This document shows, piece after piece, positions 1-64,000 of a stretch of DNA of 64,000 bases. Positions within the stretch are counted from its first letter, which is position 1, and every line of letters starts with the position of its first letter. Made by a program: the position numbers and the translations under genes. Source of the DNA: Aquabacterium olei (GTDB taxonomy: Bacteria; Pseudomonadota; Gammaproteobacteria; Burkholderiales; Burkholderiaceae_C). Under the pieces are notes generated by a model, which was not told the origin of the DNA, searched no databases, and was given only the letters and a program-made list of their open reading frames with translations. Where the stretch lies: the NCBI RefSeq assembly GCF_003100395.1, contig NZ_CP029210.1:1054001-1118000 (forward strand). Reading direction: 5' to 3'.

Positions 1-1875
1 AGTCTGCTGGGCCAGCGCCGATTTGCCCCGTTCTTCTTCACGCAGTTCCTCGGGGCGGCCAACGACAACCTGTTCAAGTTCGCCTTCACCGTGCTGGTGA
101 CCTACCAGCTGCAGGTCAGCTGGCTGGACGCGAAGATGGCCGGCCTGGTCATCGGGGCGCTGTTCATCCTGCCCTTCGTGCTGCTGTCTGCCACCGCCGG
201 GCAGTGGGCCGACAAGCACGACAAGGCCTTCATCATGCGCAGCGTCAAGCTCATGGAGGTCGGCATCATGGTGCTGGCCGGCCTGGGCTTCTGGTTCACC
301 TGGGTGCCGCTTTTGTTGGGGTGCGTGTTCCTGATGGGGCTGCACTCGACCCTGTTCGGGCCGGTGAAGTACGCCTACCTGCCCCAGCACCTCCGGGAGC
401 ACGAGCTCACCGGGGGCAATGGTCTGGTCGAGATGGGCACCTTCGTCGCCATTCTGCTGGGCAACGTGGGTGGGGGGCTGCTCATGGGCATCAACGAAAC
501 CGGACGGCACTGGGTGGCGGCCGCGTGCTTTGCCGTGGCTTTGCTGGGCTGGCTGACGGCCCGCGGCATTCCGGCCTCGCCCTCGTCCGATCCGGGGCTG
601 AAGATCAACTGGAACCCGGTGTCCGAAACGTGGCGCAACCTCAAGCTGGCCGCGACCTACCCCAGCGTGTTCCGTTCGCTGCTGGGCATTTCGTGGATGT
701 GGTTCTTCGGGGCGGTGTTCCTGGCGCAGTTTCCGTCGTTCGCGCGCGATGTGTTGCATGGGGATGAGCAGGTGGCCTCGCTGCTGCTGGTGGTGTTCTC
801 GGTGGGCATCGCGGTCGGCTCGCTGCTGTGCGAGCGGTTCTCGCACCGGCACGTCGAGATCGGCCTGGTGCCCATGGGTGCCGTCGGCATGACCGTGTTC
901 GCATTCGATCTGTACCTGGCCGCCAGCGGGCTGTCGTACCCGGCCGATGCACCCCTGTTCGATGCGGCGGCCTTCGTAGCCCAGCCCGGGCATGGGCGTG
1001 TGATGGTCGATCTGGCCCTGCTGGCCTTCAGCGCCGGCCTCTACAGCGTGCCGATGTACGCGCTGATCCAGCTGCGGTCACAGCCCAGTCACCGTGCGCG
1101 CATCATTGCCGCCAACAACATCCTCAATGCGCTGTTCATGATCGTCAGCAGCCTGGCCGCCGGCGCCATGCTGTCTTCTGGCTTCACCATTCCCGAAGTG
1201 TTCGGTGCCACCGCCGTGCTGAACGTGCTGGTGGTGGGTTATGTGTTCTGGCTGATGCCCGAGTACATCGTGCGCCTGGTGATGCTGTTCGTGGCCCGCA
1301 TCGTGTACCGCTTGCGGGTCCGGGGTGACCATCACCTGCCGACCGATGGCGCGGCCATTCTGGTGTGCAACCACGTGAGCTTTGTCGACGCGGTGATCCT
1401 TGGTGTGCTGAGCCCGCGGCCCATGGTGTTCATCATGGACCACCGCATCTTCCGCACGCCCGGCATCGGCTGGTTCTTCCGCCTGGTCAAGGCCATTCCG
1501 ATCGCGCCTCAGAAGGAAGATCCGGCTGCGTACGAGGCGGCCTTCGAGCGCGCCCGGGCCGTGCTGAACGAAGGCGAGCTGCTGTGCCTTTTCCCGGAGG
1601 GCGCCATCACGCGCGACGGCAAGCTGCAGCCTTTCAAGGCCGGCATCATGAAGATCCTCGAGACGAACCCGGTGCCCGTGATTCCCGCCGCGCTGCACAA
1701 CCTGTGGGGTTCGAGTTTTTCGCGCATCGACGGGGTGGCCCTGGCCCGCCCCCTGCGTCGGGGGGTGTTCAACCCCGTGGGGCTGGTCGTCGGGGAACCG
1801 ATCCCGCCCGAGCAGGTCACACCGGCGGCCTTGCAGCAGCGCGTTCAGGCGTTGCTCGACGAGCCCACCCCCTGA
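1..1875 (+). CDS. LplT-like MFS transporter fused to PlsC-like acyltransferase (5' partial)
   Basis: The reading frame is open from the first base, so the start lies upstream of the window. The N-terminal ~400 residues are a hydrophobic major-facilitator domain; the opening stretch FLGAANDNLFKFAF is typical of LplT lysophospholipid flippases. From about residue 420 a PlsC-type 1-acylglycerol-phosphate acyltransferase domain follows, with the HX4D catalytic motif in NHVSFVDA (H458/D463, counted from the window edge) and the FPEGAITRDG glycerol-phosphate motif. The expected role is to flip lysophospholipids inward across the inner membrane and re-acylate them. E. coli does this with separate LplT and Aas proteins; here no acyl-ACP synthetase domain follows before the stop. 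The domain calls are strong; the substrate is inferred from the families. Confidence 0.85.
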   Translation, partial: SLLGQRRFAPFFFTQFLGAANDNLFKFAFTVLVTYQLQVSWLDAKMAGLVIGALFILPFVLLSATAGQWADKHDKAFIMRSVKLMEVGIMVLAGLGFWFTWVPLLLGCVFLMGLHSTLFGPVKYAYLPQHLREHELTGGNGLVEMGTFVAILLGNVGGGLLMGINETGRHWVAAACFAVALLGWLTARGIPASPSSDPGLKINWNPVSETWRNLKLAATYPSVFRSLLGISWMWFFGAVFLAQFPSFARDVLHGDEQVASLLLVVFSVGIAVGSLLCERFSHRHVEIGLVPMGAVGMTVFAFDLYLAASGLSYPADAPLFDAAAFVAQPGHGRVMVDLALLAFSAGLYSVPMYALIQLRSQPSHRARIIAANNILNALFMIVSSLAAGAMLSSGFTIPEVFGATAVLNVLVVGYVFWLMPEYIVRLVMLFVARIVYRLRVRGDHHLPTDGAAILVCNHVSFVDAVILGVLSPRPMVFIMDHRIFRTPGIGWFFRLVKAIPIAPQKEDPAAYEAAFERARAVLNEGELLCLFPEGAITRDGKLQPFKAGIMKILETNPVPVIPAALHNLWGSSFSRIDGVALARPLRRGVFNPVGLVVGEPIPPEQVTPAALQQRVQALLDEPTP

Positions 1876-1896
1876 CCTCACCTCCATCACTGACCC

Positions 1897-2589
1897 ATGG
1901 GCAATCTGCTGACCCCTGCGGCCTGGCCCCGCATCGTTCCTTTCATCGTCTTCATGGCGCTGCTGGCGCTGCGCGGGGCTGTGCCGACCGAGGATGGCGG
2001 CTGGCTGGATGCCCGGTGGATCTATCCGCTGTGTGTCGTGGTGGTCGGCGGCCTGCTGGTCTATTACTGGAGACGCTACAGCGAACTCCAGCGCCCCTAC
2101 GGCGAAACCGTCCGACTGGGCTGGAAGGCCGCGCTCGTGTCGGTCGTGGTCGGGTTGGTGGTGTTCAAGCTCTGGGTGGTGCTGACCGAGCCCTGGATGA
2201 TGCTGGGCGAACCCACAGCCAACTTCGTGCCGGTCGATGAAGAGGGCCGCCTGATGTGGGGGCTGATCGCCTTTCGCTGGGTGGGTGCGGCCCTGATGGT
2301 GCCGGTGATGGAAGAGCTGTTCTGGCGCTCGTTCCTGATGCGCTGGGTCGACCGACCGGACTTCGAGACGGTCGATCCCGCCCGGGTGTCGGTCAAGGCC
2401 ATTGCGCTGTCCACGCTGGTGTTCATGCTGGCCCACACGCACTGGCTGGGCGCCATCGTGGCGGGGCTGGCCTATGCCTTGCTGTATCGTTACACCCGCT
2501 CCTTGTGGGCGCCGATCCTGGCCCACGCCGTCACCAACGGTGTGCTGGGCGTGTGGGTGGTGCTGAACGGGAACTGGCAGTTCTGGTGA
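1897..2589 (+). CDS. CPBP/CAAX-type intramembrane metalloprotease family protein
   Basis: A 230-residue polytopic membrane protein. It has the three motifs of CPBP (Rce1-like) intramembrane proteases: E139-E140-x3-R144 (MEELFWRSFLMRW), H180 in FMLAHTHWLG, and H210-x3-N214 near the C-terminus (LAHAVTNG). The compact layout and the EELFWRSFLMRW signature resemble the CAAX prenyl protease-related family found in exosortase/PEP-CTERM bacteria, but no exosortase gene is visible here. It starts 21 bp after the acyltransferase fusion and is probably co-transcribed with it and the next gene. The substrate is unknown; an envelope-protein processing role is inference. Confidence 0.75.
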   Translation: MGNLLTPAAWPRIVPFIVFMALLALRGAVPTEDGGWLDARWIYPLCVVVVGGLLVYYWRRYSELQRPYGETVRLGWKAALVSVVVGLVVFKLWVVLTEPWMMLGEPTANFVPVDEEGRLMWGLIAFRWVGAALMVPVMEELFWRSFLMRWVDRPDFETVDPARVSVKAIALSTLVFMLAHTHWLGAIVAGLAYALLYRYTRSLWAPILAHAVTNGVLGVWVVLNGNWQFW

Positions 2590-2628
2590 GCCTGCGCCTG
2601 CGGCGGGTGTGACGATGAGGGTGAACGG

Positions 2629-3705
2629 TTGAGTGTGTCGACAAGGCCGGTACGGCGCAGTGTCCTGACCTGGGTTTCGCCGTTTGTGCGGCTTGGCGTG
2701 GCAGGGGTGTTCTTCGTGTCTGTGGTGGCAGCGTGGCTGCTGCATGCGGGCCATTCGGCACATCCGCTGCTGGCGCTGGCACCCTATCTGCCGTGGCCGT
2801 GGATGCTGGTGCCCGCGGTGCTCGCGCTGTGGGCTTCGATGTGGTTGCGCCCCGTCTGGCGGCTGATGAGCCTGGCGTCGGTGCTGCTGGTCAGCGGGGT
2901 CGTCATGGACCTGGCGCTGGGCCTGGCCGACGAAGGCGACAAGCCCCTGCGCCTGATGACGTACAACGCCAAGGTGATGCTGGCGTCACAGCGACCGGGT
3001 GGCATGGAAGGGTTGGCCGCCGAGATTGCCGCCCACGACCCGGATGTGCTGGTGATGCAGGATGCGGGCGAGTTGCGCCACATCGAGCGGTCGATGCCCG
3101 GTCTGCAGGCGAGCCTGTTCGGTGACCGCAACGTGTACCTGCACGGGCAGTATGTGGTCGCCAGCCGCTTGCCGCTGCACGGCTGCCATGCCGAGCGCCT
3201 GCCCTTTCCGCCCGAGCAGCGCGAGGCCCATGACTTCGTGCGCTGTGAGGTCGACGGACCCCACGGCCGTTTCACGCTGGTCAATGTGCACTTCGTGACC
3301 CCGCGGCAGGGCCTGCTGGCCGTGCGCCGTGGCGGGCTCGATGGGCTCGAGGTGTGGGAGGGCAACGCCACGGTCCGCGTGGAGCAGGCCCATGCGCTGG
3401 CCGAGGCCCTGCGGGGCATCCAGGGGCCGGTGGTGGTGGCGGGTGACCTCAATGCGCCCGAGCGCACCGACGTCGTGCGAAGCCTGTTGGCCACCGGCCT
3501 GCGTGATGTGTGGTCGTCTGCCGGCTTCGGCTATGGCTACACGCACGGCCATTCGCTGCGCATCGGTCTGTTCCAGTCCTTCCTGCGCATCGACCACATC
3601 CTGGTCAGCGAGGACATCGGCGTGCGCGCCGTCAAGGTGGGTGGTGCGATTGCCTCGGAACACCGCGCCGTGATCGCCGACCTGCTGATGCAGCGTCGGC
3701 GCTGA
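2629..3705 (+). CDS. Membrane-anchored endonuclease/exonuclease/phosphatase family protein
   Basis: About 358 residues. Roughly the first 105 residues form three membrane segments, followed by an endonuclease/exonuclease/phosphatase fold. Motifs seen are LMTYNAKV (first metal-site Asn), a central MQDAGE, VNVHF, GDLNAPERTD and the C-terminal IDHILVS with SEHRAV, so the catalytic set looks complete. The architecture resembles VanJ-like or YafD-like proteins with a domain outside the cytoplasm. The start is TTG at 2629 with GAGG eight bases upstream; GTG at 2635 is an alternative. It is the third gene of the same-strand group. The substrate (lipid phosphate, nucleic acid or other phosphodiester) cannot be decided from sequence. 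Confidence 0.75.
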   Translation: MSVSTRPVRRSVLTWVSPFVRLGVAGVFFVSVVAAWLLHAGHSAHPLLALAPYLPWPWMLVPAVLALWASMWLRPVWRLMSLASVLLVSGVVMDLALGLADEGDKPLRLMTYNAKVMLASQRPGGMEGLAAEIAAHDPDVLVMQDAGELRHIERSMPGLQASLFGDRNVYLHGQYVVASRLPLHGCHAERLPFPPEQREAHDFVRCEVDGPHGRFTLVNVHFVTPRQGLLAVRRGGLDGLEVWEGNATVRVEQAHALAEALRGIQGPVVVAGDLNAPERTDVVRSLLATGLRDVWSSAGFGYGYTHGHSLRIGLFQSFLRIDHILVSEDIGVRAVKVGGAIASEHRAVIADLLMQRRR

Positions 3706-3718
3706 GCGCCCCTGCCGA

Positions 3719-7233
<3,515 letters not shown>

Positions 7234-7236
7234 GGG

Positions 7237-8304
7237 TCACCTCTGGATCAGCATGGCGTCGCCATAGCTGAAGAAACGGTAGCGCTGCGCAATGGCATGG
7301 GCGTAAAGCGCGCGGATGTGATCGTAGCCGGCCAGCGCGCTCACCAGCATCATCAGCGTGCTTTTGGGCAGGTGGAAATTGGTGATCAGCACGTCCACCA
7401 CACGGAAGTCGAATCCCGGGGTGATGAAGATGTCGGTGTCGCGCTGGCCGGCCTCGAGGATGTCCTCGGGTGGGGCGCCGCGGGCGGCCGACTCGAGCGC
7501 GCGCAGCGTGGTCGTGCCGACTGCCACGATCCGGCCGCCGGCCGCGCGGGTGGCCCGGATGGCTTCGGCCGTGGCCTGCGGCACATCGAACCACTCGCTG
7601 TGCATCTTGTGCTCGGCCAGGTTGTCGGTGCGCACCGGCTGGAAGGTGCCGGCGCCGACATGCAACGTCACTTCGGCCGTGCGGATGCCGCGGGCAGCCA
7701 GACCGGCGAGCACGCCCTCGTCGAAGTGCAGGGCCGCCGTCGGGGCCGCCACGGCGCCGGGTTCCTTGGCGAACACCGTCTGGTAGCGGCGCACGTCGTC
7801 TTCTTCGTCGGCGTGGGTGATGTAGGGCGGCAGCGGCACGTGGCCGTGCTGCTCGAGCAGCGCGAACGGGTCGCCCTCGAAGCGCAGGTGGAACAGGCCG
7901 TTGTCCGGGCCACAGCGGCCCAGCACGTCGGCGTCGAAGGCGTCGGCAAAGCGCACGCGGGCGCCCGGCTTGGGCGACTTGCTGGCGCGCATGTGGGCCC
8001 AGACCTCGTGGGTGCCGGGCAGCACGCGCTCGATGAGGGCCTCGACGGCTCCCCCGGTGGCCTTGGCGCCGAACAGGCGGGCCTTGATGACGCGGGTGTT
8101 GTTGAAGACCAGCAGGTCGCCGGTCTGCAGCAGGTCGGGCAGTTCGCGGAAGACGCGGTCGACCGGTTGGGTGCCGCGGCCATCCAGCAGGCGCGACGCG
8201 CTGCGTTCAGGGGCCGGGTGCTGGGCGATCAGGGACTCGGGGAGATCGAAATCGAAATCGGCGAGGGTGTAGGCGCGGTCAGCGGAGGGAGCGAGGGAGG
8301 CCAT
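7237..8304 (-). CDS. queA: S-adenosylmethionine:tRNA ribosyltransferase-isomerase
   Basis: 355 residues. QueA transfers and isomerises the ribosyl group of SAM onto preQ1-tRNA to make epoxyqueuosine. Recognised by the N-terminal [35 protein letters not shown], the [10 protein letters not shown] segment, [12 protein letters not shown] and the C-terminal [17 protein letters not shown]. The frame is open upstream to 8463, but ATG 8304 gives the canonical N-terminus and normal length. First gene of the queA-kinase-tgt operon, divergent from the small gene at 8423. Confidence 0.97.
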
Positions 8305-8422
8305 GCTGTTTTGAGGGGCGGACGAGCCCCGTGCCAAAAGGCGTGATTGTCGCTCAAGCGCCCACCCCGGCGTGCGCCGCGTGGCCGACAATCGCCCTCT
8401 CCGATTCCCCTGCACACCCGTC

Positions 8423-8656
8423 ATGAAGACCCACGACATCGAACTGCAACGCATCAAGGCCATCCGTCACGACAAGGGACTGATCGAACTGAGCGTGGAC
8501 GCGCTGGTGCAGCCGCGCCCGGCGAAGGACGAGCGCATCACGAGCACCGTGTCCCTGGCGGTGGACGACGCGCGCACGCTGATCATGCTGCTCAAGCAGC
8601 AGGTGGCCGAGCTCGACAAGCTCAATCCGCGCAGCCGTCGGTCCGGGCGCTGTTGA
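8423..8656 (+). CDS. Small conserved protein of unknown function (77 aa)
   Basis: Encodes a 77-residue soluble, charged protein beginning [19 protein letters not shown] and ending in a basic tail ([10 protein letters not shown]). It has no signal peptide, membrane segment or recognisable motif. The predicted alternation of a beta-rich first half and a helical second half ([19 protein letters not shown]) suggests a folded mini-protein. I chose ATG 8423 over the upstream in-frame start at 8372 because the upstream residues are arginine/proline-rich and look non-coding. A -10-like GACAAT lies at about 8391. It is 63 bp before recG on the same strand. Function unknown. Confidence 0.6.
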
Positions 8657-8719
8657 TCGGGCACGGCTGCGCGCCCCACAGGCACAATCCGTCTTCCCAG
8701 CCTACTCTGCGACCTCACC

Positions 8720-10858
8720 GTGCCCCGCCAGGCCGCTTCATCCCGCACATCGAACGGCGCCGCGCCCGCGGCCCCTGCCGCAGCCCGCTCTGCGCCGCAG
8801 AAGGCGATGGACAAGCTCGGCCTGGTGCGCGACATCGACCTCGCGCTGCACCTGCCGCTGCGCTATGAGGATGAAACGCGGCTGACCCGGCTGTGCGATG
8901 CCCGTGATGGCGAGACCGTGCAGGTGGAGGGCACCGTGCGCGAAAGCCGCATCGAGGCCCGCGGGCGGCGTCAGCTCCTCATCCGTCTGGGTGACGGCAG
9001 CGGCGAGGTGCTGCTGCGCTTCCTGAACTTCTATGGCTCGCAGCAGAAGAGCTGGGGGCCCGGCGTGCGCCTGCGCGTGCGCGGCGAGCTGCGCCACGGC
9101 TTCTTCGGGCGCGAGATGGTGCACCCCACGGTGCGCATCGTGCAGGACGACACCCCGCTGGCCGCCGCGCTCACGCCGGTCTACCCCACGGCCGCCGGCT
9201 TGCCTCAGACCTATCTGCGCAAGGCCGTGGCAGCCGGCCTGGCCCGCGCCCCGCTGGACGAGGTGATTCCGGCCGCGCTGCTGCCCCGTACGTGGCCGAG
9301 CCTGCGCGAGGCGCTCGACTTCCTGCATCACCCCAGCCCCGAGGTGTCGCTGGCGGCGCTGGAAGACCACAGCCACCCGGCCTGGCAGCGCCTGAAGTTC
9401 GAGGAGCTGCTGGCTCAGCAGGTGTCGCAGCTGCGCGCGCGGGCCGAACGCGCCCATCTGCGCGCCCCGTCGTTGCGGGCCAGGCCGCAAGGCCTGCTCG
9501 ATCGCCTGATGGCGGTGCTGCCTTTTCAGCTCACGGGCGCCCAGCAGCGGGTGGTGGCCGAGATTGCCACCGACCTGTCGCTGGCCCGGCCCATGCACCG
9601 GCTGTTGCAGGGCGATGTGGGCTCGGGCAAGACCGTGGTGGCCGCACTGGCCGCCGCCGTGGCGATGGACGCGGGCTGGCAGTGCGCCTTGATGGCGCCC
9701 ACCGAGATCCTGGCCGAGCAGCACTTCCGCAAGCTGGTGGGCTGGCTGGAGCCGCTGGGCGTGAAGGTGGCCTGGCTGACCGGCAGCCTCAAGCCCAAAA
9801 TGAAGCGCGAGCAGATGGCCGCCGTGGCATCGGGTGAGGCGCAGTTGGTGGTCGGCACGCATGCGGTCATTCAGGACCAGGTCGAGTTCGCGAAGCTCGG
9901 GCTGGCGCTGATCGACGAGCAGCACCGCTTTGGCGTCGCGCAGCGGCTGCAGCTGCGCCGCAAGCTGGAAAGCGCCGAACTCGAGCCGCACCTGCTGATG
10001 ATGAGCGCCACGCCCATCCCGCGCACACTGGCCATGACCTACCTGGCCGACCTCGAGGTCAGCACCATCGACGAGCTGCCCCCGGGCCGCACGCCCATCG
10101 TCACCAAGGTGTTTGCAGACAGCCGCCGCGACGAGGTGATCGAGCGCATCCGTGACGAGGTGGCGCGCGGTCGTCAGGTGTACTGGGTGTGCCCGCTGAT
10201 CGACGAAACCGAGGCCAGCGACCAGGCCGCCGACGAAGCCGCCGGCCGTGCGTCCGATCGCCGCCCGCCGCTGGATCTGAGCAACGTCACCCAGACCCAC
10301 CAGGAGCTGGGCGAGACCCTGCAGGGCTTCGGGGTGGGCCTGCTGCACGGCCGCCTGCCGGCCGCCGAGAAGGCGGAGGTCATGGCGCAGTTCGCCGCCA
10401 ACACGCTGTCCGTGCTGGTGGCCACCACCGTGATCGAAGTGGGCGTGGACGTGCCCAACGCCAGCCTGATGGTGATTGAGCACGCCGAGCGATTCGGGCT
10501 GAGCCAGCTGCACCAGCTGCGCGGCCGGGTGGGCCGAGGCGCCGTGGCCAGCGTGTGCGTGCTGCTGTATGGCTCCCCGCTGTCGGATTCGGGCAAGCAG
10601 CGCTTGAAGGCCATGGTCGAGACCACCGACGGTTTCGAGATTGCCCGGCGTGACCTGGAAATCCGCGGCCCCGGCGAGTTCATGGGTGCCCGCCAGTCGG
10701 GGGCCGCACTGCTGCGCTTTGCCGACCTGCAGGAAGACCAGGCCTTGATTGCCCGGGCGCGCCAGGTGGCCGAAGTGATGCTGCGCGAGCATCCGCAGGC
10801 CGCACAGCGCCATGCCGCGCGCTGGCTGGGTGCCAAGTCGGAGTACCTGAAGGCGTGA
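8720..10858 (+). CDS. recG: ATP-dependent DNA helicase RecG
   Basis: 712 residues from a GTG start. RecG remodels stalled forks and Holliday junctions. An N-terminal wedge/OB domain (GTVRESRIEARGRRQLLIRLGDG) precedes a superfamily 2 helicase core with Walker A GDVGSGKTVVA, the DEQH box (LIDEQHRFGV), motif III MSATPIPRTLA, motif V VATTVIEVGVDVPNA and motif VI QLRGRVGRG. The C-terminal TRG region is present (RRDLEIRGPGEFMGARQSG). The extra N-terminal Ala/Ser-rich ~20 residues are probably flexible. oxyR follows after 46 bp on the same strand, a pairing known in other betaproteobacteria. Confidence 0.97.
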   Translation: MPRQAASSRTSNGAAPAAPAAARSAPQKAMDKLGLVRDIDLALHLPLRYEDETRLTRLCDARDGETVQVEGTVRESRIEARGRRQLLIRLGDGSGEVLLRFLNFYGSQQKSWGPGVRLRVRGELRHGFFGREMVHPTVRIVQDDTPLAAALTPVYPTAAGLPQTYLRKAVAAGLARAPLDEVIPAALLPRTWPSLREALDFLHHPSPEVSLAALEDHSHPAWQRLKFEELLAQQVSQLRARAERAHLRAPSLRARPQGLLDRLMAVLPFQLTGAQQRVVAEIATDLSLARPMHRLLQGDVGSGKTVVAALAAAVAMDAGWQCALMAPTEILAEQHFRKLVGWLEPLGVKVAWLTGSLKPKMKREQMAAVASGEAQLVVGTHAVIQDQVEFAKLGLALIDEQHRFGVAQRLQLRRKLESAELEPHLLMMSATPIPRTLAMTYLADLEVSTIDELPPGRTPIVTKVFADSRRDEVIERIRDEVARGRQVYWVCPLIDETEASDQAADEAAGRASDRRPPLDLSNVTQTHQELGETLQGFGVGLLHGRLPAAEKAEVMAQFAANTLSVLVATTVIEVGVDVPNASLMVIEHAERFGLSQLHQLRGRVGRGAVASVCVLLYGSPLSDSGKQRLKAMVETTDGFEIARRDLEIRGPGEFMGARQSGAALLRFADLQEDQALIARARQVAEVMLREHPQAAQRHAARWLGAKSEYLKA

Positions 10859-10891
10859 CCCGGACGCCGCATCGCGCCGGGCGGCTTGCCG

Positions 10892-10897
10892 CACAAT
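10892..10897 (+). promoter_or_regulatory. -10-like CACAAT placed for a leaderless oxyR transcript
   Basis: CACAAT ends seven bases before the oxyR ATG, so transcription would start at or next to the start codon. No Shine-Dalgarno sequence fits in the gap and no -35 match is obvious, so this rests on position and on the same arrangement at polA, ybgC and murJ. Confidence 0.35.
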
Positions 10898-10904
10898 CCC
10901 GGTC

Positions 10905-11828
10905 ATGACGCTGACTGAACTTCGCTACATTGTTGCCGTGGCGCGCGAACGGCACTTCGGCCGGGCCGCCGAGGCGTGCTTCGTGTCGCAACCGACCCTC
11001 TCCGTGGCCGTGAAGAAGCTCGAAGACGAGCTGGACGTGAAGCTGTTCGAACGCGGCAGCGCCGAGATCAGCGTCACGCCACTGGGCGAAGAGATCGTGC
11101 GCCAGGCGCAGGCCGTGCTGGAGCAGGCGCAGTCGATCAAGGAAATTGCCAAGCGCGGCAAGGACCCGCTGGCCGGGCCGCTGCGCCTCGGTGTCATCTA
11201 CACCATCGGCCCCTACCTGCTGCCGGATCTGGTGCGCCAGGCCATTGCCCGCGTGCCCCAGATGCCGCTGATGCTGCAGGAAAACTTCACCGTCAAGCTG
11301 CTCGAGATGCTGCGCGCCGGTGAGCTGGATTGCGCCATCCTGGCCGAGCCCTTCCCGGACACCAACCTGGCCACGGCGCCGCTGTACGAAGAGCCTTTCA
11401 TGGTGGCGGTGCCCCGCAACCACCCGCTGGCCACCCGCGAGCGCATCGACGCCGAGGAACTCAAGCGCGAGACCATGCTGCTGCTGGGCGCCGGGCACTG
11501 CTTCCGCGACCACGTGCTCGAGGTCTGCCCCGAGTTCGCCCGGTTTTCCAGCGACGCCGAAGGCATCCGCCGCAGCTTCGAAGGCTCGTCGCTCGAGACC
11601 ATCAAGCACATGGTGGCCGCCGGCATGGGCGTCACGGTCGTGCCGAGGCTGTCAGTGCCGGTCGAGCCGCATCCACACCTCGTCTACATCCCGTTCGAAG
11701 AGCCGGCGCCCACGCGCAGGGTGGTGCTGGTGTGGCGCCGCAGCTTCACGCGCTACGAGGCCATTGCGGCCCTGCGCAACGCGATTTACGCCTGCCCGCT
11801 CGACGGCGTGTCGCGGCTCACATCCTGA
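10905..11828 (+). CDS. oxyR: Hydrogen-peroxide-sensing LysR-family regulator OxyR
   Basis: 307 residues. An N-terminal LysR helix-turn-helix (MTLTELRYIVAVARERHFGRAA) is followed by a periplasmic-binding-like sensor domain. The redox cysteines are at positions 199 and 208 in GHCFRDHVLEVC, the same numbering as E. coli OxyR, and the downstream EGSSLETIKHMVAAGMGVTVVP motif matches OxyR. It is therefore expected to form a C199-C208 disulfide with peroxide and activate catalase or peroxiredoxin genes; none of those targets is in the window. Its last 43 bp overlap the convergent membrane-protein gene. Read together with recG upstream. Confidence 0.95.
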   Translation: MTLTELRYIVAVARERHFGRAAEACFVSQPTLSVAVKKLEDELDVKLFERGSAEISVTPLGEEIVRQAQAVLEQAQSIKEIAKRGKDPLAGPLRLGVIYTIGPYLLPDLVRQAIARVPQMPLMLQENFTVKLLEMLRAGELDCAILAEPFPDTNLATAPLYEEPFMVAVPRNHPLATRERIDAEELKRETMLLLGAGHCFRDHVLEVCPEFARFSSDAEGIRRSFEGSSLETIKHMVAAGMGVTVVPRLSVPVEPHPHLVYIPFEEPAPTRRVVLVWRRSFTRYEAIAALRNAIYACPLDGVSRLTS

Positions 11829-12622
11829 CCGGGCAATGACCCATCGGGCGGGGTGCCCGGTGCGTCAAAGCAGTCGACCACCGTGAAGTACAGCGAGGCG
11901 TAGAACGCCGCCGCCACCCACAGGCCGGTGGCCACGGCCAGCACGTTGACGACGGCAGGCACGGGCACCACCATCGCAATCACGCTGTCGATCAGCCCCA
12001 CGAGAACGATCAGCACGGCCCACGCCGCCCCGTACACGACAAAGGCGCCGAGGTTGCGCCAGCAGGCGATCCAGCTGAAGAACAGCGCCTTGGCCAGCGG
12101 CTGCCTGGCCCACAGGATGAGAGCCGGTGTGTGCCAGAACAGCAGCGACACCGGCAATGTGAGCGCCATGCGCCACAGCAGGTCCTGCTGGACCAGCGGA
12201 TTTGCCAGGATCTCGCCGGCATCCTGCGCGGTTTCAAAGGCCTCGGCCAGCACGTCGGCGCCCGGGCCGAACACATGGGCCAGCTGCATCACCACCAGCG
12301 TGGCCGCGACGTAGGCACCCCCCAGGCGCGCAAAGGCCTTGCGCATCTCCGGCTGCGTGCGCACCGCCTCGATCAGCACGGAGGGCGGGATCTTCTCGCT
12401 GGCCAGTGCGTGGCGCGAGGCCAGCATGAAGCCCATCCACACCATCGGCATGGCCGCCAGCAGCAGCAGCGGGCCGATCACGGGCAGGCTCATCAGCAGC
12501 AGTGCCACGCTGGCCACCAGGCCCAGCAGGCCCACGAAGTTCAGCGGCTGCCGCTTGCCGAGCAGCAGGCCCTGTCGGACCCACACCAGGCCCTGTGCCG
12601 GTTTGACGAGGCGCAGCTTCAT
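11786..12622 (-). CDS. BPSS1780-type multi-pass membrane protein
   Basis: 278 residues with about six hydrophobic segments. The N-terminus (KPAQGLVWVRQGLLLGKRQPLNFVGLLG) looks like the BPSS1780 family of betaproteobacterial membrane proteins of unknown function. Charged residues are sparse and there are no catalytic motifs. The ATG overlaps the thrB stop by 4 bp (ATGA), so the two are translationally coupled. The 3' end overlaps oxyR by 43 bp in convergent orientation. The family assignment is from memory of the N-terminal pattern; the role is unknown. Confidence 0.7.
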   Translation of the reverse strand: MKLRLVKPAQGLVWVRQGLLLGKRQPLNFVGLLGLVASVALLLMSLPVIGPLLLLAAMPMVWMGFMLASRHALASEKIPPSVLIEAVRTQPEMRKAFARLGGAYVAATLVVMQLAHVFGPGADVLAEAFETAQDAGEILANPLVQQDLLWRMALTLPVSLLFWHTPALILWARQPLAKALFFSWIACWRNLGAFVVYGAAWAVLIVLVGLIDSVIAMVVPVPAVVNVLAVATGLWVAAAFYASLYFTVVDCFDAPGTPPDGSLPGQDVSRDTPSSGQA

Positions 12623-13596
12623 GCCTGGGGTACTCCATCAGGGCGCTGCCATGCCCAGGGCTGGTTGCGGCGCAGGGTCAGCACGCGCTCGAAATGGGAG
12701 GGGTCATGCGGCTGCAGCATCGCCGCATCGCGGGGCAGGTGGAAATCCCACAGACGCGAGGTCCAGAAGCGCAGCGCGGCGCCGCGCAGCAGCGCCGGCA
12801 ACAGGGCCTGCTCCTCGTGAGTCAGCGGGCGCACGGCGTCGTAGGCGGCGACGAACGCGGCAGCGCGGGCTTCGTCCAGCGCCCCCGTGGCCAGGTCGAT
12901 GCACCAGTCATTCAGGCACACCGCGATGTCGAAGCCGAAGGTGTCGACACCGGCAAAGTAGAAGTCGAAGAAGCCCGACAGGGTGGGGCCGTCGAACATC
13001 ACGTTGTCGCGGAACAGGTCGGCGTGCACGGGGCCACGGGGCAGGCCGGCGTAGGCGGGGGTGGCCGCCAGCGCCTGCTGGAAGGCCAGTTCGTCGATGA
13101 TCATCGCGGCCTGCTCGGCCGACAGGAAGGGCAACACGACGGGCACGGTCTCTGTCCACCACGGCAGGCCGCGGAGGTTGGGCTGCTGCAGCGGGTAGTC
13201 GGCCCCGGCCAGGTGCATGCGGGCCAGCATGGCGCCCACCTGTGCGCAGTCCGCCACTTGAGGGCTGAGCTGGTTGCGCCCCTTCAGGCGCGTCACCACT
13301 GCGGCTGGCTTGCCCTTGAGCGTGTGCAGGATCTCGCCCTGCGCATCGGCCTGCGGGGCCGGCACCGGGATGCCGCGGGCCGCCAGGTGGTGCATCAGCT
13401 TCAGGTAGAACGGCAGCTGCGCGAAGCTGAGGCGCTCGAACAGGGTCAGCACATAGTCACCGCGGTCGGTGCTGACGAAGTAGTTGGTGTTCTCGATGCC
13501 CGATGCGCAACCCTGCATGGATTGCAGCGTGCCCAGATTCAGGGTGGAGAGCAGGTCCGCCGCTTCCTGCGGGGACACTTCGGTGAAGACGGCCAT
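12619..13596 (-). CDS. thrB: Homoserine kinase (ThrB, aminoglycoside-phosphotransferase-like type II)
   Basis: 325 residues. It phosphorylates homoserine for threonine synthesis. The fold is the APH/choline-kinase type used by Burkholderiales and Pseudomonas, not the GHMP type of enterics: YFVSTDRGDYVLTLFER (glycine-loop/Lys region), HADLFRDN as the catalytic Brenner motif and FFDFYFAG as the metal-binding Asp region. The start ATG 13596 (MAVFTEVSPQEAADLL) matches this family; the longer frame to 13731 is leader sequence. A TACAAT at 13735-13740 (minus strand) may be its -10, giving a ~130-nt leader; nothing else is recognised in 13597-13835. It overlaps the next minus-strand gene by 4 bp. 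Confidence 0.93.
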   Translation of the reverse strand: MAVFTEVSPQEAADLLSTLNLGTLQSMQGCASGIENTNYFVSTDRGDYVLTLFERLSFAQLPFYLKLMHHLAARGIPVPAPQADAQGEILHTLKGKPAAVVTRLKGRNQLSPQVADCAQVGAMLARMHLAGADYPLQQPNLRGLPWWTETVPVVLPFLSAEQAAMIIDELAFQQALAATPAYAGLPRGPVHADLFRDNVMFDGPTLSGFFDFYFAGVDTFGFDIAVCLNDWCIDLATGALDEARAAAFVAAYDAVRPLTHEEQALLPALLRGAALRFWTSRLWDFHLPRDAAMLQPHDPSHFERVLTLRRNQPWAWQRPDGVPQA

Positions 13597-13835
13597 GAGA
13601 CGAGTCGGACAGCGGTGAAAAAGGGGGCCTCGCCCACGCGCGTGACACCCGGGGAACACTTCCCGACCAAATCGGCTGGAAGCCCCGAAAGTTTGCGCGT
13701 TTACCCGGGGGGTGACGGGGAAGTCGAGCACGGGATTGTAGGAGGCCCTATGGCAGACTCGTTCTCACTGTGTTGATGCCCGTGTCGGTCGCGTGCGTCA
13801 TTCGACCCTCTCACCTCTTGCAACCCGTCCAAACC

Positions 13836-14450
13836 ATGCGTCATCCTGCCGTTGCACGTCTGCTGTCCAAGAACCTTGTGTTGCCCGTGGCCCTGTCGTT
13901 GCTGGGCCTGTCGGCCACGGCACAGACCATGGCGCCGGCCTCGTCGCCCATGGGCATCTATGGCGGTGGCGCCTTCGGCATCGGCGCCCATCAGTGGGAC
14001 TGCGGCTCCGAGTGCAACCGCGCGGCCTTCAGCGGCAAGGTTTTCGGTGGCAAGCGCCTGACGCCGGGCCTGGCGGCCGAGATCAATTACTTCGTGTTCG
14101 GCACGGTCGACAGCGACAACGACCCGGCCCGCACCGCCGCCACCGGGGTGGCCACCGAGCGACGCGACGTGCGCGCCGTGACCTTCGGCGTCAACTGGGA
14201 GGTCGAGCTGCTGCACGGCATCACCAACCACCTGCGTGTGGGTGTGGCGCGCAAGCGCACCGACCGTGAGGTCACGCTGGCCAGCGGGGCCCGCGCCGAC
14301 GAGCGCGGCTACGGCACGGCGCCGTATGTGGGCGCGGCCCTGTCCTACCAGCCGGTGCGCGACGTGCGCCTGATCGCCGGCTTCGACTACATCATCGACG
14401 GCCGCGGCAGCAACTATCTGTTCTCGGTCGGCGCTTCGGGCGAGTTCTGA
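13836..14450 (+). CDS. Small outer-membrane beta-barrel protein
   Basis: 204 residues with a signal peptide (hydrophobic LPVALSLLGLSATAQ, likely cut near residue 30). The mature part alternates polar and hydrophobic residues as in an eight-stranded OmpA/OmpX-like barrel (GIYGGGAFGIGAHQ, LTPGLAAEINYFVFG, VTFGVNWEVELL, APYVGAALSYQPV) and ends in SVGASGEF with the C-terminal aromatic expected for Bam recognition. Two cysteines (CGSEC) form a possible disulfide near the N-terminus. ATG 13836 was chosen because it starts the signal peptide. It is divergent from thrB. The physiological role is unknown. Confidence 0.75.
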   Translation: MRHPAVARLLSKNLVLPVALSLLGLSATAQTMAPASSPMGIYGGGAFGIGAHQWDCGSECNRAAFSGKVFGGKRLTPGLAAEINYFVFGTVDSDNDPARTAATGVATERRDVRAVTFGVNWEVELLHGITNHLRVGVARKRTDREVTLASGARADERGYGTAPYVGAALSYQPVRDVRLIAGFDYIIDGRGSNYLFSVGASGEF

Positions 14451-14460
14451 CGCCAGGCGG

Positions 14461-14466
14461 CACAAT
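14461..14466 (+). promoter_or_regulatory. -10-like CACAAT placed for a leaderless polA transcript
   Basis: CACAAT ends six bases before the polA ATG. The intervening TCGGGG is too close to act as a ribosome-binding site. No -35 consensus is seen. Confidence 0.35.
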
Positions 14467-14472
14467 TCGGGG

Positions 14473-17328
14473 ATGAACGCACCGACGGTCTCTCCTGACG
14501 CCCCCCAGCCTCCCGCGCAGTCCACGCAGCCCACGATGCTGCTGGTCGACGGCTCCAGCTACCTCTACCGCGCCTTCCATGCCATGCCCGACCTGCGCGG
14601 GCCGGACAATGTGCCCACCGGGGCCATCCACGGCATGGTCAACATGCTGCGCTGGTTGCGCGATCACATCCCGGCCGAGCACGCCGTGTGTGTGTTCGAC
14701 GCCAAGGGCCCGACCTTCCGCGACGCGTGGTACCCCGAGTACAAGGCCCACCGGCCCTCGATGCCGGACGATCTGCGTGCCCAGGTCGAACCGATTCATG
14801 AGGTCGTGAAGCTGCTGGGCTGGCCCGTGCTCGAGGTGCCCGGCATCGAGGCCGACGACGCCATCGGCACCCTGGCCCGCGTGGCGGTGGAGTCGGGCCA
14901 CAAGGTCGTCGTCTCCACCGGCGACAAGGACCTGGCCCAGCTCGTGAACCCCTGCGTCTCGCTCATCAACACCATGGCCAAGCCGCCCGAGGTGCTCGAT
15001 GAGCCCGGTGTGCTGGCCAAGTTCGGTGTGCCGCCCGACCGCATCATCGACTACCTCACCCTGATCGGCGACGCGGTGGACAACGTGCCGGGCGTCGAGA
15101 AGGTCGGCCCCAAGACGGCGGTGAAGTGGCTGGCCGAGCATGGCACGCTGGAGGCCATCATGGCGGCCGCCGACAGCATCAAGGGCGTGGCCGGCGAGAA
15201 CCTGCGCAAGGCGCTCGACTGGCTGCCCCAGGGGCGCCGGCTGATCACCGTCAAGCTCGATTGCGACCTGACCGGCCACGTGCCAGAGTGGCCCGGCCTG
15301 GACGCTCTGGCTTTCCGGAACCCGGACCTGCATGGTCTGCTGGACTTCTACGGGCGTTTCGGTTTCCGAACGGCCAAGGCCGAGTTGGAGCGCCAACTGC
15401 GCAGCGGGGCGGGCGCCAGCGCACCCGCTGCATCCCGCGCGCCGTCGGCCACGGGCGACCTGTTCGGTGACGCGACCGTGGCAGAGGCCAGCGAGGCGCC
15501 CGCCGCGCCGCCATCCGCGCTGGAGACCCGGTACGACACCGTGCTGGATTGGCCCGCCTTCGACGCCTGGCTGGCGCGCCTGAATGCCGCCGAACTGGTG
15601 GCCTTCGACACCGAGACCGACTCGCTCGACCCGATGCAGGCTCGCATCGTGGGCCTGTCGTTCAGCGACAAGGTGGGCGAGGCCTGCTACATCCCGCTGC
15701 GCCATGAGGGCCCGGATGCCCCGGTGCAGTTGCCCTTGGACGAAGTGCTGGCCCGCTTGCGCCCGTGGCTCGAAGATCCCAACCGGCCCAAGGTCGGCCA
15801 GAACATCAAGTACGACACCCACGTGCTGGCCAACCATGGCATTGCCGTGCAGGGCTATGCGCACGACACCATGCTGGAGAGCTATGTGCTCCAGGCGCAC
15901 CGCAAGCACAACCTGGGCGAGCTGGCCCAGCGGTATGTGCAACGCAGCGGCCTCAGCTACGAAGACGTGGCCGGCAAGGGCGCCCAGCAGATCCCGTTTG
16001 CGCAGGTGGCCGTCGAGCGGGCCGCGCAGTATTCGTGCGAAGACAGCGACCTGACGCTGCACGTGCACCAGGCCATGTGGCCCAGCCTGCAGGCGGAACC
16101 CGGGCTGCTGGACATCTATCAGCGCTTCGAGCTGCCGGCCTCACGCGTGCTGCAGCGCATCGAGCGCAATGGGGTTCTGATCGACACGGCCTTGCTGAAC
16201 AAGCAGAGCCATGAACTGGCCCAGCGCATCGTGGCACTGGAACAGGCCGCTTACGAGCTGGCAGGGCAGCCCTTCAATCTGGGCTCACCCAAGCAACTCG
16301 GCGAGATCCTCTTCGTGAAGCAGGGCCTGCCCGTGGTCAAGAAGACCGCCACGGGGGCGCCGTCCACCAACGAGGAAGTGCTCGAGAAGCTGGCCGAGGA
16401 CTACCCGCTGCCCGCGCGCATCCTCGAATACCGCGGCCTGGCCAAGCTCAAGTCGACCTACACCGACAAGCTGCCGCAGATGGTGAACCCGCAGACCGGG
16501 CGCGTGCACACCAACTACGCACAGGCCGTGGCGGTCACGGGGCGGCTGTCGAGCAACGAGCCGAACCTGCAGAACATCCCTGTGCGGACGGCCGAGGGGC
16601 GTCGCATCCGCGAGGCCTTCATCGCGCCGCCGGGGCATGTCATCGTCAGCGCCGACTACTCGCAGATCGAGTTGCGCATCATGGCCCACATCTCGCAGGA
16701 CGAGAACCTGCTGAAGGCCTTTGCCGAGGGCATGGATGTGCACCGGGCGACGGCGGCCGAGATCTTCGGCGTGGCGCCGGACGCGGTCAGCAGCGAGCAG
16801 CGCCGCTATGCCAAGGTGATCAACTTCGGCCTGATCTACGGCATGAGCGCCTTTGGTCTGGCGTCCAACCTCGGCATCGAGCGCAGCGCGGCCACCGCCT
16901 ACATCGAGCGCTACTTCCTGCGCTATCCGGGCGTCAAACGTTACATGGACGACACGCGCCTGCAAGCCAAGGACAAGGGTTATGTGGAGACCGTGTTCGG
17001 CCGCCGCCTGTGGTTGCCCGAAATCCACAGCGGCAACGGCCCGCTGCGTGCGGCGGCCGAGCGCGCGGCCATCAACGCGCCGATGCAGGGCACGGCGGCC
17101 GACCTGATCAAGCTCGCCATGGTGGCCGTGCAGGACCGGCTCGACGCCGAGGGCAAGGGCACGCTGATGATCATGCAGGTGCACGACGAACTGGTCTTCC
17201 AGGTGCCCGAAGCCGAACTCGATTGGGTGCGACGCGAGGTGCCCGCGATGATGGCCGGTGTGGGGGCCTTGCGGGTGCCGCTGCTGGCCGAGGTGGGGGC
17301 TGGCCCCAACTGGGAAGCCGCTCACTGA
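14473..17328 (+). CDS. polA: DNA polymerase I
   Basis: 951 residues with all three activities. The 5'-3' exonuclease comes first (LLVDGSSYLYRAFHAM, GIEADDAIGTLA, STGDKDLAQLV). The 3'-5' proofreading domain has its catalytic DxE intact (AFDTETDSL) and Exo II NIKYDTHVL. The polymerase core has motif A SADYSQIELRIMAH, motif B RRYAKVINFGLIYGMSAFGL and motif C QVHDELVFQVP. A ~25-residue Ala/Pro-rich N-terminal extension precedes the usual start region. It acts in Okazaki fragment maturation and repair. Probably monocistronic: two hairpins and a Pho-controlled promoter follow before ppk1. Confidence 0.98.
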   Translation: MNAPTVSPDAPQPPAQSTQPTMLLVDGSSYLYRAFHAMPDLRGPDNVPTGAIHGMVNMLRWLRDHIPAEHAVCVFDAKGPTFRDAWYPEYKAHRPSMPDDLRAQVEPIHEVVKLLGWPVLEVPGIEADDAIGTLARVAVESGHKVVVSTGDKDLAQLVNPCVSLINTMAKPPEVLDEPGVLAKFGVPPDRIIDYLTLIGDAVDNVPGVEKVGPKTAVKWLAEHGTLEAIMAAADSIKGVAGENLRKALDWLPQGRRLITVKLDCDLTGHVPEWPGLDALAFRNPDLHGLLDFYGRFGFRTAKAELERQLRSGAGASAPAASRAPSATGDLFGDATVAEASEAPAAPPSALETRYDTVLDWPAFDAWLARLNAAELVAFDTETDSLDPMQARIVGLSFSDKVGEACYIPLRHEGPDAPVQLPLDEVLARLRPWLEDPNRPKVGQNIKYDTHVLANHGIAVQGYAHDTMLESYVLQAHRKHNLGELAQRYVQRSGLSYEDVAGKGAQQIPFAQVAVERAAQYSCEDSDLTLHVHQAMWPSLQAEPGLLDIYQRFELPASRVLQRIERNGVLIDTALLNKQSHELAQRIVALEQAAYELAGQPFNLGSPKQLGEILFVKQGLPVVKKTATGAPSTNEEVLEKLAEDYPLPARILEYRGLAKLKSTYTDKLPQMVNPQTGRVHTNYAQAVAVTGRLSSNEPNLQNIPVRTAEGRRIREAFIAPPGHVIVSADYSQIELRIMAHISQDENLLKAFAEGMDVHRATAAEIFGVAPDAVSSEQRRYAKVINFGLIYGMSAFGLASNLGIERSAATAYIERYFLRYPGVKRYMDDTRLQAKDKGYVETVFGRRLWLPEIHSGNGPLRAAAERAAINAPMQGTAADLIKLAMVAVQDRLDAEGKGTLMIMQVHDELVFQVPEAELDWVRREVPAMMAGVGALRVPLLAEVGAGPNWEAAH

Positions 17329-17337
17329 CAGGCGCGC

Positions 17338-17392
17338 CGGCCGGCATGGCTCAAAGCCTGAGCCAGTCGGCCGCTCACCCCCACTGGGGTGA
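17338..17392 (+). repeat. Two consecutive hairpins after polA
   Basis: The first inverted repeat is TGGCTCA-AAGCC-TGAGCCA (17347-17365), flanked by further GGCCG/CGGCC pairing. The second is TCACCCC-CACT-GGGGTGA (17375-17392), a perfect 7-bp stem. Neither has a T-tract, so they may stabilise the polA mRNA 3' end or assist Rho-dependent termination. Confidence 0.5.
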
Positions 17393-17412
17393 TCCGGTCG
17401 ATTTGCCTGCAC

Positions 17413-17458
17413 GTGTCACGGAACTGTCATCATCCTGTCGGGATCTCGGTTCTAAGAT
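17413..17458 (+). promoter_or_regulatory. Pho box and -10 element upstream of ppk1
   Basis: Three direct repeats are spaced exactly 11 bp: GTGTCAC (17413), CTGTCAT (17424) and CTGTCGG (17435). This matches the CTGTCAT-N4-CTGTCAT Pho box of PhoB. A -10-like TAAGAT at 17453-17458 lies 11 bp beyond the last repeat, the spacing used by PhoB-activated promoters where the Pho box replaces the -35. It implies phosphate-starvation induction of ppk1. Confidence 0.75.
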
Positions 17459-17516
17459 GGAGCGGCCGCGTTTTTGACGCGGAAAGTCATCTCAGAAAAA
17501 CAGAAGGTCTTCACAG

Positions 17517-19571
17517 GTGTCAGGTAGCCCGCGTTTGAAGTTGTTGAGCCGCGAACAGGCGATTCTGGAGTTCAACCGTCGTGTGCTGGCGCAAGCCGAG
17601 CGCGACGACGTGCCGCTGCTGGAGCGCCTGCGCTACGTCTGCATTGTCTCGGCCAACCTCGACGAGTTCTTCGAGGTGCGCTATGCGGACGTGCTGGAGG
17701 CCTCGCGTACGCCGGGCACCGGCATCGACCGCGAGTACCTGCACGACCTGGCCAAGGCGTCGCACGAACTGGTGGAAGACCAGTACCACCTGTTCAACCA
17801 CGTGCTCGGCCCGCTGCTGCGGCAGGCCGACGTCTACATACTGAACCACGCTGACCGCAATGCGCCCCAGCGCGAGTGGGTGGCCGAATTCTTCCGGCGC
17901 CAGGTGCGGCCGCTGCTGGTGCCCATCGGGCTGGATCCGGCGCATCCGTTTCCGCAGGTCGCCAACAAGTCGCTGAACTTCATCGTGCGCCTCGGCGGGC
18001 GTGACGTGTTCGGCCGCGACAACGACATTGCCATCGTGCGCATCCCGCGGGTGCTGCCGCGCGTGATCCGCCTGCCCGATGCGGTCTCCGACGGCAAGCA
18101 GTGTTTCGTGCTGCTGTCCAGCGTGATCCGCGCGCACCTGGAGGAGCTGTTCCCGGGGCGCGAGATCGAGGCCTTCTCTCAGTTCCGCGTGACCCGGGAT
18201 TCGGACATCGACGTCGACGAAGACGACATGACGGACCTGCGCCAGGCGTTGCGCTCGAAGATGAGCACCCGCCAGTTCGGACAGGCGATCCGCCTGGAGG
18301 TGGTGCGCAGCTGTCCGCGCGACCTGTCCGATTTCCTGCTCGAGCAGTTCGGCCTGACCGAACAGGCGCTGTTCCAGGTCAATGGCCCGGTCAACCTCGT
18401 GCGCCTCACGCAGCTGATCGACCAGGTCGATGGCGATGCCCTGCGCTTCTTCCCGCACGAAGCGGGCTGGCCCGAAGGGCTGCCCCGCGAGGAGGGCATG
18501 TTCGACCACCTGCGCCACCATGACGTGATGCTGCATCACCCCTTCGAGTCCTTCGATGCGGTGGTCGAGTTCCTGCGCCAGGCGGTGCACGACCCGGACG
18601 TGCTGGCGATCAAGCAGACCATCTACCGCACCGGCAGTGAGTCGGTGTTGATGGAGTTGCTGCTTGAGGCGCTGCGCCGCGGCAAGGAAGTGCTGGCCGT
18701 GGTGGAACTGAAGGCCCGATTCGACGAGGAAGCCAACATCAACTGGGCCGAACGGCTGGAAGCGCTGGGCGCGCAGGTGGTGTACGGCATCGTGGGCCTC
18801 AAGACCCACGGCAAGATGATGCTCGTGACGCGGCGCGAAGGGGCACGGCTGCGACGCTATGCGCACCTGTCCACGGGCAACTACAACCCGAAGACAGCCA
18901 AGCTCTACACCGACGTCGGCTACCTCACCAGCAATGTGGAGCTCACGGCCGATGTGGACATGGTATTCCAGCAACTGGCCAGCCTGACCCAGCTCAAGCC
19001 TCCACGCCATCTGCTGCTCGCGCCGTTTGCGATGCAGACCCAGTTCCTGCGCCTGATCGAGCGGGTGACGGAGGCGGCCCGTGCCGGCCGGCCGGCGCGC
19101 ATCGTCGTCAAGGCCAATTCGTTGACGGACGAACCCCTGGTGTATGCGCTGGTGGCCGCCGCACAGGCCGGTGCCGAGATCGATCTCATCGTGCGCGGGG
19201 CCTGCATCCTGCCGCCCGGCGTGCCCGGCTTCACCGAACGCATTCGTGTGCGCTCGGTGGTGGGACGCTTGCTGGAGCACACGCGCGTCATGTACTTCCG
19301 CTGGGGCCAATCGGAGTTCGACGAGGCGGTCTACCTGTCGAGTGCCGACTGGATGAACCGCAACATGACCCGACGGATCGAGGTGGCCTGGCCTGTGCGC
19401 GACACGGCCTTGCGCCAGCGCGTGATCGACGAATGCCTGGTGCCGTATCTGCACGATGCCCGCGATGCATGGGTGCAGAGCAGCGATGGCCGCTACACCC
19501 GGGCCGGAACGAAAGGCCACAGCGCGCAGCGGGCGCTGATGGACCGCTACCGTGACCGGGCCCTCACCTGA
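17517..19571 (+). CDS. ppk1: Polyphosphate kinase 1
   Basis: 684 residues from GTG 17517, with AGAAGG about ten bases upstream. PPK1 reversibly transfers the gamma-phosphate of ATP to inorganic polyphosphate. The four-domain order is normal: an N-terminal helical domain (LSREQAILEFNRRVLAQA), a head domain, and two C-terminal phospholipase-D-like domains. Key segments are KQTIYRTGSESVLMELL, VELKARFDEEANI, GLKTHGKMMLVTR and RRYAHLSTGNYNPKTA with the phosphorylated catalytic His, plus SSADWMNRNMTRRIEV. Length is close to E. coli Ppk (688). It is driven from a Pho-box promoter and followed closely by sixA. No exopolyphosphatase gene is adjacent. Confidence 0.97.
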   Translation: MSGSPRLKLLSREQAILEFNRRVLAQAERDDVPLLERLRYVCIVSANLDEFFEVRYADVLEASRTPGTGIDREYLHDLAKASHELVEDQYHLFNHVLGPLLRQADVYILNHADRNAPQREWVAEFFRRQVRPLLVPIGLDPAHPFPQVANKSLNFIVRLGGRDVFGRDNDIAIVRIPRVLPRVIRLPDAVSDGKQCFVLLSSVIRAHLEELFPGREIEAFSQFRVTRDSDIDVDEDDMTDLRQALRSKMSTRQFGQAIRLEVVRSCPRDLSDFLLEQFGLTEQALFQVNGPVNLVRLTQLIDQVDGDALRFFPHEAGWPEGLPREEGMFDHLRHHDVMLHHPFESFDAVVEFLRQAVHDPDVLAIKQTIYRTGSESVLMELLLEALRRGKEVLAVVELKARFDEEANINWAERLEALGAQVVYGIVGLKTHGKMMLVTRREGARLRRYAHLSTGNYNPKTAKLYTDVGYLTSNVELTADVDMVFQQLASLTQLKPPRHLLLAPFAMQTQFLRLIERVTEAARAGRPARIVVKANSLTDEPLVYALVAAAQAGAEIDLIVRGACILPPGVPGFTERIRVRSVVGRLLEHTRVMYFRWGQSEFDEAVYLSSADWMNRNMTRRIEVAWPVRDTALRQRVIDECLVPYLHDARDAWVQSSDGRYTRAGTKGHSAQRALMDRYRDRALT

Positions 19572-19584
19572 AGGAGCCCATCCC

Positions 19585-20064
19585 ATGGACCTCATCCTCT
19601 GGCGCCATGCCCAGGCCATCACCTTGCCGACGGCGGAAGAGGGCGGGGCACAGCACGATCTGGCAGCCGACCTGGCCCGGCCGCTGACGCCCAAGGGGGA
19701 GCGCCAGGCCGAGCGCATGGCCGCCTGGCTGAACCAGCGGCTGAGTGCCGGTGCACGGGTGTTGGTGAGCCCGGCCGTGCGCACCCAGCAGACGGCCCGT
19801 GCGCTGGGGCGCGACTTTCGCACCGTGCCGTCACTCGACCCCCGAGCGACCGTCGATGACCTTCTGGCGGCCGCGCGATGGCCCCAGTCGCGCGACCCGG
19901 TGCTGATCGTGGGCCACCAGCCGGTGCTGGGCTTGCTGGCGGCGCGCCTGTTGGCTGGGCAGGACCAACCCTGGTCGTTGCGCAAGGGCGCCGTGTGGTG
20001 GCTGCGCGGGCGCGAGCGCGACGGCACGCTTCAGGTCACCCTGCTGGCCGTGGAGTCTCCTTAG
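19585..20064 (+). CDS. sixA: Phosphohistidine phosphatase SixA-like
   Basis: 159 residues, histidine phosphatase superfamily. The catalytic RHG-type motif is LWRHAQA near the N-terminus, with [14 protein letters not shown] and the second catalytic His in [12 protein letters not shown]. SixA removes phosphate from phosphohistidine on HPt or PTS proteins. ATG 19585 follows AAGGAG nine bases upstream. It sits 13 bp after ppk1, so it may share the Pho-controlled transcript. The TAG stop overlaps the TAA stop of the convergent M50 gene (bases 20061-20064). The exact substrate here is not known. Confidence 0.85.
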
Positions 20065-22175
20065 AAGCCCCATTCCCGGATGAGGACAGACAGCGCCTGG
20101 CGCACATAGCGCCCCAGGGGCGCTTCCCAGCTGCCGTGGATGGTGAGCTCGCCACGCCATGCGTGCTGGGCCAGCTCGCTGGCCTGCATGTCCTGCGCAG
20201 ACACGCTGAGGACGACGCGGTAGACCGCGCGCTCCGGGATGAAGCGGCCTTCTTTTTCGCGGGTCAGCAGGTGGCCGCCGAGGGGCGCGACCAGTTCCGG
20301 GCGGGGCAGGACACGGGTGGCATCGGCTTCGACCTGGGTGACCCGTGCGGAAACGGCGGACAGGGGCGCATGGGGCAGCAGGAACCGGGCGGTGTCGCCT
20401 ACCTGCACGCGTTGCACGGCTTCTTCGTCCAGCCAGGTTTCCACCAGCCAGGCACTGCCCTGACGCACCAGCAGCCCGATCTTGTCCTTGCGGGTGACCC
20501 ACTGGCCGGTGTGCAGGTCGGGGTCCAGGCGGTAGAAGGTGCCGGCGTAGGGTGCGCGGGGGGCGAGTTGCGCGGCTTCGGTGTCGAGCGCCACCAGCTC
20601 GGCCTGGGCGCCGGCCAGCCGTTCTTCGTTCACCAGCCACTGGCGACGCGTGTCGGCGTCGAAGGCCGAGGCCGAGGCTTGCCAGCGCCATCCTTCCAGC
20701 CGGGCCAGTGCAGCTTGCCGGCGCATGGCCAGGTCGGGCACTTGCAGGCGCAGCAGGGGCTGCTGGGCTGCCACGCGGGCGCCGTCCGCCACGGGCATGG
20801 CTTCGATGCGGGCGCCCGCCGGGGCGAAGACCGGCCAGCTGTCCACCGGGCGCAGCACCGCACTGGCGCCGATCAGGCCCGGCCACGGCAGCAGGCCGAG
20901 CGCGATCACGCCACCGACGATGCCCAGGGTGAACCTGCTACGGCGACGCTGGCGGATGAGCGGCCAGCGCTGTTGCCAGGCTTGCACTTCGCGGTAGAGC
21001 GGCAGCAGGACGAACCAGAGGATTTCGACGGCAAACAGCAGGATGCCGAGCAGCTTGATGGCGACGTGGTACACCAGCACGGCGATGCCGAGGAAGAGCA
21101 CCAGGCGGTAGACCCATGTGAGCCAGGCGAAGGCGATGAGGGCGCGCTCGCGGACCGGGGCAAAGTGCTCCGGCGGGTCTTCTTGCAAGTCAAAGAGCCA
21201 TTCGCGCAGGCGCCAGCGGGCCAGCGCAAAGCTGCGCTCGTGCAGGTTGGGCAGGTCGAGCGCGTCGGACAGGATGAAGTAGCCGTCAAAGCGCATGAAG
21301 GGGCTGGCGTTGATGGCCACGGTGGCCACCCACGAGGTGGTGGCCAGCACGAAGGCCGCAGAGCGCAGGCTGCCATCGGGCAGCAGCGCCCAGGCGAGGG
21401 TGGCCCAGACGGCGATCATCAGTTCGGTGGCAATGCCGGCCGCGGCCACCCGGAGGCGAGCCAGACGGTCGGTGAGGCGCCACGTCTCGTTGGTGTCGGT
21501 GTACGCCACGGGCCACATCACCAGAAACGCCACGCCCATGGTGGGCACGCGGCAACCCAGGCGCTTGGCGGTGAAGGCGTGCCCCAGTTCGTGCAGAAAC
21601 TTCACACCGATCAGCGCCACACCGTAGGCAGCCAGGCCGGACCAGTTGAATGTGTCGACCAGGGAAGCGCTGAAGATGTCCCACTGGCGCACCACCTGAT
21701 ACAGACCGAGAGCGCCTGCGGCGGCGCTGAGGCCGAGGAAGGTGCGCGAGGTGAACCAGGCCGCCACGCCTTGCCAGCGCCCGAGCCACGCATCGGGGTG
21801 CCACAGGGGGACGCGGAAGAACAGGTAGTGGTGCAGCAGCCAGTTCCACCAGGTGCCTTGGCGGGCCTGCCAGAGCTGGGCCATCTGACGTGCCTGGTCG
21901 GCCGAGACACGGCGGGTGAGCTGGTTCTGCGAGATGAACTGGATGACGGCGGTGACATCGTCGGCGTGCATCGGCAGCGTGGTGCGGGCGCTGATGTCGG
22001 CCGCGACCGCGCCGGCGTCGCCCTGACCCCAGCGTTGCAGCACCTCGAAGGTGGGCCAGTCGATGCGGAAGAACTGGTTGCGCACCGGGTCGTGCAGGGT
22101 CCAGCTCGGTTGGCCGTCCGGCAGGGTCGGGCCTGGCAGCAGGTCCAGCTCTTCGCGCAGTTCAGGCCAGGACAT
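20061..22175 (-). CDS. M50 (site-2-type) zinc metalloprotease fused to a HlyD-like adaptor domain
   Basis: 704 residues. Residues ~1-100 are a soluble PqqD-like segment. Next comes a multi-pass membrane protease core with the zinc motif HELGH (195-199) and the third-ligand motif N289-x2-P-x4-D297-G ([10 protein letters not shown]); both are complete, so an active protease is expected. After more membrane helices (~330-445) comes a periplasmic membrane-fusion (HlyD) part: a lipoyl half-motif ([20 protein letters not shown]), a helical hairpin and beta-barrel segments. Comparable M50-HlyD fusions occur in peptide-export loci (YydH-like). It is last in the five-gene operon, 3 bp after the GAF-HlyD gene. 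Inferred role: inner-membrane component that processes and/or gates export of the giant protein. Confidence 0.85.
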
Positions 22176-22178
22176 GGC

Positions 22179-23501
22179 TCAGATCCCGAACGTGGTGCGC
22201 AGGGCGGCCAGGGGGCGACGCAGCACCCAGTAGCCCAGCGGTGTCCAGCCAGCACTGAGCTTGGCCGAGCCTTTGAGGCCCACGCGGTGGTCGGTGGGGG
22301 CGCTCAGGGTGGCGCGCACGCGGTAGGCGTACTGGCCGTCGGGGCGGGCGACGGCGTCGTGGGCCATGTAGCGCACGGTGGCCTGGACGGGTGACAGCGG
22401 GCTGGCATGAAGGTAGAGCTTGACACGGGTGCCTGCAGGCAAGGGCACGGCGTCGGCCAGGGGCACCCAGGCTTCGACCTCGGCGTCGCGCGGGGCGGCG
22501 ATCCGCAGGATGCGCTCGCCCACGCTGACCGGGCGGCCGATCCACTCCGACGGGTCGTCCATGAGCACGACGCCCTCGCGCGGCGCCAGCACGCGGGCGC
22601 GGGTGAGCTGTTCCGCGAGGTACTCGACTTCGGCGCGCTTTTCCTCGATCTTGCCGGTCAGCAAGGCCAGTTGGGTCTTGGAGCGGGCGTCGATGAGGGC
22701 TTGCTGCGAGGTCTGGCGGTATTCGGTCTCGGCGGTGCTGAGGGCCTGGGTGGCCACGTCAAGGCGGCTGCGGATCAGGGCTTCGTCAAAGCCGAACAGC
22801 GGTGTGCCTGTGGTGACGCGCTGGTTGGGCTGGACGTGGAAGGTGTCGATGACGCCTTCCAGCGGGGCGCGGATCACGACCGGTTGCGACGGGACCAGTT
22901 CGCCTGGGGCCAGCACGGAGAGTTGCACAGGGCAGAGCAACACGGCGATGAGGCCAGCGAGTACGCGCACGCGGGTTTGCTGCCACCAGCGGCGACCGGG
23001 CTGTGTCTGCCAGAGTTGGCGCATCCGCTGCCCGGTGCGACGCCAGCCGGTGGCACGCGGGTGCACGAGGGCGTGCCAGGCGTGGGCCCAGGTGGCAGCC
23101 CAGTCCTGCCAGAGCCATTGTTCGTGGACGGTCCATGGGTCGTCACGCAGCAGCACGACGGCGCCCTGCGGCAGGCGCACCCACAGGGCATAGGGGGGCC
23201 ACCATTCGCGCCAGGCGGCGGCGAGGGCGTCGGGCAGGTCTGCCGCGCGCACGACCTGAAGCGGGATGCCGTCAGGCTGCTGGCTGAGGTGCTGGCAGAC
23301 CTGGTTCACCCATTGCACATAGGGGGCGTTGGCCTCAATCTGGACCACGCCCGAAAGCGTGTGCACGCCGTGGTCATCCAGCCAGAGCACCGCCTGCCGG
23401 TAAGGGGTCAGCATGTGGCTGACGTTGACCAGCAGGAAGGCCAGCTCTTGCGCGGTGGTGGCGGCCCGCGCCTGCTGACCCAGGGCCAGCAAGGCGTTCA
23501 C
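22179..23501 (-). CDS. Inner-membrane HlyD-family adaptor with cytoplasmic GAF-like domain
   Basis: About 440 residues. The first ~170 residues are cytoplasmic and GAF-like (ELAFLLVNVSHMLTPYRQAVLWL) and Trp-rich. One membrane helix spans ~178-196 (VRVLAGLIAVLLCPVQLSVL). The periplasmic part has paired lipoyl motifs (VVIRAPLEGVIDTFHVQPNQ and ARVLAPREGVVLMDDP) around a coiled-coil hairpin and a beta-barrel. The start is uncertain: GTG 23501 has no good ribosome-binding site, whereas CTG 23528 follows GGAG with good spacing. The frame is continuous with the giant gene upstream of it except for the TGA at 23544-23546. Inferred partner of the M50-HlyD protein and the TolC-like channel. Confidence 0.8.
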   Translation of the reverse strand: MNALLALGQQARAATTAQELAFLLVNVSHMLTPYRQAVLWLDDHGVHTLSGVVQIEANAPYVQWVNQVCQHLSQQPDGIPLQVVRAADLPDALAAAWREWWPPYALWVRLPQGAVVLLRDDPWTVHEQWLWQDWAATWAHAWHALVHPRATGWRRTGQRMRQLWQTQPGRRWWQQTRVRVLAGLIAVLLCPVQLSVLAPGELVPSQPVVIRAPLEGVIDTFHVQPNQRVTTGTPLFGFDEALIRSRLDVATQALSTAETEYRQTSQQALIDARSKTQLALLTGKIEEKRAEVEYLAEQLTRARVLAPREGVVLMDDPSEWIGRPVSVGERILRIAAPRDAEVEAWVPLADAVPLPAGTRVKLYLHASPLSPVQATVRYMAHDAVARPDGQYAYRVRATLSAPTDHRVGLKGSAKLSAGWTPLGYWVLRRPLAALRTTFGI

Positions 23502-23543
23502 GTCATCCGGGGTGGCGGTGTCTTTCAGGGCGTTTCTCCGTCG

Positions 23544-26500
23544 TCAGGCACCGGGACGGATCAGGCGCGCCGAGGCCACGCCCTGGGCCAGTCGGCTGGG
23601 CGTGGCCTGCCCGCGCTCGACTCCGCCGGGCGAACGCTGGGCGGCGAGCCGGAGTTGCTCGCTGAGTCCATTGCGGCTCTGTGGTTTGACGTCGCGCTCT
23701 TCTCCCACGTGCATGCGGAACATCGTGCTGACTTCACGGCCCTCGGTGTCGCGGGCGATCACCTTGATCTGCAAGACGCCCTTGAAGCCGGCCGGGGCGC
23801 TGACCACGAAGGTGCCGGTGCGTGCGTCGAACTGCACCCAGTCGGGCAGTTTGCGTCCATCGGCTTGCTGCGCGGCAAGCTGGATGGATACGTCCGGCTT
23901 GCTGTGCGCGAACGCGTCGTACGGCATCGAAATGCGCGTGGGCGCGTTGTTTTCGACGAACTGATCCGTGACGCCTCGGAAGACCACGAGGTTGTCTGTC
24001 GGGGCCGGGGTGACGGCCACGCGGAAGCCGGATGGGCTGGTCAGTCGGTCGGCAATGGGCGCGGACGCAGGTCGCTCCAGGACCAGGGGGTCGGCAGACA
24101 AAGGCGTGGGCGCGGGTGCCAGGCGAACCGGCTCCGCGGGCGGCGCATCGACCCGCAGCGGCGGTTGCACGGTGGGCGCTGCCGGGGGCGTGGGCGCGAC
24201 GATCGGGGGCTGGGGGCGATCGTCGTCGGCCGGGCCCATGCTGGGGATGCCGGTGATGCTGTCTTCGAAGCGGGTGCCATTGGAGCCATCGTCGGTGATG
24301 GTGGTCTGGCCGTCGTATGGCGTGCCGCTTTCGTTCGACGCCACGAGGCGCAGGGTTTCAGCCCCTTCGAAGAGGGTGTCGTTGACCAGGGCGATGCGAA
24401 CCAGCAGCGGGCTGCCATCCGTGGGCAGCGGGATGGGCGTGCCAGGGGTATAGGCCTTCCACTCGTTGCCGTCGAAATATTGCAGCGGGCCGCTGGTGTC
24501 CACACCGGTTGTGCCAGACCCGGATTGCAGGTCGAGCGTGACCCGCTGGCCCGGCGCACCATTGACGGTGAACACCACGTAAGGCGAGCTCTCGCTGACG
24601 GTGGGAGACGAGACGGCCAAGGGGCGGTCGTCCGTGATCGACAGGTCGATCGCGTTGTCCGTGTCGGAACCGTCCTGGTTCGCATTGCCCGCGGGGTCTG
24701 TGAACCGGTTACTGGCGACGTGGATGCGGGCCGCGCCGGTCGGGGCGGGCGTGAAGGTGGCGGTGTAGCTGTACGTGCCGTTGCTGTTGGCGACCTTGGC
24801 GCTCAGGGCGCCCAGCGTGCCGCCGGTGACGTCGATGTCACCGAGGACGAAGCTGGTGCCCGGATCTTCGCTGAACGTGAAGGTGACGGTGGCCGTCTCA
24901 CCGGCCTTGAGCGCAGTCTTGTCGGACGTGACCACCACGGTGGGCCGCACCGTGTCGACGCTCATCGACGCGGTGTTGTTGGTGTCCGAGCCGTCGTTGT
25001 TGGCGTTGCCGGCGGCATCGGTGAACTTGGCGTTGTCGACGTGGATGGCGGCCGCTGTGGTGCTGCCGACCGCGGGCGTGAACGTGGCGGTGTAGCTGTA
25101 GGTGCCGTTGCTGTTGGCGACCTTGGTGCTCAAGGTGCCCAGCGTGCCGCCGGTGACGTCAATGTCACCGAGGACAAAGCTCGACCCCGGATCTTCGCTG
25201 AAGGTGAAGGTGACGGTGGCGGCCTCGCCCGCCTTGAGCGCAGTCTTGTCGGAGGTGACCACCACGGTGGGCCACACCGTGTCGACGCTCATCGACGCCG
25301 TGTTGTTGGTGTCCGAGCCGTCGTTGTTGGCGTTGCCTGCCGCGTCGGTGAATTTGGCGCTGTCGACGTGGATGGACGCGGCGATCGTGCTGTTTGCGTC
25401 CGGCGTGAAGGTGGCGGTGTAGGTGGTGCCGCTGCCGCTGAAGTTGCTCAGGGTTCCACCAGTGACGGCGATGTCAGCCGAGGTGAAGCTCGAACCCGGA
25501 TCCTCACTGAACGTGAAAGTGACGGTGGCGGTCTCGCCAGCCTTCAGCGTGGTCTGGTCGGAAGACACGACGATGGTGGGGCGCACCGTGTCGACGGTCA
25601 TCGACGCGGTGTTGTTGGCATCCGAGCCGTCGTCGTTGGCGTTGCCCGCCGCATCGGTGAACTTTGCGCTGTCGACGTGGATCGATGCGGCGGTGGTGCT
25701 GTTTGCGTCCGGCGTGAAGGTCGCGGTGTAGGAGGTGCCGCTGCCGCTGAAGTTGCTCAGGGTTCCACCAGTGACGGCGATGTCAGCCGAGGTGAAGCTC
25801 GAACCCGGATCCTCACTGAACGTGAAAGTGACGGTGGCGGTCTCGCCAGCCTTCAGCGTGGTCTGGTCGGAAGACACGACGATGGTGGGGCGCACCGTGT
25901 CGACGGTCATCGACGCGGTGTTGTTGGCATCCGAGCCGTCGTCGTTGGCGTTGCCCGCCGCATCGGTGAACTTTGCGCTGTCGACGTGGATCGATGCGGC
26001 GGTGGTGCTGTTTGCGTCCGGCGTGAAGGTCGCGGTGTAGGAGGTGCCGCTGCCGCTGAAGTTGCTCAGGGTTCCACCAGTGACGGCGATGTCAGCCGAG
26101 GTGAAGCTCGAACCCGGATCCTCACTGAACGTGAAAGTGACGGTGGCGGTCTCGCCAGCCTTCAGCGTGGTCTGGTCGGAAGACACGACGATGGTGGGGC
26201 GCACCGTGTCGACGGTCATCGACGCGGTGTTGTTGGCATCCGAGCCGTCGTCGTTGGCGTTGCCCGCCGCATCGGTGAACTTCGCGCTGTCGACGTGGAT
26301 GGCGGCCGCTGTGGTGCTGCCGACCGCGGGCGTGAACGTGGCGGTGTAGCTGTAGGTGCCGTTGCTGTTGGCGACCTTGGTGCTCAAGGTGCCCAGCGTG
26401 CCGCCGGTGACGTCAATGTCACCGAGGACAAAGCTCGACCCCGGATCTTCGCTGAAGGTGAAGGTGACGGTGGCGGCCTCGCCCGCCTTGAGCGCAGTCT

Positions 26501-29500
26501 TGTCGGAGGTGACCACCACGGTGGGCCACACCGTGTCGACGCTCATCGACGCCGTGTTGTTGGTGTCCGAGCCGTCGTTGTTGGCGTTGCCTGCCGCGTC
26601 GGTGAATTTGGCGCTGTCGACGTGGATGGACGCGGCGATCGTGCTGTTTGCGTCCGGCGTGAAGGTGGCGGTGTAGGTGGTGCCGCTGCCGCTGAAGTTG
26701 CTCAGGGTTCCACCAGTGACGGCGATGTCAGCCGAGGTGAAGCTCGAACCCGGATCCTCACTGAACGTGAAAGTGACGGTGGCGGTCTCGCCAGCCTTCA
26801 GCGTGGCCTTGTCGGAGGTCACGACGACGGTGGGCCGCACCGTGTCGACGGTCATCGACGCGGTGTTGTTGCTATCCGAGCCGTCGTCGTTGGCATTGCC
26901 TACCGCGTCGGTGAACTTCGTGCTGTCGACGTGGATGGAGGCAGCAGTGGTGCTGCCGACCGCGGGCGTGAACGTGGCGGTGTAGCGGTAGGTGCCGTTG
27001 CTGTTGGCGACCTTGGTGCTCAGGGCGCCCAGCGTGCCGCCGGTGACGTCGATGTCACCGAGGACGAAGCTGGTGCCCGGATCTTCGCTGAACGTGAAGG
27101 TGACGGTGGCGGTCTCGCCCGCCTTCAGCGCAGTCTGGTCGGAAGACACGACGATGGTGGGCCGCACCGTGTCGACGCTCATCGACGCGGTGTTGTTGGC
27201 ATCCGAGCCGTCGTTGTTGGCATTGCCCGCCGCATCGGTGAACTTCGCGCTGTCGACGTGGATGGACGCGGCGATCGTGCTGTTTGCGTCCGGCGTGAAG
27301 GTCGCGGTGTAGGAGGTGCCGCTGCCGCTGAAGTTGCTCAGGGTTCCACCAGTGACGTCGATGTCAGCCGAGGTGAAGCTCGAACCCGGATCCTCACTGA
27401 ACGTGAAAGTGACGGTGGCGGTCTCGCCAGCCTTCAGCGCGGTCTGGTCGGAGGTCACGACGACGGTGGGCCGCACCGTGTCGACGGTCATCGACGCGGT
27501 GTTGTTGCTATCCGAGCCGTCGTCGTTGGCGTTGCCTGCCGCATCGGTGAATTTGGCGCTGTCGACGTGGATGGAGGCGGCGATCGTGCTGTTTGCGCCC
27601 GGCGTGAAGGTCGCGGTGTAGGAGGTGCCGCTGCCGTTGAAGTCGCTCAGGGTTCCACCGGTGACGATGAGATCATCGACGTTGAAATCGGTGGCGGCTT
27701 CGCTCAGGGTGAAAGTAACGGTGGCCGTCTCGCCCGCCTTCAGCGCGGTCTTATCGGACGACACCGCGATGGTGGGGGGCAGATCTGCCGTCGTGATGGT
27801 GATGGCCAGTGTCGCGGTGGCGCGGCTGCCATCGGCATCTTCGATGGTGTAGACAAAGGTGTCCGTCGACAGCCCGCTGACGGAGCCAGACGTGTACGTG
27901 TAGGTGCCATCCGCCTTGAGCGTCAGCTTCCCATGGAGACCCTGGATCTGGCTACCTACTCCCGTGATCACTTCCGATGTCGTGTCGGCGCCAGCAGCGC
28001 GAACGCCCACCACACCGCCTGCGGGTGACGTGGCCTTGGCGCCATCGGCACCCCACACATCGTCGCTTCCATCCAGCAGCACATTGCCCGCAACGCTGCT
28101 TGACTGGCCAACCTCGGCGGTGTTCGCGTAAGCCGTGGGCGCGTCGTCGGCGATGTTCACCGTCACGGTGTTGGTGACCGCATTGCCATAGGTGTCGTGG
28201 GCCACGTAGGCAACCTGATCGCTGGCCGCGCCGAGCACGTGTTGGGCCGAGCGGGTCAAGGTGTAGGTGAACGCGCCGTCGGCATCGATGGACCATGCAC
28301 CCAGGCTGGTGGTGCCTGTTTGCGCTTTGACCGTCTGATTCAAGCCGAGCGTCAAGGTCCCGTTGTACACCTCGCTGTCAGCGCTGGCGTTGCTGCCCCC
28401 ACTGAGGCCGGCTTCCGAGACCGACGCGATGGTGTTCGTCGGCACGTTGATGGCGAAACCATCGCTGTCGTAGGCTGACTGGCTGTCCTTGCTGAAGATG
28501 GTCAGGTAGTCCGTGCCGCTGAAGCCGGTGGTGGCGGTGTAGCGCAGTCCTGCCAGCAAGGCATTGATCTCACCCTGCGTGCCCGTGAGGGTGGCGTTGC
28601 CCGTGCTGCCGTCGAACACGAAGCTGCCGCCTGATGCCGTTGTCGACAGGGTGCCGTGGTCCACGTGCAGAACCACCTTGCTCAGATTCCCATCGGGATC
28701 GGCCACTGAAATCGCGTTGGCCCCGGTAAAGACAAAGGGCGTGCCTGCCGTGGCAGTGACCGCCGTGGGCGTGGTGTTTTCCGGTGCGTCGTTGCGGCCG
28801 GTGACCGTGACCGTCAAGGTCGCCGTCGAGAAGGCACCCCAGGTGTCCTTCATCTGATAGGTGAAGACATCGTCTCGGGTCTCGCCTGAGGCGAGGGCCT
28901 TCACGCTGTTCAGGCCGGTGTCGACGGCATAGCTGTAGGAGCCGTCCGCATTCAGAGTCAGGTTGCCGTAGGTGCCCGCCACCACACCTGTGGCGGTGAT
29001 CGTCGTGTTGCTTGTACCTGCGTTCAAGGCACTGCCCGCGGTGGCCGAGATCACGGTCTTGCCGTCGTTCGCATCCACATCGGTGTCATTGGCCAGCACG
29101 TTGCCCGTGGCGGGCGACTGACCGGTCATGGCGGTGGCCACATCGGCCACGGCGATCGGTGCGTCGTTCGTGCCATTGACGGTGATCACCAATCTGGCCC
29201 ACCCGCTGCCCGCGGGGCTCAGCGTGTTCTTGACCTGGTAGTTGAAGGTCTCCGTCAGTGTCTCTCCGGGCAGCAGCGCCTGCACATTGGTCTGCCCCTG
29301 CCGGATGGTGTAGGTGTACGCGCCCGTGTCACTGATCTGCAGGTCGCCATACAAGCCGTTGACCGTGACGGTCTGGCTCGTGGTCCGGCCGTTGCTGGCG
29401 GTGTCCACCAGGGTGGCCGGATCGCTGGAGCCCGGCAAGGACACGTAGGCCACGTAACCGGAGCCGATCAGCGTGTTGGCAGACGACTCCTTGTCGTTGC

Positions 29501-32381
29501 TCAGCACATTGCCTGTGGCAGTTCCGCCGGGCTGCGACGTGTTGGTGTAGCCCGGCACGTAGGGGCTGTTGCTGACCACACCCGATTCGGTGGCCGTGTT
29601 GCTCTCATTGGTCAGCACCGGATCAGTGGAGCCGCTGCCATACACGGTGATGTAGAGCTTGGCGCTGCTGGTCAGACCGCCCGCATCCTGCATGGTGTAG
29701 TTGAAGACCTCGACGGCAGACTGGCCCCCCGCCAGGTAGGCGTTGTCGGTGGTGGCGGTGTAGGTGTAGCTGCCGTCGCCATTGAGCAGCAGGCTGCCGT
29801 GGGCGCCTTGAATCGTCTGGCTCACGGTGCCGGTGGTGGCGAAGGTGAATGCGCCGCCGGTGGTGCTGGTCAGCTCACGATCCAGCTTGATGCCGGTCAG
29901 CACGCCGCTCGTGTAGGTGAGGGCGCTGACCTTGGTGACGCCGTCGGTCGGAACGCCTGGGCCGCTGACAATCATCCCCACCGCGATGCTGCCGGACAGG
30001 CTGCTCAGATTGCCGATGCTGGTGTAGCCAGTGGTCTGCGCGATGGCCACCGAGGCCGTCTTCATGCCGCTCGTGTTCTCGCTCGCCGCGGTCGAGTTCT
30101 CGAAACCGACCGTCTTGTTGTCTGTGAAGAACGTCGAGAGCTGGGTGATCGTCTTCAGCCCGGTGGCGTCGTAGTACTTTGCCGGTGTGGCGTTGAGGGT
30201 GATGACCCAGTTGTTGGAGTTCGCCGGGCTTTCGACCTTCTGCGTGACATAGATCTGCGTGGTGCCGTCGGCGGCGTACACCGCCCGGTAGTTGCTGCCC
30301 GCCGCGTCGGTGGCCAGGCGCACATAGAGTTTGGCCGTGCCTTTGTCGCTCACTGACGTGAAGCCCGAGTCGCCGGTGAAGGAGAGGGACCCTGTGCCCG
30401 TCACGACGCTGACCGTGCCCCCCGTTGCCCCGCCGTTGACGGAGAGGCCGACGATGCTCTTGCTGTCACCGGTGTCCACGTCCGTGTCGTTGGCCAGCAC
30501 GCCGGTCTTGCCCAGCACCGTGCCGCTTGCCGTGTAGCCGGTCGATGTGAACCCGCTGACCGCGGAGGTGGTGCTTTCCTTCGCCGAGTTGTAGTCGTTC
30601 ACGGCCACGGGCGCATCGTTGCTGCCGTTGATCTGCACGCTCAGCGTGGCGGTGTCGGTGCCGCCCAGGCCGTTGCTGACGGTGTAGCTGAACACGTCCG
30701 TCAGCTTGCCGCCCGGCAACAAGGCGTTGACCGTGGGGTTGGCATCATCCGCGGCATAACTGTAGGTGCCATTCGCGCCGAGCGTCAGCGTGCCGTAGCG
30801 CCCCACCACACTCACTGTGCCGGTGGACGGCACCGATCCTGCCAGGCCGGTGGCGTTGCTGGCCACACGCGTGACCGTCAGGTCCGTGGCAGGGCTGTCG
30901 TTGCTCAGCACATTGCCCGTGGCCGAAATGCCCGGGGTGACCACGGTATCCGGATCCGGATTGGTGTTCAGGCCCTGCTCGAGCGCAGCACCGCCCCCGT
31001 TGGTGGTGCTCGGGGTGCCGGTGGCCACATCGTCGACCGCGTCCGTGGGAGGCGGCGCAGCCACCTTGAGCACTTCGGCATTCAAGGCGGCGTCGACCCG
31101 GTCGGACGACGAGCCCAGTCCCTTGATGTAGGTATGAATCGGGCTGGCAGGGTAGGTGTAGCCGTAGGCGGCGTACAGGGCCTGGTCCACATTGGCGGCG
31201 GTGGTGACCCGGTTGCTGGCGGTGTTGATGAAGCCGTTGAACCACGCCTGATCGACCACCAGCAGGAAGCCCCGGTTGTCCTTGGCATCGCTGTCGCCAT
31301 CCTGGTTGCCATCGGCCTGTGCCGTGGCCAGGTCCACGAAGTCCTTGTCTGTCCAGAAGTAGAAGCCGCGCACCACGCCCTGATCCTTGATCGGGCGGCT
31401 GATCCAGCCGTAGTACTTGCTGCCACCGATGTTGAGGCCGATCGCGGCGACGTCGTTGCCACTGAACAGGTTGCTGTTGGTGTCGTCGCTGACCGTCACC
31501 TGCCCCAGTGAATCGGGGTTGAAGTTGTGGCTGTTCTGTTCCTTCTCGGCGACGGTTTCGCCTGCGTTGCTTTCGATGATGCCGTTGCTGCCGAAGTCAT
31601 TGTCGACGTCGTACACCATCTGATAGGCATTGACGAAGGTGAACTGGGCGAACTCGACGTTCACGTGCTCGCCCATCACTTCGATGGTGCCGCCGTCTTC
31701 CAGGGATGGCACCGGTTGAAGGCTCAGTGAGCCATTCGCCAGCATCACCGCGAAGGCCTCGCCCTCATCGCCGGCGGTGTCCTGCGCGCCGTTGAGGTAG
31801 GCGTCCACGGCGTGGCCGAACTCTTCCGTCAGCACCCGCGTGATGGCGGCCTCGTCCGCACCCGCCTGGACCCAGTCCTGGTTCAGGTAGATCACCGCCT
31901 CGCCTTGCGGGCCATCTGCCGCGAAGGCCCCCTTCGCGCCTTTCAGGGTCGCGTTGCTCAGGAACTCGACATGCAGGCTGAATTCCCCGCTCCGAACGTC
32001 TTGCAGCAGGGTGCTGGCGCGAGCCTGCCAGTCCGCACTCGCCTCGGACTGTCCACCGTGAAAGAGCGCAAACAACGTGTCCTGGGCCTGATCCTGCTGC
32101 AGGAAGTGGCTCAGCAGCTGCTCCGCTGCAAGCTCGGCTGAGCGCACGGAGGGGGTGGCCGGCGCGTCGACCACATGCAGGACGTCGTGCGTGACCCTGG
32201 CTTCCGGCATGGGGGCCGACAGCGTGTCGACCGCCTCGCCCACCGCGGCCCCATCGAACATGAATCGCTGCTCCAGCACCAGTGGCTGGGGGGCTCGACG
32301 CACCAGCCTGCTGGTAGGGGCGGAGGTGGCGGTGCTCAGCGAGGCGTGAGGCACATTCTTGGGGACGTGGCGCTGGGTCAT
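23544..32381 (-). CDS. Giant repeat-rich putative surface adhesin/exported protein
   Basis: About 2945 residues. There is no Sec signal peptide. Near the N-terminus is LVLEQRFMFDGAA (34-46), like the LEPR-x-MFDGA motif at the start of many giant bacterial surface proteins. Residues ~80-220 form a domain with TEEFGHAVD (185-193) and GDEGEAF, reminiscent of a zincin but without a classical HExxH. From ~450 to ~1520 come VCBS/cadherin-like modules (repeated GNVLANDTDVD-type stretches), then ten Ig-like repeats of 102-109 residues. A Pro-rich linker, a putative-Ig module (LPDWVQFDARTGTFVV) and a basic tail (GLSEQLRLAAQRS) follow. No RTX nonapeptides are seen. ATG 32381 has GGAG upstream; GTG 32396 is an alternative. 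It is the third gene of the export operon. Confidence 0.85.
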   Translation of the reverse strand: MTQRHVPKNVPHASLSTATSAPTSRLVRRAPQPLVLEQRFMFDGAAVGEAVDTLSAPMPEARVTHDVLHVVDAPATPSVRSAELAAEQLLSHFLQQDQAQDTLFALFHGGQSEASADWQARASTLLQDVRSGEFSLHVEFLSNATLKGAKGAFAADGPQGEAVIYLNQDWVQAGADEAAITRVLTEEFGHAVDAYLNGAQDTAGDEGEAFAVMLANGSLSLQPVPSLEDGGTIEVMGEHVNVEFAQFTFVNAYQMVYDVDNDFGSNGIIESNAGETVAEKEQNSHNFNPDSLGQVTVSDDTNSNLFSGNDVAAIGLNIGGSKYYGWISRPIKDQGVVRGFYFWTDKDFVDLATAQADGNQDGDSDAKDNRGFLLVVDQAWFNGFINTASNRVTTAANVDQALYAAYGYTYPASPIHTYIKGLGSSSDRVDAALNAEVLKVAAPPPTDAVDDVATGTPSTTNGGGAALEQGLNTNPDPDTVVTPGISATGNVLSNDSPATDLTVTRVASNATGLAGSVPSTGTVSVVGRYGTLTLGANGTYSYAADDANPTVNALLPGGKLTDVFSYTVSNGLGGTDTATLSVQINGSNDAPVAVNDYNSAKESTTSAVSGFTSTGYTASGTVLGKTGVLANDTDVDTGDSKSIVGLSVNGGATGGTVSVVTGTGSLSFTGDSGFTSVSDKGTAKLYVRLATDAAGSNYRAVYAADGTTQIYVTQKVESPANSNNWVITLNATPAKYYDATGLKTITQLSTFFTDNKTVGFENSTAASENTSGMKTASVAIAQTTGYTSIGNLSSLSGSIAVGMIVSGPGVPTDGVTKVSALTYTSGVLTGIKLDRELTSTTGGAFTFATTGTVSQTIQGAHGSLLLNGDGSYTYTATTDNAYLAGGQSAVEVFNYTMQDAGGLTSSAKLYITVYGSGSTDPVLTNESNTATESGVVSNSPYVPGYTNTSQPGGTATGNVLSNDKESSANTLIGSGYVAYVSLPGSSDPATLVDTASNGRTTSQTVTVNGLYGDLQISDTGAYTYTIRQGQTNVQALLPGETLTETFNYQVKNTLSPAGSGWARLVITVNGTNDAPIAVADVATAMTGQSPATGNVLANDTDVDANDGKTVISATAGSALNAGTSNTTITATGVVAGTYGNLTLNADGSYSYAVDTGLNSVKALASGETRDDVFTYQMKDTWGAFSTATLTVTVTGRNDAPENTTPTAVTATAGTPFVFTGANAISVADPDGNLSKVVLHVDHGTLSTTASGGSFVFDGSTGNATLTGTQGEINALLAGLRYTATTGFSGTDYLTIFSKDSQSAYDSDGFAINVPTNTIASVSEAGLSGGSNASADSEVYNGTLTLGLNQTVKAQTGTTSLGAWSIDADGAFTYTLTRSAQHVLGAASDQVAYVAHDTYGNAVTNTVTVNIADDAPTAYANTAEVGQSSSVAGNVLLDGSDDVWGADGAKATSPAGGVVGVRAAGADTTSEVITGVGSQIQGLHGKLTLKADGTYTYTSGSVSGLSTDTFVYTIEDADGSRATATLAITITTADLPPTIAVSSDKTALKAGETATVTFTLSEAATDFNVDDLIVTGGTLSDFNGSGTSYTATFTPGANSTIAASIHVDSAKFTDAAGNANDDGSDSNNTASMTVDTVRPTVVVTSDQTALKAGETATVTFTFSEDPGSSFTSADIDVTGGTLSNFSGSGTSYTATFTPDANSTIAASIHVDSAKFTDAAGNANNDGSDANNTASMSVDTVRPTIVVSSDQTALKAGETATVTFTFSEDPGTSFVLGDIDVTGGTLGALSTKVANSNGTYRYTATFTPAVGSTTAASIHVDSTKFTDAVGNANDDGSDSNNTASMTVDTVRPTVVVTSDKATLKAGETATVTFTFSEDPGSSFTSADIAVTGGTLSNFSGSGTTYTATFTPDANSTIAASIHVDSAKFTDAAGNANNDGSDTNNTASMSVDTVWPTVVVTSDKTALKAGEAATVTFTFSEDPGSSFVLGDIDVTGGTLGTLSTKVANSNGTYSYTATFTPAVGSTTAAAIHVDSAKFTDAAGNANDDGSDANNTASMTVDTVRPTIVVSSDQTTLKAGETATVTFTFSEDPGSSFTSADIAVTGGTLSNFSGSGTSYTATFTPDANSTTAASIHVDSAKFTDAAGNANDDGSDANNTASMTVDTVRPTIVVSSDQTTLKAGETATVTFTFSEDPGSSFTSADIAVTGGTLSNFSGSGTSYTATFTPDANSTTAASIHVDSAKFTDAAGNANDDGSDANNTASMTVDTVRPTIVVSSDQTTLKAGETATVTFTFSEDPGSSFTSADIAVTGGTLSNFSGSGTTYTATFTPDANSTIAASIHVDSAKFTDAAGNANNDGSDTNNTASMSVDTVWPTVVVTSDKTALKAGEAATVTFTFSEDPGSSFVLGDIDVTGGTLGTLSTKVANSNGTYSYTATFTPAVGSTTAAAIHVDNAKFTDAAGNANNDGSDTNNTASMSVDTVRPTVVVTSDKTALKAGETATVTFTFSEDPGTSFVLGDIDVTGGTLGALSAKVANSNGTYSYTATFTPAPTGAARIHVASNRFTDPAGNANQDGSDTDNAIDLSITDDRPLAVSSPTVSESSPYVVFTVNGAPGQRVTLDLQSGSGTTGVDTSGPLQYFDGNEWKAYTPGTPIPLPTDGSPLLVRIALVNDTLFEGAETLRLVASNESGTPYDGQTTITDDGSNGTRFEDSITGIPSMGPADDDRPQPPIVAPTPPAAPTVQPPLRVDAPPAEPVRLAPAPTPLSADPLVLERPASAPIADRLTSPSGFRVAVTPAPTDNLVVFRGVTDQFVENNAPTRISMPYDAFAHSKPDVSIQLAAQQADGRKLPDWVQFDARTGTFVVSAPAGFKGVLQIKVIARDTEGREVSTMFRMHVGEERDVKPQSRNGLSEQLRLAAQRSPGGVERGQATPSRLAQGVASARLIRPGA
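24627..27776 (-). repeat. Ten tandem Ig-like coding repeats (3150 bp) in the giant gene
   Basis: On the minus strand the units run 102, 103, 109, 103, 109, 103, 103, 103, 109 and 106 codons. Two sub-types alternate: a 103-codon form with SFTSADI and a 109-codon form with SFVLGDIDVTGGTLG. Each unit starts PT[IV]VV and contains LKAGETATVTFTFSEDPG. Units 6 (25890-26198) and 7 (25581-25889) look identical at the DNA level. A higher-order duplication of period 1254 bp makes 25034-25552 appear identical to 26288-26806. This is a recombination-prone array. Confidence 0.9.
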
Positions 32382-32425
32382 GGGGCACTCCGGCACCCGC
32401 CGACATCAGGCGAGTGCCATGGACA

Positions 32426-33199
32426 TCATCGGGATTCGGGCGGCGTGATCTGGACGCGACCACTCATCCCGGCAATCAGTTCTTTGAATTGGCCATCAAT
32501 GGCGGCGGCGACCTTGACGGACTGGCTCACGGGGTCGACGCGGGCGCCGATGCGAATGAACTTGGCCGGGTAGGTCTTGCGGGTCTCGTCGATCTGGACC
32601 TGGAAGGTGCCACCCACACGCAACCAGCTCAGCCAGCGCGAGGGCACCAGAAACTCCAGCTCCAGCACGCTGTCGTCCAGGATGTCGAGCAGGGCCTGGC
32701 CGGGCTGCACATACTGCTGCTCGCGCACCTTCTGCTCGGCGACCCGGCCGGAAAACGGGGCGGCGATGGCGCACTTGCCCAGCACCGCCTGGTGGGCGAC
32801 CACCTCGGCCCGGGCCTTTTGTGCGGCGGCCTGGGCCATGTCCAGATCCAGCTTGCCCACCGAGTTCAGTTCAGCCAGACGCTGGTTGGTCTTCAGCGTC
32901 TGCTCGGCCCCTTGCAGCTCGGCGCGGGCCTTCTGCATTTGCGCCTGTTGCAGCGAACAATCGAAGCTCACCAGCAACTGGCCCGCGCGGAAAGTGCCGC
33001 CTTCCGGCATGGGCAGGCGGTTCACCTTGGCGCCGATCTCGGCGGCCACCGTGGTGTACCGGCGAGGCATCAACTGCGCACGGATCTCCTGGCGTTCGAT
33101 GGCCGTGCGTGCCGCGGGTGTCAGTGCAGCCGAGGGCGCGGCCAGCGCCTGGGTTGCCGACCCGAGCCCGATCAGGCCCCACAGCAAGACCGGTCTCAT
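32426..33199 (-). CDS. Periplasmic adaptor subunit (RND/HlyD membrane-fusion type)
   Basis: 257 residues. A signal peptide (cut after about residue 20, ATQALA-APS) is followed by a short membrane-fusion protein: first lipoyl half (VNRLPMPEGGTFRAGQLLVS), a helical hairpin with coiled-coil character (LQQAQMQKARAELQGAEQTL...), second lipoyl half (CAIAAPFSGRVAEQKVREQ) and beta-barrel parts. It has no membrane anchor beyond the signal. Its ATG overlaps the TolC-like stop by 4 bp, and the giant gene begins 44 bp downstream. No RND pump gene is present, so it probably bridges the TolC-like channel to the inner-membrane HlyD proteins of this operon. Confidence 0.85.
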   Translation of the reverse strand: MRPVLLWGLIGLGSATQALAAPSAALTPAARTAIERQEIRAQLMPRRYTTVAAEIGAKVNRLPMPEGGTFRAGQLLVSFDCSLQQAQMQKARAELQGAEQTLKTNQRLAELNSVGKLDLDMAQAAAQKARAEVVAHQAVLGKCAIAAPFSGRVAEQKVREQQYVQPGQALLDILDDSVLELEFLVPSRWLSWLRVGGTFQVQIDETRKTYPAKFIRIGARVDPVSQSVKVAAAIDGQFKELIAGMSGRVQITPPESR

Positions 33200-34743
33200 G
33201 AGCCCACCTTTACGGTCTGGGCCGGCTGCGAGCGCAGAGACATGTCGGTGCCGCGCCTGATCTGCTGGACCAGCTCCGGCAGGGACACGTCGTCCGTGCT
33301 GCCAATCGCCGGTTCGGCGCCGATGCTGGCCAGCAGGCGGCTTTCGGCGGCCTGCACCTGAGCGAGAGCCTGGTAACGGCGCAGGAGGCTCAGGATGGTG
33401 GACACCTCATTGCTCACGCGGTCCAGCTTGCTCTGGGCCAGCGCTTGCTCGCGGTTGCGGGTGTGCTCGGTGATCTTCTGGTCGGTCAGGTAGATGGCGT
33501 CGGCGCGCACGAACTGCTTGTGGGCGTTCACCAGCTGCAGGCGCGCCAGGTGCACCTGCGTGACCACGGCCATCTGGGTGGCCACACGCCGCTGCTCGGC
33601 CAGAGCGACCCCCGCCCGCGCCAGCTTCATCTGCGTATCTGCAGTGAGCAGGTTGAACAGGTTGAAGGACATCTGCACGCCGGCTTCCTGCCAGTCGTTG
33701 TGGACGAGGTAGCGGTCCGAGTCGTACTTGTAGCCGTAGTTCAGGCTGATGTTGGGAAACAGGCGCACCAGGGTGCGACGCACTTCCTCCCGGGCGACGC
33801 GGCCGTTGTAATGCTGCTCGCGCAGGTCGGCGTTCTGCTGCAGAGCCAGCTCTTCCATCGTGCCGATGTCCAGCTCCAGCGTACGAGGCGTGGTCGTCGC
33901 CTGGTCCACATCGGCAATCCGGATCGTGCCGCCGATGGGGGCGTTGATCAGTGTGCCGAGCTCGATGTTGGCCGAGGCCAGTTCCTGGTTGATGGCTTCC
34001 AGCAGGCGCAGGTTCTCCAGCACCTGACGCTGGTAGCGCAGCGCGTCGATGGGGTTGCGCAGCCGTTCCGACTCGGCCTTGCGGGAATCGTCCAGGGCCT
34101 CCTCGGCCATCGTGATGGTGCGGGCCACGTCATCGCGCAGCTTCTGGGCGCTGGCGGCGCGCCAGTAGGCGGTGCGCACGTCCTGCATCAGCACATGCAT
34201 GGCCTTGCGGCGTCGCTCACCCGCAATCAGCACCCGGTCTGCTTGCTGGTGGGCTGCCACGCGGCCCAGGCCATAGTCGAGCAGACTCCAGCTCACCGTC
34301 AGGTCGCTCAGGGCATGGGTGCGCTCCTGAGAGATGAAGCGTGACGGGGACAGGTCGCCGTTTTCCGCGTTGCGGCTCTGGCTGATGCGGTCGTTGTTGC
34401 GCCAGCCATAGCCGGCTTGCGCCACCAGCTTGGGCAACATGTCCAGCTGGGTGACGTCCAGTTGACGCAGGGCCAGGGCCTCCTCCATCAGCTTGGCGCG
34501 CCGCTCCAGGTTGTACTTGAGTGCACGGGCCTGGGCTTCCTCGAGGGTCAAGGGGCCGCTGAGCGGCTCCACGTCCTGCACCATGGCACTGCGGTCGCTG
34601 ACGTTGACCGGCTGCAGGTCCTGCGCATTCAGCGGCACCGGCCGGATGTTGGCGCACGCGGTCAACATCACCGCGGTGGCGGCAGCGATCAGGGTGCGCA
34701 GGGGCGCGCGGCGAGGCGAGGCGGAATGGGGGGCGTTTGGCAT
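33196..34743 (-). CDS. TolC-family outer-membrane lipoprotein channel
   Basis: 515 residues with a lipoprotein signal ending in LTAC (acylated C30). The body shows the two-fold repeated outer-membrane efflux protein pattern: long amphipathic helices (LEEAQARALKYNLERRAKLMEEALALRQ, VLENLRLLEAINQELASANIELGTLI) separated by beta segments (TVSWSLLDYGLG, ISLNYGYKYDSDRY, GVQMSFNLFNLL). It forms the trimeric outer-membrane exit duct of tripartite exporters. First gene of the minus-strand export operon, with the response regulator gene 157 bp upstream on the same strand. Confidence 0.9.
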   Translation of the reverse strand: MPNAPHSASPRRAPLRTLIAAATAVMLTACANIRPVPLNAQDLQPVNVSDRSAMVQDVEPLSGPLTLEEAQARALKYNLERRAKLMEEALALRQLDVTQLDMLPKLVAQAGYGWRNNDRISQSRNAENGDLSPSRFISQERTHALSDLTVSWSLLDYGLGRVAAHQQADRVLIAGERRRKAMHVLMQDVRTAYWRAASAQKLRDDVARTITMAEEALDDSRKAESERLRNPIDALRYQRQVLENLRLLEAINQELASANIELGTLINAPIGGTIRIADVDQATTTPRTLELDIGTMEELALQQNADLREQHYNGRVAREEVRRTLVRLFPNISLNYGYKYDSDRYLVHNDWQEAGVQMSFNLFNLLTADTQMKLARAGVALAEQRRVATQMAVVTQVHLARLQLVNAHKQFVRADAIYLTDQKITEHTRNREQALAQSKLDRVSNEVSTILSLLRRYQALAQVQAAESRLLASIGAEPAIGSTDDVSLPELVQQIRRGTDMSLRSQPAQTVKVGS

Positions 34744-34821
34744 GATCGATGGCGTGGCAATCGGGGAGCGATAGACGTTCCACTGAGTTCGCTTGCACAG
34801 TAACCACCGTCAGCAACTTGT

Positions 34822-34839
34822 GGCTGAGCAAACCTGAGC
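34822..34839 (-). promoter_or_regulatory. Candidate response-regulator box upstream of the export operon
   Basis: Read on the minus strand, GCTCAGGTTTGCTCAGCC contains GCTCAG twice with a 10-bp period, the geometry bound by OmpR/PhoB-family dimers. Its near-copy at 35611-35628 lies between the regulator genes; 16 of 18 bases agree. A weak -10-like TACTGT at 34797-34802 would put the box centre near -41. Confidence 0.55.
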
Positions 34840-34900
34840 GCAGATGGGGTACTGCGCCCGGAGTGTGCGTTTTCACCGATTGCGCGCGTGCCGTGCGCAC

Positions 34901-35578
34901 TCAAGGGCGGATGTCGATGTCGTCGTGAAAGCGGTAGCCCGTGCCGCGCAGGGTGCTCACGGGCAGGGCCAGGCCGCAGGTTTCCTCGACCTTGCGGCGC
35001 AGGCGGCGCATCTGGGTGTCCAGGCGGCGCTGGTCATAGTCCAGGTAGTTGCCACCGAGGGCCACCACGATGGCCTCCCGCGTGACGTAGCCCGGGCTGC
35101 TCGCCAGGGCATGCAGCACCGTGTGGTCCTGACCCGACAGTGGGAGGACGGCGCCGCCGGGAGAAATGAGCTGACGCGGTGAGTCGGTCAACACCCAGCG
35201 CGGCTTGGCATCGACGCCCAGTCTTCGCGACAAGGCGGCCACGGTGGCGGCAATCTCCTGCAGATCGGCGGTTTTTGGCAGGTAATGGTCGGCGCCGCCG
35301 GTCAGGCCGTCCACCTTGTCCTGCATGGCCGATCGGGCGGTCAGCACGATGATGCCCAGGCGATGGCCTTCGGCGCGCAGCGACTGGATGAGGTCCAGGC
35401 CATGGCCATCGGGCAGGCCGAGGTCGATGATGGCGATGCTGTGAGTCTGCGGCGAGTAGGTTCGTCGAAAGGCCGCCAGAGACGCGACGGCCGTCACCTC
35501 ATGGCCGACCGAAACGAGGAACTCCGTGAGTTCTTCGCTGAGTACAGGTTCGTCTTCCAGCAAGATGAGGTGTGCCAC
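34901..35578 (-). CDS. OmpR/PhoB-family response regulator
   Basis: 225 residues from GTG 35578 (VAHLILLEDEPVLSEEL); the longer open frame to 35677 runs through the intergenic region. The receiver domain has acidic residues E8-D9, phospho-acceptor D52 (IIDLGLPDGHG), the Thr in IVLTARS and Lys in YLPKT. The C-terminal winged helix ends in VSTLRGTGYRF, typical of OmpR-type DNA-binding domains. It is divergent from the histidine kinase gene and upstream of the export operon on the same strand, with a shared direct-repeat box in both flanking regions. Likely controls the giant-protein operon and possibly itself. Confidence 0.92.
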   Translation of the reverse strand: MAHLILLEDEPVLSEELTEFLVSVGHEVTAVASLAAFRRTYSPQTHSIAIIDLGLPDGHGLDLIQSLRAEGHRLGIIVLTARSAMQDKVDGLTGGADHYLPKTADLQEIAATVAALSRRLGVDAKPRWVLTDSPRQLISPGGAVLPLSGQDHTVLHALASSPGYVTREAIVVALGGNYLDYDQRRLDTQMRRLRRKVEETCGLALPVSTLRGTGYRFHDDIDIRP

Positions 35579-35610
35579 GCCGGAAAGTCTAGGGCAGCGC
35601 ACGCGCACGT

Positions 35611-35628
35611 GGCCGAGCAAATCTGAGC
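35611..35628. promoter_or_regulatory. Candidate response-regulator box between regulator and kinase genes
   Basis: GGCCGAGCAAATCTGAGC matches the box at 34822-34839 in 16 of 18 bases. In the other orientation it reads GCTCAG-N4-GCTCGG, a 10-bp direct repeat. It sits in the 104-bp divergent intergenic region, suggesting autoregulation. Confidence 0.55.
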
Positions 35629-35682
35629 ACGGGCGCGCGGCCACCGCCCGCGGCACCAGGCACGTGCTAAGGTTCACGCGCC

Positions 35683-37566
35683 ATGCTGCGCGGCCTGTGT
35701 CGTTTCTTGCTCATCTTGCTGGTTGGTGCATGGTTGCCGGCCGGCGCTGCCGTGCCTCTCTCTCCCGCGCTGGCGCGCGTGGACTTGCGGGGGCAGCTGG
35801 AATGGTTGCAGGACGACGCCGGCCGCTGGCGCCCGGACGAAGTGGCTGCGCGGACAGATTGGCGCGCCTTGCCGGGTGAGCCCAGCTTTGGCTTCACCCG
35901 TGCGGCAATCTGGCTGAAGGTGACCTTGCACCAGCCCGTCGGAGCCGATCCGGATTGGCGCCTGGTGTTCAACAACGCCTTGCTGGAAGACGTGCGGCTC
36001 TACGAGCGCCAGGCTTCGGGGCATTGGCGGGAAACGCGTGCCGGTCAGGCGGTGCCCCGGGCGTTGTGGCCGATGCAGACCCGCAGCCCGACCTTCCGCC
36101 TGAGCCTGCCTCCCGGGCAGCACACCCTGATGGTGCGCCTGACCACACGGCCATCCTTGAGCACCACGGTGTCGCTGTGGCGCCCGGAGGCCTACCGTCT
36201 GGAGGTTGCGCAGGAGGCACTCGGCACAGGCGCCCTGATGGGCGTGTACACGCTGGTGATCCTGTTTCAGTTCGCGTTCTGGCTCATCAGCCGGGAAAGC
36301 GTGGGCTTCTGGTGTGCGCTGTATGCCTTGTGCTCGATGGTGGCGGTGTTGGTGTCGGCGGGACATCCCCAGGCGGCGTTTGGCTGGTCGGCCTCGCTCA
36401 GCCTGGTCGTTCTCGGGCTGTCCCTGGGCTTCTCCCTGGTGGCCGTGGCCCGGTTTGCCGCATCGTTGCTGGAATTGCCGCGTCACGCGCCCCGGTGGGC
36501 TGCGTGGCATCTGCGCGTGACCACGGCCATCGGCGCGTCGGCGGCGATCCTGGCCGCCTGGGTGGACTATCGCCTGGTCATGCCCGTGCTGCAGGCCTCC
36601 ACCCTGTTGTGGCTGCTCACCATCAACGGCGTCGCCATCTGGCTGGCCTTCCGGCGCTTCCGCCCGGCCTACCTGTTTCTGCTGACACTGGGGGTCTACG
36701 GCGTCGGGGTGCTGGTTCGTTTCCTGCGCAACCTGGGCGTCATGGACCCGGGCTGGCTCACCGACAACATCTACCAGCTCACCTCTGTCTTCCATCTCCT
36801 CGTGCTGAGCTCGTTCGTGGCGCTGCGCTACGGCACCCTGAAGCGAGAGCTGGCGGTGGCTCAGGCGGCGCATCAGGAGCAGAGAGACTTCATGGCCCTG
36901 GTGTCGCACGAGTTCCGGACACCCCTGGCCATCATCAACACGAGCGCGCAGCAGCTCGCGCGCAACCTGCAGGCCCCGGTGGAGCGGACCTTGACCCGCT
37001 GCGCCAACATCCAGCAGGCGGCCCGGCGCATGAGCAATCTGATGGACGACTACCTGTCGCTGGATCGGCTGGAGGGGGCCGAGCGCGCCTTGCAAGTCCA
37101 GTCGTTCGACTTGCTGGAGTGGTTCGAAGATGCCGCGGCCGACTGGTCGCCCGAGCGCGTGGCGCTGGAGATCGACGAGGTGCCCGAGCGCTGGACGGGG
37201 GACCCGAAGCTGCTGCACATCGTCGTGCGCAACCTGCTGACCAACGCGGATCGGCACAGCCCGCCCGAGCAGGAGATCACCCTGCAGGCCGATGTGCGGG
37301 ACAACGGGGACCTGCGCGTGCGCGTCATCGACCATGGCGAGGGCATTGCGGACGACGAGCTGCCGCAGGTGTTCAAGAAGTACTTCCGTGGACGCTCGGC
37401 CCAGGGCAAACCGGGTGCAGGTCTGGGCCTTTACATGGTGGAGCGCATCGTGCGGCTGCACGGGGGGCGCATACGCGCGCTGCCCACGCCGGGCGGTGGG
37501 GCCACGTTCGAATTCCGCCTGCCGCCCCACCCGGGCGGGGACGAGGTGTCGCGCGTTGCTGGCTGA
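35683..37566 (+). CDS. Sensor histidine kinase with 7TMR-DISM-type sensor
   Basis: 627 residues. Signal peptide 1-22, then an extracytoplasmic beta-sandwich domain (~25-170, with FGFTRAAIWLKVTLHQP typical of 7TMR-DISMED2). About seven membrane helices cover ~183-380. The H-box is FMALVSHEFRTPLAI with H409. The ATPase domain has N-box RNLLTNADRHSP, G1 DHGEGIADDE, the F-box and G2 GAGLGLYMVERI. It is a classical kinase without a receiver, paired with the divergent OmpR-type regulator. The sensor type is known to bind carbohydrates in some members; the ligand here is unknown. Inferred to signal surface or envelope conditions to the export operon. Confidence 0.92.
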   Translation: MLRGLCRFLLILLVGAWLPAGAAVPLSPALARVDLRGQLEWLQDDAGRWRPDEVAARTDWRALPGEPSFGFTRAAIWLKVTLHQPVGADPDWRLVFNNALLEDVRLYERQASGHWRETRAGQAVPRALWPMQTRSPTFRLSLPPGQHTLMVRLTTRPSLSTTVSLWRPEAYRLEVAQEALGTGALMGVYTLVILFQFAFWLISRESVGFWCALYALCSMVAVLVSAGHPQAAFGWSASLSLVVLGLSLGFSLVAVARFAASLLELPRHAPRWAAWHLRVTTAIGASAAILAAWVDYRLVMPVLQASTLLWLLTINGVAIWLAFRRFRPAYLFLLTLGVYGVGVLVRFLRNLGVMDPGWLTDNIYQLTSVFHLLVLSSFVALRYGTLKRELAVAQAAHQEQRDFMALVSHEFRTPLAIINTSAQQLARNLQAPVERTLTRCANIQQAARRMSNLMDDYLSLDRLEGAERALQVQSFDLLEWFEDAAADWSPERVALEIDEVPERWTGDPKLLHIVVRNLLTNADRHSPPEQEITLQADVRDNGDLRVRVIDHGEGIADDELPQVFKKYFRGRSAQGKPGAGLGLYMVERIVRLHGGRIRALPTPGGGATFEFRLPPHPGGDEVSRVAG

Positions 37567-37645
37567 AGCGCGGAACGGCGCCGGGCTGGCAGGTCCGCTT
37601 CACCGGACTTTGCGCGCATCGGCCGGAGCACAGCCCGCCTGCGGG

Positions 37646-37651
37646 GATAAT
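37646..37651 (+). promoter_or_regulatory. -10-like GATAAT placed for a leaderless ybgC transcript
   Basis: GATAAT ends six bases before the ybgC ATG, with TCACGGC-type spacing and no Shine-Dalgarno sequence. No clear -35. Confidence 0.4.
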
Positions 37652-37657
37652 CACGGC

Positions 37658-38149
37658 ATGAGCACGACGACCGACCCTGTGCCGCCGAGCGTTCCTGCTG
37701 CCGAACCGCCCTGTCATCATCAGCTGGGCATCCGCGTCTACTGGGAAGACACCGACGCGGGCGGCATCGTCTTCTACGGCAATTACCTGAAGTTCATGGA
37801 GCGCGCGCGCACCGAGTGGCTGCGCACGCTGGGCTTCAGTCAGGAAGGCATGCGCCGCGCGGGCGAGGGCATGTTCGTCGTCAGCGAGACCCAGCTGCGC
37901 TACCTTCGGCCCGCCCGGCTCGACGACCTGCTCACGGTCACCGTCACGGTGGCCGAAGTGGGGCGCGCGTCGGTGGTGTTCCAGCAGGACATCCTGCGCG
38001 ACGGCGTGCCGCTGTGCCAGGGTCGCATCCGCATCGGGTGGGTCCAGCCGGTGGCCGGTGCGCCGGCCGGCGATGACCGCTTCCGCCCTGGCCGCATTCC
38101 CGCCCGCATTCTGGCCGTGCTGCCCGCAGCCCGGCCGGTCCCTCTCTGA
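37658..38149 (+). CDS. ybgC: Tol-Pal system acyl-CoA thioesterase YbgC
   Basis: 163 residues, hotdog fold. The signature [28 protein letters not shown] holds the catalytic Asp and the YxNY region of 4-hydroxybenzoyl-CoA thioesterase-like YbgC proteins. YbgC hydrolyses acyl-CoA or acyl-ACP thioesters and is normally first in the tol-pal operon, as here, with tolQ 33 bp downstream. The N-terminal ~20 residues are a Pro-rich extension and the C-terminal ~25 residues are Ala/Pro/Arg-rich. Confidence 0.92.
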
Positions 38150-38182
38150 CCGCGACGTCTTTCCGAGAAAGTCCACGAGCCC

Positions 38183-38896
38183 ATGAACCAAGACCTGTCC
38201 ATCATCACCCTGATCCTGCACGCGAGCATCGTGGTGCAGATCGTGATGGCCATCCTGCTGGCGGTGTCGCTGACCAGCTGGAGCATCATCTTCGGCAAGC
38301 TGATCGGCCTCAAGCGCATCCGGCAGGACAACGAGAGCTTCGACCGCGAGTTCTGGGCCGGCCGCACGCTGCAGGAGCTGTATCAGGACGCCTCGCGGGG
38401 CGAGGGCCCGCCTTCGCCGCAAGAGCGCATCTTTGCCTCCGGCATGCGCGAGTTCATGAAGCTGCGCGAGCGCCGCGTGGCCGACGTGCCCACGCTGCTC
38501 GACGGCGCCCGCCGCGCCATGCGCGCCAGCTTCCAGCGCGAGATGGACCTGATCGAGTCGCGGCTCGACTTCCTGGGCTCGGTCGGCTCGGTGTCGCCCT
38601 ACATCGGCCTGTTCGGCACCGTCTGGGGGATCATGCACGCCTTCACCGGCCTGTCCAACCTGCAGCAGGTGACGCTGGCCACCGTGGCCCCCGGCATTGC
38701 CGAGGCGCTGGTGGCCACCGCCATCGGCCTGTTCGCCGCCATCCCGGCCGTGCTGGCCTACAACCGGTTTGCCCGCGACATCGACCGCATCGCGACCCAG
38801 ATGGAGTCCTTCATTGAAGAGTTCTCCAATATCCTGGCGCGCAACGCCGCCCCGCTGGCGGCGGAGTCGGCCCGCGTGCCGGCGCAGGGGCGCTGA
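38183..38896 (+). CDS. tolQ: Tol-Pal inner-membrane proton-channel subunit TolQ
   Basis: 237 residues, MotA/ExbB/TolQ family. Three membrane helices are seen: [26 protein letters not shown] near the N-terminus, then a cytoplasmic loop, and two C-terminal helices ([19 protein letters not shown] and [24 protein letters not shown]). With TolR it forms the proton-driven motor that energises TolA during constriction and keeps the outer membrane intact. It is 3 bp from tolR. Confidence 0.96.
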
Positions 38897-38899
38897 ACC

Positions 38900-39340
38900 G
38901 TGGCCGAGCTCAACGCCCGAGGCGGCCGACGCCGCCGCACCCGCAACGAGATGAACATGGTGCCGTTCATCGACGTGATGCTGGTGCTGCTCATCATCTT
39001 CATGGTCAGCGCGCCCCTGATGCCGACCGGTGTGGTCGACCTGCCCAGCGTCGGCAGCGCCAAGCAGGCGCCCGACCGCGTGGTCGAGGTGGTGCTGGAA
39101 GAGGAAGACCGCGTCAAACTGCGGGTCGACAACAAGGACCTGGACACGATGCCGGTCAGCGAGCTGTCCGAGCGCGTCAAGGCCCTGCAGGCGGACAACG
39201 CCAACGGCCCGGATGGGGTGCCCGTCATCATCAGCGCCCGCAAGGACGTGCGCTACGAGGCGGTCATAAAGGTGATGGACCGCCTCAAGAAGGCCGGCGT
39301 GGCCCGCGTGGGCCTGTCCGTGCGTACCACCGGAGGCTGA
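38900..39340 (+). CDS. tolR: Tol-Pal motor subunit TolR
   Basis: 146 residues from GTG. One N-terminal membrane helix carries the proton-relay Asp (NMVPFIDVMLVLLIIFMVSAP), followed by the periplasmic ExbD/TolR domain ending in VMDRLKKAGVARVGLSVRT. It has the standard family layout and the expected position between tolQ and tolA, with 3- and 4-bp gaps. Confidence 0.96.
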   Translation: MAELNARGGRRRRTRNEMNMVPFIDVMLVLLIIFMVSAPLMPTGVVDLPSVGSAKQAPDRVVEVVLEEEDRVKLRVDNKDLDTMPVSELSERVKALQADNANGPDGVPVIISARKDVRYEAVIKVMDRLKKAGVARVGLSVRTTGG

Positions 39341-39344
39341 ACGC

Positions 39345-40283
39345 GTGGGACCGGTCCTGTCACCCGGCGTGACGTCGATACCTGAAGGCGGCCTGACCCG
39401 CTTCGAGCCCCGTGCGGCCGACAGCTGGGGGCCGGGCGCGATGCTGGCCGTGGGTGTGCACCTGATGCTGGTGGCCGCGCTGGCGCTGAGCGTGAGCTGG
39501 AAGATCGAGACGCCGGACGTGGTCGAGGCCGAAGTGTGGGACCGCGTGCCCCAGGTGGCCGCTCCGGCGCCACCGCCCGCCCCGGAGCCCGAGCCCGTGC
39601 GCCCGGTGCCACCGCCGCCCACGCCGCGCGTCGTCCCGCCCGAACCCGAGCCGGTGCCCGAGAAGCCCCCCGAGATCGTCACGAAGCAGAAGAAGGAGCC
39701 CCCGCCCAAGGAGCGCAAGCGCCCCGAACCCAAGGAGGTGTTCGAGGACGTGACGCCGCCGAAGGTGAAGAAGCCCGAACCGAAGCCTGAACCCAAGCCG
39801 GAGCCGAAACCCGAGCCCAAGGTGGACCCGAAGGCCGAGGCGCGGGCCAAGGCCGCAGCGGCAGCCGAAGCCAAGGCCCGTGCCGACGCCCAGGCGAAGG
39901 CCGACGCGAAGGCCGCCGCCGACCGCGAAGCCCAGCGCAAGGCCAACCTCGCCCGCATGATGGGCGAGCTGGGCGGCAGCTCTCTGGGCACGTCGGCGCG
40001 CAGCGCGGGGCCCAGCGCCTCTTACGCCGGGCGCATCAAGGCCCGCATCAAGCCGAACATCGTCTTCACCGAGAACGTGTCGGGCAACCCCAGCGCGCTG
40101 GTGGAAGTCCGCTGCGCGGCCGACGGGCGCATCATCTCGCGCAAGCTCATCGAATCGTCCGGTGTGCCAGCCTGGGACGATGCGGTGCTGCGCGCCGTGG
40201 ACCGCACCGAAGTGCTGCCGCTGGACGAGAACGGCCGCGTCCCTTCGCCGATGCAGATCGAGTTCCGGCCCAAGGACTTCTGA
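39345..40283 (+). CDS. tolA: TolA envelope-spanning protein
   Basis: 312 residues from GTG 39345. One membrane helix (ML AVGVHLMLVAALALSVSW region, about residues 32-52) is followed by a long periplasmic Pro/Lys/Glu-rich segment with EPKPEPKPEPKPEPK repeats and an Ala/Lys helical part. The C-terminal TonB/TolA domain starts near SYAGRIKARIKPNIVF and includes VEVRCAADGRIISRKLIESSG. It links the TolQR motor to the outer membrane through TolB and Pal. Neither tolB nor pal follows; the next gene is an unrelated ATPase after 179 bp. Confidence 0.93.
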   Translation: MGPVLSPGVTSIPEGGLTRFEPRAADSWGPGAMLAVGVHLMLVAALALSVSWKIETPDVVEAEVWDRVPQVAAPAPPPAPEPEPVRPVPPPPTPRVVPPEPEPVPEKPPEIVTKQKKEPPPKERKRPEPKEVFEDVTPPKVKKPEPKPEPKPEPKPEPKVDPKAEARAKAAAAAEAKARADAQAKADAKAAADREAQRKANLARMMGELGGSSLGTSARSAGPSASYAGRIKARIKPNIVFTENVSGNPSALVEVRCAADGRIISRKLIESSGVPAWDDAVLRAVDRTEVLPLDENGRVPSPMQIEFRPKDF

Positions 40284-40462
40284 CCGCGCCTGACCGGGCA
40301 GGCTGCTTGCTGGCAGTCGGGGGCGCGGTGCGCTGCGCGTCCATGCCAGCGGCAAAAGCCGTGCAATATCACCTTTATTGCCGGTTTTGTACCGCGCAAC
40401 GTTTCATAGCATGGCAATCATCCGGCGGTGGCCGTTCCTGAGCCCCGGAGACGAGGAGAAGC

Positions 40463-43045
40463 ATGTCCGAGAAGCCCCTGCCCCCCCTGAACTGGCCTGC
40501 TGATGCCGGGGCGGAGCCTGGGCCCGTGCTGCGTCTGGTGGACGACGCCGAAGAGCCGGCGCCGTTCTCGCCGGAAGAAGACGTGCATGCCTTCCGCTGG
40601 CCGACCCCCCCGTTTGCCAGCTACCCCAGGGCCCGGACACAGCTCAACCACGAGCCATGCGAGATCATCGGCCTCAATGGCCGCGTGATGCAGGGCCGGC
40701 TGATCTTTTTCGTGCCGGAAGAGCAGGTCGCCCATGTGCAGGTGCCGCCCTCGCGCACCACGATGACGCTGCGGTTCAACCAGTTTCGGGCCCTGCAGCT
40801 GACCCGGCCGCTGGCACCGGATTCGGAGCTGTCCCTCCATCCCTCGCACGCCGAGGTGCTGGACGTGCGGCCCAGCATCGAATACCGCCTGCACTGGCGC
40901 AACGGGGATGTGACCGAGGGCCGCACCATCGGGCACGCCGAGACCGAGTTCGGGGTCTTCCTGTTTCCGCCCCAGGACGAGCACGGCGTCGTGTCGCGGC
41001 TGTTCGTGCCGCTCGATGCCCTGGCCCGGGTGGAGTTCGGCGCGCGCATCGGCGAGACGCTGGTGGAAAGCCAGACGCTGACGCCCGAGCAGGTGTCGCA
41101 GGCTGTCGAGGTGCAGGCCAGCATGCGCAACCAGAAGCTGGGTGACATTCTGCTCACGCAGCAGGTGGTCACGCCCGCGCAGCTCCTGGAGGCCATCGAC
41201 CGCCAGAGCCGCATGCCCATGGTGCGGATCGGCGAGGCCTTGATGGCCATGAACCTGATCACCGAGGCGCAGCTCAACGAGGCGCTCGAGCAGCAGAAGC
41301 GGGATCGCTCCGTGCCCTTGGGCGAGTTGCTCGTGCGACTGAAGATGGTGTCGCGCCAGGATCTGGTGGCGGCGCTGGCCCGCAAGATGGGCTACCCGCT
41401 GGTGGACCTGGACAAGTTCCCGGCCGAGATCGAGGCCATCAACAAGGTGCCCTTCAACGTGGCGTCGCGCCTGCTGGTGGCGCCGCTGTTGCTGCGGGAC
41501 GGCACGCTCATCGTCGCGCTGGAAGACCCCAGCAAGCGCCTGACGCTGTCCGAGCTCGAGTTCATCACCCAGTGCAAGATCGTGCCGGTGCTGGCCCACG
41601 CCAGTCAGCTCGAATGGGCGATCAAGGACTCGTACGCCCGGTTGGGTGCCGACGTGTCGTCGATGGCCGTCGGCCGCCTGAACACCGAGCCGGCGCCGCT
41701 CGACATGGCCGAGCTGGACTCCGGCAAGCTGGTCGAGAACCTGGAACGCGAGGACCTGGAGCGATTCAGCTTCGAGGACGACAAGCCCATCGAGCAGAGC
41801 GACAACTCGCTCGTGCGCCTGATCAACACCATGATCATCGAGGCGTGCAACCAGGGCGTCTCCGACATCCACATCGAGAGCTACCCCGGCCGCGAGAAGA
41901 TCAAGATCCGCTTCCGCCGCGACGGCGTGCTGGTGCCCTATCTGGAGCTGCCCCACACCTACCGCAATGCCATCGTGGCGCGCATCAAGATCATGTGCGA
42001 CCTCGACATCTCCGAGAAGCGCAAGCCGCAGGACGGCAAGATCAATTTCCAGAAGTTCGTTCCGCAGTACCGGATCGAGCTGCGCGTGGCTTCCATCCCC
42101 ACCAACAACGGGCTGGAAGACATCGTGATGCGGATCCTGTCGTCGGCCAAGCCGCTGCCGCTCGAGAAGATCGGGCTCAGTCCCTGGAACCTCGAGAAGA
42201 TCAAGGAGGCCATGGAGCGCCCGTACGGGATGATTCTGTGCGTGGGCCCGACCGGTTCCGGCAAGACGACGACGCTGCACTCGGCGTTGAGTTTCATCAA
42301 CGTGCCCGAGCGCAAGATCTGGACGGCTGAAGACCCGGTGGAAATCACCCAGCCCGGCCTGAGACAAGTGCAGGTCAACCCCAAGATCGACTGGACGTTT
42401 GCCAAGGCGCTGCGGGCCTTTCTGCGGGCTGACCCTGACGTGATCATGGTGGGGGAAATGCGGGACACCGAGACCGCGTCCATGGGCATCGAAGCGTCGC
42501 TGACCGGCCACCTGGTGCTGTCGACCCTGCACACGAACAGCGCCCCGGAAACCGTGACGCGCCTGCTCGACATGGGCATGGACCCCTTCAACTTTGCCGA
42601 CTCGCTGCTGTGCGTGGTGGCCCAGCGCCTGGTGCGTCGGCTGTGCAACGATTGCAAGGTGGCCGAGCCGGCACCGGAAGACTGGATCGAGGAGCTGCTG
42701 GCCGACTACCTGCATGTGGCGCCCGACAATCTGCCTGCGCTGACCCATGAACGGGTCGTGCTCGACTGGCGCACCCGGTTTGGCCGGGATGGCACGCTGA
42801 TGCGTTATACCTGCAAGGGCTGCCCGACGTGCAACAACACGGGCTACAAGGGGCGCGCGGGGGTGCACGAGCTGATGGTGGTGACGCGCGAGCTGCGCCG
42901 GATGATCCAGACCGGGGCCCGGGCCGAAGAATTGCAACAGCAGGCCATGCGCGATGGCATGCGCATCCTGCGTCAGGACGGCATCGACAAGGTGATGGCC
43001 GGGATCACGAGCATGGAAGAGGTGCGTGCGACCAGCAACACCTGA
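40463..43045 (+). CDS. GspE/PilB-family secretion ATPase with MshEN-like repeats
   Basis: 860 residues, longer than usual PilB or GspE. The first ~200 residues are an unrecognised N-terminal region. Next are three consecutive MshEN-like units (KLGDILLTQQVVTPAQLLEAI, RIGEALMAMNLITEAQLNEAL, PLGELLVRLKMVSRQDLVAAL); MshEN domains bind cyclic-di-GMP in MshE. The ATPase core has Walker A GPTGSGKT (595-602), Asp box ADPDVIMVGEMRD, His box TGHLVLSTLHTN and a zinc-type CxxC pair (CNDC and CKGCPTC). It should hexamerise at the inner membrane and power a type IV pilus or type II machine, but no pilus or secretin genes are adjacent. GAGGAG lies just upstream of ATG 40463. Confidence 0.88.
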   Translation: MSEKPLPPLNWPADAGAEPGPVLRLVDDAEEPAPFSPEEDVHAFRWPTPPFASYPRARTQLNHEPCEIIGLNGRVMQGRLIFFVPEEQVAHVQVPPSRTTMTLRFNQFRALQLTRPLAPDSELSLHPSHAEVLDVRPSIEYRLHWRNGDVTEGRTIGHAETEFGVFLFPPQDEHGVVSRLFVPLDALARVEFGARIGETLVESQTLTPEQVSQAVEVQASMRNQKLGDILLTQQVVTPAQLLEAIDRQSRMPMVRIGEALMAMNLITEAQLNEALEQQKRDRSVPLGELLVRLKMVSRQDLVAALARKMGYPLVDLDKFPAEIEAINKVPFNVASRLLVAPLLLRDGTLIVALEDPSKRLTLSELEFITQCKIVPVLAHASQLEWAIKDSYARLGADVSSMAVGRLNTEPAPLDMAELDSGKLVENLEREDLERFSFEDDKPIEQSDNSLVRLINTMIIEACNQGVSDIHIESYPGREKIKIRFRRDGVLVPYLELPHTYRNAIVARIKIMCDLDISEKRKPQDGKINFQKFVPQYRIELRVASIPTNNGLEDIVMRILSSAKPLPLEKIGLSPWNLEKIKEAMERPYGMILCVGPTGSGKTTTLHSALSFINVPERKIWTAEDPVEITQPGLRQVQVNPKIDWTFAKALRAFLRADPDVIMVGEMRDTETASMGIEASLTGHLVLSTLHTNSAPETVTRLLDMGMDPFNFADSLLCVVAQRLVRRLCNDCKVAEPAPEDWIEELLADYLHVAPDNLPALTHERVVLDWRTRFGRDGTLMRYTCKGCPTCNNTGYKGRAGVHELMVVTRELRRMIQTGARAEELQQQAMRDGMRILRQDGIDKVMAGITSMEEVRATSNT

Positions 43046-43300
43046 TCTGCGCGCATGACACCCGAAAGCAGGCTTGTTGCGGACGGGCTGCACGCAGGTT
43101 CTGAAAAAGGTGCAAGATAGGCATCAACGAAGTCGTCAGGCTGTGGGCTGAAACCCCGCTTATTCAGGGGCTCAGGCTCGGCGATTTCCTCGATCTTTGG
43201 TGTGAAGGCGATGCTTGTGTGGTCGCGCCAGGTTCACCAGACGGGTATACCGGCAGATCACGAAGCATCGATGGCGTCAGTCGATGATTCGGAGGTCTGT

Positions 43301-45223
43301 ATGGACGTGATCAGCAACTTCGCCGCGCGATACGAGCGCACCCGCGAAGAGGAATTCACCCTCGAGGAATACCTCGAGATCTGCAAGCGCGACAAATCGG
43401 CCTACGCCACCGCTGCCGAGCGCATGCTCCAGGCCATTGGCGAGCCGCAGATGATCGACACGCGCAATGACCCGCGTCTGTCGCGGATCTTCACGAACAA
43501 GGTCATCAAGATCTATCCGGCCTTCGAGGAGTTCTACGGCATGGAGGATGCGATCGAGCAGGTCGTCTCCTACTTCCGTCACGCGGCCCAGGGGCTCGAA
43601 GAAAAGAAGCAGATCCTGTATCTGCTGGGCCCGGTGGGCGGCGGCAAGTCGTCGATTGCCGAGCGTCTGAAGCTGCTGGCCGAGAAGGTGCCGTTCTATG
43701 CGATCAAGGGGTCGCCGGTGAACGAGTCGCCGCTGGGCCTGTTCGACGCGGCCGAAGACGGCCCCATCCTCGAAAAGGAATACGGCATCCCGCGCCGTTA
43801 CCTCCAGCGCATCCTGAGCCCGTGGGCGGTCAAACGCCTGGAAGAGTTCGGCGGCGACATCCGCAAGTTCAAGGTCGTCAAGCGCTACCCCAGCATCCTC
43901 AAGCAGGTGGGCATTGCCAAGACCGAGCCGGGCGACGAGAACAACCAGGACATCAGCTCGCTGGTGGGCAAGGTCGACATCCGCAAGCTGGAAACCTATG
44001 CGCAGGACGACCCGGACGCCTACAGCTACTCCGGTGGGCTGTGCCTGGCCAACCAGGGCCTGCTCGAGTTCGTGGAAATGTTCAAGGCGCCCATCAAGGT
44101 GCTGCACCCCCTGCTGACCGCCACCCAGGAAGGCAACTTCAAGGGCACGGAAGGCTTCGGCGCCATCCCGTTCGACGGCGTCGTGCTGGCGCACTCGAAC
44201 GAGAGCGAATGGAAGGCCTTCCGCAACAACAAGAACAACGAGGCCTTCCTCGACCGGATCTACATCGTCAAGGTGCCGTATTGCCTGCGCGTGAGCGAGG
44301 AAATCAAGATCTACGAGAAGCTGGTGCGCGGTTCGTCGCTGGCGGCGGCGCCCTGCGCCCCGGGCACGCTGAAGATGATGTCGCAGTTCGCGATCCTCAC
44401 GCGGCTGAAGGAGCCCGAGAACTCCAGCATCTTCAGCAAGATGCAGGTGTACGACGGCGAGAGCCTGAAGGACACGGACCCGAAGGCCAAGTCCATCCAG
44501 GAGTACCGTGACTACGCCGGCGTGGACGAGGGCATGAGCGGCATCTCGACCCGTTTCGCGTTCAAGATCATCTCAAAGGTGTTCAACTTCGACCCGGCCG
44601 AGGTGGCGGCCAACCCGGTGCACCTGATGTACGTGCTGGAACAGCAGATCGAGCGCGAGCAGTTCCCGGCCGAGCTGGAGCAGAAGTACATCGCCTACAT
44701 CAAGGAGATGCTGGCGCCTCGCTATGCCGAGTTCATCGGCAAGGAGATCCAGACGGCCTATCTGGAGAGCTACAGCGAGTACGGCCAGAACATCTTCGAC
44801 CGGTATGTGACCTACGCCGACTACTGGATCCAGGACCAGGAGTACCGCGACACCGACACGGGTGAGATCTTCGACCGCTCGTCGCTGAACGCCGAGCTGG
44901 AGAAGATCGAGAAGCCGGCCGGCATTGCCAACCCGAAGGACTTCCGCAACGAGATCGTGAACTTCGTGCTGCGCGCGCGCGCCAACAACGGCGGCAAGAA
45001 CCCGGTGTGGACGAGCTACGAGAAGCTGCGCACCGTGATCGAGAAGAAGATGTTCAGCAACACGGAAGAGCTGTTGCCGGTCATCAGCTTCAACGCCAAG
45101 GCCAGCGCCGACGAGGTCAAGAAGCACGAGGACTTCGTCAACCGCATGGTGCAGAAGGGCTACACGGCCAAGCAGGTGCGCCTGCTGTGCGAGTGGTACC
45201 TGCGCGTTCGCAAGTCCTCCTGA
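43301..45223 (+). CDS. prkA: PrkA serine protein kinase/AAA protein (YeaG)
   Basis: 640 residues, close to E. coli YeaG (644). An N-terminal AAA-like PrkA domain has Walker A GPVGGGKSS (110-118). The C-terminal PrkA kinase-like domain contains SSLNAELEKIEKPAGIANPKDFRNE and ends YTAKQVRLLCEWYLRVRK. ATG 43301 has a strong GGAGG five bases upstream; the open frame from 43202 is leader. YeaG-type proteins act in stationary phase and nutrient stress. It heads the conserved prkA-yeaH-spoVR set. The preceding 255 bp (43046-43300) show no promoter I would trust. Confidence 0.95.
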   Translation: MDVISNFAARYERTREEEFTLEEYLEICKRDKSAYATAAERMLQAIGEPQMIDTRNDPRLSRIFTNKVIKIYPAFEEFYGMEDAIEQVVSYFRHAAQGLEEKKQILYLLGPVGGGKSSIAERLKLLAEKVPFYAIKGSPVNESPLGLFDAAEDGPILEKEYGIPRRYLQRILSPWAVKRLEEFGGDIRKFKVVKRYPSILKQVGIAKTEPGDENNQDISSLVGKVDIRKLETYAQDDPDAYSYSGGLCLANQGLLEFVEMFKAPIKVLHPLLTATQEGNFKGTEGFGAIPFDGVVLAHSNESEWKAFRNNKNNEAFLDRIYIVKVPYCLRVSEEIKIYEKLVRGSSLAAAPCAPGTLKMMSQFAILTRLKEPENSSIFSKMQVYDGESLKDTDPKAKSIQEYRDYAGVDEGMSGISTRFAFKIISKVFNFDPAEVAANPVHLMYVLEQQIEREQFPAELEQKYIAYIKEMLAPRYAEFIGKEIQTAYLESYSEYGQNIFDRYVTYADYWIQDQEYRDTDTGEIFDRSSLNAELEKIEKPAGIANPKDFRNEIVNFVLRARANNGGKNPVWTSYEKLRTVIEKKMFSNTEELLPVISFNAKASADEVKKHEDFVNRMVQKGYTAKQVRLLCEWYLRVRKSS

Positions 45224-45351
45224 TCGGAGCAGAGCATGTTGTTCACCGCACAGGTGTCAGCGAGTCGGGTGCCGGGGCCCACATGGCCCTGGGCCCCTGA
45301 CGAGATCCCGGATGGGGGTCGGCAGCAGAGCGCCTAAGGCGAAGGGTCTTC

Positions 45352-46653
45352 ATGACACGGCAACACATCATCGACAGGCGGCTGGCGGGCAAGAACAAGT
45401 CCATCGGCAACCGCGAGCGCTTCCTGCGACGGTACAAGACGCAGGTGCGCGAAGCCGTGCAGCGTGCCATCAACGGCCGCAGCATCCGCGACATCGAGAA
45501 GGGCGAGGACATCGCCATCCCGAAGCGTGACCTGTCCGAGCCGGTTTTCCGGCATGGCGACGGGGGCACGCGCGACGTCGTGCATCCAGGCAACCGCGAG
45601 TACATCAAGGGTGACCGCATCGAGAAGCCGCAGGGTGGCGGCGGGCAGGGCGGCGGTGGCGGTGAGGCGAGCGACCAGGGAGAGGGCGAGGACGACTTCG
45701 TCTTCTCCCTGAGCAAGGAAGAGTTCATGCAGGTCTTCTTCGAAGACCTCGCACTGCCCAACCTGGTGCGCACGGCCCTGGCCGAGGTGCCCGAGTGGAA
45801 GAGCCACCGCGCCGGCTTCAGCAGCGACGGCACGCCCAACAACCTGCATGTGGTCCGCTCGATGCGGGGCGCGCTGGGCCGGCGCATTGCGCTGGGTGCC
45901 AGCAGCCGGCGTGAGATCAAGGAACTGGAAGCGCGGCTGGACGTGCTGCGCACCCTGCCCGACACCGACGACGCGGCGCTGGCCCGCGACCGCGCGGCCG
46001 AGATCGAGGCCATCGAAGCGCAACTGCAGCAACTGTACGGGCGCATGAAGGGCATTCCCTTCCTCGACCCGATCGACCTGCGCTTCCGCAGCCGCGTCAA
46101 GGTGCCGGTGCCCACCACCAAGGCGGTGATGTTCTGCGTGATGGACGTCTCGGGCTCGATGGACGAGCAGCGCAAGGAACTGTCCAAGCGTTTCTTCATC
46201 CTGCTGTACCTGTTCCTGACGCGGCACTACGACAAGATCGAGCTTGTCTTCATCCGCCACCACACGCAGGCTCAGGAGGTGACCGAGGACGAATTCTTCC
46301 ATGCGACGGAGACCGGGGGCACGGTGGTGTCGAGCGCGCTGGTGCTGCTGGACGAGGTGATCCGCGCCCGCTACCCCACCAGCGAATGGAACCTGTACGT
46401 GGCCCAGGCCAGCGACGGCGACAACTGGCATCACGATTCAAGCCGCTGCCGGGAAATCCTGGAAGACAAGATCCTGCCGCTGGTGCGTTATTTCGCCTAC
46501 GTGCAGGTGGCACAGACCGAGCAGAACCTGTGGGATGAATACCTCGGTCTGGCCGAACGGCACAAGCACTTTGCCATGCGCAAGGTGCTGGAGCCTTCGC
46601 AGATCTATCCGGTGTTCAGGGAGCTGTTCAAGAAGGAAGGGGTCGACGCATGA
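45352..46653 (+). CDS. yeaH: YeaH/YhbH family protein (DUF444)
   Basis: 433 residues. It begins with a basic N-terminus (IDRRLAGKNKSIGNRERFLRRY), then a Gly-rich linker (PQGGGGQGGGGGEASDQGEGED). A von Willebrand A-like domain follows with a MIDAS-type DxSxS (CVMDVSGSMDEQRKELSKRF) and the ETGGTVVSSAL motif. It is the standard partner of PrkA. It is 128 bp after prkA and overlaps the SpoVR gene by 4 bp. Molecular activity unproven; metal-dependent adhesion-type binding is inferred from the fold. Confidence 0.93.
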   Translation: MTRQHIIDRRLAGKNKSIGNRERFLRRYKTQVREAVQRAINGRSIRDIEKGEDIAIPKRDLSEPVFRHGDGGTRDVVHPGNREYIKGDRIEKPQGGGGQGGGGGEASDQGEGEDDFVFSLSKEEFMQVFFEDLALPNLVRTALAEVPEWKSHRAGFSSDGTPNNLHVVRSMRGALGRRIALGASSRREIKELEARLDVLRTLPDTDDAALARDRAAEIEAIEAQLQQLYGRMKGIPFLDPIDLRFRSRVKVPVPTTKAVMFCVMDVSGSMDEQRKELSKRFFILLYLFLTRHYDKIELVFIRHHTQAQEVTEDEFFHATETGGTVVSSALVLLDEVIRARYPTSEWNLYVAQASDGDNWHHDSSRCREILEDKILPLVRYFAYVQVAQTEQNLWDEYLGLAERHKHFAMRKVLEPSQIYPVFRELFKKEGVDA

Positions 46654-48209
46654 CCATGACCTTGCAACACGACAGCACGCTCACCAAGCCTTTGCCGGGC
46701 TCGTCGGACTGGTCGTTCGAGCTCATCGAGGGCTACCACGACGTCATTCGCCAGACGGCCGAGCGGTTCAAACTGGACACCTACCCCAACCAGCTGGAGA
46801 TCATCACCGCCGAGCAGATGATGGACGCCTACGCCAGTGTCGGCATGCCGGTGAACTATCGGCACTGGTCGTACGGCAAGGAGTTCATCTCGACCGAGAA
46901 GAACTACCGCCGCGGCCACATGGGCCTGGCCTACGAGATCGTCATCAACTCCAACCCCTGCATCAGCTACCTGATGGAGGAGAACACCATGGCCATGCAG
47001 GCCCTGGTGATCGCGCACGCGGCCTACGGGCACAACAGCTTTTTCAAGGGCAACTATCTGTTCCGGATGTGGACCGACGCCGGCTCCATCATCGATTACC
47101 TCGTCTATGCCAAGCAGTACGTGGCGCGCTGCGAGGAGCGTTACGGGGTGGACACCGTCGAGGAGTTTCTCGATTCCTGCCATGCGCTGCAGAGCCACGG
47201 GGTGGACCGCTACCGTCGCCCTGGCAAGCTCTCGCTCGACAAGGAACTGGCGCGACGGGAGGAACGCGAGGCCTACCTGCAGCAGCAGGTGAACGACCTG
47301 TGGCGCACGCTGCCGCGCCGGGCCGACCGGCCGGAAGAGGAGGTGATCAAGCGCTTCCCGTCCGAGCCGCAGGAAAACCTGCTGTACTTCATCGAGAAGA
47401 ATGCGCCGCTGCTCGAACCCTGGCAGCGGGAGATCGTGCGCATCGTGCGCAAGGTGGCGCAGTACTTCTACCCGCAGCGCCAGACCCAGGTGATGAACGA
47501 GGGCTGGGCCACGTTCTGGCACTACACGCTGCTCAACACCATGTACGACGATGGCTGGCTGACCGATGGCGTGATGCTGGAGTGGCTGAAGTCGCACACC
47601 AACGTGGTGTACCAGCCGCCGGTGGGGCACCGCGCCTACAGCGGGCTGAATCCGTATGCGCTCGGTTTTGCGATGTACAGCGATCTCAAGCGCATCTGCA
47701 CCCACCCCACCGACGAAGACCGACACTGGTTCCCCGACTTCGCGGGCTCGGCTCAGGGCACCGACCCGAACGAGCACGCCTGGCTCAAGACCCTGGATTA
47801 CGCAATGCGCAATTTCAAGGACGAGAGTTTCATCGGGCAGTTCCTGTCGCCCAAGGTGATGCGTGACTTCCGCCTGTTTGCCATCCGCGACGATGAGCAC
47901 GACAGTGAGTACGAGGTCAGCGCCATCCACGACGAGTCGGGCTACCGCGCCTTGCGCGAGACCCTGTCACGCCAGTACGACCTGGGGGCACGCGAGCCGA
48001 ACATCCAGGTGTGGAGCGTGAACCTGCGTGGCGACCGGTCGCTGACGCTGCGGCACACGCAGCACAACGACCGTCCGCTGGGCGACGGCACGCGCGAGGT
48101 GCTCAAGCACGTCGCGCGGCTGTGGGGCTTCCCGGTTCACCTCGAGAGCGTGAACCAGGGCGGTGACGTGCGCCAGCAGTGGACGGTGGTGCCGTCCACG
48201 ATGGACTGA
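46650..48209 (+). CDS. SpoVR family protein (YcgB-like)
   Basis: 519 residues, normal for the family. Recognised by WSFELIEGYHDVIRQTAERFKLDTYPNQ, YRHWSYGKEFISTE, the histidine-rich AYGHNSFFKGNYLF, NEGWATFWHY and PPVGHRAYSGLNPYALGF. SpoVR was named from a Bacillus spore-cortex mutant; in non-sporing proteobacteria it sits with yeaG/yeaH, as here, and is linked to stationary-phase stress. The conserved His/Glu segments look metal-binding, which is inference. Translationally coupled to yeaH through the 4-bp overlap. Confidence 0.94.
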   Translation: MTMTLQHDSTLTKPLPGSSDWSFELIEGYHDVIRQTAERFKLDTYPNQLEIITAEQMMDAYASVGMPVNYRHWSYGKEFISTEKNYRRGHMGLAYEIVINSNPCISYLMEENTMAMQALVIAHAAYGHNSFFKGNYLFRMWTDAGSIIDYLVYAKQYVARCEERYGVDTVEEFLDSCHALQSHGVDRYRRPGKLSLDKELARREEREAYLQQQVNDLWRTLPRRADRPEEEVIKRFPSEPQENLLYFIEKNAPLLEPWQREIVRIVRKVAQYFYPQRQTQVMNEGWATFWHYTLLNTMYDDGWLTDGVMLEWLKSHTNVVYQPPVGHRAYSGLNPYALGFAMYSDLKRICTHPTDEDRHWFPDFAGSAQGTDPNEHAWLKTLDYAMRNFKDESFIGQFLSPKVMRDFRLFAIRDDEHDSEYEVSAIHDESGYRALRETLSRQYDLGAREPNIQVWSVNLRGDRSLTLRHTQHNDRPLGDGTREVLKHVARLWGFPVHLESVNQGGDVRQQWTVVPSTMD

Positions 48210-48231
48210 GCGGGCCGACGCGGCTTGCGCG

Positions 48232-48924
48232 TCAGCTGCGCTGCGCACGCAGATCGGACAGCCACATGCCCTTGCTGCGTGCGTCGGCTTCGTGGGCCTC
48301 GTGCCGCCAGGTTTCGGCCAGCGCAGCGCCGTACCACTGTTGCATGCCGGGCAGGGCCAGCAGGCGCTCGACATAGGCCTGCGCGGTGGGCCCGAGTTCC
48401 GGGCTGTAGGTCTGGGCGCGGAAGGCCAGCGGCGCGAAGAACGCATCGACCGCGGTGAACGCCTGGCCCGCCAGCCAGGGGCCACCGAAGCGCGCCAGGC
48501 CTTCGGTCCACAGGCTTTCCGCGCGCTGCCAGTCAGCGCGCACGGCGGCGGGCCACTCCGGCAGGCGGATGCGCAGGCCGCAGTTCATGGTGCAGGTGTC
48601 GCGCAGGGCAAAAAACCCCGCATGCATCTCCGCGCAGGCGCTGCGGGCCCAGGCCCGGGCGGCGGCATCGGCGGGCCAGACCGCGGGATGGCGCTCGGCC
48701 AGGTACTCGGTGATGGCCAGGGATTCCCAGACCACGGTGTCGCCGTCGTGCAGGCATGGCACCTTCCCGGTGGGTGAAAAATCGGTGAAGGGGACGCTGT
48801 CGGTCGCGTCGTCGAAGGGCACCAGCCGTTCTTCGAAGGGGATGCCGAGTTCGGTCATCAGCAGCCAGGGGCGCAGGGACCACGAGGAATAGTTGCGGTT
48901 GGCGATGTAGAGGGTCAGGGCCAT
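48232..48924 (-). CDS. Glutathione S-transferase family protein
   Basis: 230 residues. The N-terminal thioredoxin-like domain (LYIANRNYSSWSLRPWLLMTELGIPFEE) carries the likely catalytic Ser in NYSSWS, the cis-Pro glutathione site GKVPCL and the VVWESLAITEYLAE motif. An all-helical C-terminal domain includes GPWLAGQAFTAVDAFFAPLAFR with the N-capping Asp. ATG 48924 starts this domain; the longer frame to 48972 is upstream sequence. Substrate unknown. It converges with the SpoVR gene with a 22-bp gap. Confidence 0.9.
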   Translation of the reverse strand: MALTLYIANRNYSSWSLRPWLLMTELGIPFEERLVPFDDATDSVPFTDFSPTGKVPCLHDGDTVVWESLAITEYLAERHPAVWPADAAARAWARSACAEMHAGFFALRDTCTMNCGLRIRLPEWPAAVRADWQRAESLWTEGLARFGGPWLAGQAFTAVDAFFAPLAFRAQTYSPELGPTAQAYVERLLALPGMQQWYGAALAETWRHEAHEADARSKGMWLSDLRAQRS

Positions 48925-49084
48925 GGGCGTGCGCTCCACCGGGGGCAGGTCTCGAGACGCCCAGCTTAACAAGGCCGGCGGGTTTTCCCGTAATGTGCAA
49001 GGCCGGAGCAGGGGTGTGGGGTGGGTGCGGCCGAACCACGGCTTGAGGCGCGGATCAGCCGGGTTCCAGGGGCCTTTATCCGGC

Positions 49085-49111
49085 TAAAGATTGGGCGGCG
49101 CTGGCCAAGAA
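49085..49111 (+). promoter_or_regulatory. Sigma-28 (FliA) promoter upstream of flhB
   Basis: TAAAGATT, 11-bp spacer, GCCAAGAA. This matches the FliA consensus TAAAGTTT-N11-GCCGATAA in 7/8 and 6/8 positions with exact spacing. The predicted transcript starts near 49118, 25 nt before the flhB ATG. Confidence 0.7.
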
Positions 49112-49142
49112 TCGGCTTCATCCCGCCGTACCACGTCCATCC

Positions 49143-50318
49143 ATGTCCGACAGCGCACAAGACAAGCAGTTACCCGCCTCGGAGCGGAAGCTGCGCGAGG
49201 CCCGCAAAGAGGGTCAGGTCGTCCGCTCCAAGGACCTGGGCCACTTTCTGGTCCTGCTCGCTGCCACCGGGGCGCTGGTTGCCCTCACGCCGATCTGGAT
49301 GGCGCGCATCGAGCGCATCCTGACCGCCGGCCTGCGCTTCGATGCGCGCACGGTGGCCAACCCCGCGATGATGGGTGAACGCCTGGTGGAGTGGAGCGTC
49401 GAGGCGCTGCTCATCGTCGTGCCCTTTGCGCTGGGCGTGGTGCTGGCTTCGGTGGCCGCCAGCGTGCTGGCCGGTGGCTGGGTGATGTCCTTCCAGGTGC
49501 TGAGCCCCAAGTTCAGCAAGCTCAATCCCATCAGCGGCATCGCCAACCTGTTTTCCAAGCAGCACCTGATCGACGCGCTCAAGGCCTCGGCCATGGGCCT
49601 GATTCTGGGCGGCACCGGCCTGATGTTTCTCAGCAAGGTCTGGCCGTCGATGGTCAACCTGCTGGCCCAGCCGCTGCCCGCCGCCATGGCCACACTGGGC
49701 GACACGCTGGCCAGCGTGCTGCTGTCGATGCTGCTGGTGATCGCCCTGTTTGCGCTGATCGACTGGCCCCTGCAGAAGTTCCTCTTCGCCGAGCGGATGA
49801 AGATGAGCCACCAGGACATGAAGGACGAGTTCAAGCAGCAGGAAGGCAACATGGAGGTCAAGGGCCGCATCAAGCAAAAGATGCGCGAGATGGCCCGCCG
49901 TCGGATGCTGGCTGCCGTGCCGGAAGCGAACCTGGTCGTGATGAACCCGACCCACTACGCCGTGGCACTGAAATACGACGAGAACGCGATGGGCGCCCCC
50001 CGTGTGGTGGCCAAGGGCGTGGACCTGCTGGCGCTGAAGATCCGCGACGTGGCGGTGGAGCACAAAGTGCCCGTGCTGGAGGCGCCGCCGCTGGCGCGCG
50101 CCCTGTACGCCACCACCGAGCTCGACCACGAGGTGCCGGTGGGCCTGTACACCGCGGTGGCCCAGGTGATGGCCTACGTGTTCCGCCTGAAGGCCGCGCT
50201 CAGCGGCGAGGCGCCGATGCCGGGCAACCTGCCCGACCTTGATGTGCCGCCCGAACTCGATCCCCATGATCCAAGAGCCACCGTGAAGAAGATGGCTGAA
50301 AGCGAAGGTGACGCATGA
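49143..50318 (+). CDS. flhB: Flagellar type III export switch protein FlhB
   Basis: 391 residues. The N-terminus (DKQLPASERKLREARKEGQVVRSKDL) is typical, followed by four membrane helices and the cytoplasmic autocleavage domain with NPTH at 268-271 (LVVMNPTHYAVALKYD). FlhB switches export from rod/hook to filament substrates after cleavage. First gene of the flhB-flhA-flhF-flhG-fliA cluster; its stop overlaps the flhA start by 4 bp. Confidence 0.97.
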   Translation: MSDSAQDKQLPASERKLREARKEGQVVRSKDLGHFLVLLAATGALVALTPIWMARIERILTAGLRFDARTVANPAMMGERLVEWSVEALLIVVPFALGVVLASVAASVLAGGWVMSFQVLSPKFSKLNPISGIANLFSKQHLIDALKASAMGLILGGTGLMFLSKVWPSMVNLLAQPLPAAMATLGDTLASVLLSMLLVIALFALIDWPLQKFLFAERMKMSHQDMKDEFKQQEGNMEVKGRIKQKMREMARRRMLAAVPEANLVVMNPTHYAVALKYDENAMGAPRVVAKGVDLLALKIRDVAVEHKVPVLEAPPLARALYATTELDHEVPVGLYTAVAQVMAYVFRLKAALSGEAPMPGNLPDLDVPPELDPHDPRATVKKMAESEGDA

Positions 50319-52417
50319 ACCCCGCGCTGATGAGGTTGCAGGCCCTGCTGGGCAATGGCAAGCAGTTCCAGGCCATGGCCGCCCCGGTGGTGGTCGTGCT
50401 GGTGCTGGCGCTGATGGTCCTGCCGCTGCCGCCCTTCCTGCTCGACCTGTTCTTCACCTTCAACATCGCCACCGCGCTGATGGTCATGATGGTGGCGTCA
50501 ACCATGCTGCGTCCGCTGGACTTCGCGGCCTTCCCGTCGGTGCTGCTGCTGACCACGCTGCTGCGCCTGTCGCTGAACGTCGCCTCGACCCGCATCGTGC
50601 TGATGGACGGCCACAACGGCGCGGGCGCGGCCGGCAAGGTGATCGAGGCCTTCGGTCACTTCCTGATCGGCGGCAACTTCGCCGTGGGCCTGATCGTGTT
50701 CGCGGTGCTGGTGGTGATCAACTTCGTGGTGATCACCAAGGGCGCCGAGCGGATCGCCGAGGTGAGTGCCCGCTTCACGCTGGACGCCATGCCCGGCAAG
50801 CAGATGGCCATCGACGCCGACCTGAGCGCCGGCCTGATCGACGAGAAGGAAGCCCGTCGTCGCCGCACCGAGGTGGGTGAAGAGGCCGAATTCCACGGCT
50901 CCATGGACGGTGCCTCGAAGTTCGTGCGCGGCGACGCGATCGCCGGCATCCTGATCCTGTTCATCAACATCATCGGCGGCTTCGTCATCGGTGTGGCCCA
51001 GCACGGCCTGTCGCCGGGCCAGGCGGCCGAAAGTTATGTGCTGCTGGCCGTCGGTGACGCGCTGGTCGCGCAGATCCCCGGTCTGCTGATCTCGGTCGCG
51101 TCGGCCATGGTGGTCTCGCGCGTGGGCAAGGAGCAGGACGTCGGCACGCAGATCAGCAGCCAGATGTTCGCCAACCCCAAGGTCATCGGCGTGGCCGGGG
51201 GCGTGATCGGCCTGCTGGGCGTCATCCCGGGCATGCCGGCCCTGGTCTTCCTGCCGGTGGCCACCGGCATGGGCTACGCGGCCTGGAAGCTGCACAAGAA
51301 GCAGGAGGAGGCCCGTCTGGCGCCGCCCGCACCGGAAAAGCCCGCCAACGCCCCCGCCGCCAACGGCGAGGCCTCCTGGGAAGACCTGCAGCCGGTCGAC
51401 ACCCTGGGCCTCGAGGTGGGCTACCGCCTGATCCAGCTGGTCGACAAGGAGCGCGGCGGCGACCTGCTGACCCGCATCAAGGGCGTGCGTCGCAAGTTCG
51501 CGCAGGAAGTGGGCTTCCTGCCGCCCTCGGTGCACATCAAGGACAACCTCGAGCTCAAGCCCAGCTTCTACCGGATCACGCTGCGCGGTGCCGTGGTGGG
51601 CGAAGGCGAGGTTTTCCCCAACATGCTGATGGCGATCAACCCCGGCCACGTCGTCAATCCGATTGCCGGCACGGCCGCGGTCGACCCGGCCTTCGGCCTG
51701 CCGGCGGTGTGGATCGAAGAACGGCAACGGGATGCCGCGCAAATGGCGGGGTACACCGTCGTTGATCCGTCGACCGTGGTGGCCACCCATCTTTCACACT
51801 TGATGCAACTCCATGCAGCCAAGTTGCTGGGCCGGGTCGAGACCCAGCAGCTGGTGGAACATGTGACGAAGCTGGCTCCCAAACTGATGGAAGACGTGGT
51901 CCCCAAGATGATCGGCATCGCAACCCTGCAAAAAATCCTCCAGCTGCTGCTGGAAGAGGGCGTGCACATCCGCGACATGCGCTCCATCATCGAGACCCTG
52001 GCCGAGCACGCTTCGGGCAATCCTGCCATCGTCAACGACCCGGGCGAACTCGCCCGCCGTATCCGCATCGGGCTGGCTCCGGCCATCGTGCAGCAGATCT
52101 ACGGCCCCGTGAAGGAACTGGATGTGATCGCCATCGAACCGGATCTGGAGCGCCTGCTGACCCAGGCCCTGACCTCGCCCAACGGCCCCATGCTGGACCC
52201 GGGCGTGGCCGACCACCTGACCCGCCAGGCCGCCGAGGCCACCCAACGCCAGGAAAACATGGGCCAGCCGGCCTGCCTGCTGGTGCCCGACGCCATCCGC
52301 CCGACGGTGGCCCGCCTGCTCAAACGTGCTGCGCCCCGCCTGAAGGTGCTGGGCCACAGCGAGATTCCTGAGACCCACTCCATCCGCATTGGTACCCTGA
52401 TTGGAGGCCACGCATGA
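50315..52417 (+). CDS. flhA: Flagellar type III export gate protein FlhA
   Basis: 700 residues. About eight N-terminal membrane helices carry the conserved FHIPEP-family segments (LRLSLNVASTRIVL, VVITKGAERIAEVSARFTLDAMPGKQMAIDADL), followed by a linker and a large cytoplasmic export-chaperone docking domain (LGLEVGYRLIQLVD, DPAFGLPAVWI, VVATHLSHLM). It forms the nonameric gate using proton motive force. Overlaps both flhB and flhF by 4 bp. Confidence 0.97.
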   Translation: MNPALMRLQALLGNGKQFQAMAAPVVVVLVLALMVLPLPPFLLDLFFTFNIATALMVMMVASTMLRPLDFAAFPSVLLLTTLLRLSLNVASTRIVLMDGHNGAGAAGKVIEAFGHFLIGGNFAVGLIVFAVLVVINFVVITKGAERIAEVSARFTLDAMPGKQMAIDADLSAGLIDEKEARRRRTEVGEEAEFHGSMDGASKFVRGDAIAGILILFINIIGGFVIGVAQHGLSPGQAAESYVLLAVGDALVAQIPGLLISVASAMVVSRVGKEQDVGTQISSQMFANPKVIGVAGGVIGLLGVIPGMPALVFLPVATGMGYAAWKLHKKQEEARLAPPAPEKPANAPAANGEASWEDLQPVDTLGLEVGYRLIQLVDKERGGDLLTRIKGVRRKFAQEVGFLPPSVHIKDNLELKPSFYRITLRGAVVGEGEVFPNMLMAINPGHVVNPIAGTAAVDPAFGLPAVWIEERQRDAAQMAGYTVVDPSTVVATHLSHLMQLHAAKLLGRVETQQLVEHVTKLAPKLMEDVVPKMIGIATLQKILQLLLEEGVHIRDMRSIIETLAEHASGNPAIVNDPGELARRIRIGLAPAIVQQIYGPVKELDVIAIEPDLERLLTQALTSPNGPMLDPGVADHLTRQAAEATQRQENMGQPACLLVPDAIRPTVARLLKRAAPRLKVLGHSEIPETHSIRIGTLIGGHA

Positions 52418-54126
52418 ACGTCAAACGCTTTACTGGACGGAACAGCCGAGAGGCCATGCAAAAGGTCAAGGCTGCTTTCGGTGACGAAGCCGTCGTCCTG
52501 TCGACCAAACCGGCTGCCGAAGGCGGCATCGAGATCCTGGCCATGGCCGCCGACAGCGTGCCCTCGGTGGAGTCCTACCCCGTCGAGCCGGAAGTGCCGG
52601 CTGCGCCCGCGCCCCGGAAGGCGCCTGCGACCCAGCAGGCCCGCCAGGCTGTGGCCAACCTGGCTTCGACCGTGCAGGATGACGTCAAGCAGCTGGCCAT
52701 GAGCACGCTGTCCTTCCAGGACTATGTGCGTGAGCGCATGCTCAAGCGCCGCCAGGCCGCCATGCAGCGCACCGAGCCGGAAATGGCCGCGACGCCCGAA
52801 GAGCACCTGACGCGCCGCTTTGCCGAGCCCAAGCCCGCCCCGGCCGCCGCACCGGCGCCCACGGCCGTGGACCTGGGTGCCGACACCCGCGAACTGGCCG
52901 CGGCCTTTGCCCGCCGCCTGGAAGCCGAAGCCGAGTTGAACGACTGGCAGCGCCCCGAGCCGGCGCCGGCCCCCCGCCAGGCCGCCCCGCGCCCCGAGCC
53001 GGTGGCCCCCGCCCGTCAGAGCCGCCCGGCCCAGGTCGTGCCGCTGCGCAGCGATGCCGCCGAGCTGACCATGGACGCCGTGACCGCCAAGCGCCCGGCT
53101 GCTCGCCCGGTGCCCGTGCAGACCGGCCCGGACGAAGCCACGATGAAGGCCCTGAAGGCCGCCCACGAAGCCAACGCCTCGATGCTGGGCGAGCTGCGTG
53201 CCATGCGCGCCATGATGCAGGAGCGCTTCGAGACCATCGCCTTCATCGAGAAGCTGGGCCGCACCCCGGCCCAGGCCCAACTGGCGCAGAAGCTGCTGGA
53301 CGGCGGTTTCTCGACCGTGCTGATCCGCAAGATGCTGGACGCCATGCCCGCCGAAGTGGCCAGCGGCCAGGCCGATGAACTGAGCTGGGCCACCCAGGTG
53401 CTGCAGCGCAACCTGCACACCGCCGACGCCGAGCCGGCCATCGAAGACCGCGGCGGCGTGTTTGCCCTCGTCGGCGCCACCGGCGTCGGCAAGACCACCT
53501 CCACCGCCAAGCTGGCCGCCATGTTCGCCGCCAAGCACGGCGCCTCCAACCTGGGCCTCATCACGCTGGACGCCTACCGGGTCGGTGCCCACGAGCAGCT
53601 GCGCGCCTATGGCCGCATCCTGGGCGTGCCCGTGCACATGGCCCACGATCGCGCGGCGCTCGAAGACCTGCTCGACCTGCTGTCCAGCAAGAAGCTGATC
53701 CTGATCGACACCGCCGGCATGGCCCAGCGCGACAGCCGCGCCAAGGAACTGCTCGACATGCTGTCGCACCCCAGCATCAAGAAGCTGCTGGTGATCAACG
53801 CCGCCACGCAGGGCGACGCCATCGAGGACACGCTGGTGGCCTACCAGGCCTCGGCCTGTGCCGGCATCGTGCTGTCGAAGCTGGATGAGGCCGTGAAGCT
53901 CGGTCCGGCCCTGGATGCGTTAATCCGTCACAAACTGCGGGTGCTGGGCGTGGCCAACGGCCAGCGCGTGCCTGAAGATTGGCATCGTCTGTCGTCGCAG
54001 GCGCTGGTGCACCGGGCACTGCGCGCAAGCCTGAACCCGGCCTACCGCCTGGATCCGGCCGAAGTGAGCCTGGTGTTCTCGACCTCGCCGGCAGCCGAGC
54101 CCGTGGCCACCCAGCGTTCCGTTTGA
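52414..54126 (+). CDS. flhF: Flagellar placement GTPase FlhF
   Basis: 570 residues. The basic N-terminal B domain (MNVKRFTGRNSREAMQKVKAAFG) and a long Ala/Pro-rich linker precede an SRP-type NG domain. The G domain has G1 GATGVGKTTSTAKLA, LITLDAYRVGAHEQL (G2), LIDTAGMAQRD (G3) and LSKLDEAVKLGPAL (G4/G5). FlhF recruits early flagellar components to the cell pole and determines where and how many flagella form. It is normally paired with FlhG, whose counterpart here is degenerate. Confidence 0.96.
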   Translation: MNVKRFTGRNSREAMQKVKAAFGDEAVVLSTKPAAEGGIEILAMAADSVPSVESYPVEPEVPAAPAPRKAPATQQARQAVANLASTVQDDVKQLAMSTLSFQDYVRERMLKRRQAAMQRTEPEMAATPEEHLTRRFAEPKPAPAAAPAPTAVDLGADTRELAAAFARRLEAEAELNDWQRPEPAPAPRQAAPRPEPVAPARQSRPAQVVPLRSDAAELTMDAVTAKRPAARPVPVQTGPDEATMKALKAAHEANASMLGELRAMRAMMQERFETIAFIEKLGRTPAQAQLAQKLLDGGFSTVLIRKMLDAMPAEVASGQADELSWATQVLQRNLHTADAEPAIEDRGGVFALVGATGVGKTTSTAKLAAMFAAKHGASNLGLITLDAYRVGAHEQLRAYGRILGVPVHMAHDRAALEDLLDLLSSKKLILIDTAGMAQRDSRAKELLDMLSHPSIKKLLVINAATQGDAIEDTLVAYQASACAGIVLSKLDEAVKLGPALDALIRHKLRVLGVANGQRVPEDWHRLSSQALVHRALRASLNPAYRLDPAEVSLVFSTSPAAEPVATQRSV

Positions 54127-54156
54127 TTCCCTGTTCCCCCGATTCTGCGACCCCCC

Positions 54157-54999
54157 ATGATGCGCAACGCACGCCAACCGGAACGCAAGCCTGACCAGGG
54201 GCGACTGCATCACGTCGACCAGGCCCAGGGCCTGCGCCGGATGTTTGCATCGCGCGTGGTGCGCCTCGTGCCGGTGGTGGCCAACCCCACCGCGGGCTGC
54301 GGTGGCAAGGTGCTGGAGCGGCTGTGCAGCGCCTACACCGGCTTCGGTCTGCACACGCTGGTGGTCGATGCCAGCCCGCAGGCCCGAGAGCCCGGCGAAC
54401 TGGTGGCCTTCGACCTGGCCGAGGGCATCGAGCGCCTGTCTGATCTCGTGAGCTACATGCCCGCACGCGGCCTGCCGCTGCGCCATGTCGATGCCAAGGG
54501 CTCATGCGCCACCCTGCTCGACGCCCTGGCGGAAGCCGCGCCGCAGGCCGACGTCATCCTTGTGCACGCCACGGCCAGCGAAACCGTGCGCCTGTTTGCC
54601 GAGCGGGCCCGCGGCCAGCACGTCGTGCCCCTCGTCTACAGCCGTGATCGGGCCGAGAGCCTGCGCGATGCCTACGCCGCCGTGAAGCTGCTGGGGCAGC
54701 GCGGCGGGTGGCCCACCTACGATCTGCTGGTGTGCGCCCCCGAGTCATCGCCGCTGGCCGACGAGATCGCGCACCGCCTGTCGCAGTGCGCCGATGCCTT
54801 CCTCGGCATGGCGCAGCGCAGCACGGTGCGCCTGGATGCCAATGAACCGGCCGAAGTCGAGCCCACCGGCCGTCTTCAGGAACTGGCGGCCACCCTGCTG
54901 CGCGGTGCCCTTCAGCACGCGCTCAGCGACGCCGCATTCGACCACCTGATGTCCCCCGGGGCTGCGCTGCCAACGTGCGCCACCCCCGCGATCAACTGA
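54157..54999 (+). CDS. flhG: FlhG/FleN-like protein with degenerate P-loop
   Basis: 280 residues, in the position of flhG between flhF and fliA. The N-terminus DQAQGLRRMF matches the DQA-GLR motif by which FlhG stimulates FlhF. The deviant Walker A expected for MinD-like ATPases (KGGVGKT) is replaced by NPTAGCGGKVLERL: the signature Lys is missing and Val follows the second Lys instead of Thr. VVDASPQ and later segments fit the MinD fold loosely. The ATPase cycle is therefore probably lost or altered while the FlhF-activating helix is kept. Orthology is inferred from position and the N-terminal motif. Confidence 0.75.
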   Translation: MMRNARQPERKPDQGRLHHVDQAQGLRRMFASRVVRLVPVVANPTAGCGGKVLERLCSAYTGFGLHTLVVDASPQAREPGELVAFDLAEGIERLSDLVSYMPARGLPLRHVDAKGSCATLLDALAEAAPQADVILVHATASETVRLFAERARGQHVVPLVYSRDRAESLRDAYAAVKLLGQRGGWPTYDLLVCAPESSPLADEIAHRLSQCADAFLGMAQRSTVRLDANEPAEVEPTGRLQELAATLLRGALQHALSDAAFDHLMSPGAALPTCATPAIN

Positions 55000-55014
55000 A
55001 AACACGGAGCCCGC

Positions 55015-55728
55015 ATGTACACCGCCAAAGGACGACTCGACCTCGACTCGATGCTCCGTCAGTACAGCCCGCTCGTGCGTCGTCTGGCGCATCAGATGAT
55101 TGCCAAGCTGCCCGCCAACGTCGAGATCGACGACCTGATCCAGGTGGGCATGATCGGCCTGACCGATGCCCTCAACCGCTTCGATGCCGGGCAGGGCGTG
55201 CAGTTCGAGACCTTTGCCACCCAGCGTATCCGCGGTGCCATGCTCGACGAGTTGCGCGGCGCCGACTGGCTCAGCCGAGGCACCCGCAAGCAGCAACGCG
55301 ACATCGAGTCCGCCGTCCACCGGCTGGAGCAGCGCCTGGGCCGCGCGCCGCAGGAAAGCGAGATCGCCAAGGAAATGGGCATGGACCTGGGCGACTACCA
55401 GGAGATGCTCGGCAAGGTCCGCGGCACGCAGCTCATCTACCTCGAGGACATGAGCGGCGAGGACGGCGACAACGACTACCTGGACCGCCACGTGGCCGAC
55501 GAGGGCAATGACCCGCTGAGTCTGCTGCAGGATCACCGGATGCGCCACGCCCTGGTCGAGGCCATCAAGCTCCTGCCCGAGCGCGAGCAGTACGTCATGA
55601 GCATGTACTACGAGCAGGACATGAACCTGAAGGAAATCGCCGCGGTGCTGGGCGTGACCGAATCACGGGTTTGCCAACTGCACAGTCAGTCGATCGCGCG
55701 GTTGAGGGTCAAATTGCGCGAGTGGTAA
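55015..55728 (+). CDS. fliA: Flagellar sigma factor FliA (sigma-28)
   Basis: 237 residues. Region 2 (YSPLVRRLAHQMIAKLPANVEIDDLIQVGMIGLTDA, with RFDAGQGVQFETFATQRIRGAMLDELR), region 3 and region 4 (LPEREQYVMSMYYEQDMNLKEIAAVLGVTESRVCQLHSQS) are intact. It directs transcription of late flagellar and chemotaxis genes. GGAG precedes the start. It is the last core gene of the cluster; because the cluster has a sigma-28 promoter at 49085, FliA may amplify its own synthesis. Confidence 0.97.
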   Translation: MYTAKGRLDLDSMLRQYSPLVRRLAHQMIAKLPANVEIDDLIQVGMIGLTDALNRFDAGQGVQFETFATQRIRGAMLDELRGADWLSRGTRKQQRDIESAVHRLEQRLGRAPQESEIAKEMGMDLGDYQEMLGKVRGTQLIYLEDMSGEDGDNDYLDRHVADEGNDPLSLLQDHRMRHALVEAIKLLPEREQYVMSMYYEQDMNLKEIAAVLGVTESRVCQLHSQSIARLRVKLREW

Positions 55729-55773
55729 GGCGTCTTTTATCCCCTCCCGCCTGCCCTCTTTCCAAGGTGCCCC

Positions 55774-57144
55774 ATGCTGATGTCCTTCCGTCGCAAGCCC
55801 GTTGCCTCCGTCGAGCCTGCGTCTGTCGAGCCGACTCAAGGGCCTGGCAGTGAGGTTCATGCTCTTGCCCAGACGCTGCAGCAAGACACCAGCGGCCTCG
55901 GTCGCGAAGCCGCCGAGTTGCGCGGCACACTCGAAGACACGGCCGCTGTTGCGCGCCGTCAGTCCGAAACCCTGACACACCTGCTGCGGCAGTTGCAGGA
56001 CATCGTCCGCTCGCAGGACCAGATCAGCGTCGAGACGCACGGCAGCCAGGGCGCGATGCAGCAGGCACGCGAGAGCGTGGCCCACGTCGGTCGCGAGGTG
56101 GCCGGTGTGGTCGACACCCTGCATCAGGTTTCCGATGCGGCCCGGCAGATCACCCAGGTGGCCCTGCAGACCCGACTGGTGGCCTTCAATGCCTCCGTCG
56201 AGGCCAAGCGCGCGGGCGAGGCCGGGGCCGGCTTCTCGGTCGTGGCCGATGCCGTCAAGGACCTCTCCACGCAGGTCGAATCCATCTCGAAGGCCATCAT
56301 GAGCACGGTGTCGCAACTGGATCAGCGCATCCAGTCGCTGGCCAGCGACCTGAGTGACTCGGCCGCAGCCGATGCCCGCACCAGCGATGGCCGCGTGCGC
56401 TTCCACCACGCGCTGCAGGCCGTGGAGCAGGGCGTGCAACGCATCAACGGTGCGGCTGACGCCAGCCGCAGCCTCTCGAGCGGCATCACCGAGCAGGTGG
56501 GCGTGATGGAAGGCGAGGTCCGCCAGACGCGCGACGTGCTCGACGTGGCCGTGCGCCGCAGCGAGAGCGTGCTCGGCGTGTCCGAGCGGCTGATGGACCA
56601 CCTTGCCTCGTGCGGCGTGCGCACGGCCGACTCCCCCTACATCGACCTGGCCCAGCAGACCGCCGCCCGCATCAGCCAGGCGCTCGAAGCGGCCGTGGCC
56701 GCCGGGCGGGTGACCCTGGCCGACCTGTTCGACGAGGCTTACAAGCCGGTCGCCGGCAGCGCCCCGGCTCAGCACCTCACGCGCTTCAACCGCCTGACCG
56801 ACGAGCTCTTCCCCGAGGTGCAGGAGCCCGTGCTGAACACGCTGCCCGGCGTGGTGTTCTGCATTGCGGCCGACCGCAACGGCTACATCTCGACCCACAA
56901 CCGCGCCTACTGCCATCCGCAGCGCCCCGGGGATGTCGCCTGGAACACCGCGCACAGCCGGTGGCGTCGCGTCTTCAACGACCGCACCGGTCTGGCTTCG
57001 GCGCGCAACCAGCGCCCCTTCCTGCTGCAGACCTACCGCCGGGACATGGGCGGTGGTCAGTTCGTGCTGCTGAAAGAGGCGGCCGCACCCATCGTGGTGC
57101 AAGGGCGACACTGGGGTGGCCTGCGCCTCGCCTACCGGTTCTGA
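55774..57144 (+). CDS. Cytoplasmic methyl-accepting chemotaxis-like protein with C-terminal sensor domain
   Basis: 456 residues with no membrane segment. The first ~240 residues are coiled coil around an MCP signalling tip, ITQVALQTRLVAFNASVEAKRAGEAGAGFSVVADAVKDLS, a variant of the usual [16 protein letters not shown] tip. The C-terminal ~150 residues form a globular domain (FNRLTDELFPEVQEPVLNTLPGVVFCIAADRNGYISTHNR through LLKEAAAPIVVQGRHWGGLRLAYRF) that looks PAS/Cache-like, so sensing and signalling order is reversed from standard receptors. It starts 45 bp after fliA with no obvious own promoter. Confidence 0.82.
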   Translation: MLMSFRRKPVASVEPASVEPTQGPGSEVHALAQTLQQDTSGLGREAAELRGTLEDTAAVARRQSETLTHLLRQLQDIVRSQDQISVETHGSQGAMQQARESVAHVGREVAGVVDTLHQVSDAARQITQVALQTRLVAFNASVEAKRAGEAGAGFSVVADAVKDLSTQVESISKAIMSTVSQLDQRIQSLASDLSDSAAADARTSDGRVRFHHALQAVEQGVQRINGAADASRSLSSGITEQVGVMEGEVRQTRDVLDVAVRRSESVLGVSERLMDHLASCGVRTADSPYIDLAQQTAARISQALEAAVAAGRVTLADLFDEAYKPVAGSAPAQHLTRFNRLTDELFPEVQEPVLNTLPGVVFCIAADRNGYISTHNRAYCHPQRPGDVAWNTAHSRWRRVFNDRTGLASARNQRPFLLQTYRRDMGGGQFVLLKEAAAPIVVQGRHWGGLRLAYRF

Positions 57145-57214
57145 TCACTGCTCCGGACTGGAGCGTGACACGTCGGATGAGCTTGGGCAACGTCTCAAAA
57201 TGTTGCATATTCAC

Positions 57215-57241
57215 TCAAGTTGGTGCGGGTTTGTCCGAAAT
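57215..57241 (+). promoter_or_regulatory. Possible sigma-28 promoter upstream of the second chemoreceptor
   Basis: TCAAGTTG, 11-bp spacer, TCCGAAAT: 6/8 and 5/8 matches to the FliA consensus with correct spacing. The start codon lies 38 bp beyond the -10 end. Confidence 0.4.
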
Positions 57242-57279
57242 ACATGAGGCCGTCGTCCCTTTCGGAAGAGGGCCTCATC

Positions 57280-58716
57280 ATGTCTACACGCTTGCCCGCT
57301 TCTGTCTCCTCGTTGCCTGCATCCCCTTGGTATCGCGGCTCTGACGCCGTCGTGCTGGTAGCCATCGGCGTCACCTGGCTCGGGGCGCTCGCCTACACCG
57401 TGTCCTACGGGGGGCTGGCGCTGACCTTCACGGTCGGCCTGCTCATCCTGCTTGCCGGCCTGGGGGTGTCCCGCGCCTCCAATGGCCAGGCGCTCAGCCA
57501 GTGCGTGCTGCCGGTGCTCGGCATGGCCATGGTGGCGCTGCTCATCCACACATCCCGGGGCCACAACGAGGCCCACTTCGCCGTGTTCGCGTTCATGGCC
57601 GTGCTGGTGGTGTACCGGCGGTCGATGCCCGTGGTCCTCGGGGCCGGTGCCATCGCCGTCCATCACCTGAGCTTCAACCAGTTCCAGGCCTGGGGCTGGG
57701 GGCCGATCTGCTTCACCGAGCCCAGCTTCATGCGCGTGGTCGAGCACGCGCTGTACGTGGTGGCCGAATCGGCCATCCTGCTGTTCCTGGCTGCGCGGGC
57801 GCGGGCCGATTTCCGCGTGGCCGAGCAGCTGATGAACGTGGCCGAGCGCATCCAGGGTGAAGATGGAACCGTCGACCTCTCGGTGGCCCACGAAACACCC
57901 GCCAGCCCGGTCACGGCCAAGATGTTCGCCGCATTGCGTCACATCGAAGACGCCGTGAGCGAGGTGCGTGTCGCGGCCCAGGCCATTCAGCAGGCCACGG
58001 GCGAGATCGCGGCCGGCAACCAGGCCCTGAGCGCACGCACCGAACAGGCCGCGGCCAGCATCGCCGAGACGGCCTCCTCCGTCGAGCAGATTGCGGCCAC
58101 CATCAAGCAGACCACCGACCATGCCCACGAGGCCAATACCCTGGCCGGCAGCGCCTCGCGCGTGGCGGGGCAGGGCGGCGATGCGGTGCACCAGGTGGTC
58201 GACACCATGACCGGCATCCAGCAGGCGAGCCGCAAGATCACCGACATCATCGGCGTCATCGATGGCATCGCCTTTCAGACCAACATCCTCGCGCTGAACG
58301 CGGCGGTGGAGGCCGCCCGCGCGGGTGAGCAGGGGCGCGGCTTTGCGGTCGTGGCCGGTGAGGTGCGCACCCTGGCGCAGCGCAGCGCCGAGGCCGCCCG
58401 CGAGATCAAGCAGCTCATCACCAGCAGCGTCGAACAGGTGGACACGGGCACGGCCCTGGTCGGCAACACCGGCACCATCATCGGTGACGTGGTCGAGCAG
58501 GTGCGCCGCGTGACCGTGCTGGTCGGCGAGATCACGGCATCCAGCTCCGAGCAGAACAGCGGCATCGGTCTGCTCAACAGCTCCATCAACCGGCTCGATG
58601 AGGCCACGCAGCACAACGCCGCGCTGGTGGAGGAAACGGCCGCCGCCGCAGCCAGCCTGCGTCAACAGGCCGATGCCCTGGTGGCCTCGGTCTCCGTGTT
58701 CCGCACCGTGCGTTGA
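57280..58716 (+). CDS. Methyl-accepting chemotaxis protein with multi-TM sensor
   Basis: 478 residues from ATG 57280 with GGAAGAGGG upstream; the frame to 57220 is leader. Residues ~20-190 are about six membrane helices with no large periplasmic domain and conserved histidines ([36 protein letters not shown]), so the signal may be sensed within the membrane. The cytoplasmic part has a canonical signalling hairpin ([31 protein letters not shown]) and methylation helices ([20 protein letters not shown]). No C-terminal CheR-docking pentapeptide is seen. Confidence 0.92.
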
Positions 58717-58734
58717 GTTTCAGCGCCGCATGTG

Positions 58735-58760
58735 AAAAGGCCAGCATCAAGCGGGCCTTC
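58735..58760 (-). terminator. Terminator of argF
   Basis: On the minus strand AAGGCC (58759-58754), an 11-base loop and GGCCTT (58742-58737) are followed by a short T run. It lies 25 bp after the argF stop and may also serve the chemoreceptor gene from the other side. Confidence 0.55.
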
Positions 58761-58785
58761 TACATGGTGCAGCGCGGTCAGGCGC

Positions 58786-59718
58786 TCAGCCGATGCGCCC
58801 CAGCAGCAGGTACTCCATCAGCGCCTTCTGCACGTGCATGCGGTTTTCGGCCTCGTCCCACACGACCGACTGCGGGCCGTCGATCACGTCGGCCTCGACC
58901 TCTTCGCCGCGGTGGGCCGGCAGGCAGTGCATGAACAGCGCGTCGGGCTTGGCCACGGCCATCATCTCGGCATCGACACACCAGTCGGCAAACGCCTTCT
59001 TGCGCGCCTCGTTCTCGGCCTCGTAGCCCATCGAGGTCCACACGTCGGTGGTCACCAGGTCGGCGCCACGGCAGGCGTCCATCGGGTCCTTGAAGACCTT
59101 GTAGCAGTCCGGATTCGAGACACCCGCCACGGCCGGATCCACCTCGTAGCCATTGGGTGTGCTCACGTGCACCGTGAAGCCCAGCAGCTCGGCTGCCTGC
59201 AGCCAGGTGTTGGCCATGTTGTTGCCGTCGCCCACCCAGGCCACCACCTTGCCCTGGATCGAGCCGCGGTGCTCGATGTAGGTGAAGATGTCGGCCAGAA
59301 TCTGGCAGGGGTGGTATTCGTTGGTCAGCCCGTTGATGACCGGCACGCGCGAGTTGGCCGCGAACTTCGTCAGCTTGGCCTGCTCGTAGGTGCGGATCAT
59401 CACCAGGTCGACCATGCGCGAGATCACCTTGGCGCTGTCCTCAATGGGCTCGCTGCGGCCCAGCTGGCTGTCGCCCGTGGTCAGGTGCACCACCGAGCCA
59501 CCCATCTGGTACATGCCGGCCTCGAAGCTCACGCGCGTGCGCGTGCTGGCCTTCTCGAAGATCATCGCCAGCGTGCGGTCGGCCAGCGGCTGGTACTTCT
59601 CGTAGTTCTTGAAGCGCTTCTTGATGATGGCAGCGCGCTCGAACAGGTAGGCGTACTCGGGGGCCCGCAGATCCTTGAACTGCAGGTAATGCTTGATGAG
59701 GCTGTGTCCAGGCTTCAT
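58786..59718 (-). CDS. argF: Ornithine carbamoyltransferase
   Basis: 310 residues. It makes citrulline from ornithine and carbamoyl phosphate. The carbamoyl-phosphate motif EKASTRTRVSFE, HPCQILADI, VGDGNNMANTW, DVWTSMG and the ornithine-site HCLPAHRGEEV are all intact. ATG 59718 (MKPGHSLIKHYLQFKDL) is the family start; the longer open frame runs into argD. It lies 20 bp after argD on the same strand, so the two are probably co-transcribed. Confidence 0.97.
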   Translation of the reverse strand: MKPGHSLIKHYLQFKDLRAPEYAYLFERAAIIKKRFKNYEKYQPLADRTLAMIFEKASTRTRVSFEAGMYQMGGSVVHLTTGDSQLGRSEPIEDSAKVISRMVDLVMIRTYEQAKLTKFAANSRVPVINGLTNEYHPCQILADIFTYIEHRGSIQGKVVAWVGDGNNMANTWLQAAELLGFTVHVSTPNGYEVDPAVAGVSNPDCYKVFKDPMDACRGADLVTTDVWTSMGYEAENEARKKAFADWCVDAEMMAVAKPDALFMHCLPAHRGEEVEADVIDGPQSVVWDEAENRMHVQKALMEYLLLGRIG

Positions 59719-59738
59719 GGTGGGGACGCGGGGCGTGT

Positions 59739-60938
59739 TCACGCTTGGGTTTCCGACAGGAAGGTGCGGACGATGGGGGCCAGGATGGCCACGCACTCGT
59801 CGGCCTCGGCGGTGGTGAAGATCAGCGGCGGCAGCAGGCGCACCACGGTGTCGGCCGTCACGCTCAGCAGCAGGCCGGCTTCCAGCGCGCGGCTCAGGAT
59901 GACGCCGCAGGGGCGGTCCAGTTCGATCCCGATCATCAGGCCCTGGCCACGAATGTCCTTCACACCGGGCAGGTCGCCCAGCTCGCGCTTCAGGGCGGTC
60001 ATCAGGTGGGCACCGACGGCGGCAGCGTTGGCCATCAGGCCGTCGGCTTCCATCGTCTTGAGCGTTTCGACCCCGGCGCGCATGGCCAGCGGATTGCCGC
60101 CGAAGGTGGTGCCATGGTTGCCCGGCTTGAGCACGTTGGCCGCCTTCGGGCCGCACACCACCGCGCCGATCGGCACACCCGAGCCCAGGCCCTTGGCCAG
60201 CGGCATCACGTCAGGCTGGATGCCGGACCACTGATGCGCAAACCACTTGCCGGTGCGACCGATGCCGCACTGCACTTCGTCCAGCATCAGCAGCCAGCCC
60301 TGCTTGTCGCACAGGGCGCGCACGGCCTGCAGGTATTCGGCACGCGCGGGGTTGATGCCGCCTTCGCCCTGGATCACCTCCAGGAACACCGCCGTCACGT
60401 TCGGGCGCGTGCGGGCCACTTCTTCCAGCGCGGCGATGTCATTGAGCGGCACGCGCACAAAACCTTCGACCAGCGGCTCGAAGCCGGCGTGCACCTTGGG
60501 GTTGCCCGTGGCCGACAGCGTGGCGATCGAGCGGCCGTGGAAGGCCTTCTCGTACACCACCACCTCGGCGCGGTCGATGCCCTTGTCGTGGCCGTACTTG
60601 CGCGCGATCTTCAGGGCGGCCTCGTTGGCCTCCAGGCCCGAATTGCAGAAGAACACGTTGGTCAGGCCCGAGCGCTCGACCAGCATGCTGGCCAGCTCTT
60701 CCTGCAGCGGCACCTGGTAGTAGTTGCAGCAGTGGATCATCTTCTCGACCTGATCCTGCAACGCGGCCACCAGGCGCGGATGCTTGTGGCCCAGCGTGTT
60801 CACGGCGATGCCCGAGAGCGCGTCCAGATAGCGTCGGCCCTCGGTGTCCCAGACGCGGGCGCCTTCGCCGTGCGACAGGGCAACCGGCAGCCGGCCATAG
60901 GTGGGCATCACGTGGGGCATCGACACAGGGGCGTTCAT
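59739..60938 (-). CDS. argD: Acetylornithine aminotransferase
   Basis: 399 residues, class III PLP aminotransferase. Motifs are VWDTEGRRYLDALSGIAVNTLGH, FFCNSGLEANEAALKIAR, EVIQGEGGI, LMLDEVQCGIGRTG and the PLP lysine in PLAKGLGSGVPIGA, with GNHGTTFGGNPLA. It converts N-acetylglutamate semialdehyde to acetylornithine. ATG 60938 gives the normal N-terminus. First gene of the argD-argF unit. A terminator-like hairpin lies 23-55 bp upstream of the start codon, suggesting leader-mediated control. Confidence 0.96.
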   Translation of the reverse strand: MNAPVSMPHVMPTYGRLPVALSHGEGARVWDTEGRRYLDALSGIAVNTLGHKHPRLVAALQDQVEKMIHCCNYYQVPLQEELASMLVERSGLTNVFFCNSGLEANEAALKIARKYGHDKGIDRAEVVVYEKAFHGRSIATLSATGNPKVHAGFEPLVEGFVRVPLNDIAALEEVARTRPNVTAVFLEVIQGEGGINPARAEYLQAVRALCDKQGWLLMLDEVQCGIGRTGKWFAHQWSGIQPDVMPLAKGLGSGVPIGAVVCGPKAANVLKPGNHGTTFGGNPLAMRAGVETLKTMEADGLMANAAAVGAHLMTALKRELGDLPGVKDIRGQGLMIGIELDRPCGVILSRALEAGLLLSVTADTVVRLLPPLIFTTAEADECVAILAPIVRTFLSETQA

Positions 60939-60960
60939 GGATGGGTCTCGGAGCGGGGTC

Positions 60961-60993
60961 AAAAGAAAAATGGCGCAGCAGGCACTGCGCCAT
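60961..60993 (-). terminator. Terminator-like hairpin in the argD leader
   Basis: On the minus strand ATGGCGCAG-TGCCTG-CTGCGCCAT forms a perfect 9-bp stem (60970-60993) followed directly by TTTTTCTTTT (60970-60961). It has the form of an intrinsic terminator but lies just upstream of the argD start, with no minus-strand gene between it and rpsT. Confidence 0.6.
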
Positions 60994-61099
60994 CGCACCA
61001 TTCTAAGGAAAAGCCCGCGGTCACCCAAGCTGGTTGCGCAGTGATCCTGTCAGCAGCCTGTCACGGCCCGGCATGCTGTGCAGCTTCTGGTTTACCGGG

Positions 61100-61128
61100 T
61101 TGCGCCAAAGGGGCAGGTGGGCGACAAT
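61100..61128 (+). promoter_or_regulatory. Possible sigma-70 promoter for the DUF3579 gene
   Basis: TTGCGC, 17-bp spacer, GACAAT (4/6 and 4/6 matches). Transcription would begin near 61135, just before the palindrome at 61140. Confidence 0.3.
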
Positions 61129-61139
61129 GTCGCTTGTTG

Positions 61140-61155
61140 AGTCTTATACAAGACT
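61140..61155. promoter_or_regulatory. Palindromic operator-like site AGTCTT-ATAC-AAGACT
   Basis: A 6-bp inverted repeat around four bases, AT-rich against a GC-rich background. It lies about 12 bp after the candidate -10, where a repressor could block transcription. It resembles CTTATAnAAG-type GntR-family operators of betaproteobacteria, but the regulator is not identified. Confidence 0.45.
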
Positions 61156-61312
61156 TGATTCAGCCGGGGCCGGAGGGTGATCCTTCCAGCGTCCGGTCAA
61201 GGCTACGCCAAGGGACACCTTCCGAGTCGGGCCTTGTTTCCTGTGGAGGCCAGACACGATCTGCCGCCACGCCTGTCAATCTACCCATTGCACAGCCCTC
61301 GGAAGCGCCACC

Positions 61313-61657
61313 GTGTCGTCGCCCTCGAAGCCCACAGCCACCCAGAAACCGCGTGAAATCTTCATTCAGGGCGTGACCAGCGACGGGCGGACCTTCCGGC
61401 CAAGCGACTGGGCCGAGCGACTGGCCGGTGCCATGTCATGCTTCCGGCCCGGCGCGCGCAACATGGGCCCCGGTGCCCACATCGGCTACTCCCCCTACTG
61501 CGTGCCCACCTCGATGGGCAAGGTCAAGTGCGTCGTCGTCAACGAGGCCTTGCGCGAGCTGGAGCCCATGGCCTGGGACTTCGTCATGAACTTCGCCCGC
61601 GACAACGACCTGCAGGTGGTCGAGGCCTGTCTGCTGCCTGATGCACCGCGCGCCTGA
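61313..61657 (+). CDS. DUF3579 family protein
   Basis: 114 residues from GTG. It contains the family pattern EIFIQGVTSDGRTFRPSDWAERLAG, then CFRPGARNMGPGAHIGYSPYCVPTSMGKVKCVVVNEALRELEPMAWDFVMNFARDNDLQVVEACLLP. It is soluble, with no catalytic motif I can name. DUF3579 genes are a betaproteobacterial family usually found beside argD/argF, as here, which hints at a link with arginine metabolism; that link is inference. Its function is unknown. Confidence 0.85.
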   Translation: MSSPSKPTATQKPREIFIQGVTSDGRTFRPSDWAERLAGAMSCFRPGARNMGPGAHIGYSPYCVPTSMGKVKCVVVNEALRELEPMAWDFVMNFARDNDLQVVEACLLPDAPRA

Positions 61658-61712
61658 GGTGCGGTCACCGGAGAGGGCGAAGCGCGCTCATCCTCGCCTC
61701 ACACACGGACGC

Positions 61713-61741
61713 AAAAAAGCCCGCACGCAGCGGGCTTTTTC
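61713..61741. terminator. Bidirectional intrinsic terminator between the DUF3579 gene and rpsT
   Basis: GCCCGC-ACGCA-GCGGGC (61719-61735) is flanked by A6 on the left and T5 on the right, so it works for both the plus-strand DUF3579 gene and the minus-strand rpsT. Confidence 0.85.
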
Positions 61742-61757
61742 GTCGGGTCGGTGAGAC

Positions 61758-62051
61758 TCAGGCAGCCAGGGCCTTGATCTTGGCCGACAGGCGGCTCTTG
61801 TGGCGAGCGGCCTTGTTCTTGTGGAAGATGCCCTTGTCGGCGATCGAGTCGATCACGCTCTGAGCGATCTTGAAGGCGTCGGAGGCCTTGGCCTTGTCGC
61901 CGGCCTGAACGGCCTTCAGCACGCCCTTGATGGCGGTGCGGAACTTCGAACGCAGGGCCGAGTTGGCGGCGTTCAGCTTGACGTCCTGACGGACGCGCTT
62001 GCGGCCCGAGGCGATGCGGACGGTCTTCTTGGCTTTGGATGCAGATGCCAT
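61758..62051 (-). CDS. rpsT: 30S ribosomal protein S20
   Basis: 97 residues, slightly longer than E. coli S20 (87). A very basic, helical protein: [36 protein letters not shown] and [21 protein letters not shown] are S20 signatures. It binds 16S rRNA early in 30S assembly. Monocistronic, with its own promoter at 62141-62170 and a strong terminator after the stop; the leader is about 80 nt. Confidence 0.98.
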
Positions 62052-62140
62052 GATCTTGTGGCCCTGTAGATGCTCGGATCAACAGGCACAGCCTGCACCG
62101 ATTCGCACCCCACGAAGGCGAGTTGGTTGGAAAGCCGACG

Positions 62141-62170
62141 AGTATAACGCGAGCTGACACCCTCGGACAA
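62141..62170 (-). promoter_or_regulatory. Sigma-70 promoter of rpsT
   Basis: On the minus strand TTGTCC (62170-62165), 18-bp spacer and TATACT (62146-62141), matching 4/6 and 5/6. It is AT-rich in a GC-rich intergenic region and correctly oriented for rpsT. Confidence 0.55.
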
Positions 62171-62202
62171 GGGGGCGAGGCCGGGCGGGGGAGGGCGCTT
62201 CC

Positions 62203-62208
62203 TATAAT
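62203..62208 (+). promoter_or_regulatory. Perfect -10 TATAAT placed for a leaderless murJ transcript
   Basis: TATAAT ends six bases before the murJ ATG, so +1 would coincide with the start codon. No ribosome-binding site fits in CGGTCG and no -35 is evident. Confidence 0.5.
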
Positions 62209-62214
62209 CGGTCG

Positions 62215-63777
62215 ATGAGCCTGCTGAAGTCCGCCTCCATTGTCTCGGTGATGACGCTCGCGTCGCGCATCACCGGCCTGATCCGCGAACTGCTGATCGC
62301 CGCGGCCTTCGGGGCCAGCGCCACCACCGACGCCTTCAACGTCGCCTTCCGCATTCCCAACCTGCTGCGTCGGCTGTTTGCCGAAGGGGCGTTCTCGCAG
62401 GCCTTCGTGCCCATCCTGGCCGAGAGCCGCACGCGCCAGGGCGACGACGCCACCCGCGACCTCGTCAACGCGGTCGGCACGGTGCTGTTCGGCGCGTTGC
62501 TGGTGGTCTGCGTGGTGGGCTCGGTGGGCGCGCCGGTGCTGGTGTGGCTGATGGCCTCTGGTCTGAAGGACAGCGGCGGCTTCGACCAGGCGGTGGTGAT
62601 GACGCGCTGGATGTTTCCCTACATCGGCTTCATGTCGCTGGTGGCCCTGAGCGCTGGCATCCTCAACACCTGGAGCCGCTTCGCCGTGCCGGCCGTCACG
62701 CCGGTGTTGCTCAACCTGAGCATGATCGGCGCAGCGGCCCTGCTGGCGCCGTTCTTTCGCACCCGGGGCATCGAGCCCGTGTACGCGCTGGCGGTGGGCG
62801 TGATGGTGGGCGGCCTGTTGCAGCTGGGCGTGCAGGTGCCCGCGCTGATGAAGATCGGCATGGCGCCCCGCATCGGCCTGACCTGGTCGCGCTTCAAGGC
62901 GGCCTGGCATCACCCCGGCGTGGGCCGCATCCTGCGGCAGATGGCGCCGGCCGTGCTGGGTGTCTCGGTGGCGCAGGTGTCGCTGCTGGTGAACACGCAG
63001 ATCGCCTCGCACCTGGGCGCCGGGGCCGTGTCCTGGCTGACCTACGCCGACCGCCTGATGGAGTTTCCCACCGCCATGCTGGGCGTGGCGCTCGGCGTGG
63101 TGCTGCTGCCGCAACTGTCGCGCGCCCAGGCGAGCGGCGACACCGACAAGTTCTCGGGCCTGCTCGACTGGGGGCTGCGCCTCGTGATGCTGCTGGCGCT
63201 GCCCAGTGCGGTGGCGCTGCTGGTGTTCTCCAAGCCGTTGGTGGCCGTGCTGTACCACTATGGCCGCTTCAGCCCGACCGACGTCCAGCAGACCGTGCTG
63301 GCGCTGTCGTGCTACGGCGTCGGGCTGATGGGCCTGATCGGCGTGAAGGTGCTGGCGCCGGGCTTCTACGCCACGCAGGACATCCGCACGCCGGTGCGCA
63401 TCGGCATCACGGTGCTGGTGATCACGCAGGGCTTCAACGCGGTGTTCGTGCCCTGGCTGGGCCATGCGGGCCTGGCGCTGTCCATCGGGCTGGGATCGTT
63501 GGTCAATGCAGGCTGGCTGCTGATCGGCCTGCGCAAGGCCGGGCGCTACCAGCCGGCGCCGGGCTGGGCGCTGTTCGCGGTGCGTGTCGCGGTGGCGACG
63601 GCCTTGCTGGGGGGCGGGCTGTGGCTGGCGTCCACCCATCTGGACTGGGTGGCGCTGCGCAGCCAGCCGCTGGTGCGCATCGGCGCGATGGCCGGCTGCC
63701 TGGTGGCCGCTGCCGTGGTCTATTTCGGGGCGCTGGCGGCATCGGGCCTGAACCTGCGGCAGGCCATCCGGCGCTGA
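62215..63777 (+). CDS. murJ: Lipid II flippase MurJ (MviN)
   Basis: 520 residues, about 14 membrane helices, MATE-like MOP superfamily. The N-terminus MSLLKSASIVSVMTLASRITGLIRE and FRIPNLLRRLFAEGAFSQAFVP match MurJ closely, including the conserved Arg residues lining the cavity. It moves lipid II across the inner membrane for peptidoglycan synthesis. The start is fixed by alignment of the N-terminus with E. coli MurJ. It converges with radA across 25 bp. Confidence 0.97.
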   Translation: MSLLKSASIVSVMTLASRITGLIRELLIAAAFGASATTDAFNVAFRIPNLLRRLFAEGAFSQAFVPILAESRTRQGDDATRDLVNAVGTVLFGALLVVCVVGSVGAPVLVWLMASGLKDSGGFDQAVVMTRWMFPYIGFMSLVALSAGILNTWSRFAVPAVTPVLLNLSMIGAAALLAPFFRTRGIEPVYALAVGVMVGGLLQLGVQVPALMKIGMAPRIGLTWSRFKAAWHHPGVGRILRQMAPAVLGVSVAQVSLLVNTQIASHLGAGAVSWLTYADRLMEFPTAMLGVALGVVLLPQLSRAQASGDTDKFSGLLDWGLRLVMLLALPSAVALLVFSKPLVAVLYHYGRFSPTDVQQTVLALSCYGVGLMGLIGVKVLAPGFYATQDIRTPVRIGITVLVITQGFNAVFVPWLGHAGLALSIGLGSLVNAGWLLIGLRKAGRYQPAPGWALFAVRVAVATALLGGGLWLASTHLDWVALRSQPLVRIGAMAGCLVAAAVVYFGALAASGLNLRQAIRR

Positions 63778-63802
63778 GCCTTTCCGACCGCGCCGTCGGG
63801 GA

Positions 63803-64000
63803 TCACATCAGCGAACGCACCAGCTCCATCGCCTCTTCCACGCGTTCCACCGCGTGGATGGTCAGCCCCTCGATGGGTTTCTTGGGCGCGTTGGCCTTGG
63901 GCACCACCGCGATCGAGAAGCCCAGCTTGGCGGCTTCCTTCAGCCGGTCCTGCCCGCGCGGGGCGGGGCGCACTTCGCCGGCCAGGCCCACTTCGCCAAA
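63803..64000 (-). CDS. radA: DNA repair protein RadA, C-terminal fragment (cut by window edge)
   Basis: The frame is open to the last base. The visible 65 residues (FGEVGLAGEVRPAPRGQDRLKEAAKLGF, then AVVPKANAPKKPIEGLTIHAVERVEEAMELV) match the C-terminal Lon-protease-like domain of RadA/Sms, which processes branched recombination intermediates. The stop is at 63803. The N-terminal zinc finger and RecA core lie outside the window. Confidence 0.9.
   Translation of the reverse strand, partial: FGEVGLAGEVRPAPRGQDRLKEAAKLGFSIAVVPKANAPKKPIEGLTIHAVERVEEAMELVRSLM

Follow-up and report, generated by a model that had tools for sequence, protein, structure and literature searches.

Introduction

Among the described systems closest to the locus analysed here is type I secretion (HlyBD-TolC, LapBCE), in which a TolC-type channel, HlyD-type adaptors and a giant repeat cargo are encoded in one operon. 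The LEPR-XLL proteins (NCBIfam NF012209) are giants with a short N-terminal LEPR motif; in the portions of the literature found that name this family, no export machinery is attached to it and no route by which its members leave the cell was seen stated. Gram-positive bacteria possess accessory SecA2 systems, in which a second SecA is set aside for special surface proteins. Leader-binding RREs are represented by those of lasso-peptide B1 proteins and PqqD, and M50 membrane proteases process leaders in RiPP pathways (daptide NF041824, YydH/LiaK/EpeP). For one of the latter, EpeP, a role in cleavage as well as in export has been proposed (PMC10885120), and this presumed double role is a precedent for an M50 protease in export.

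The stretch of Aquabacterium olei DNA analysed here (64,000 nucleotides, hereafter the window) carries a gene cluster that recalls each of these systems and departs from all of them. It shares the channel, adaptors, giant cargo and operon arrangement of type I secretion, but its module lacks an ABC transporter in cis and has no conserved one in trans, its cargo tag is N-terminal, there are three adaptors, one fused to a GAF domain and one to RRE and M50 domains, and domain library scans found no RTX match in the giant. The giant's N-terminal motif resembles that of LEPR-XLL proteins, but ends in FDGA, whereas sister giants end in SAD or similar; NF012209 (17-bit cut-off) matched neither this giant nor its genome, and NF012209 with Pfam gave no match on the first 115 residues. 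Related giants in three genomes (G090, G221, G231) are matched by NF012209, at the same places as by the window-type profile. Unlike RiPP proteases, the M50 protein is fused to HlyD and adjoins a giant protein rather than a peptide; unlike the B1 and PqqD domains, its RRE is fused to a membrane protease-adaptor and has no detectable sequence match. A sister branch of the module resembles Gram-positive SecA2 systems in having a second SecA for special surface proteins, but adaptors and an outer channel are present here, and the second SecA is absent from the window's branch.

Results

Organization of the locus

The first-pass annotation had described five minus-strand genes, and this observation was confirmed. 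They encode an outer-membrane factor of the TolC/OEP type found in type I systems (33196..34743; PF02321, 2e-31), with a lipobox-like start identified by eye in the translation; a soluble periplasmic adaptor of the membrane fusion protein class, whose Sec-type start looks signal-like by eye (32426..33199; HlyD_3, 4.4e-20; RND_mfp, 126.7 bits against a cut-off of 94.9); a giant repeat protein as the cargo candidate (23544..32396); a GAF-HlyD protein (22179..23501), with a GAF fold in residues 1-150 followed by a membrane helix and a periplasmic adaptor at about 190-420; and an RRE-M50-HlyD protein (20061..22175). HlyD_3 exceeded its cut-off in three of these proteins, and the type I HlyD model TIGR01843 reached at best 30.2 against 208.65. 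The giant comprises 2950 residues (2945 from an in-frame ATG), with ten Big_12 matches, Cadherin_4 and VCBS, and scored 153.1 bits with the BapA/Bap/LapF adhesin model NF045619, under its 180-bit cut-off.

A response regulator directly upstream (34901..35677, minus strand; Response_reg, 5.7e-18) and a divergent 7TMR-DISM histidine kinase (35683..37566, plus strand) are possible regulators by adjacency only. As a conserved regulator of the module, this two-component pair was dropped, with kinase matches at 13 and regulator matches at 5 of 82 loci.

The protease-adaptor

The M50-HlyD protein combines a multi-pass M50 core with a HlyD/MacA-type adaptor domain at about residues 430-690 (20106..20888). 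It scored 37.6 bits with the M50 peptidase model PF02163 (cut-off 27.2), and both site-2-type protease motifs reported earlier are intact: HELGH at residues 195-199 (21579..21593) and NxxPxxxxDG at 289-298 (21282..21311). The daptide protease model NF041824 gave 142 bits over residues 61-389, below its 300-bit cut-off. Among sister M50-HlyD proteins, strict HELGH and strict NxxPxxxxDG were each absent in 4 of 11.

A structure model placed an RRE fold, the leader-binding winged helix, N-terminal to the M50 domain (residues 2-89; 21909..22172). PqqD (PF05402) exceeded its cut-off in none of 32 window-branch members and in one of six sister proteins scanned (24.0 against 23.4), and a profile search against PDB sequences gave no match. 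Because the window's branch offers no sequence match, the RRE assignment rests on the fold match and the sister proteins. The position of the RRE ahead of the membrane part would place it in the cytosol.

Conservation of the module and its association with LEPR giants

The first-pass annotation had suggested checking whether M50-HlyD and GAF-HlyD proteins co-occur with LEPR-type giants. The module proved to be conserved and tied to such giants: GAF-HlyD adjoined M50-HlyD in 78 of 80 named loci, and the complete export set of four genes was present in 23 of 25 stitched regions. The outer-membrane factor was found at 14/82 loci and the adaptor at 17/82, most locus stretches ending before both genes. 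The window cluster is best explained as a conserved module of four export-type genes together with its giant. No description of the module was found in titles and abstract openings, within a literature scope that has few subscription papers and no preprints.

The giant's tag, LEQRFMFDGAA (residues 41-51; 32244..32276), is preceded by RLVRR and makes a poor ordinary Sec signal. The tag was matched by pattern in 37 giants, its L, E, R, F and D positions being partly imposed by the pattern itself, and also by a genome-wide profile search. Of 25 regions, 19 had a LEPR giant next to the module and the remaining six were cut by contig ends; all ten regions chosen from other families had one as well. 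Among the 20 named loci whose stretch includes the giant's start, 17 had a LEPR giant, and in the other three (L016, L046, L067) no tag was present in the frame read.

Genome-wide, a LEPR start occurred in 29/29 strict-module genomes vs 3/271 others, and in 10/10 vs 3/271 after removal of 19 genomes that had supplied the profile rows or lay close to them. Because at most three candidates were scored per genome, tallies of M50-HlyD genomes are lower bounds; with that reading, a LEPR start was found in 48/49 genomes with any M50-HlyD protein vs 3/251 others in the order sample (one M50-HlyD genome without it), and a LEPR match in 65/72 vs 0/227 in the phylum sample (seven without it). The weak profile match in G054 (E 0.009) was excluded from these counts, and one genome (G282) had a LEPR giant but no module within the 40 kb that were read. 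Some genomes had several LEPR-XLL starts, as many as nine in G236, as would be expected for a tag read in trans, and in several sampled genomes such starts lay on frames of more than 10,000 residues.

At the other end, the window's giant carries the motif GLSEQLRLAAQR (residues 2910-2921; 23634..23669). Within the last 80 residues, the C-terminal pattern was found in 61/70 and 13/21 giant ORFs (mean after shuffling, 5.5 and 1.4) and a stricter version in 36/70 and 13/21 (2.0 and 0.4); since the sequences had been inspected before either pattern was drawn up, the shuffles gauge chance rather than independence. Two adaptors (L052, L055) were dropped from an initial 72 named-locus ORFs, and the remaining 70 include some fragments truncated at the end of the locus and one (L080) that looks out of frame.

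SecA in the sister branch

A SecA-like protein with GEGKT adjoined the M50 protein in all 11 sister loci of the order. In other families, a SecA-like gene lay beside M50 in 10 of 14 sister loci and was absent from that position in four, one of them a non-fusion. In the genomes covered by both the M50 and the SecA search, 21 of 22 sister M50 places adjoined a SecA-like place by eye, the unpaired one being in G167. An extra SecA was present in 17/17 sister-branch genomes, and none was found in the 22 genomes whose modules are of the window's branch alone or in 17 controls; the source genome itself has one SecA. The two SecA-like proteins scanned scored below the SecA and SecA2 cut-offs. The window's branch has no conserved neighbour of either the ABC exporter or the SecA-like kind.

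Discussion

We put at about an even chance the prediction that this module delivers LEPR-tagged giants to the cell surface with no ABC transporter involved, SecA being the likely source of power. The RRE would bind the basic stretch together with LExRx[MLV]FDGA as a leader, and the M50 domain, with its motifs intact, would cut or hold this leader at the inner membrane. The unfolded chain would be pushed across the inner membrane by SecA, the dedicated one in the sister branch and, by analogy, possibly the housekeeping one in the window's branch. The outward duct would consist of the TolC-type lipoprotein and the three HlyD-type parts, a cytosolic signal received by the GAF domain would gate export, and the end of the chain may be docked or plugged through the C-terminal [LF]SxQL motif. 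The first-pass annotation had left the energy source undefined, and the SecA-like motor of the sister branch now supplies a concrete candidate. It had also set Sec export against its own reading; the SecA link partly suggests Sec, but the giant lacks a normal signal peptide.

The absence of an ABC transporter in cis, also noted earlier, holds for nearly all loci read, and a panel search across 104 kb here gave no match. An exporter-size ABC ORF was present in one of 25 regions and, clearly, in one of 80 named loci. The module could still be a type I system in disguise, powered in trans by a HlyB/LssB/PrtD-type ABC encoded elsewhere, and some findings fit this: the source genome has two unlinked LssB-type transporters over cut-off, a type I ABC exceeds its cut-off in 19 of 29 module genomes, and ABC exporters adjoin the genes in G101, where an LssB ABC over cut-off and a HlyD lie upstream of OEP-adaptor-giant, and in L048, where a HlyB-like protein (597.6 bits, below cut-off) lies 110 bases downstream of M50. 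An ABC exporter also neighbours a second locus of G166 at -14 kb, and a 995-residue ORF in L058 has a weak ABC match. RTX domains lie at the C-terminus of a LEPR-XLL giant from Vibrio (PMC10868602); being typical of type I cargo, they count against ABC-less export. However, with 26-33 candidates scored per genome, 10 of the 29 genomes have none of the three families over cut-off, G090 (closed, 100% complete), G117 and G274 have none of them at E 1e-112 or better, and the family present varies (LssB 13, HlyB 8, PrtD 8 of 29). A conserved ABC ATPase elsewhere, which the first-pass annotation had named as evidence against its reading, was thus not found among the three families; with no single family co-occurring with the module, a type I ABC in trans was rejected as the general motor, and we regard this explanation as improbable.

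Two further readings were weighed. The M50-HlyD protein may itself be the inner-membrane gate, as the first-pass annotation had proposed, with export energized by the proton-motive force or by folding on the outside, without SecA or ABC, and the sister SecA-like gene a branch-specific matter. The single SecA in each of the 22 genomes restricted to the window's branch, the rarity of ABC exporters beside the module, the fusion of a multi-pass core to an adaptor and the presumed double role of EpeP are consistent with such a gate. Nevertheless, the sister branch has an unchanged set of parts with a SecA-type ATPase in addition, encoded next to M50, and no site-2 protease is known to act as a protein channel; we consider this reading unlikely, if somewhat less so than a disguised type I system. 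The least probable of the alternatives, in our estimate, is a LapD/LapG-like retention, processing and release unit, in which the giant would exit otherwise and the GAF domain and protease would decide whether it stays on the cell. The GAF fold and the intact protease motifs fit it, and LapG-type release is an established case among giant adhesins (PMC9430717), but the module holds a complete outer duct (outer-membrane factor and three adaptors), no ABC exporter or SecA-like gene is conserved beside the window's branch, and the RRE would lie in the cytosol.

Returning to SecA-powered export, we tentatively suggest, with slightly less than even confidence, that the module is a secretion type of its own, present in about one quarter of the phylum-wide sample. 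Its cargo would start with a zip code, the basic stretch and LEPR motif, read by an RRE in a membrane protease-adaptor; SecA rather than an ABC transporter would drive transport, private or housekeeping depending on the branch, and one module would serve several giants encoded elsewhere. The earlier reading stands in part: a conserved, LEPR-tied system that is ABC-less in cis is supported, the RRE fold and the SecA candidate are added, and a role of the M50-HlyD protein as inner-membrane gate or in cleaving the giant is a possibility. The near one-to-one link between tag and gene set opens the way to a direct experiment on giant export and provides a gene set for searching. If the proposal is true, leader-peptide recognition, known from small modified peptides, would enter the export of giant proteins.

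Operon structure and surroundings

In the 4.26 Mb genome of Aquabacterium olei (window at G000:C1:1054001-1118000), five consecutive minus-strand genes form an operon from 34743 to 20061. Their products are, in order, a TolC/OEP-type lipoprotein, a soluble adaptor protein, a repeat protein of 2950 residues (the giant, a candidate cargo) and two HlyD fusions, GAF-HlyD and M50-HlyD; successive genes are separated by -4, 29, 42 and 3 bases. Gene order, gaps and domain matches bear out the tightly packed five-gene set described in the first-pass annotation. Its report that no ABC ATPase lies nearby also held, as an eight-protein ABC panel gave zero matches at E 1e-5 in the 104 kb around the operon. 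The genome encodes ten ABC-exporter membrane domains, all away from this region, and two of the eight ABC-exporter proteins scanned were LssB-type over the cut-off. A 1873-residue open frame antisense to the giant's repeats (22407-28028, plus strand) is likely a by-product of GC-rich repeats and no gene. The operon is adjoined by a 7TMR-DISM histidine kinase and a response regulator (34901-37566), present at few relatives, and a PilB/GspE-like ATPase encoded at 40463-43045 (plus strand) matches MshEN and a c-di-GMP-binding motif.

Conservation of the putative export module

Scanning of the genome collection revealed at least 587 stretches with M50-HlyD relatives. GAF-HlyD adjoins M50-HlyD in 78 of the 80 named loci retained, and in 70 of them GAF-HlyD directly follows the end of an ORF longer than 150 residues that is not the adaptor; OEP and adaptor matches were found at 14/82 and 17/82 loci, most stretches ending before these genes are reached. 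M50-HlyD matches at E 1e-30 or better occur in 49 of 300 genomes sampled from the order; 29 of these, A. olei included, make up the strict group (E 6e-125 or better). All four export genes (OEP, adaptor, GAF-HlyD and M50-HlyD) are present in 23 of 25 stitched regions from 23 genomes, A. olei among them; the second locus of genome G166 has no GAF-HlyD match and its OEP and adaptor genes are located 8 kb downstream, while the incomplete G102 region is cut by a contig end. Gene order varies among these regions: in close relatives of the window the giant separates the adaptor from GAF-HlyD, and in others it lies 5' of OEP or 3' of M50. In ten further regions of the window's branch, hand-picked from phylum-sample matches in other families, a tagged giant accompanies M50-HlyD in every case and the four-gene set is complete in nine, G399 having no OEP match. 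Three contigs labelled Akkermansia or Chitinophaga (L011, L031, L032), apparently by mistake, carry M50-HlyD genes 59-64% identical to that of the window.

An N-terminal tag on the giants

A LEPR-tagged giant was identified in 19/25 stitched regions, the remaining six being truncated at contig ends. Where the giant's start lies within a named locus (n=20), the tag is in the giant's own frame in 16, in a frame slightly upstream in L021 and absent in L016, L046 and L067. Motif-anchored alignment of 37 giants gave a basic stretch followed by [AVQSP]LE[PQA]Rx[MLV]FD[GA]A, some positions being forced by the search pattern itself. A 27-row tag profile, searched against the same 300 order genomes, matched 32 at E 1e-3 or better, namely all 29 strict-module genomes plus G101, G179 and G282; excluding the 18 row-source genomes and one near twin, the tag occurs in 10/10 strict-module genomes versus 3/271 others. 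G179 has a sister-branch M50-HlyD, and in G101 the contig stops within the giant, so that any remaining module genes would lie beyond its end. G282, assembled as one contig and lacking any M50-HlyD match, encodes a 2355-residue giant with the tag LEQRFMFDGAA, which is also that of the window's giant (G282:C1, L188-L189, joined-stretch frame 19881-26948), with no module in the 40 kb examined; this giant may be an orphan cargo or the user of another exporter.

The search proposed in the first-pass annotation, for M50-HlyD and GAF-HlyD proteins together with LEPR-type giants, yielded co-occurrence: any LEPR start was found in 48/49 order genomes with any M50-HlyD versus 3/251 without (p 8e-51, relatedness ignored), and in 65/72 versus 0/227 of the phylum sample (p 3e-58, relatedness ignored), the two samples sharing four M50-positive genomes. 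The seven phylum-sample M50-HlyD genomes without a LEPR match are G301, G303, G343, G355, G371, G416 and G458, although in G458 a tagged giant (LEPRLLFSA) is visible by eye. The two tag types are connected, since the giants matched by the NCBIfam LEPR-XLL model (NF012209) in genomes G090, G221 and G231 are those matched by the window-type profile as well. LEPR-XLL starts exceed the modules seen in G236 (nine starts) and G028 (seven), a surplus that agrees with a tag read in trans; open frames there reach 14,056 residues, and cargo candidates far outnumber modules. A C-terminal motif of the giants (61/70 and 13/21; shuffle means 5.5 and 1.4) is likewise conserved in sequence.

Candidate energy sources: ABC transporter or SecA

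A type I ABC transporter encoded elsewhere could power the module, and at least one such family is over the cut-off in 19 of the 29 module genomes (LssB in 13, HlyB in 8, PrtD in 8; 26-33 candidates scored in each genome). The first-pass annotation had named a conserved ABC ATPase of this kind as the finding that would count against it. None emerged among these three families: none is a fixed partner of the module, because the family over the cut-off varies and 10/29 module genomes have none of the three, and in G090, G117 and G274 none of them was found even at lower scores (E 1e-120, 1e-135, 1e-112). Counter-examples are G101, with an LssB ABC and HlyD 5' of OEP-adaptor-giant, L048, with a HlyB-like transporter 110 bases 3' of M50, and the second G166 locus, with an exporter at -14 kb. 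Further ABC ORFs, present in eight more of the 25 stitched regions and five more of the 80 named loci, are nearly all short, one being MlaF-like. Among the places seen, the G101 stretch (L190, G101:C112, 2533-13828) alone has a complete type I set next to the module's genes; it encodes, consecutively, LssB ABC, HlyD, a second OEP and a window-type OEP-adaptor-LEPR giant.

A different motor is suggested by the sister branch, defined by weaker M50-HlyD matches (110-173 bits). Its 11 fetched loci encode LEPR-XLL family giants (NF012209 over cut-off in both scanned, L197 and L198) together with a protein of the GAF-HlyD type, for which Pfam GAF was over the cut-off in 4/5 scanned, and nine scanned neighbouring ORFs comprised six adaptors and three OEPs. 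In 11/11 sister loci of the order and 10/14 outside it, a gene beside M50 encodes a SecA-like ATPase, roughly 650-760 residues long; the four loci without one are in G309, G416, G458 and G553, of which G416 has a short, unfused M50 protein. Three such ATPases matched SecA_DEAD at 6e-83 to 6e-100, and two scored 458 and 612 bits against the SecA model, below its cut-off of 800; GEGKT is present in 11/11, with DEAD in ten and DDAD in one. Across 58 genomes, SecA was found in two or more copies in all 17 sister-branch genomes and in one copy in all 22 only-window-branch genomes, all 17 module-free genomes, G101 and G282. The window's branch showed no SecA-like gene across 80 named loci, 25 stitched regions and ten other-family regions.

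Proposed mechanism and relation to known systems

We propose that the leader-recognition fold (RRE) in the structure model of the M50-HlyD N-terminus would read the tag, as fold and co-occurrence suggest, that M50, with its motifs intact, may cleave the giant, and that the adaptors and OMF, judging by family membership, would form the duct. The sister branch most simply suggests that SecA powers export, and by the same reading the window's branch would employ the housekeeping SecA. The EpeP study (PMC10885120) provides a precedent for an M50 protease proposed to combine cleavage and export, and describes some production persisting after EpeP deletion.

The original observation is real, and the leader-recognition fold and the sister-branch SecA extend it. 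The module is predicted to act like a type I duct, but departs from type I secretion systems in lacking a dedicated ABC transporter, their defining component; it has the leader-recognition fold in common with RiPP systems and, in its sister branch, a putative SecA motor. We rate the module's architecture as categorically new, with an export function predicted from sequence.
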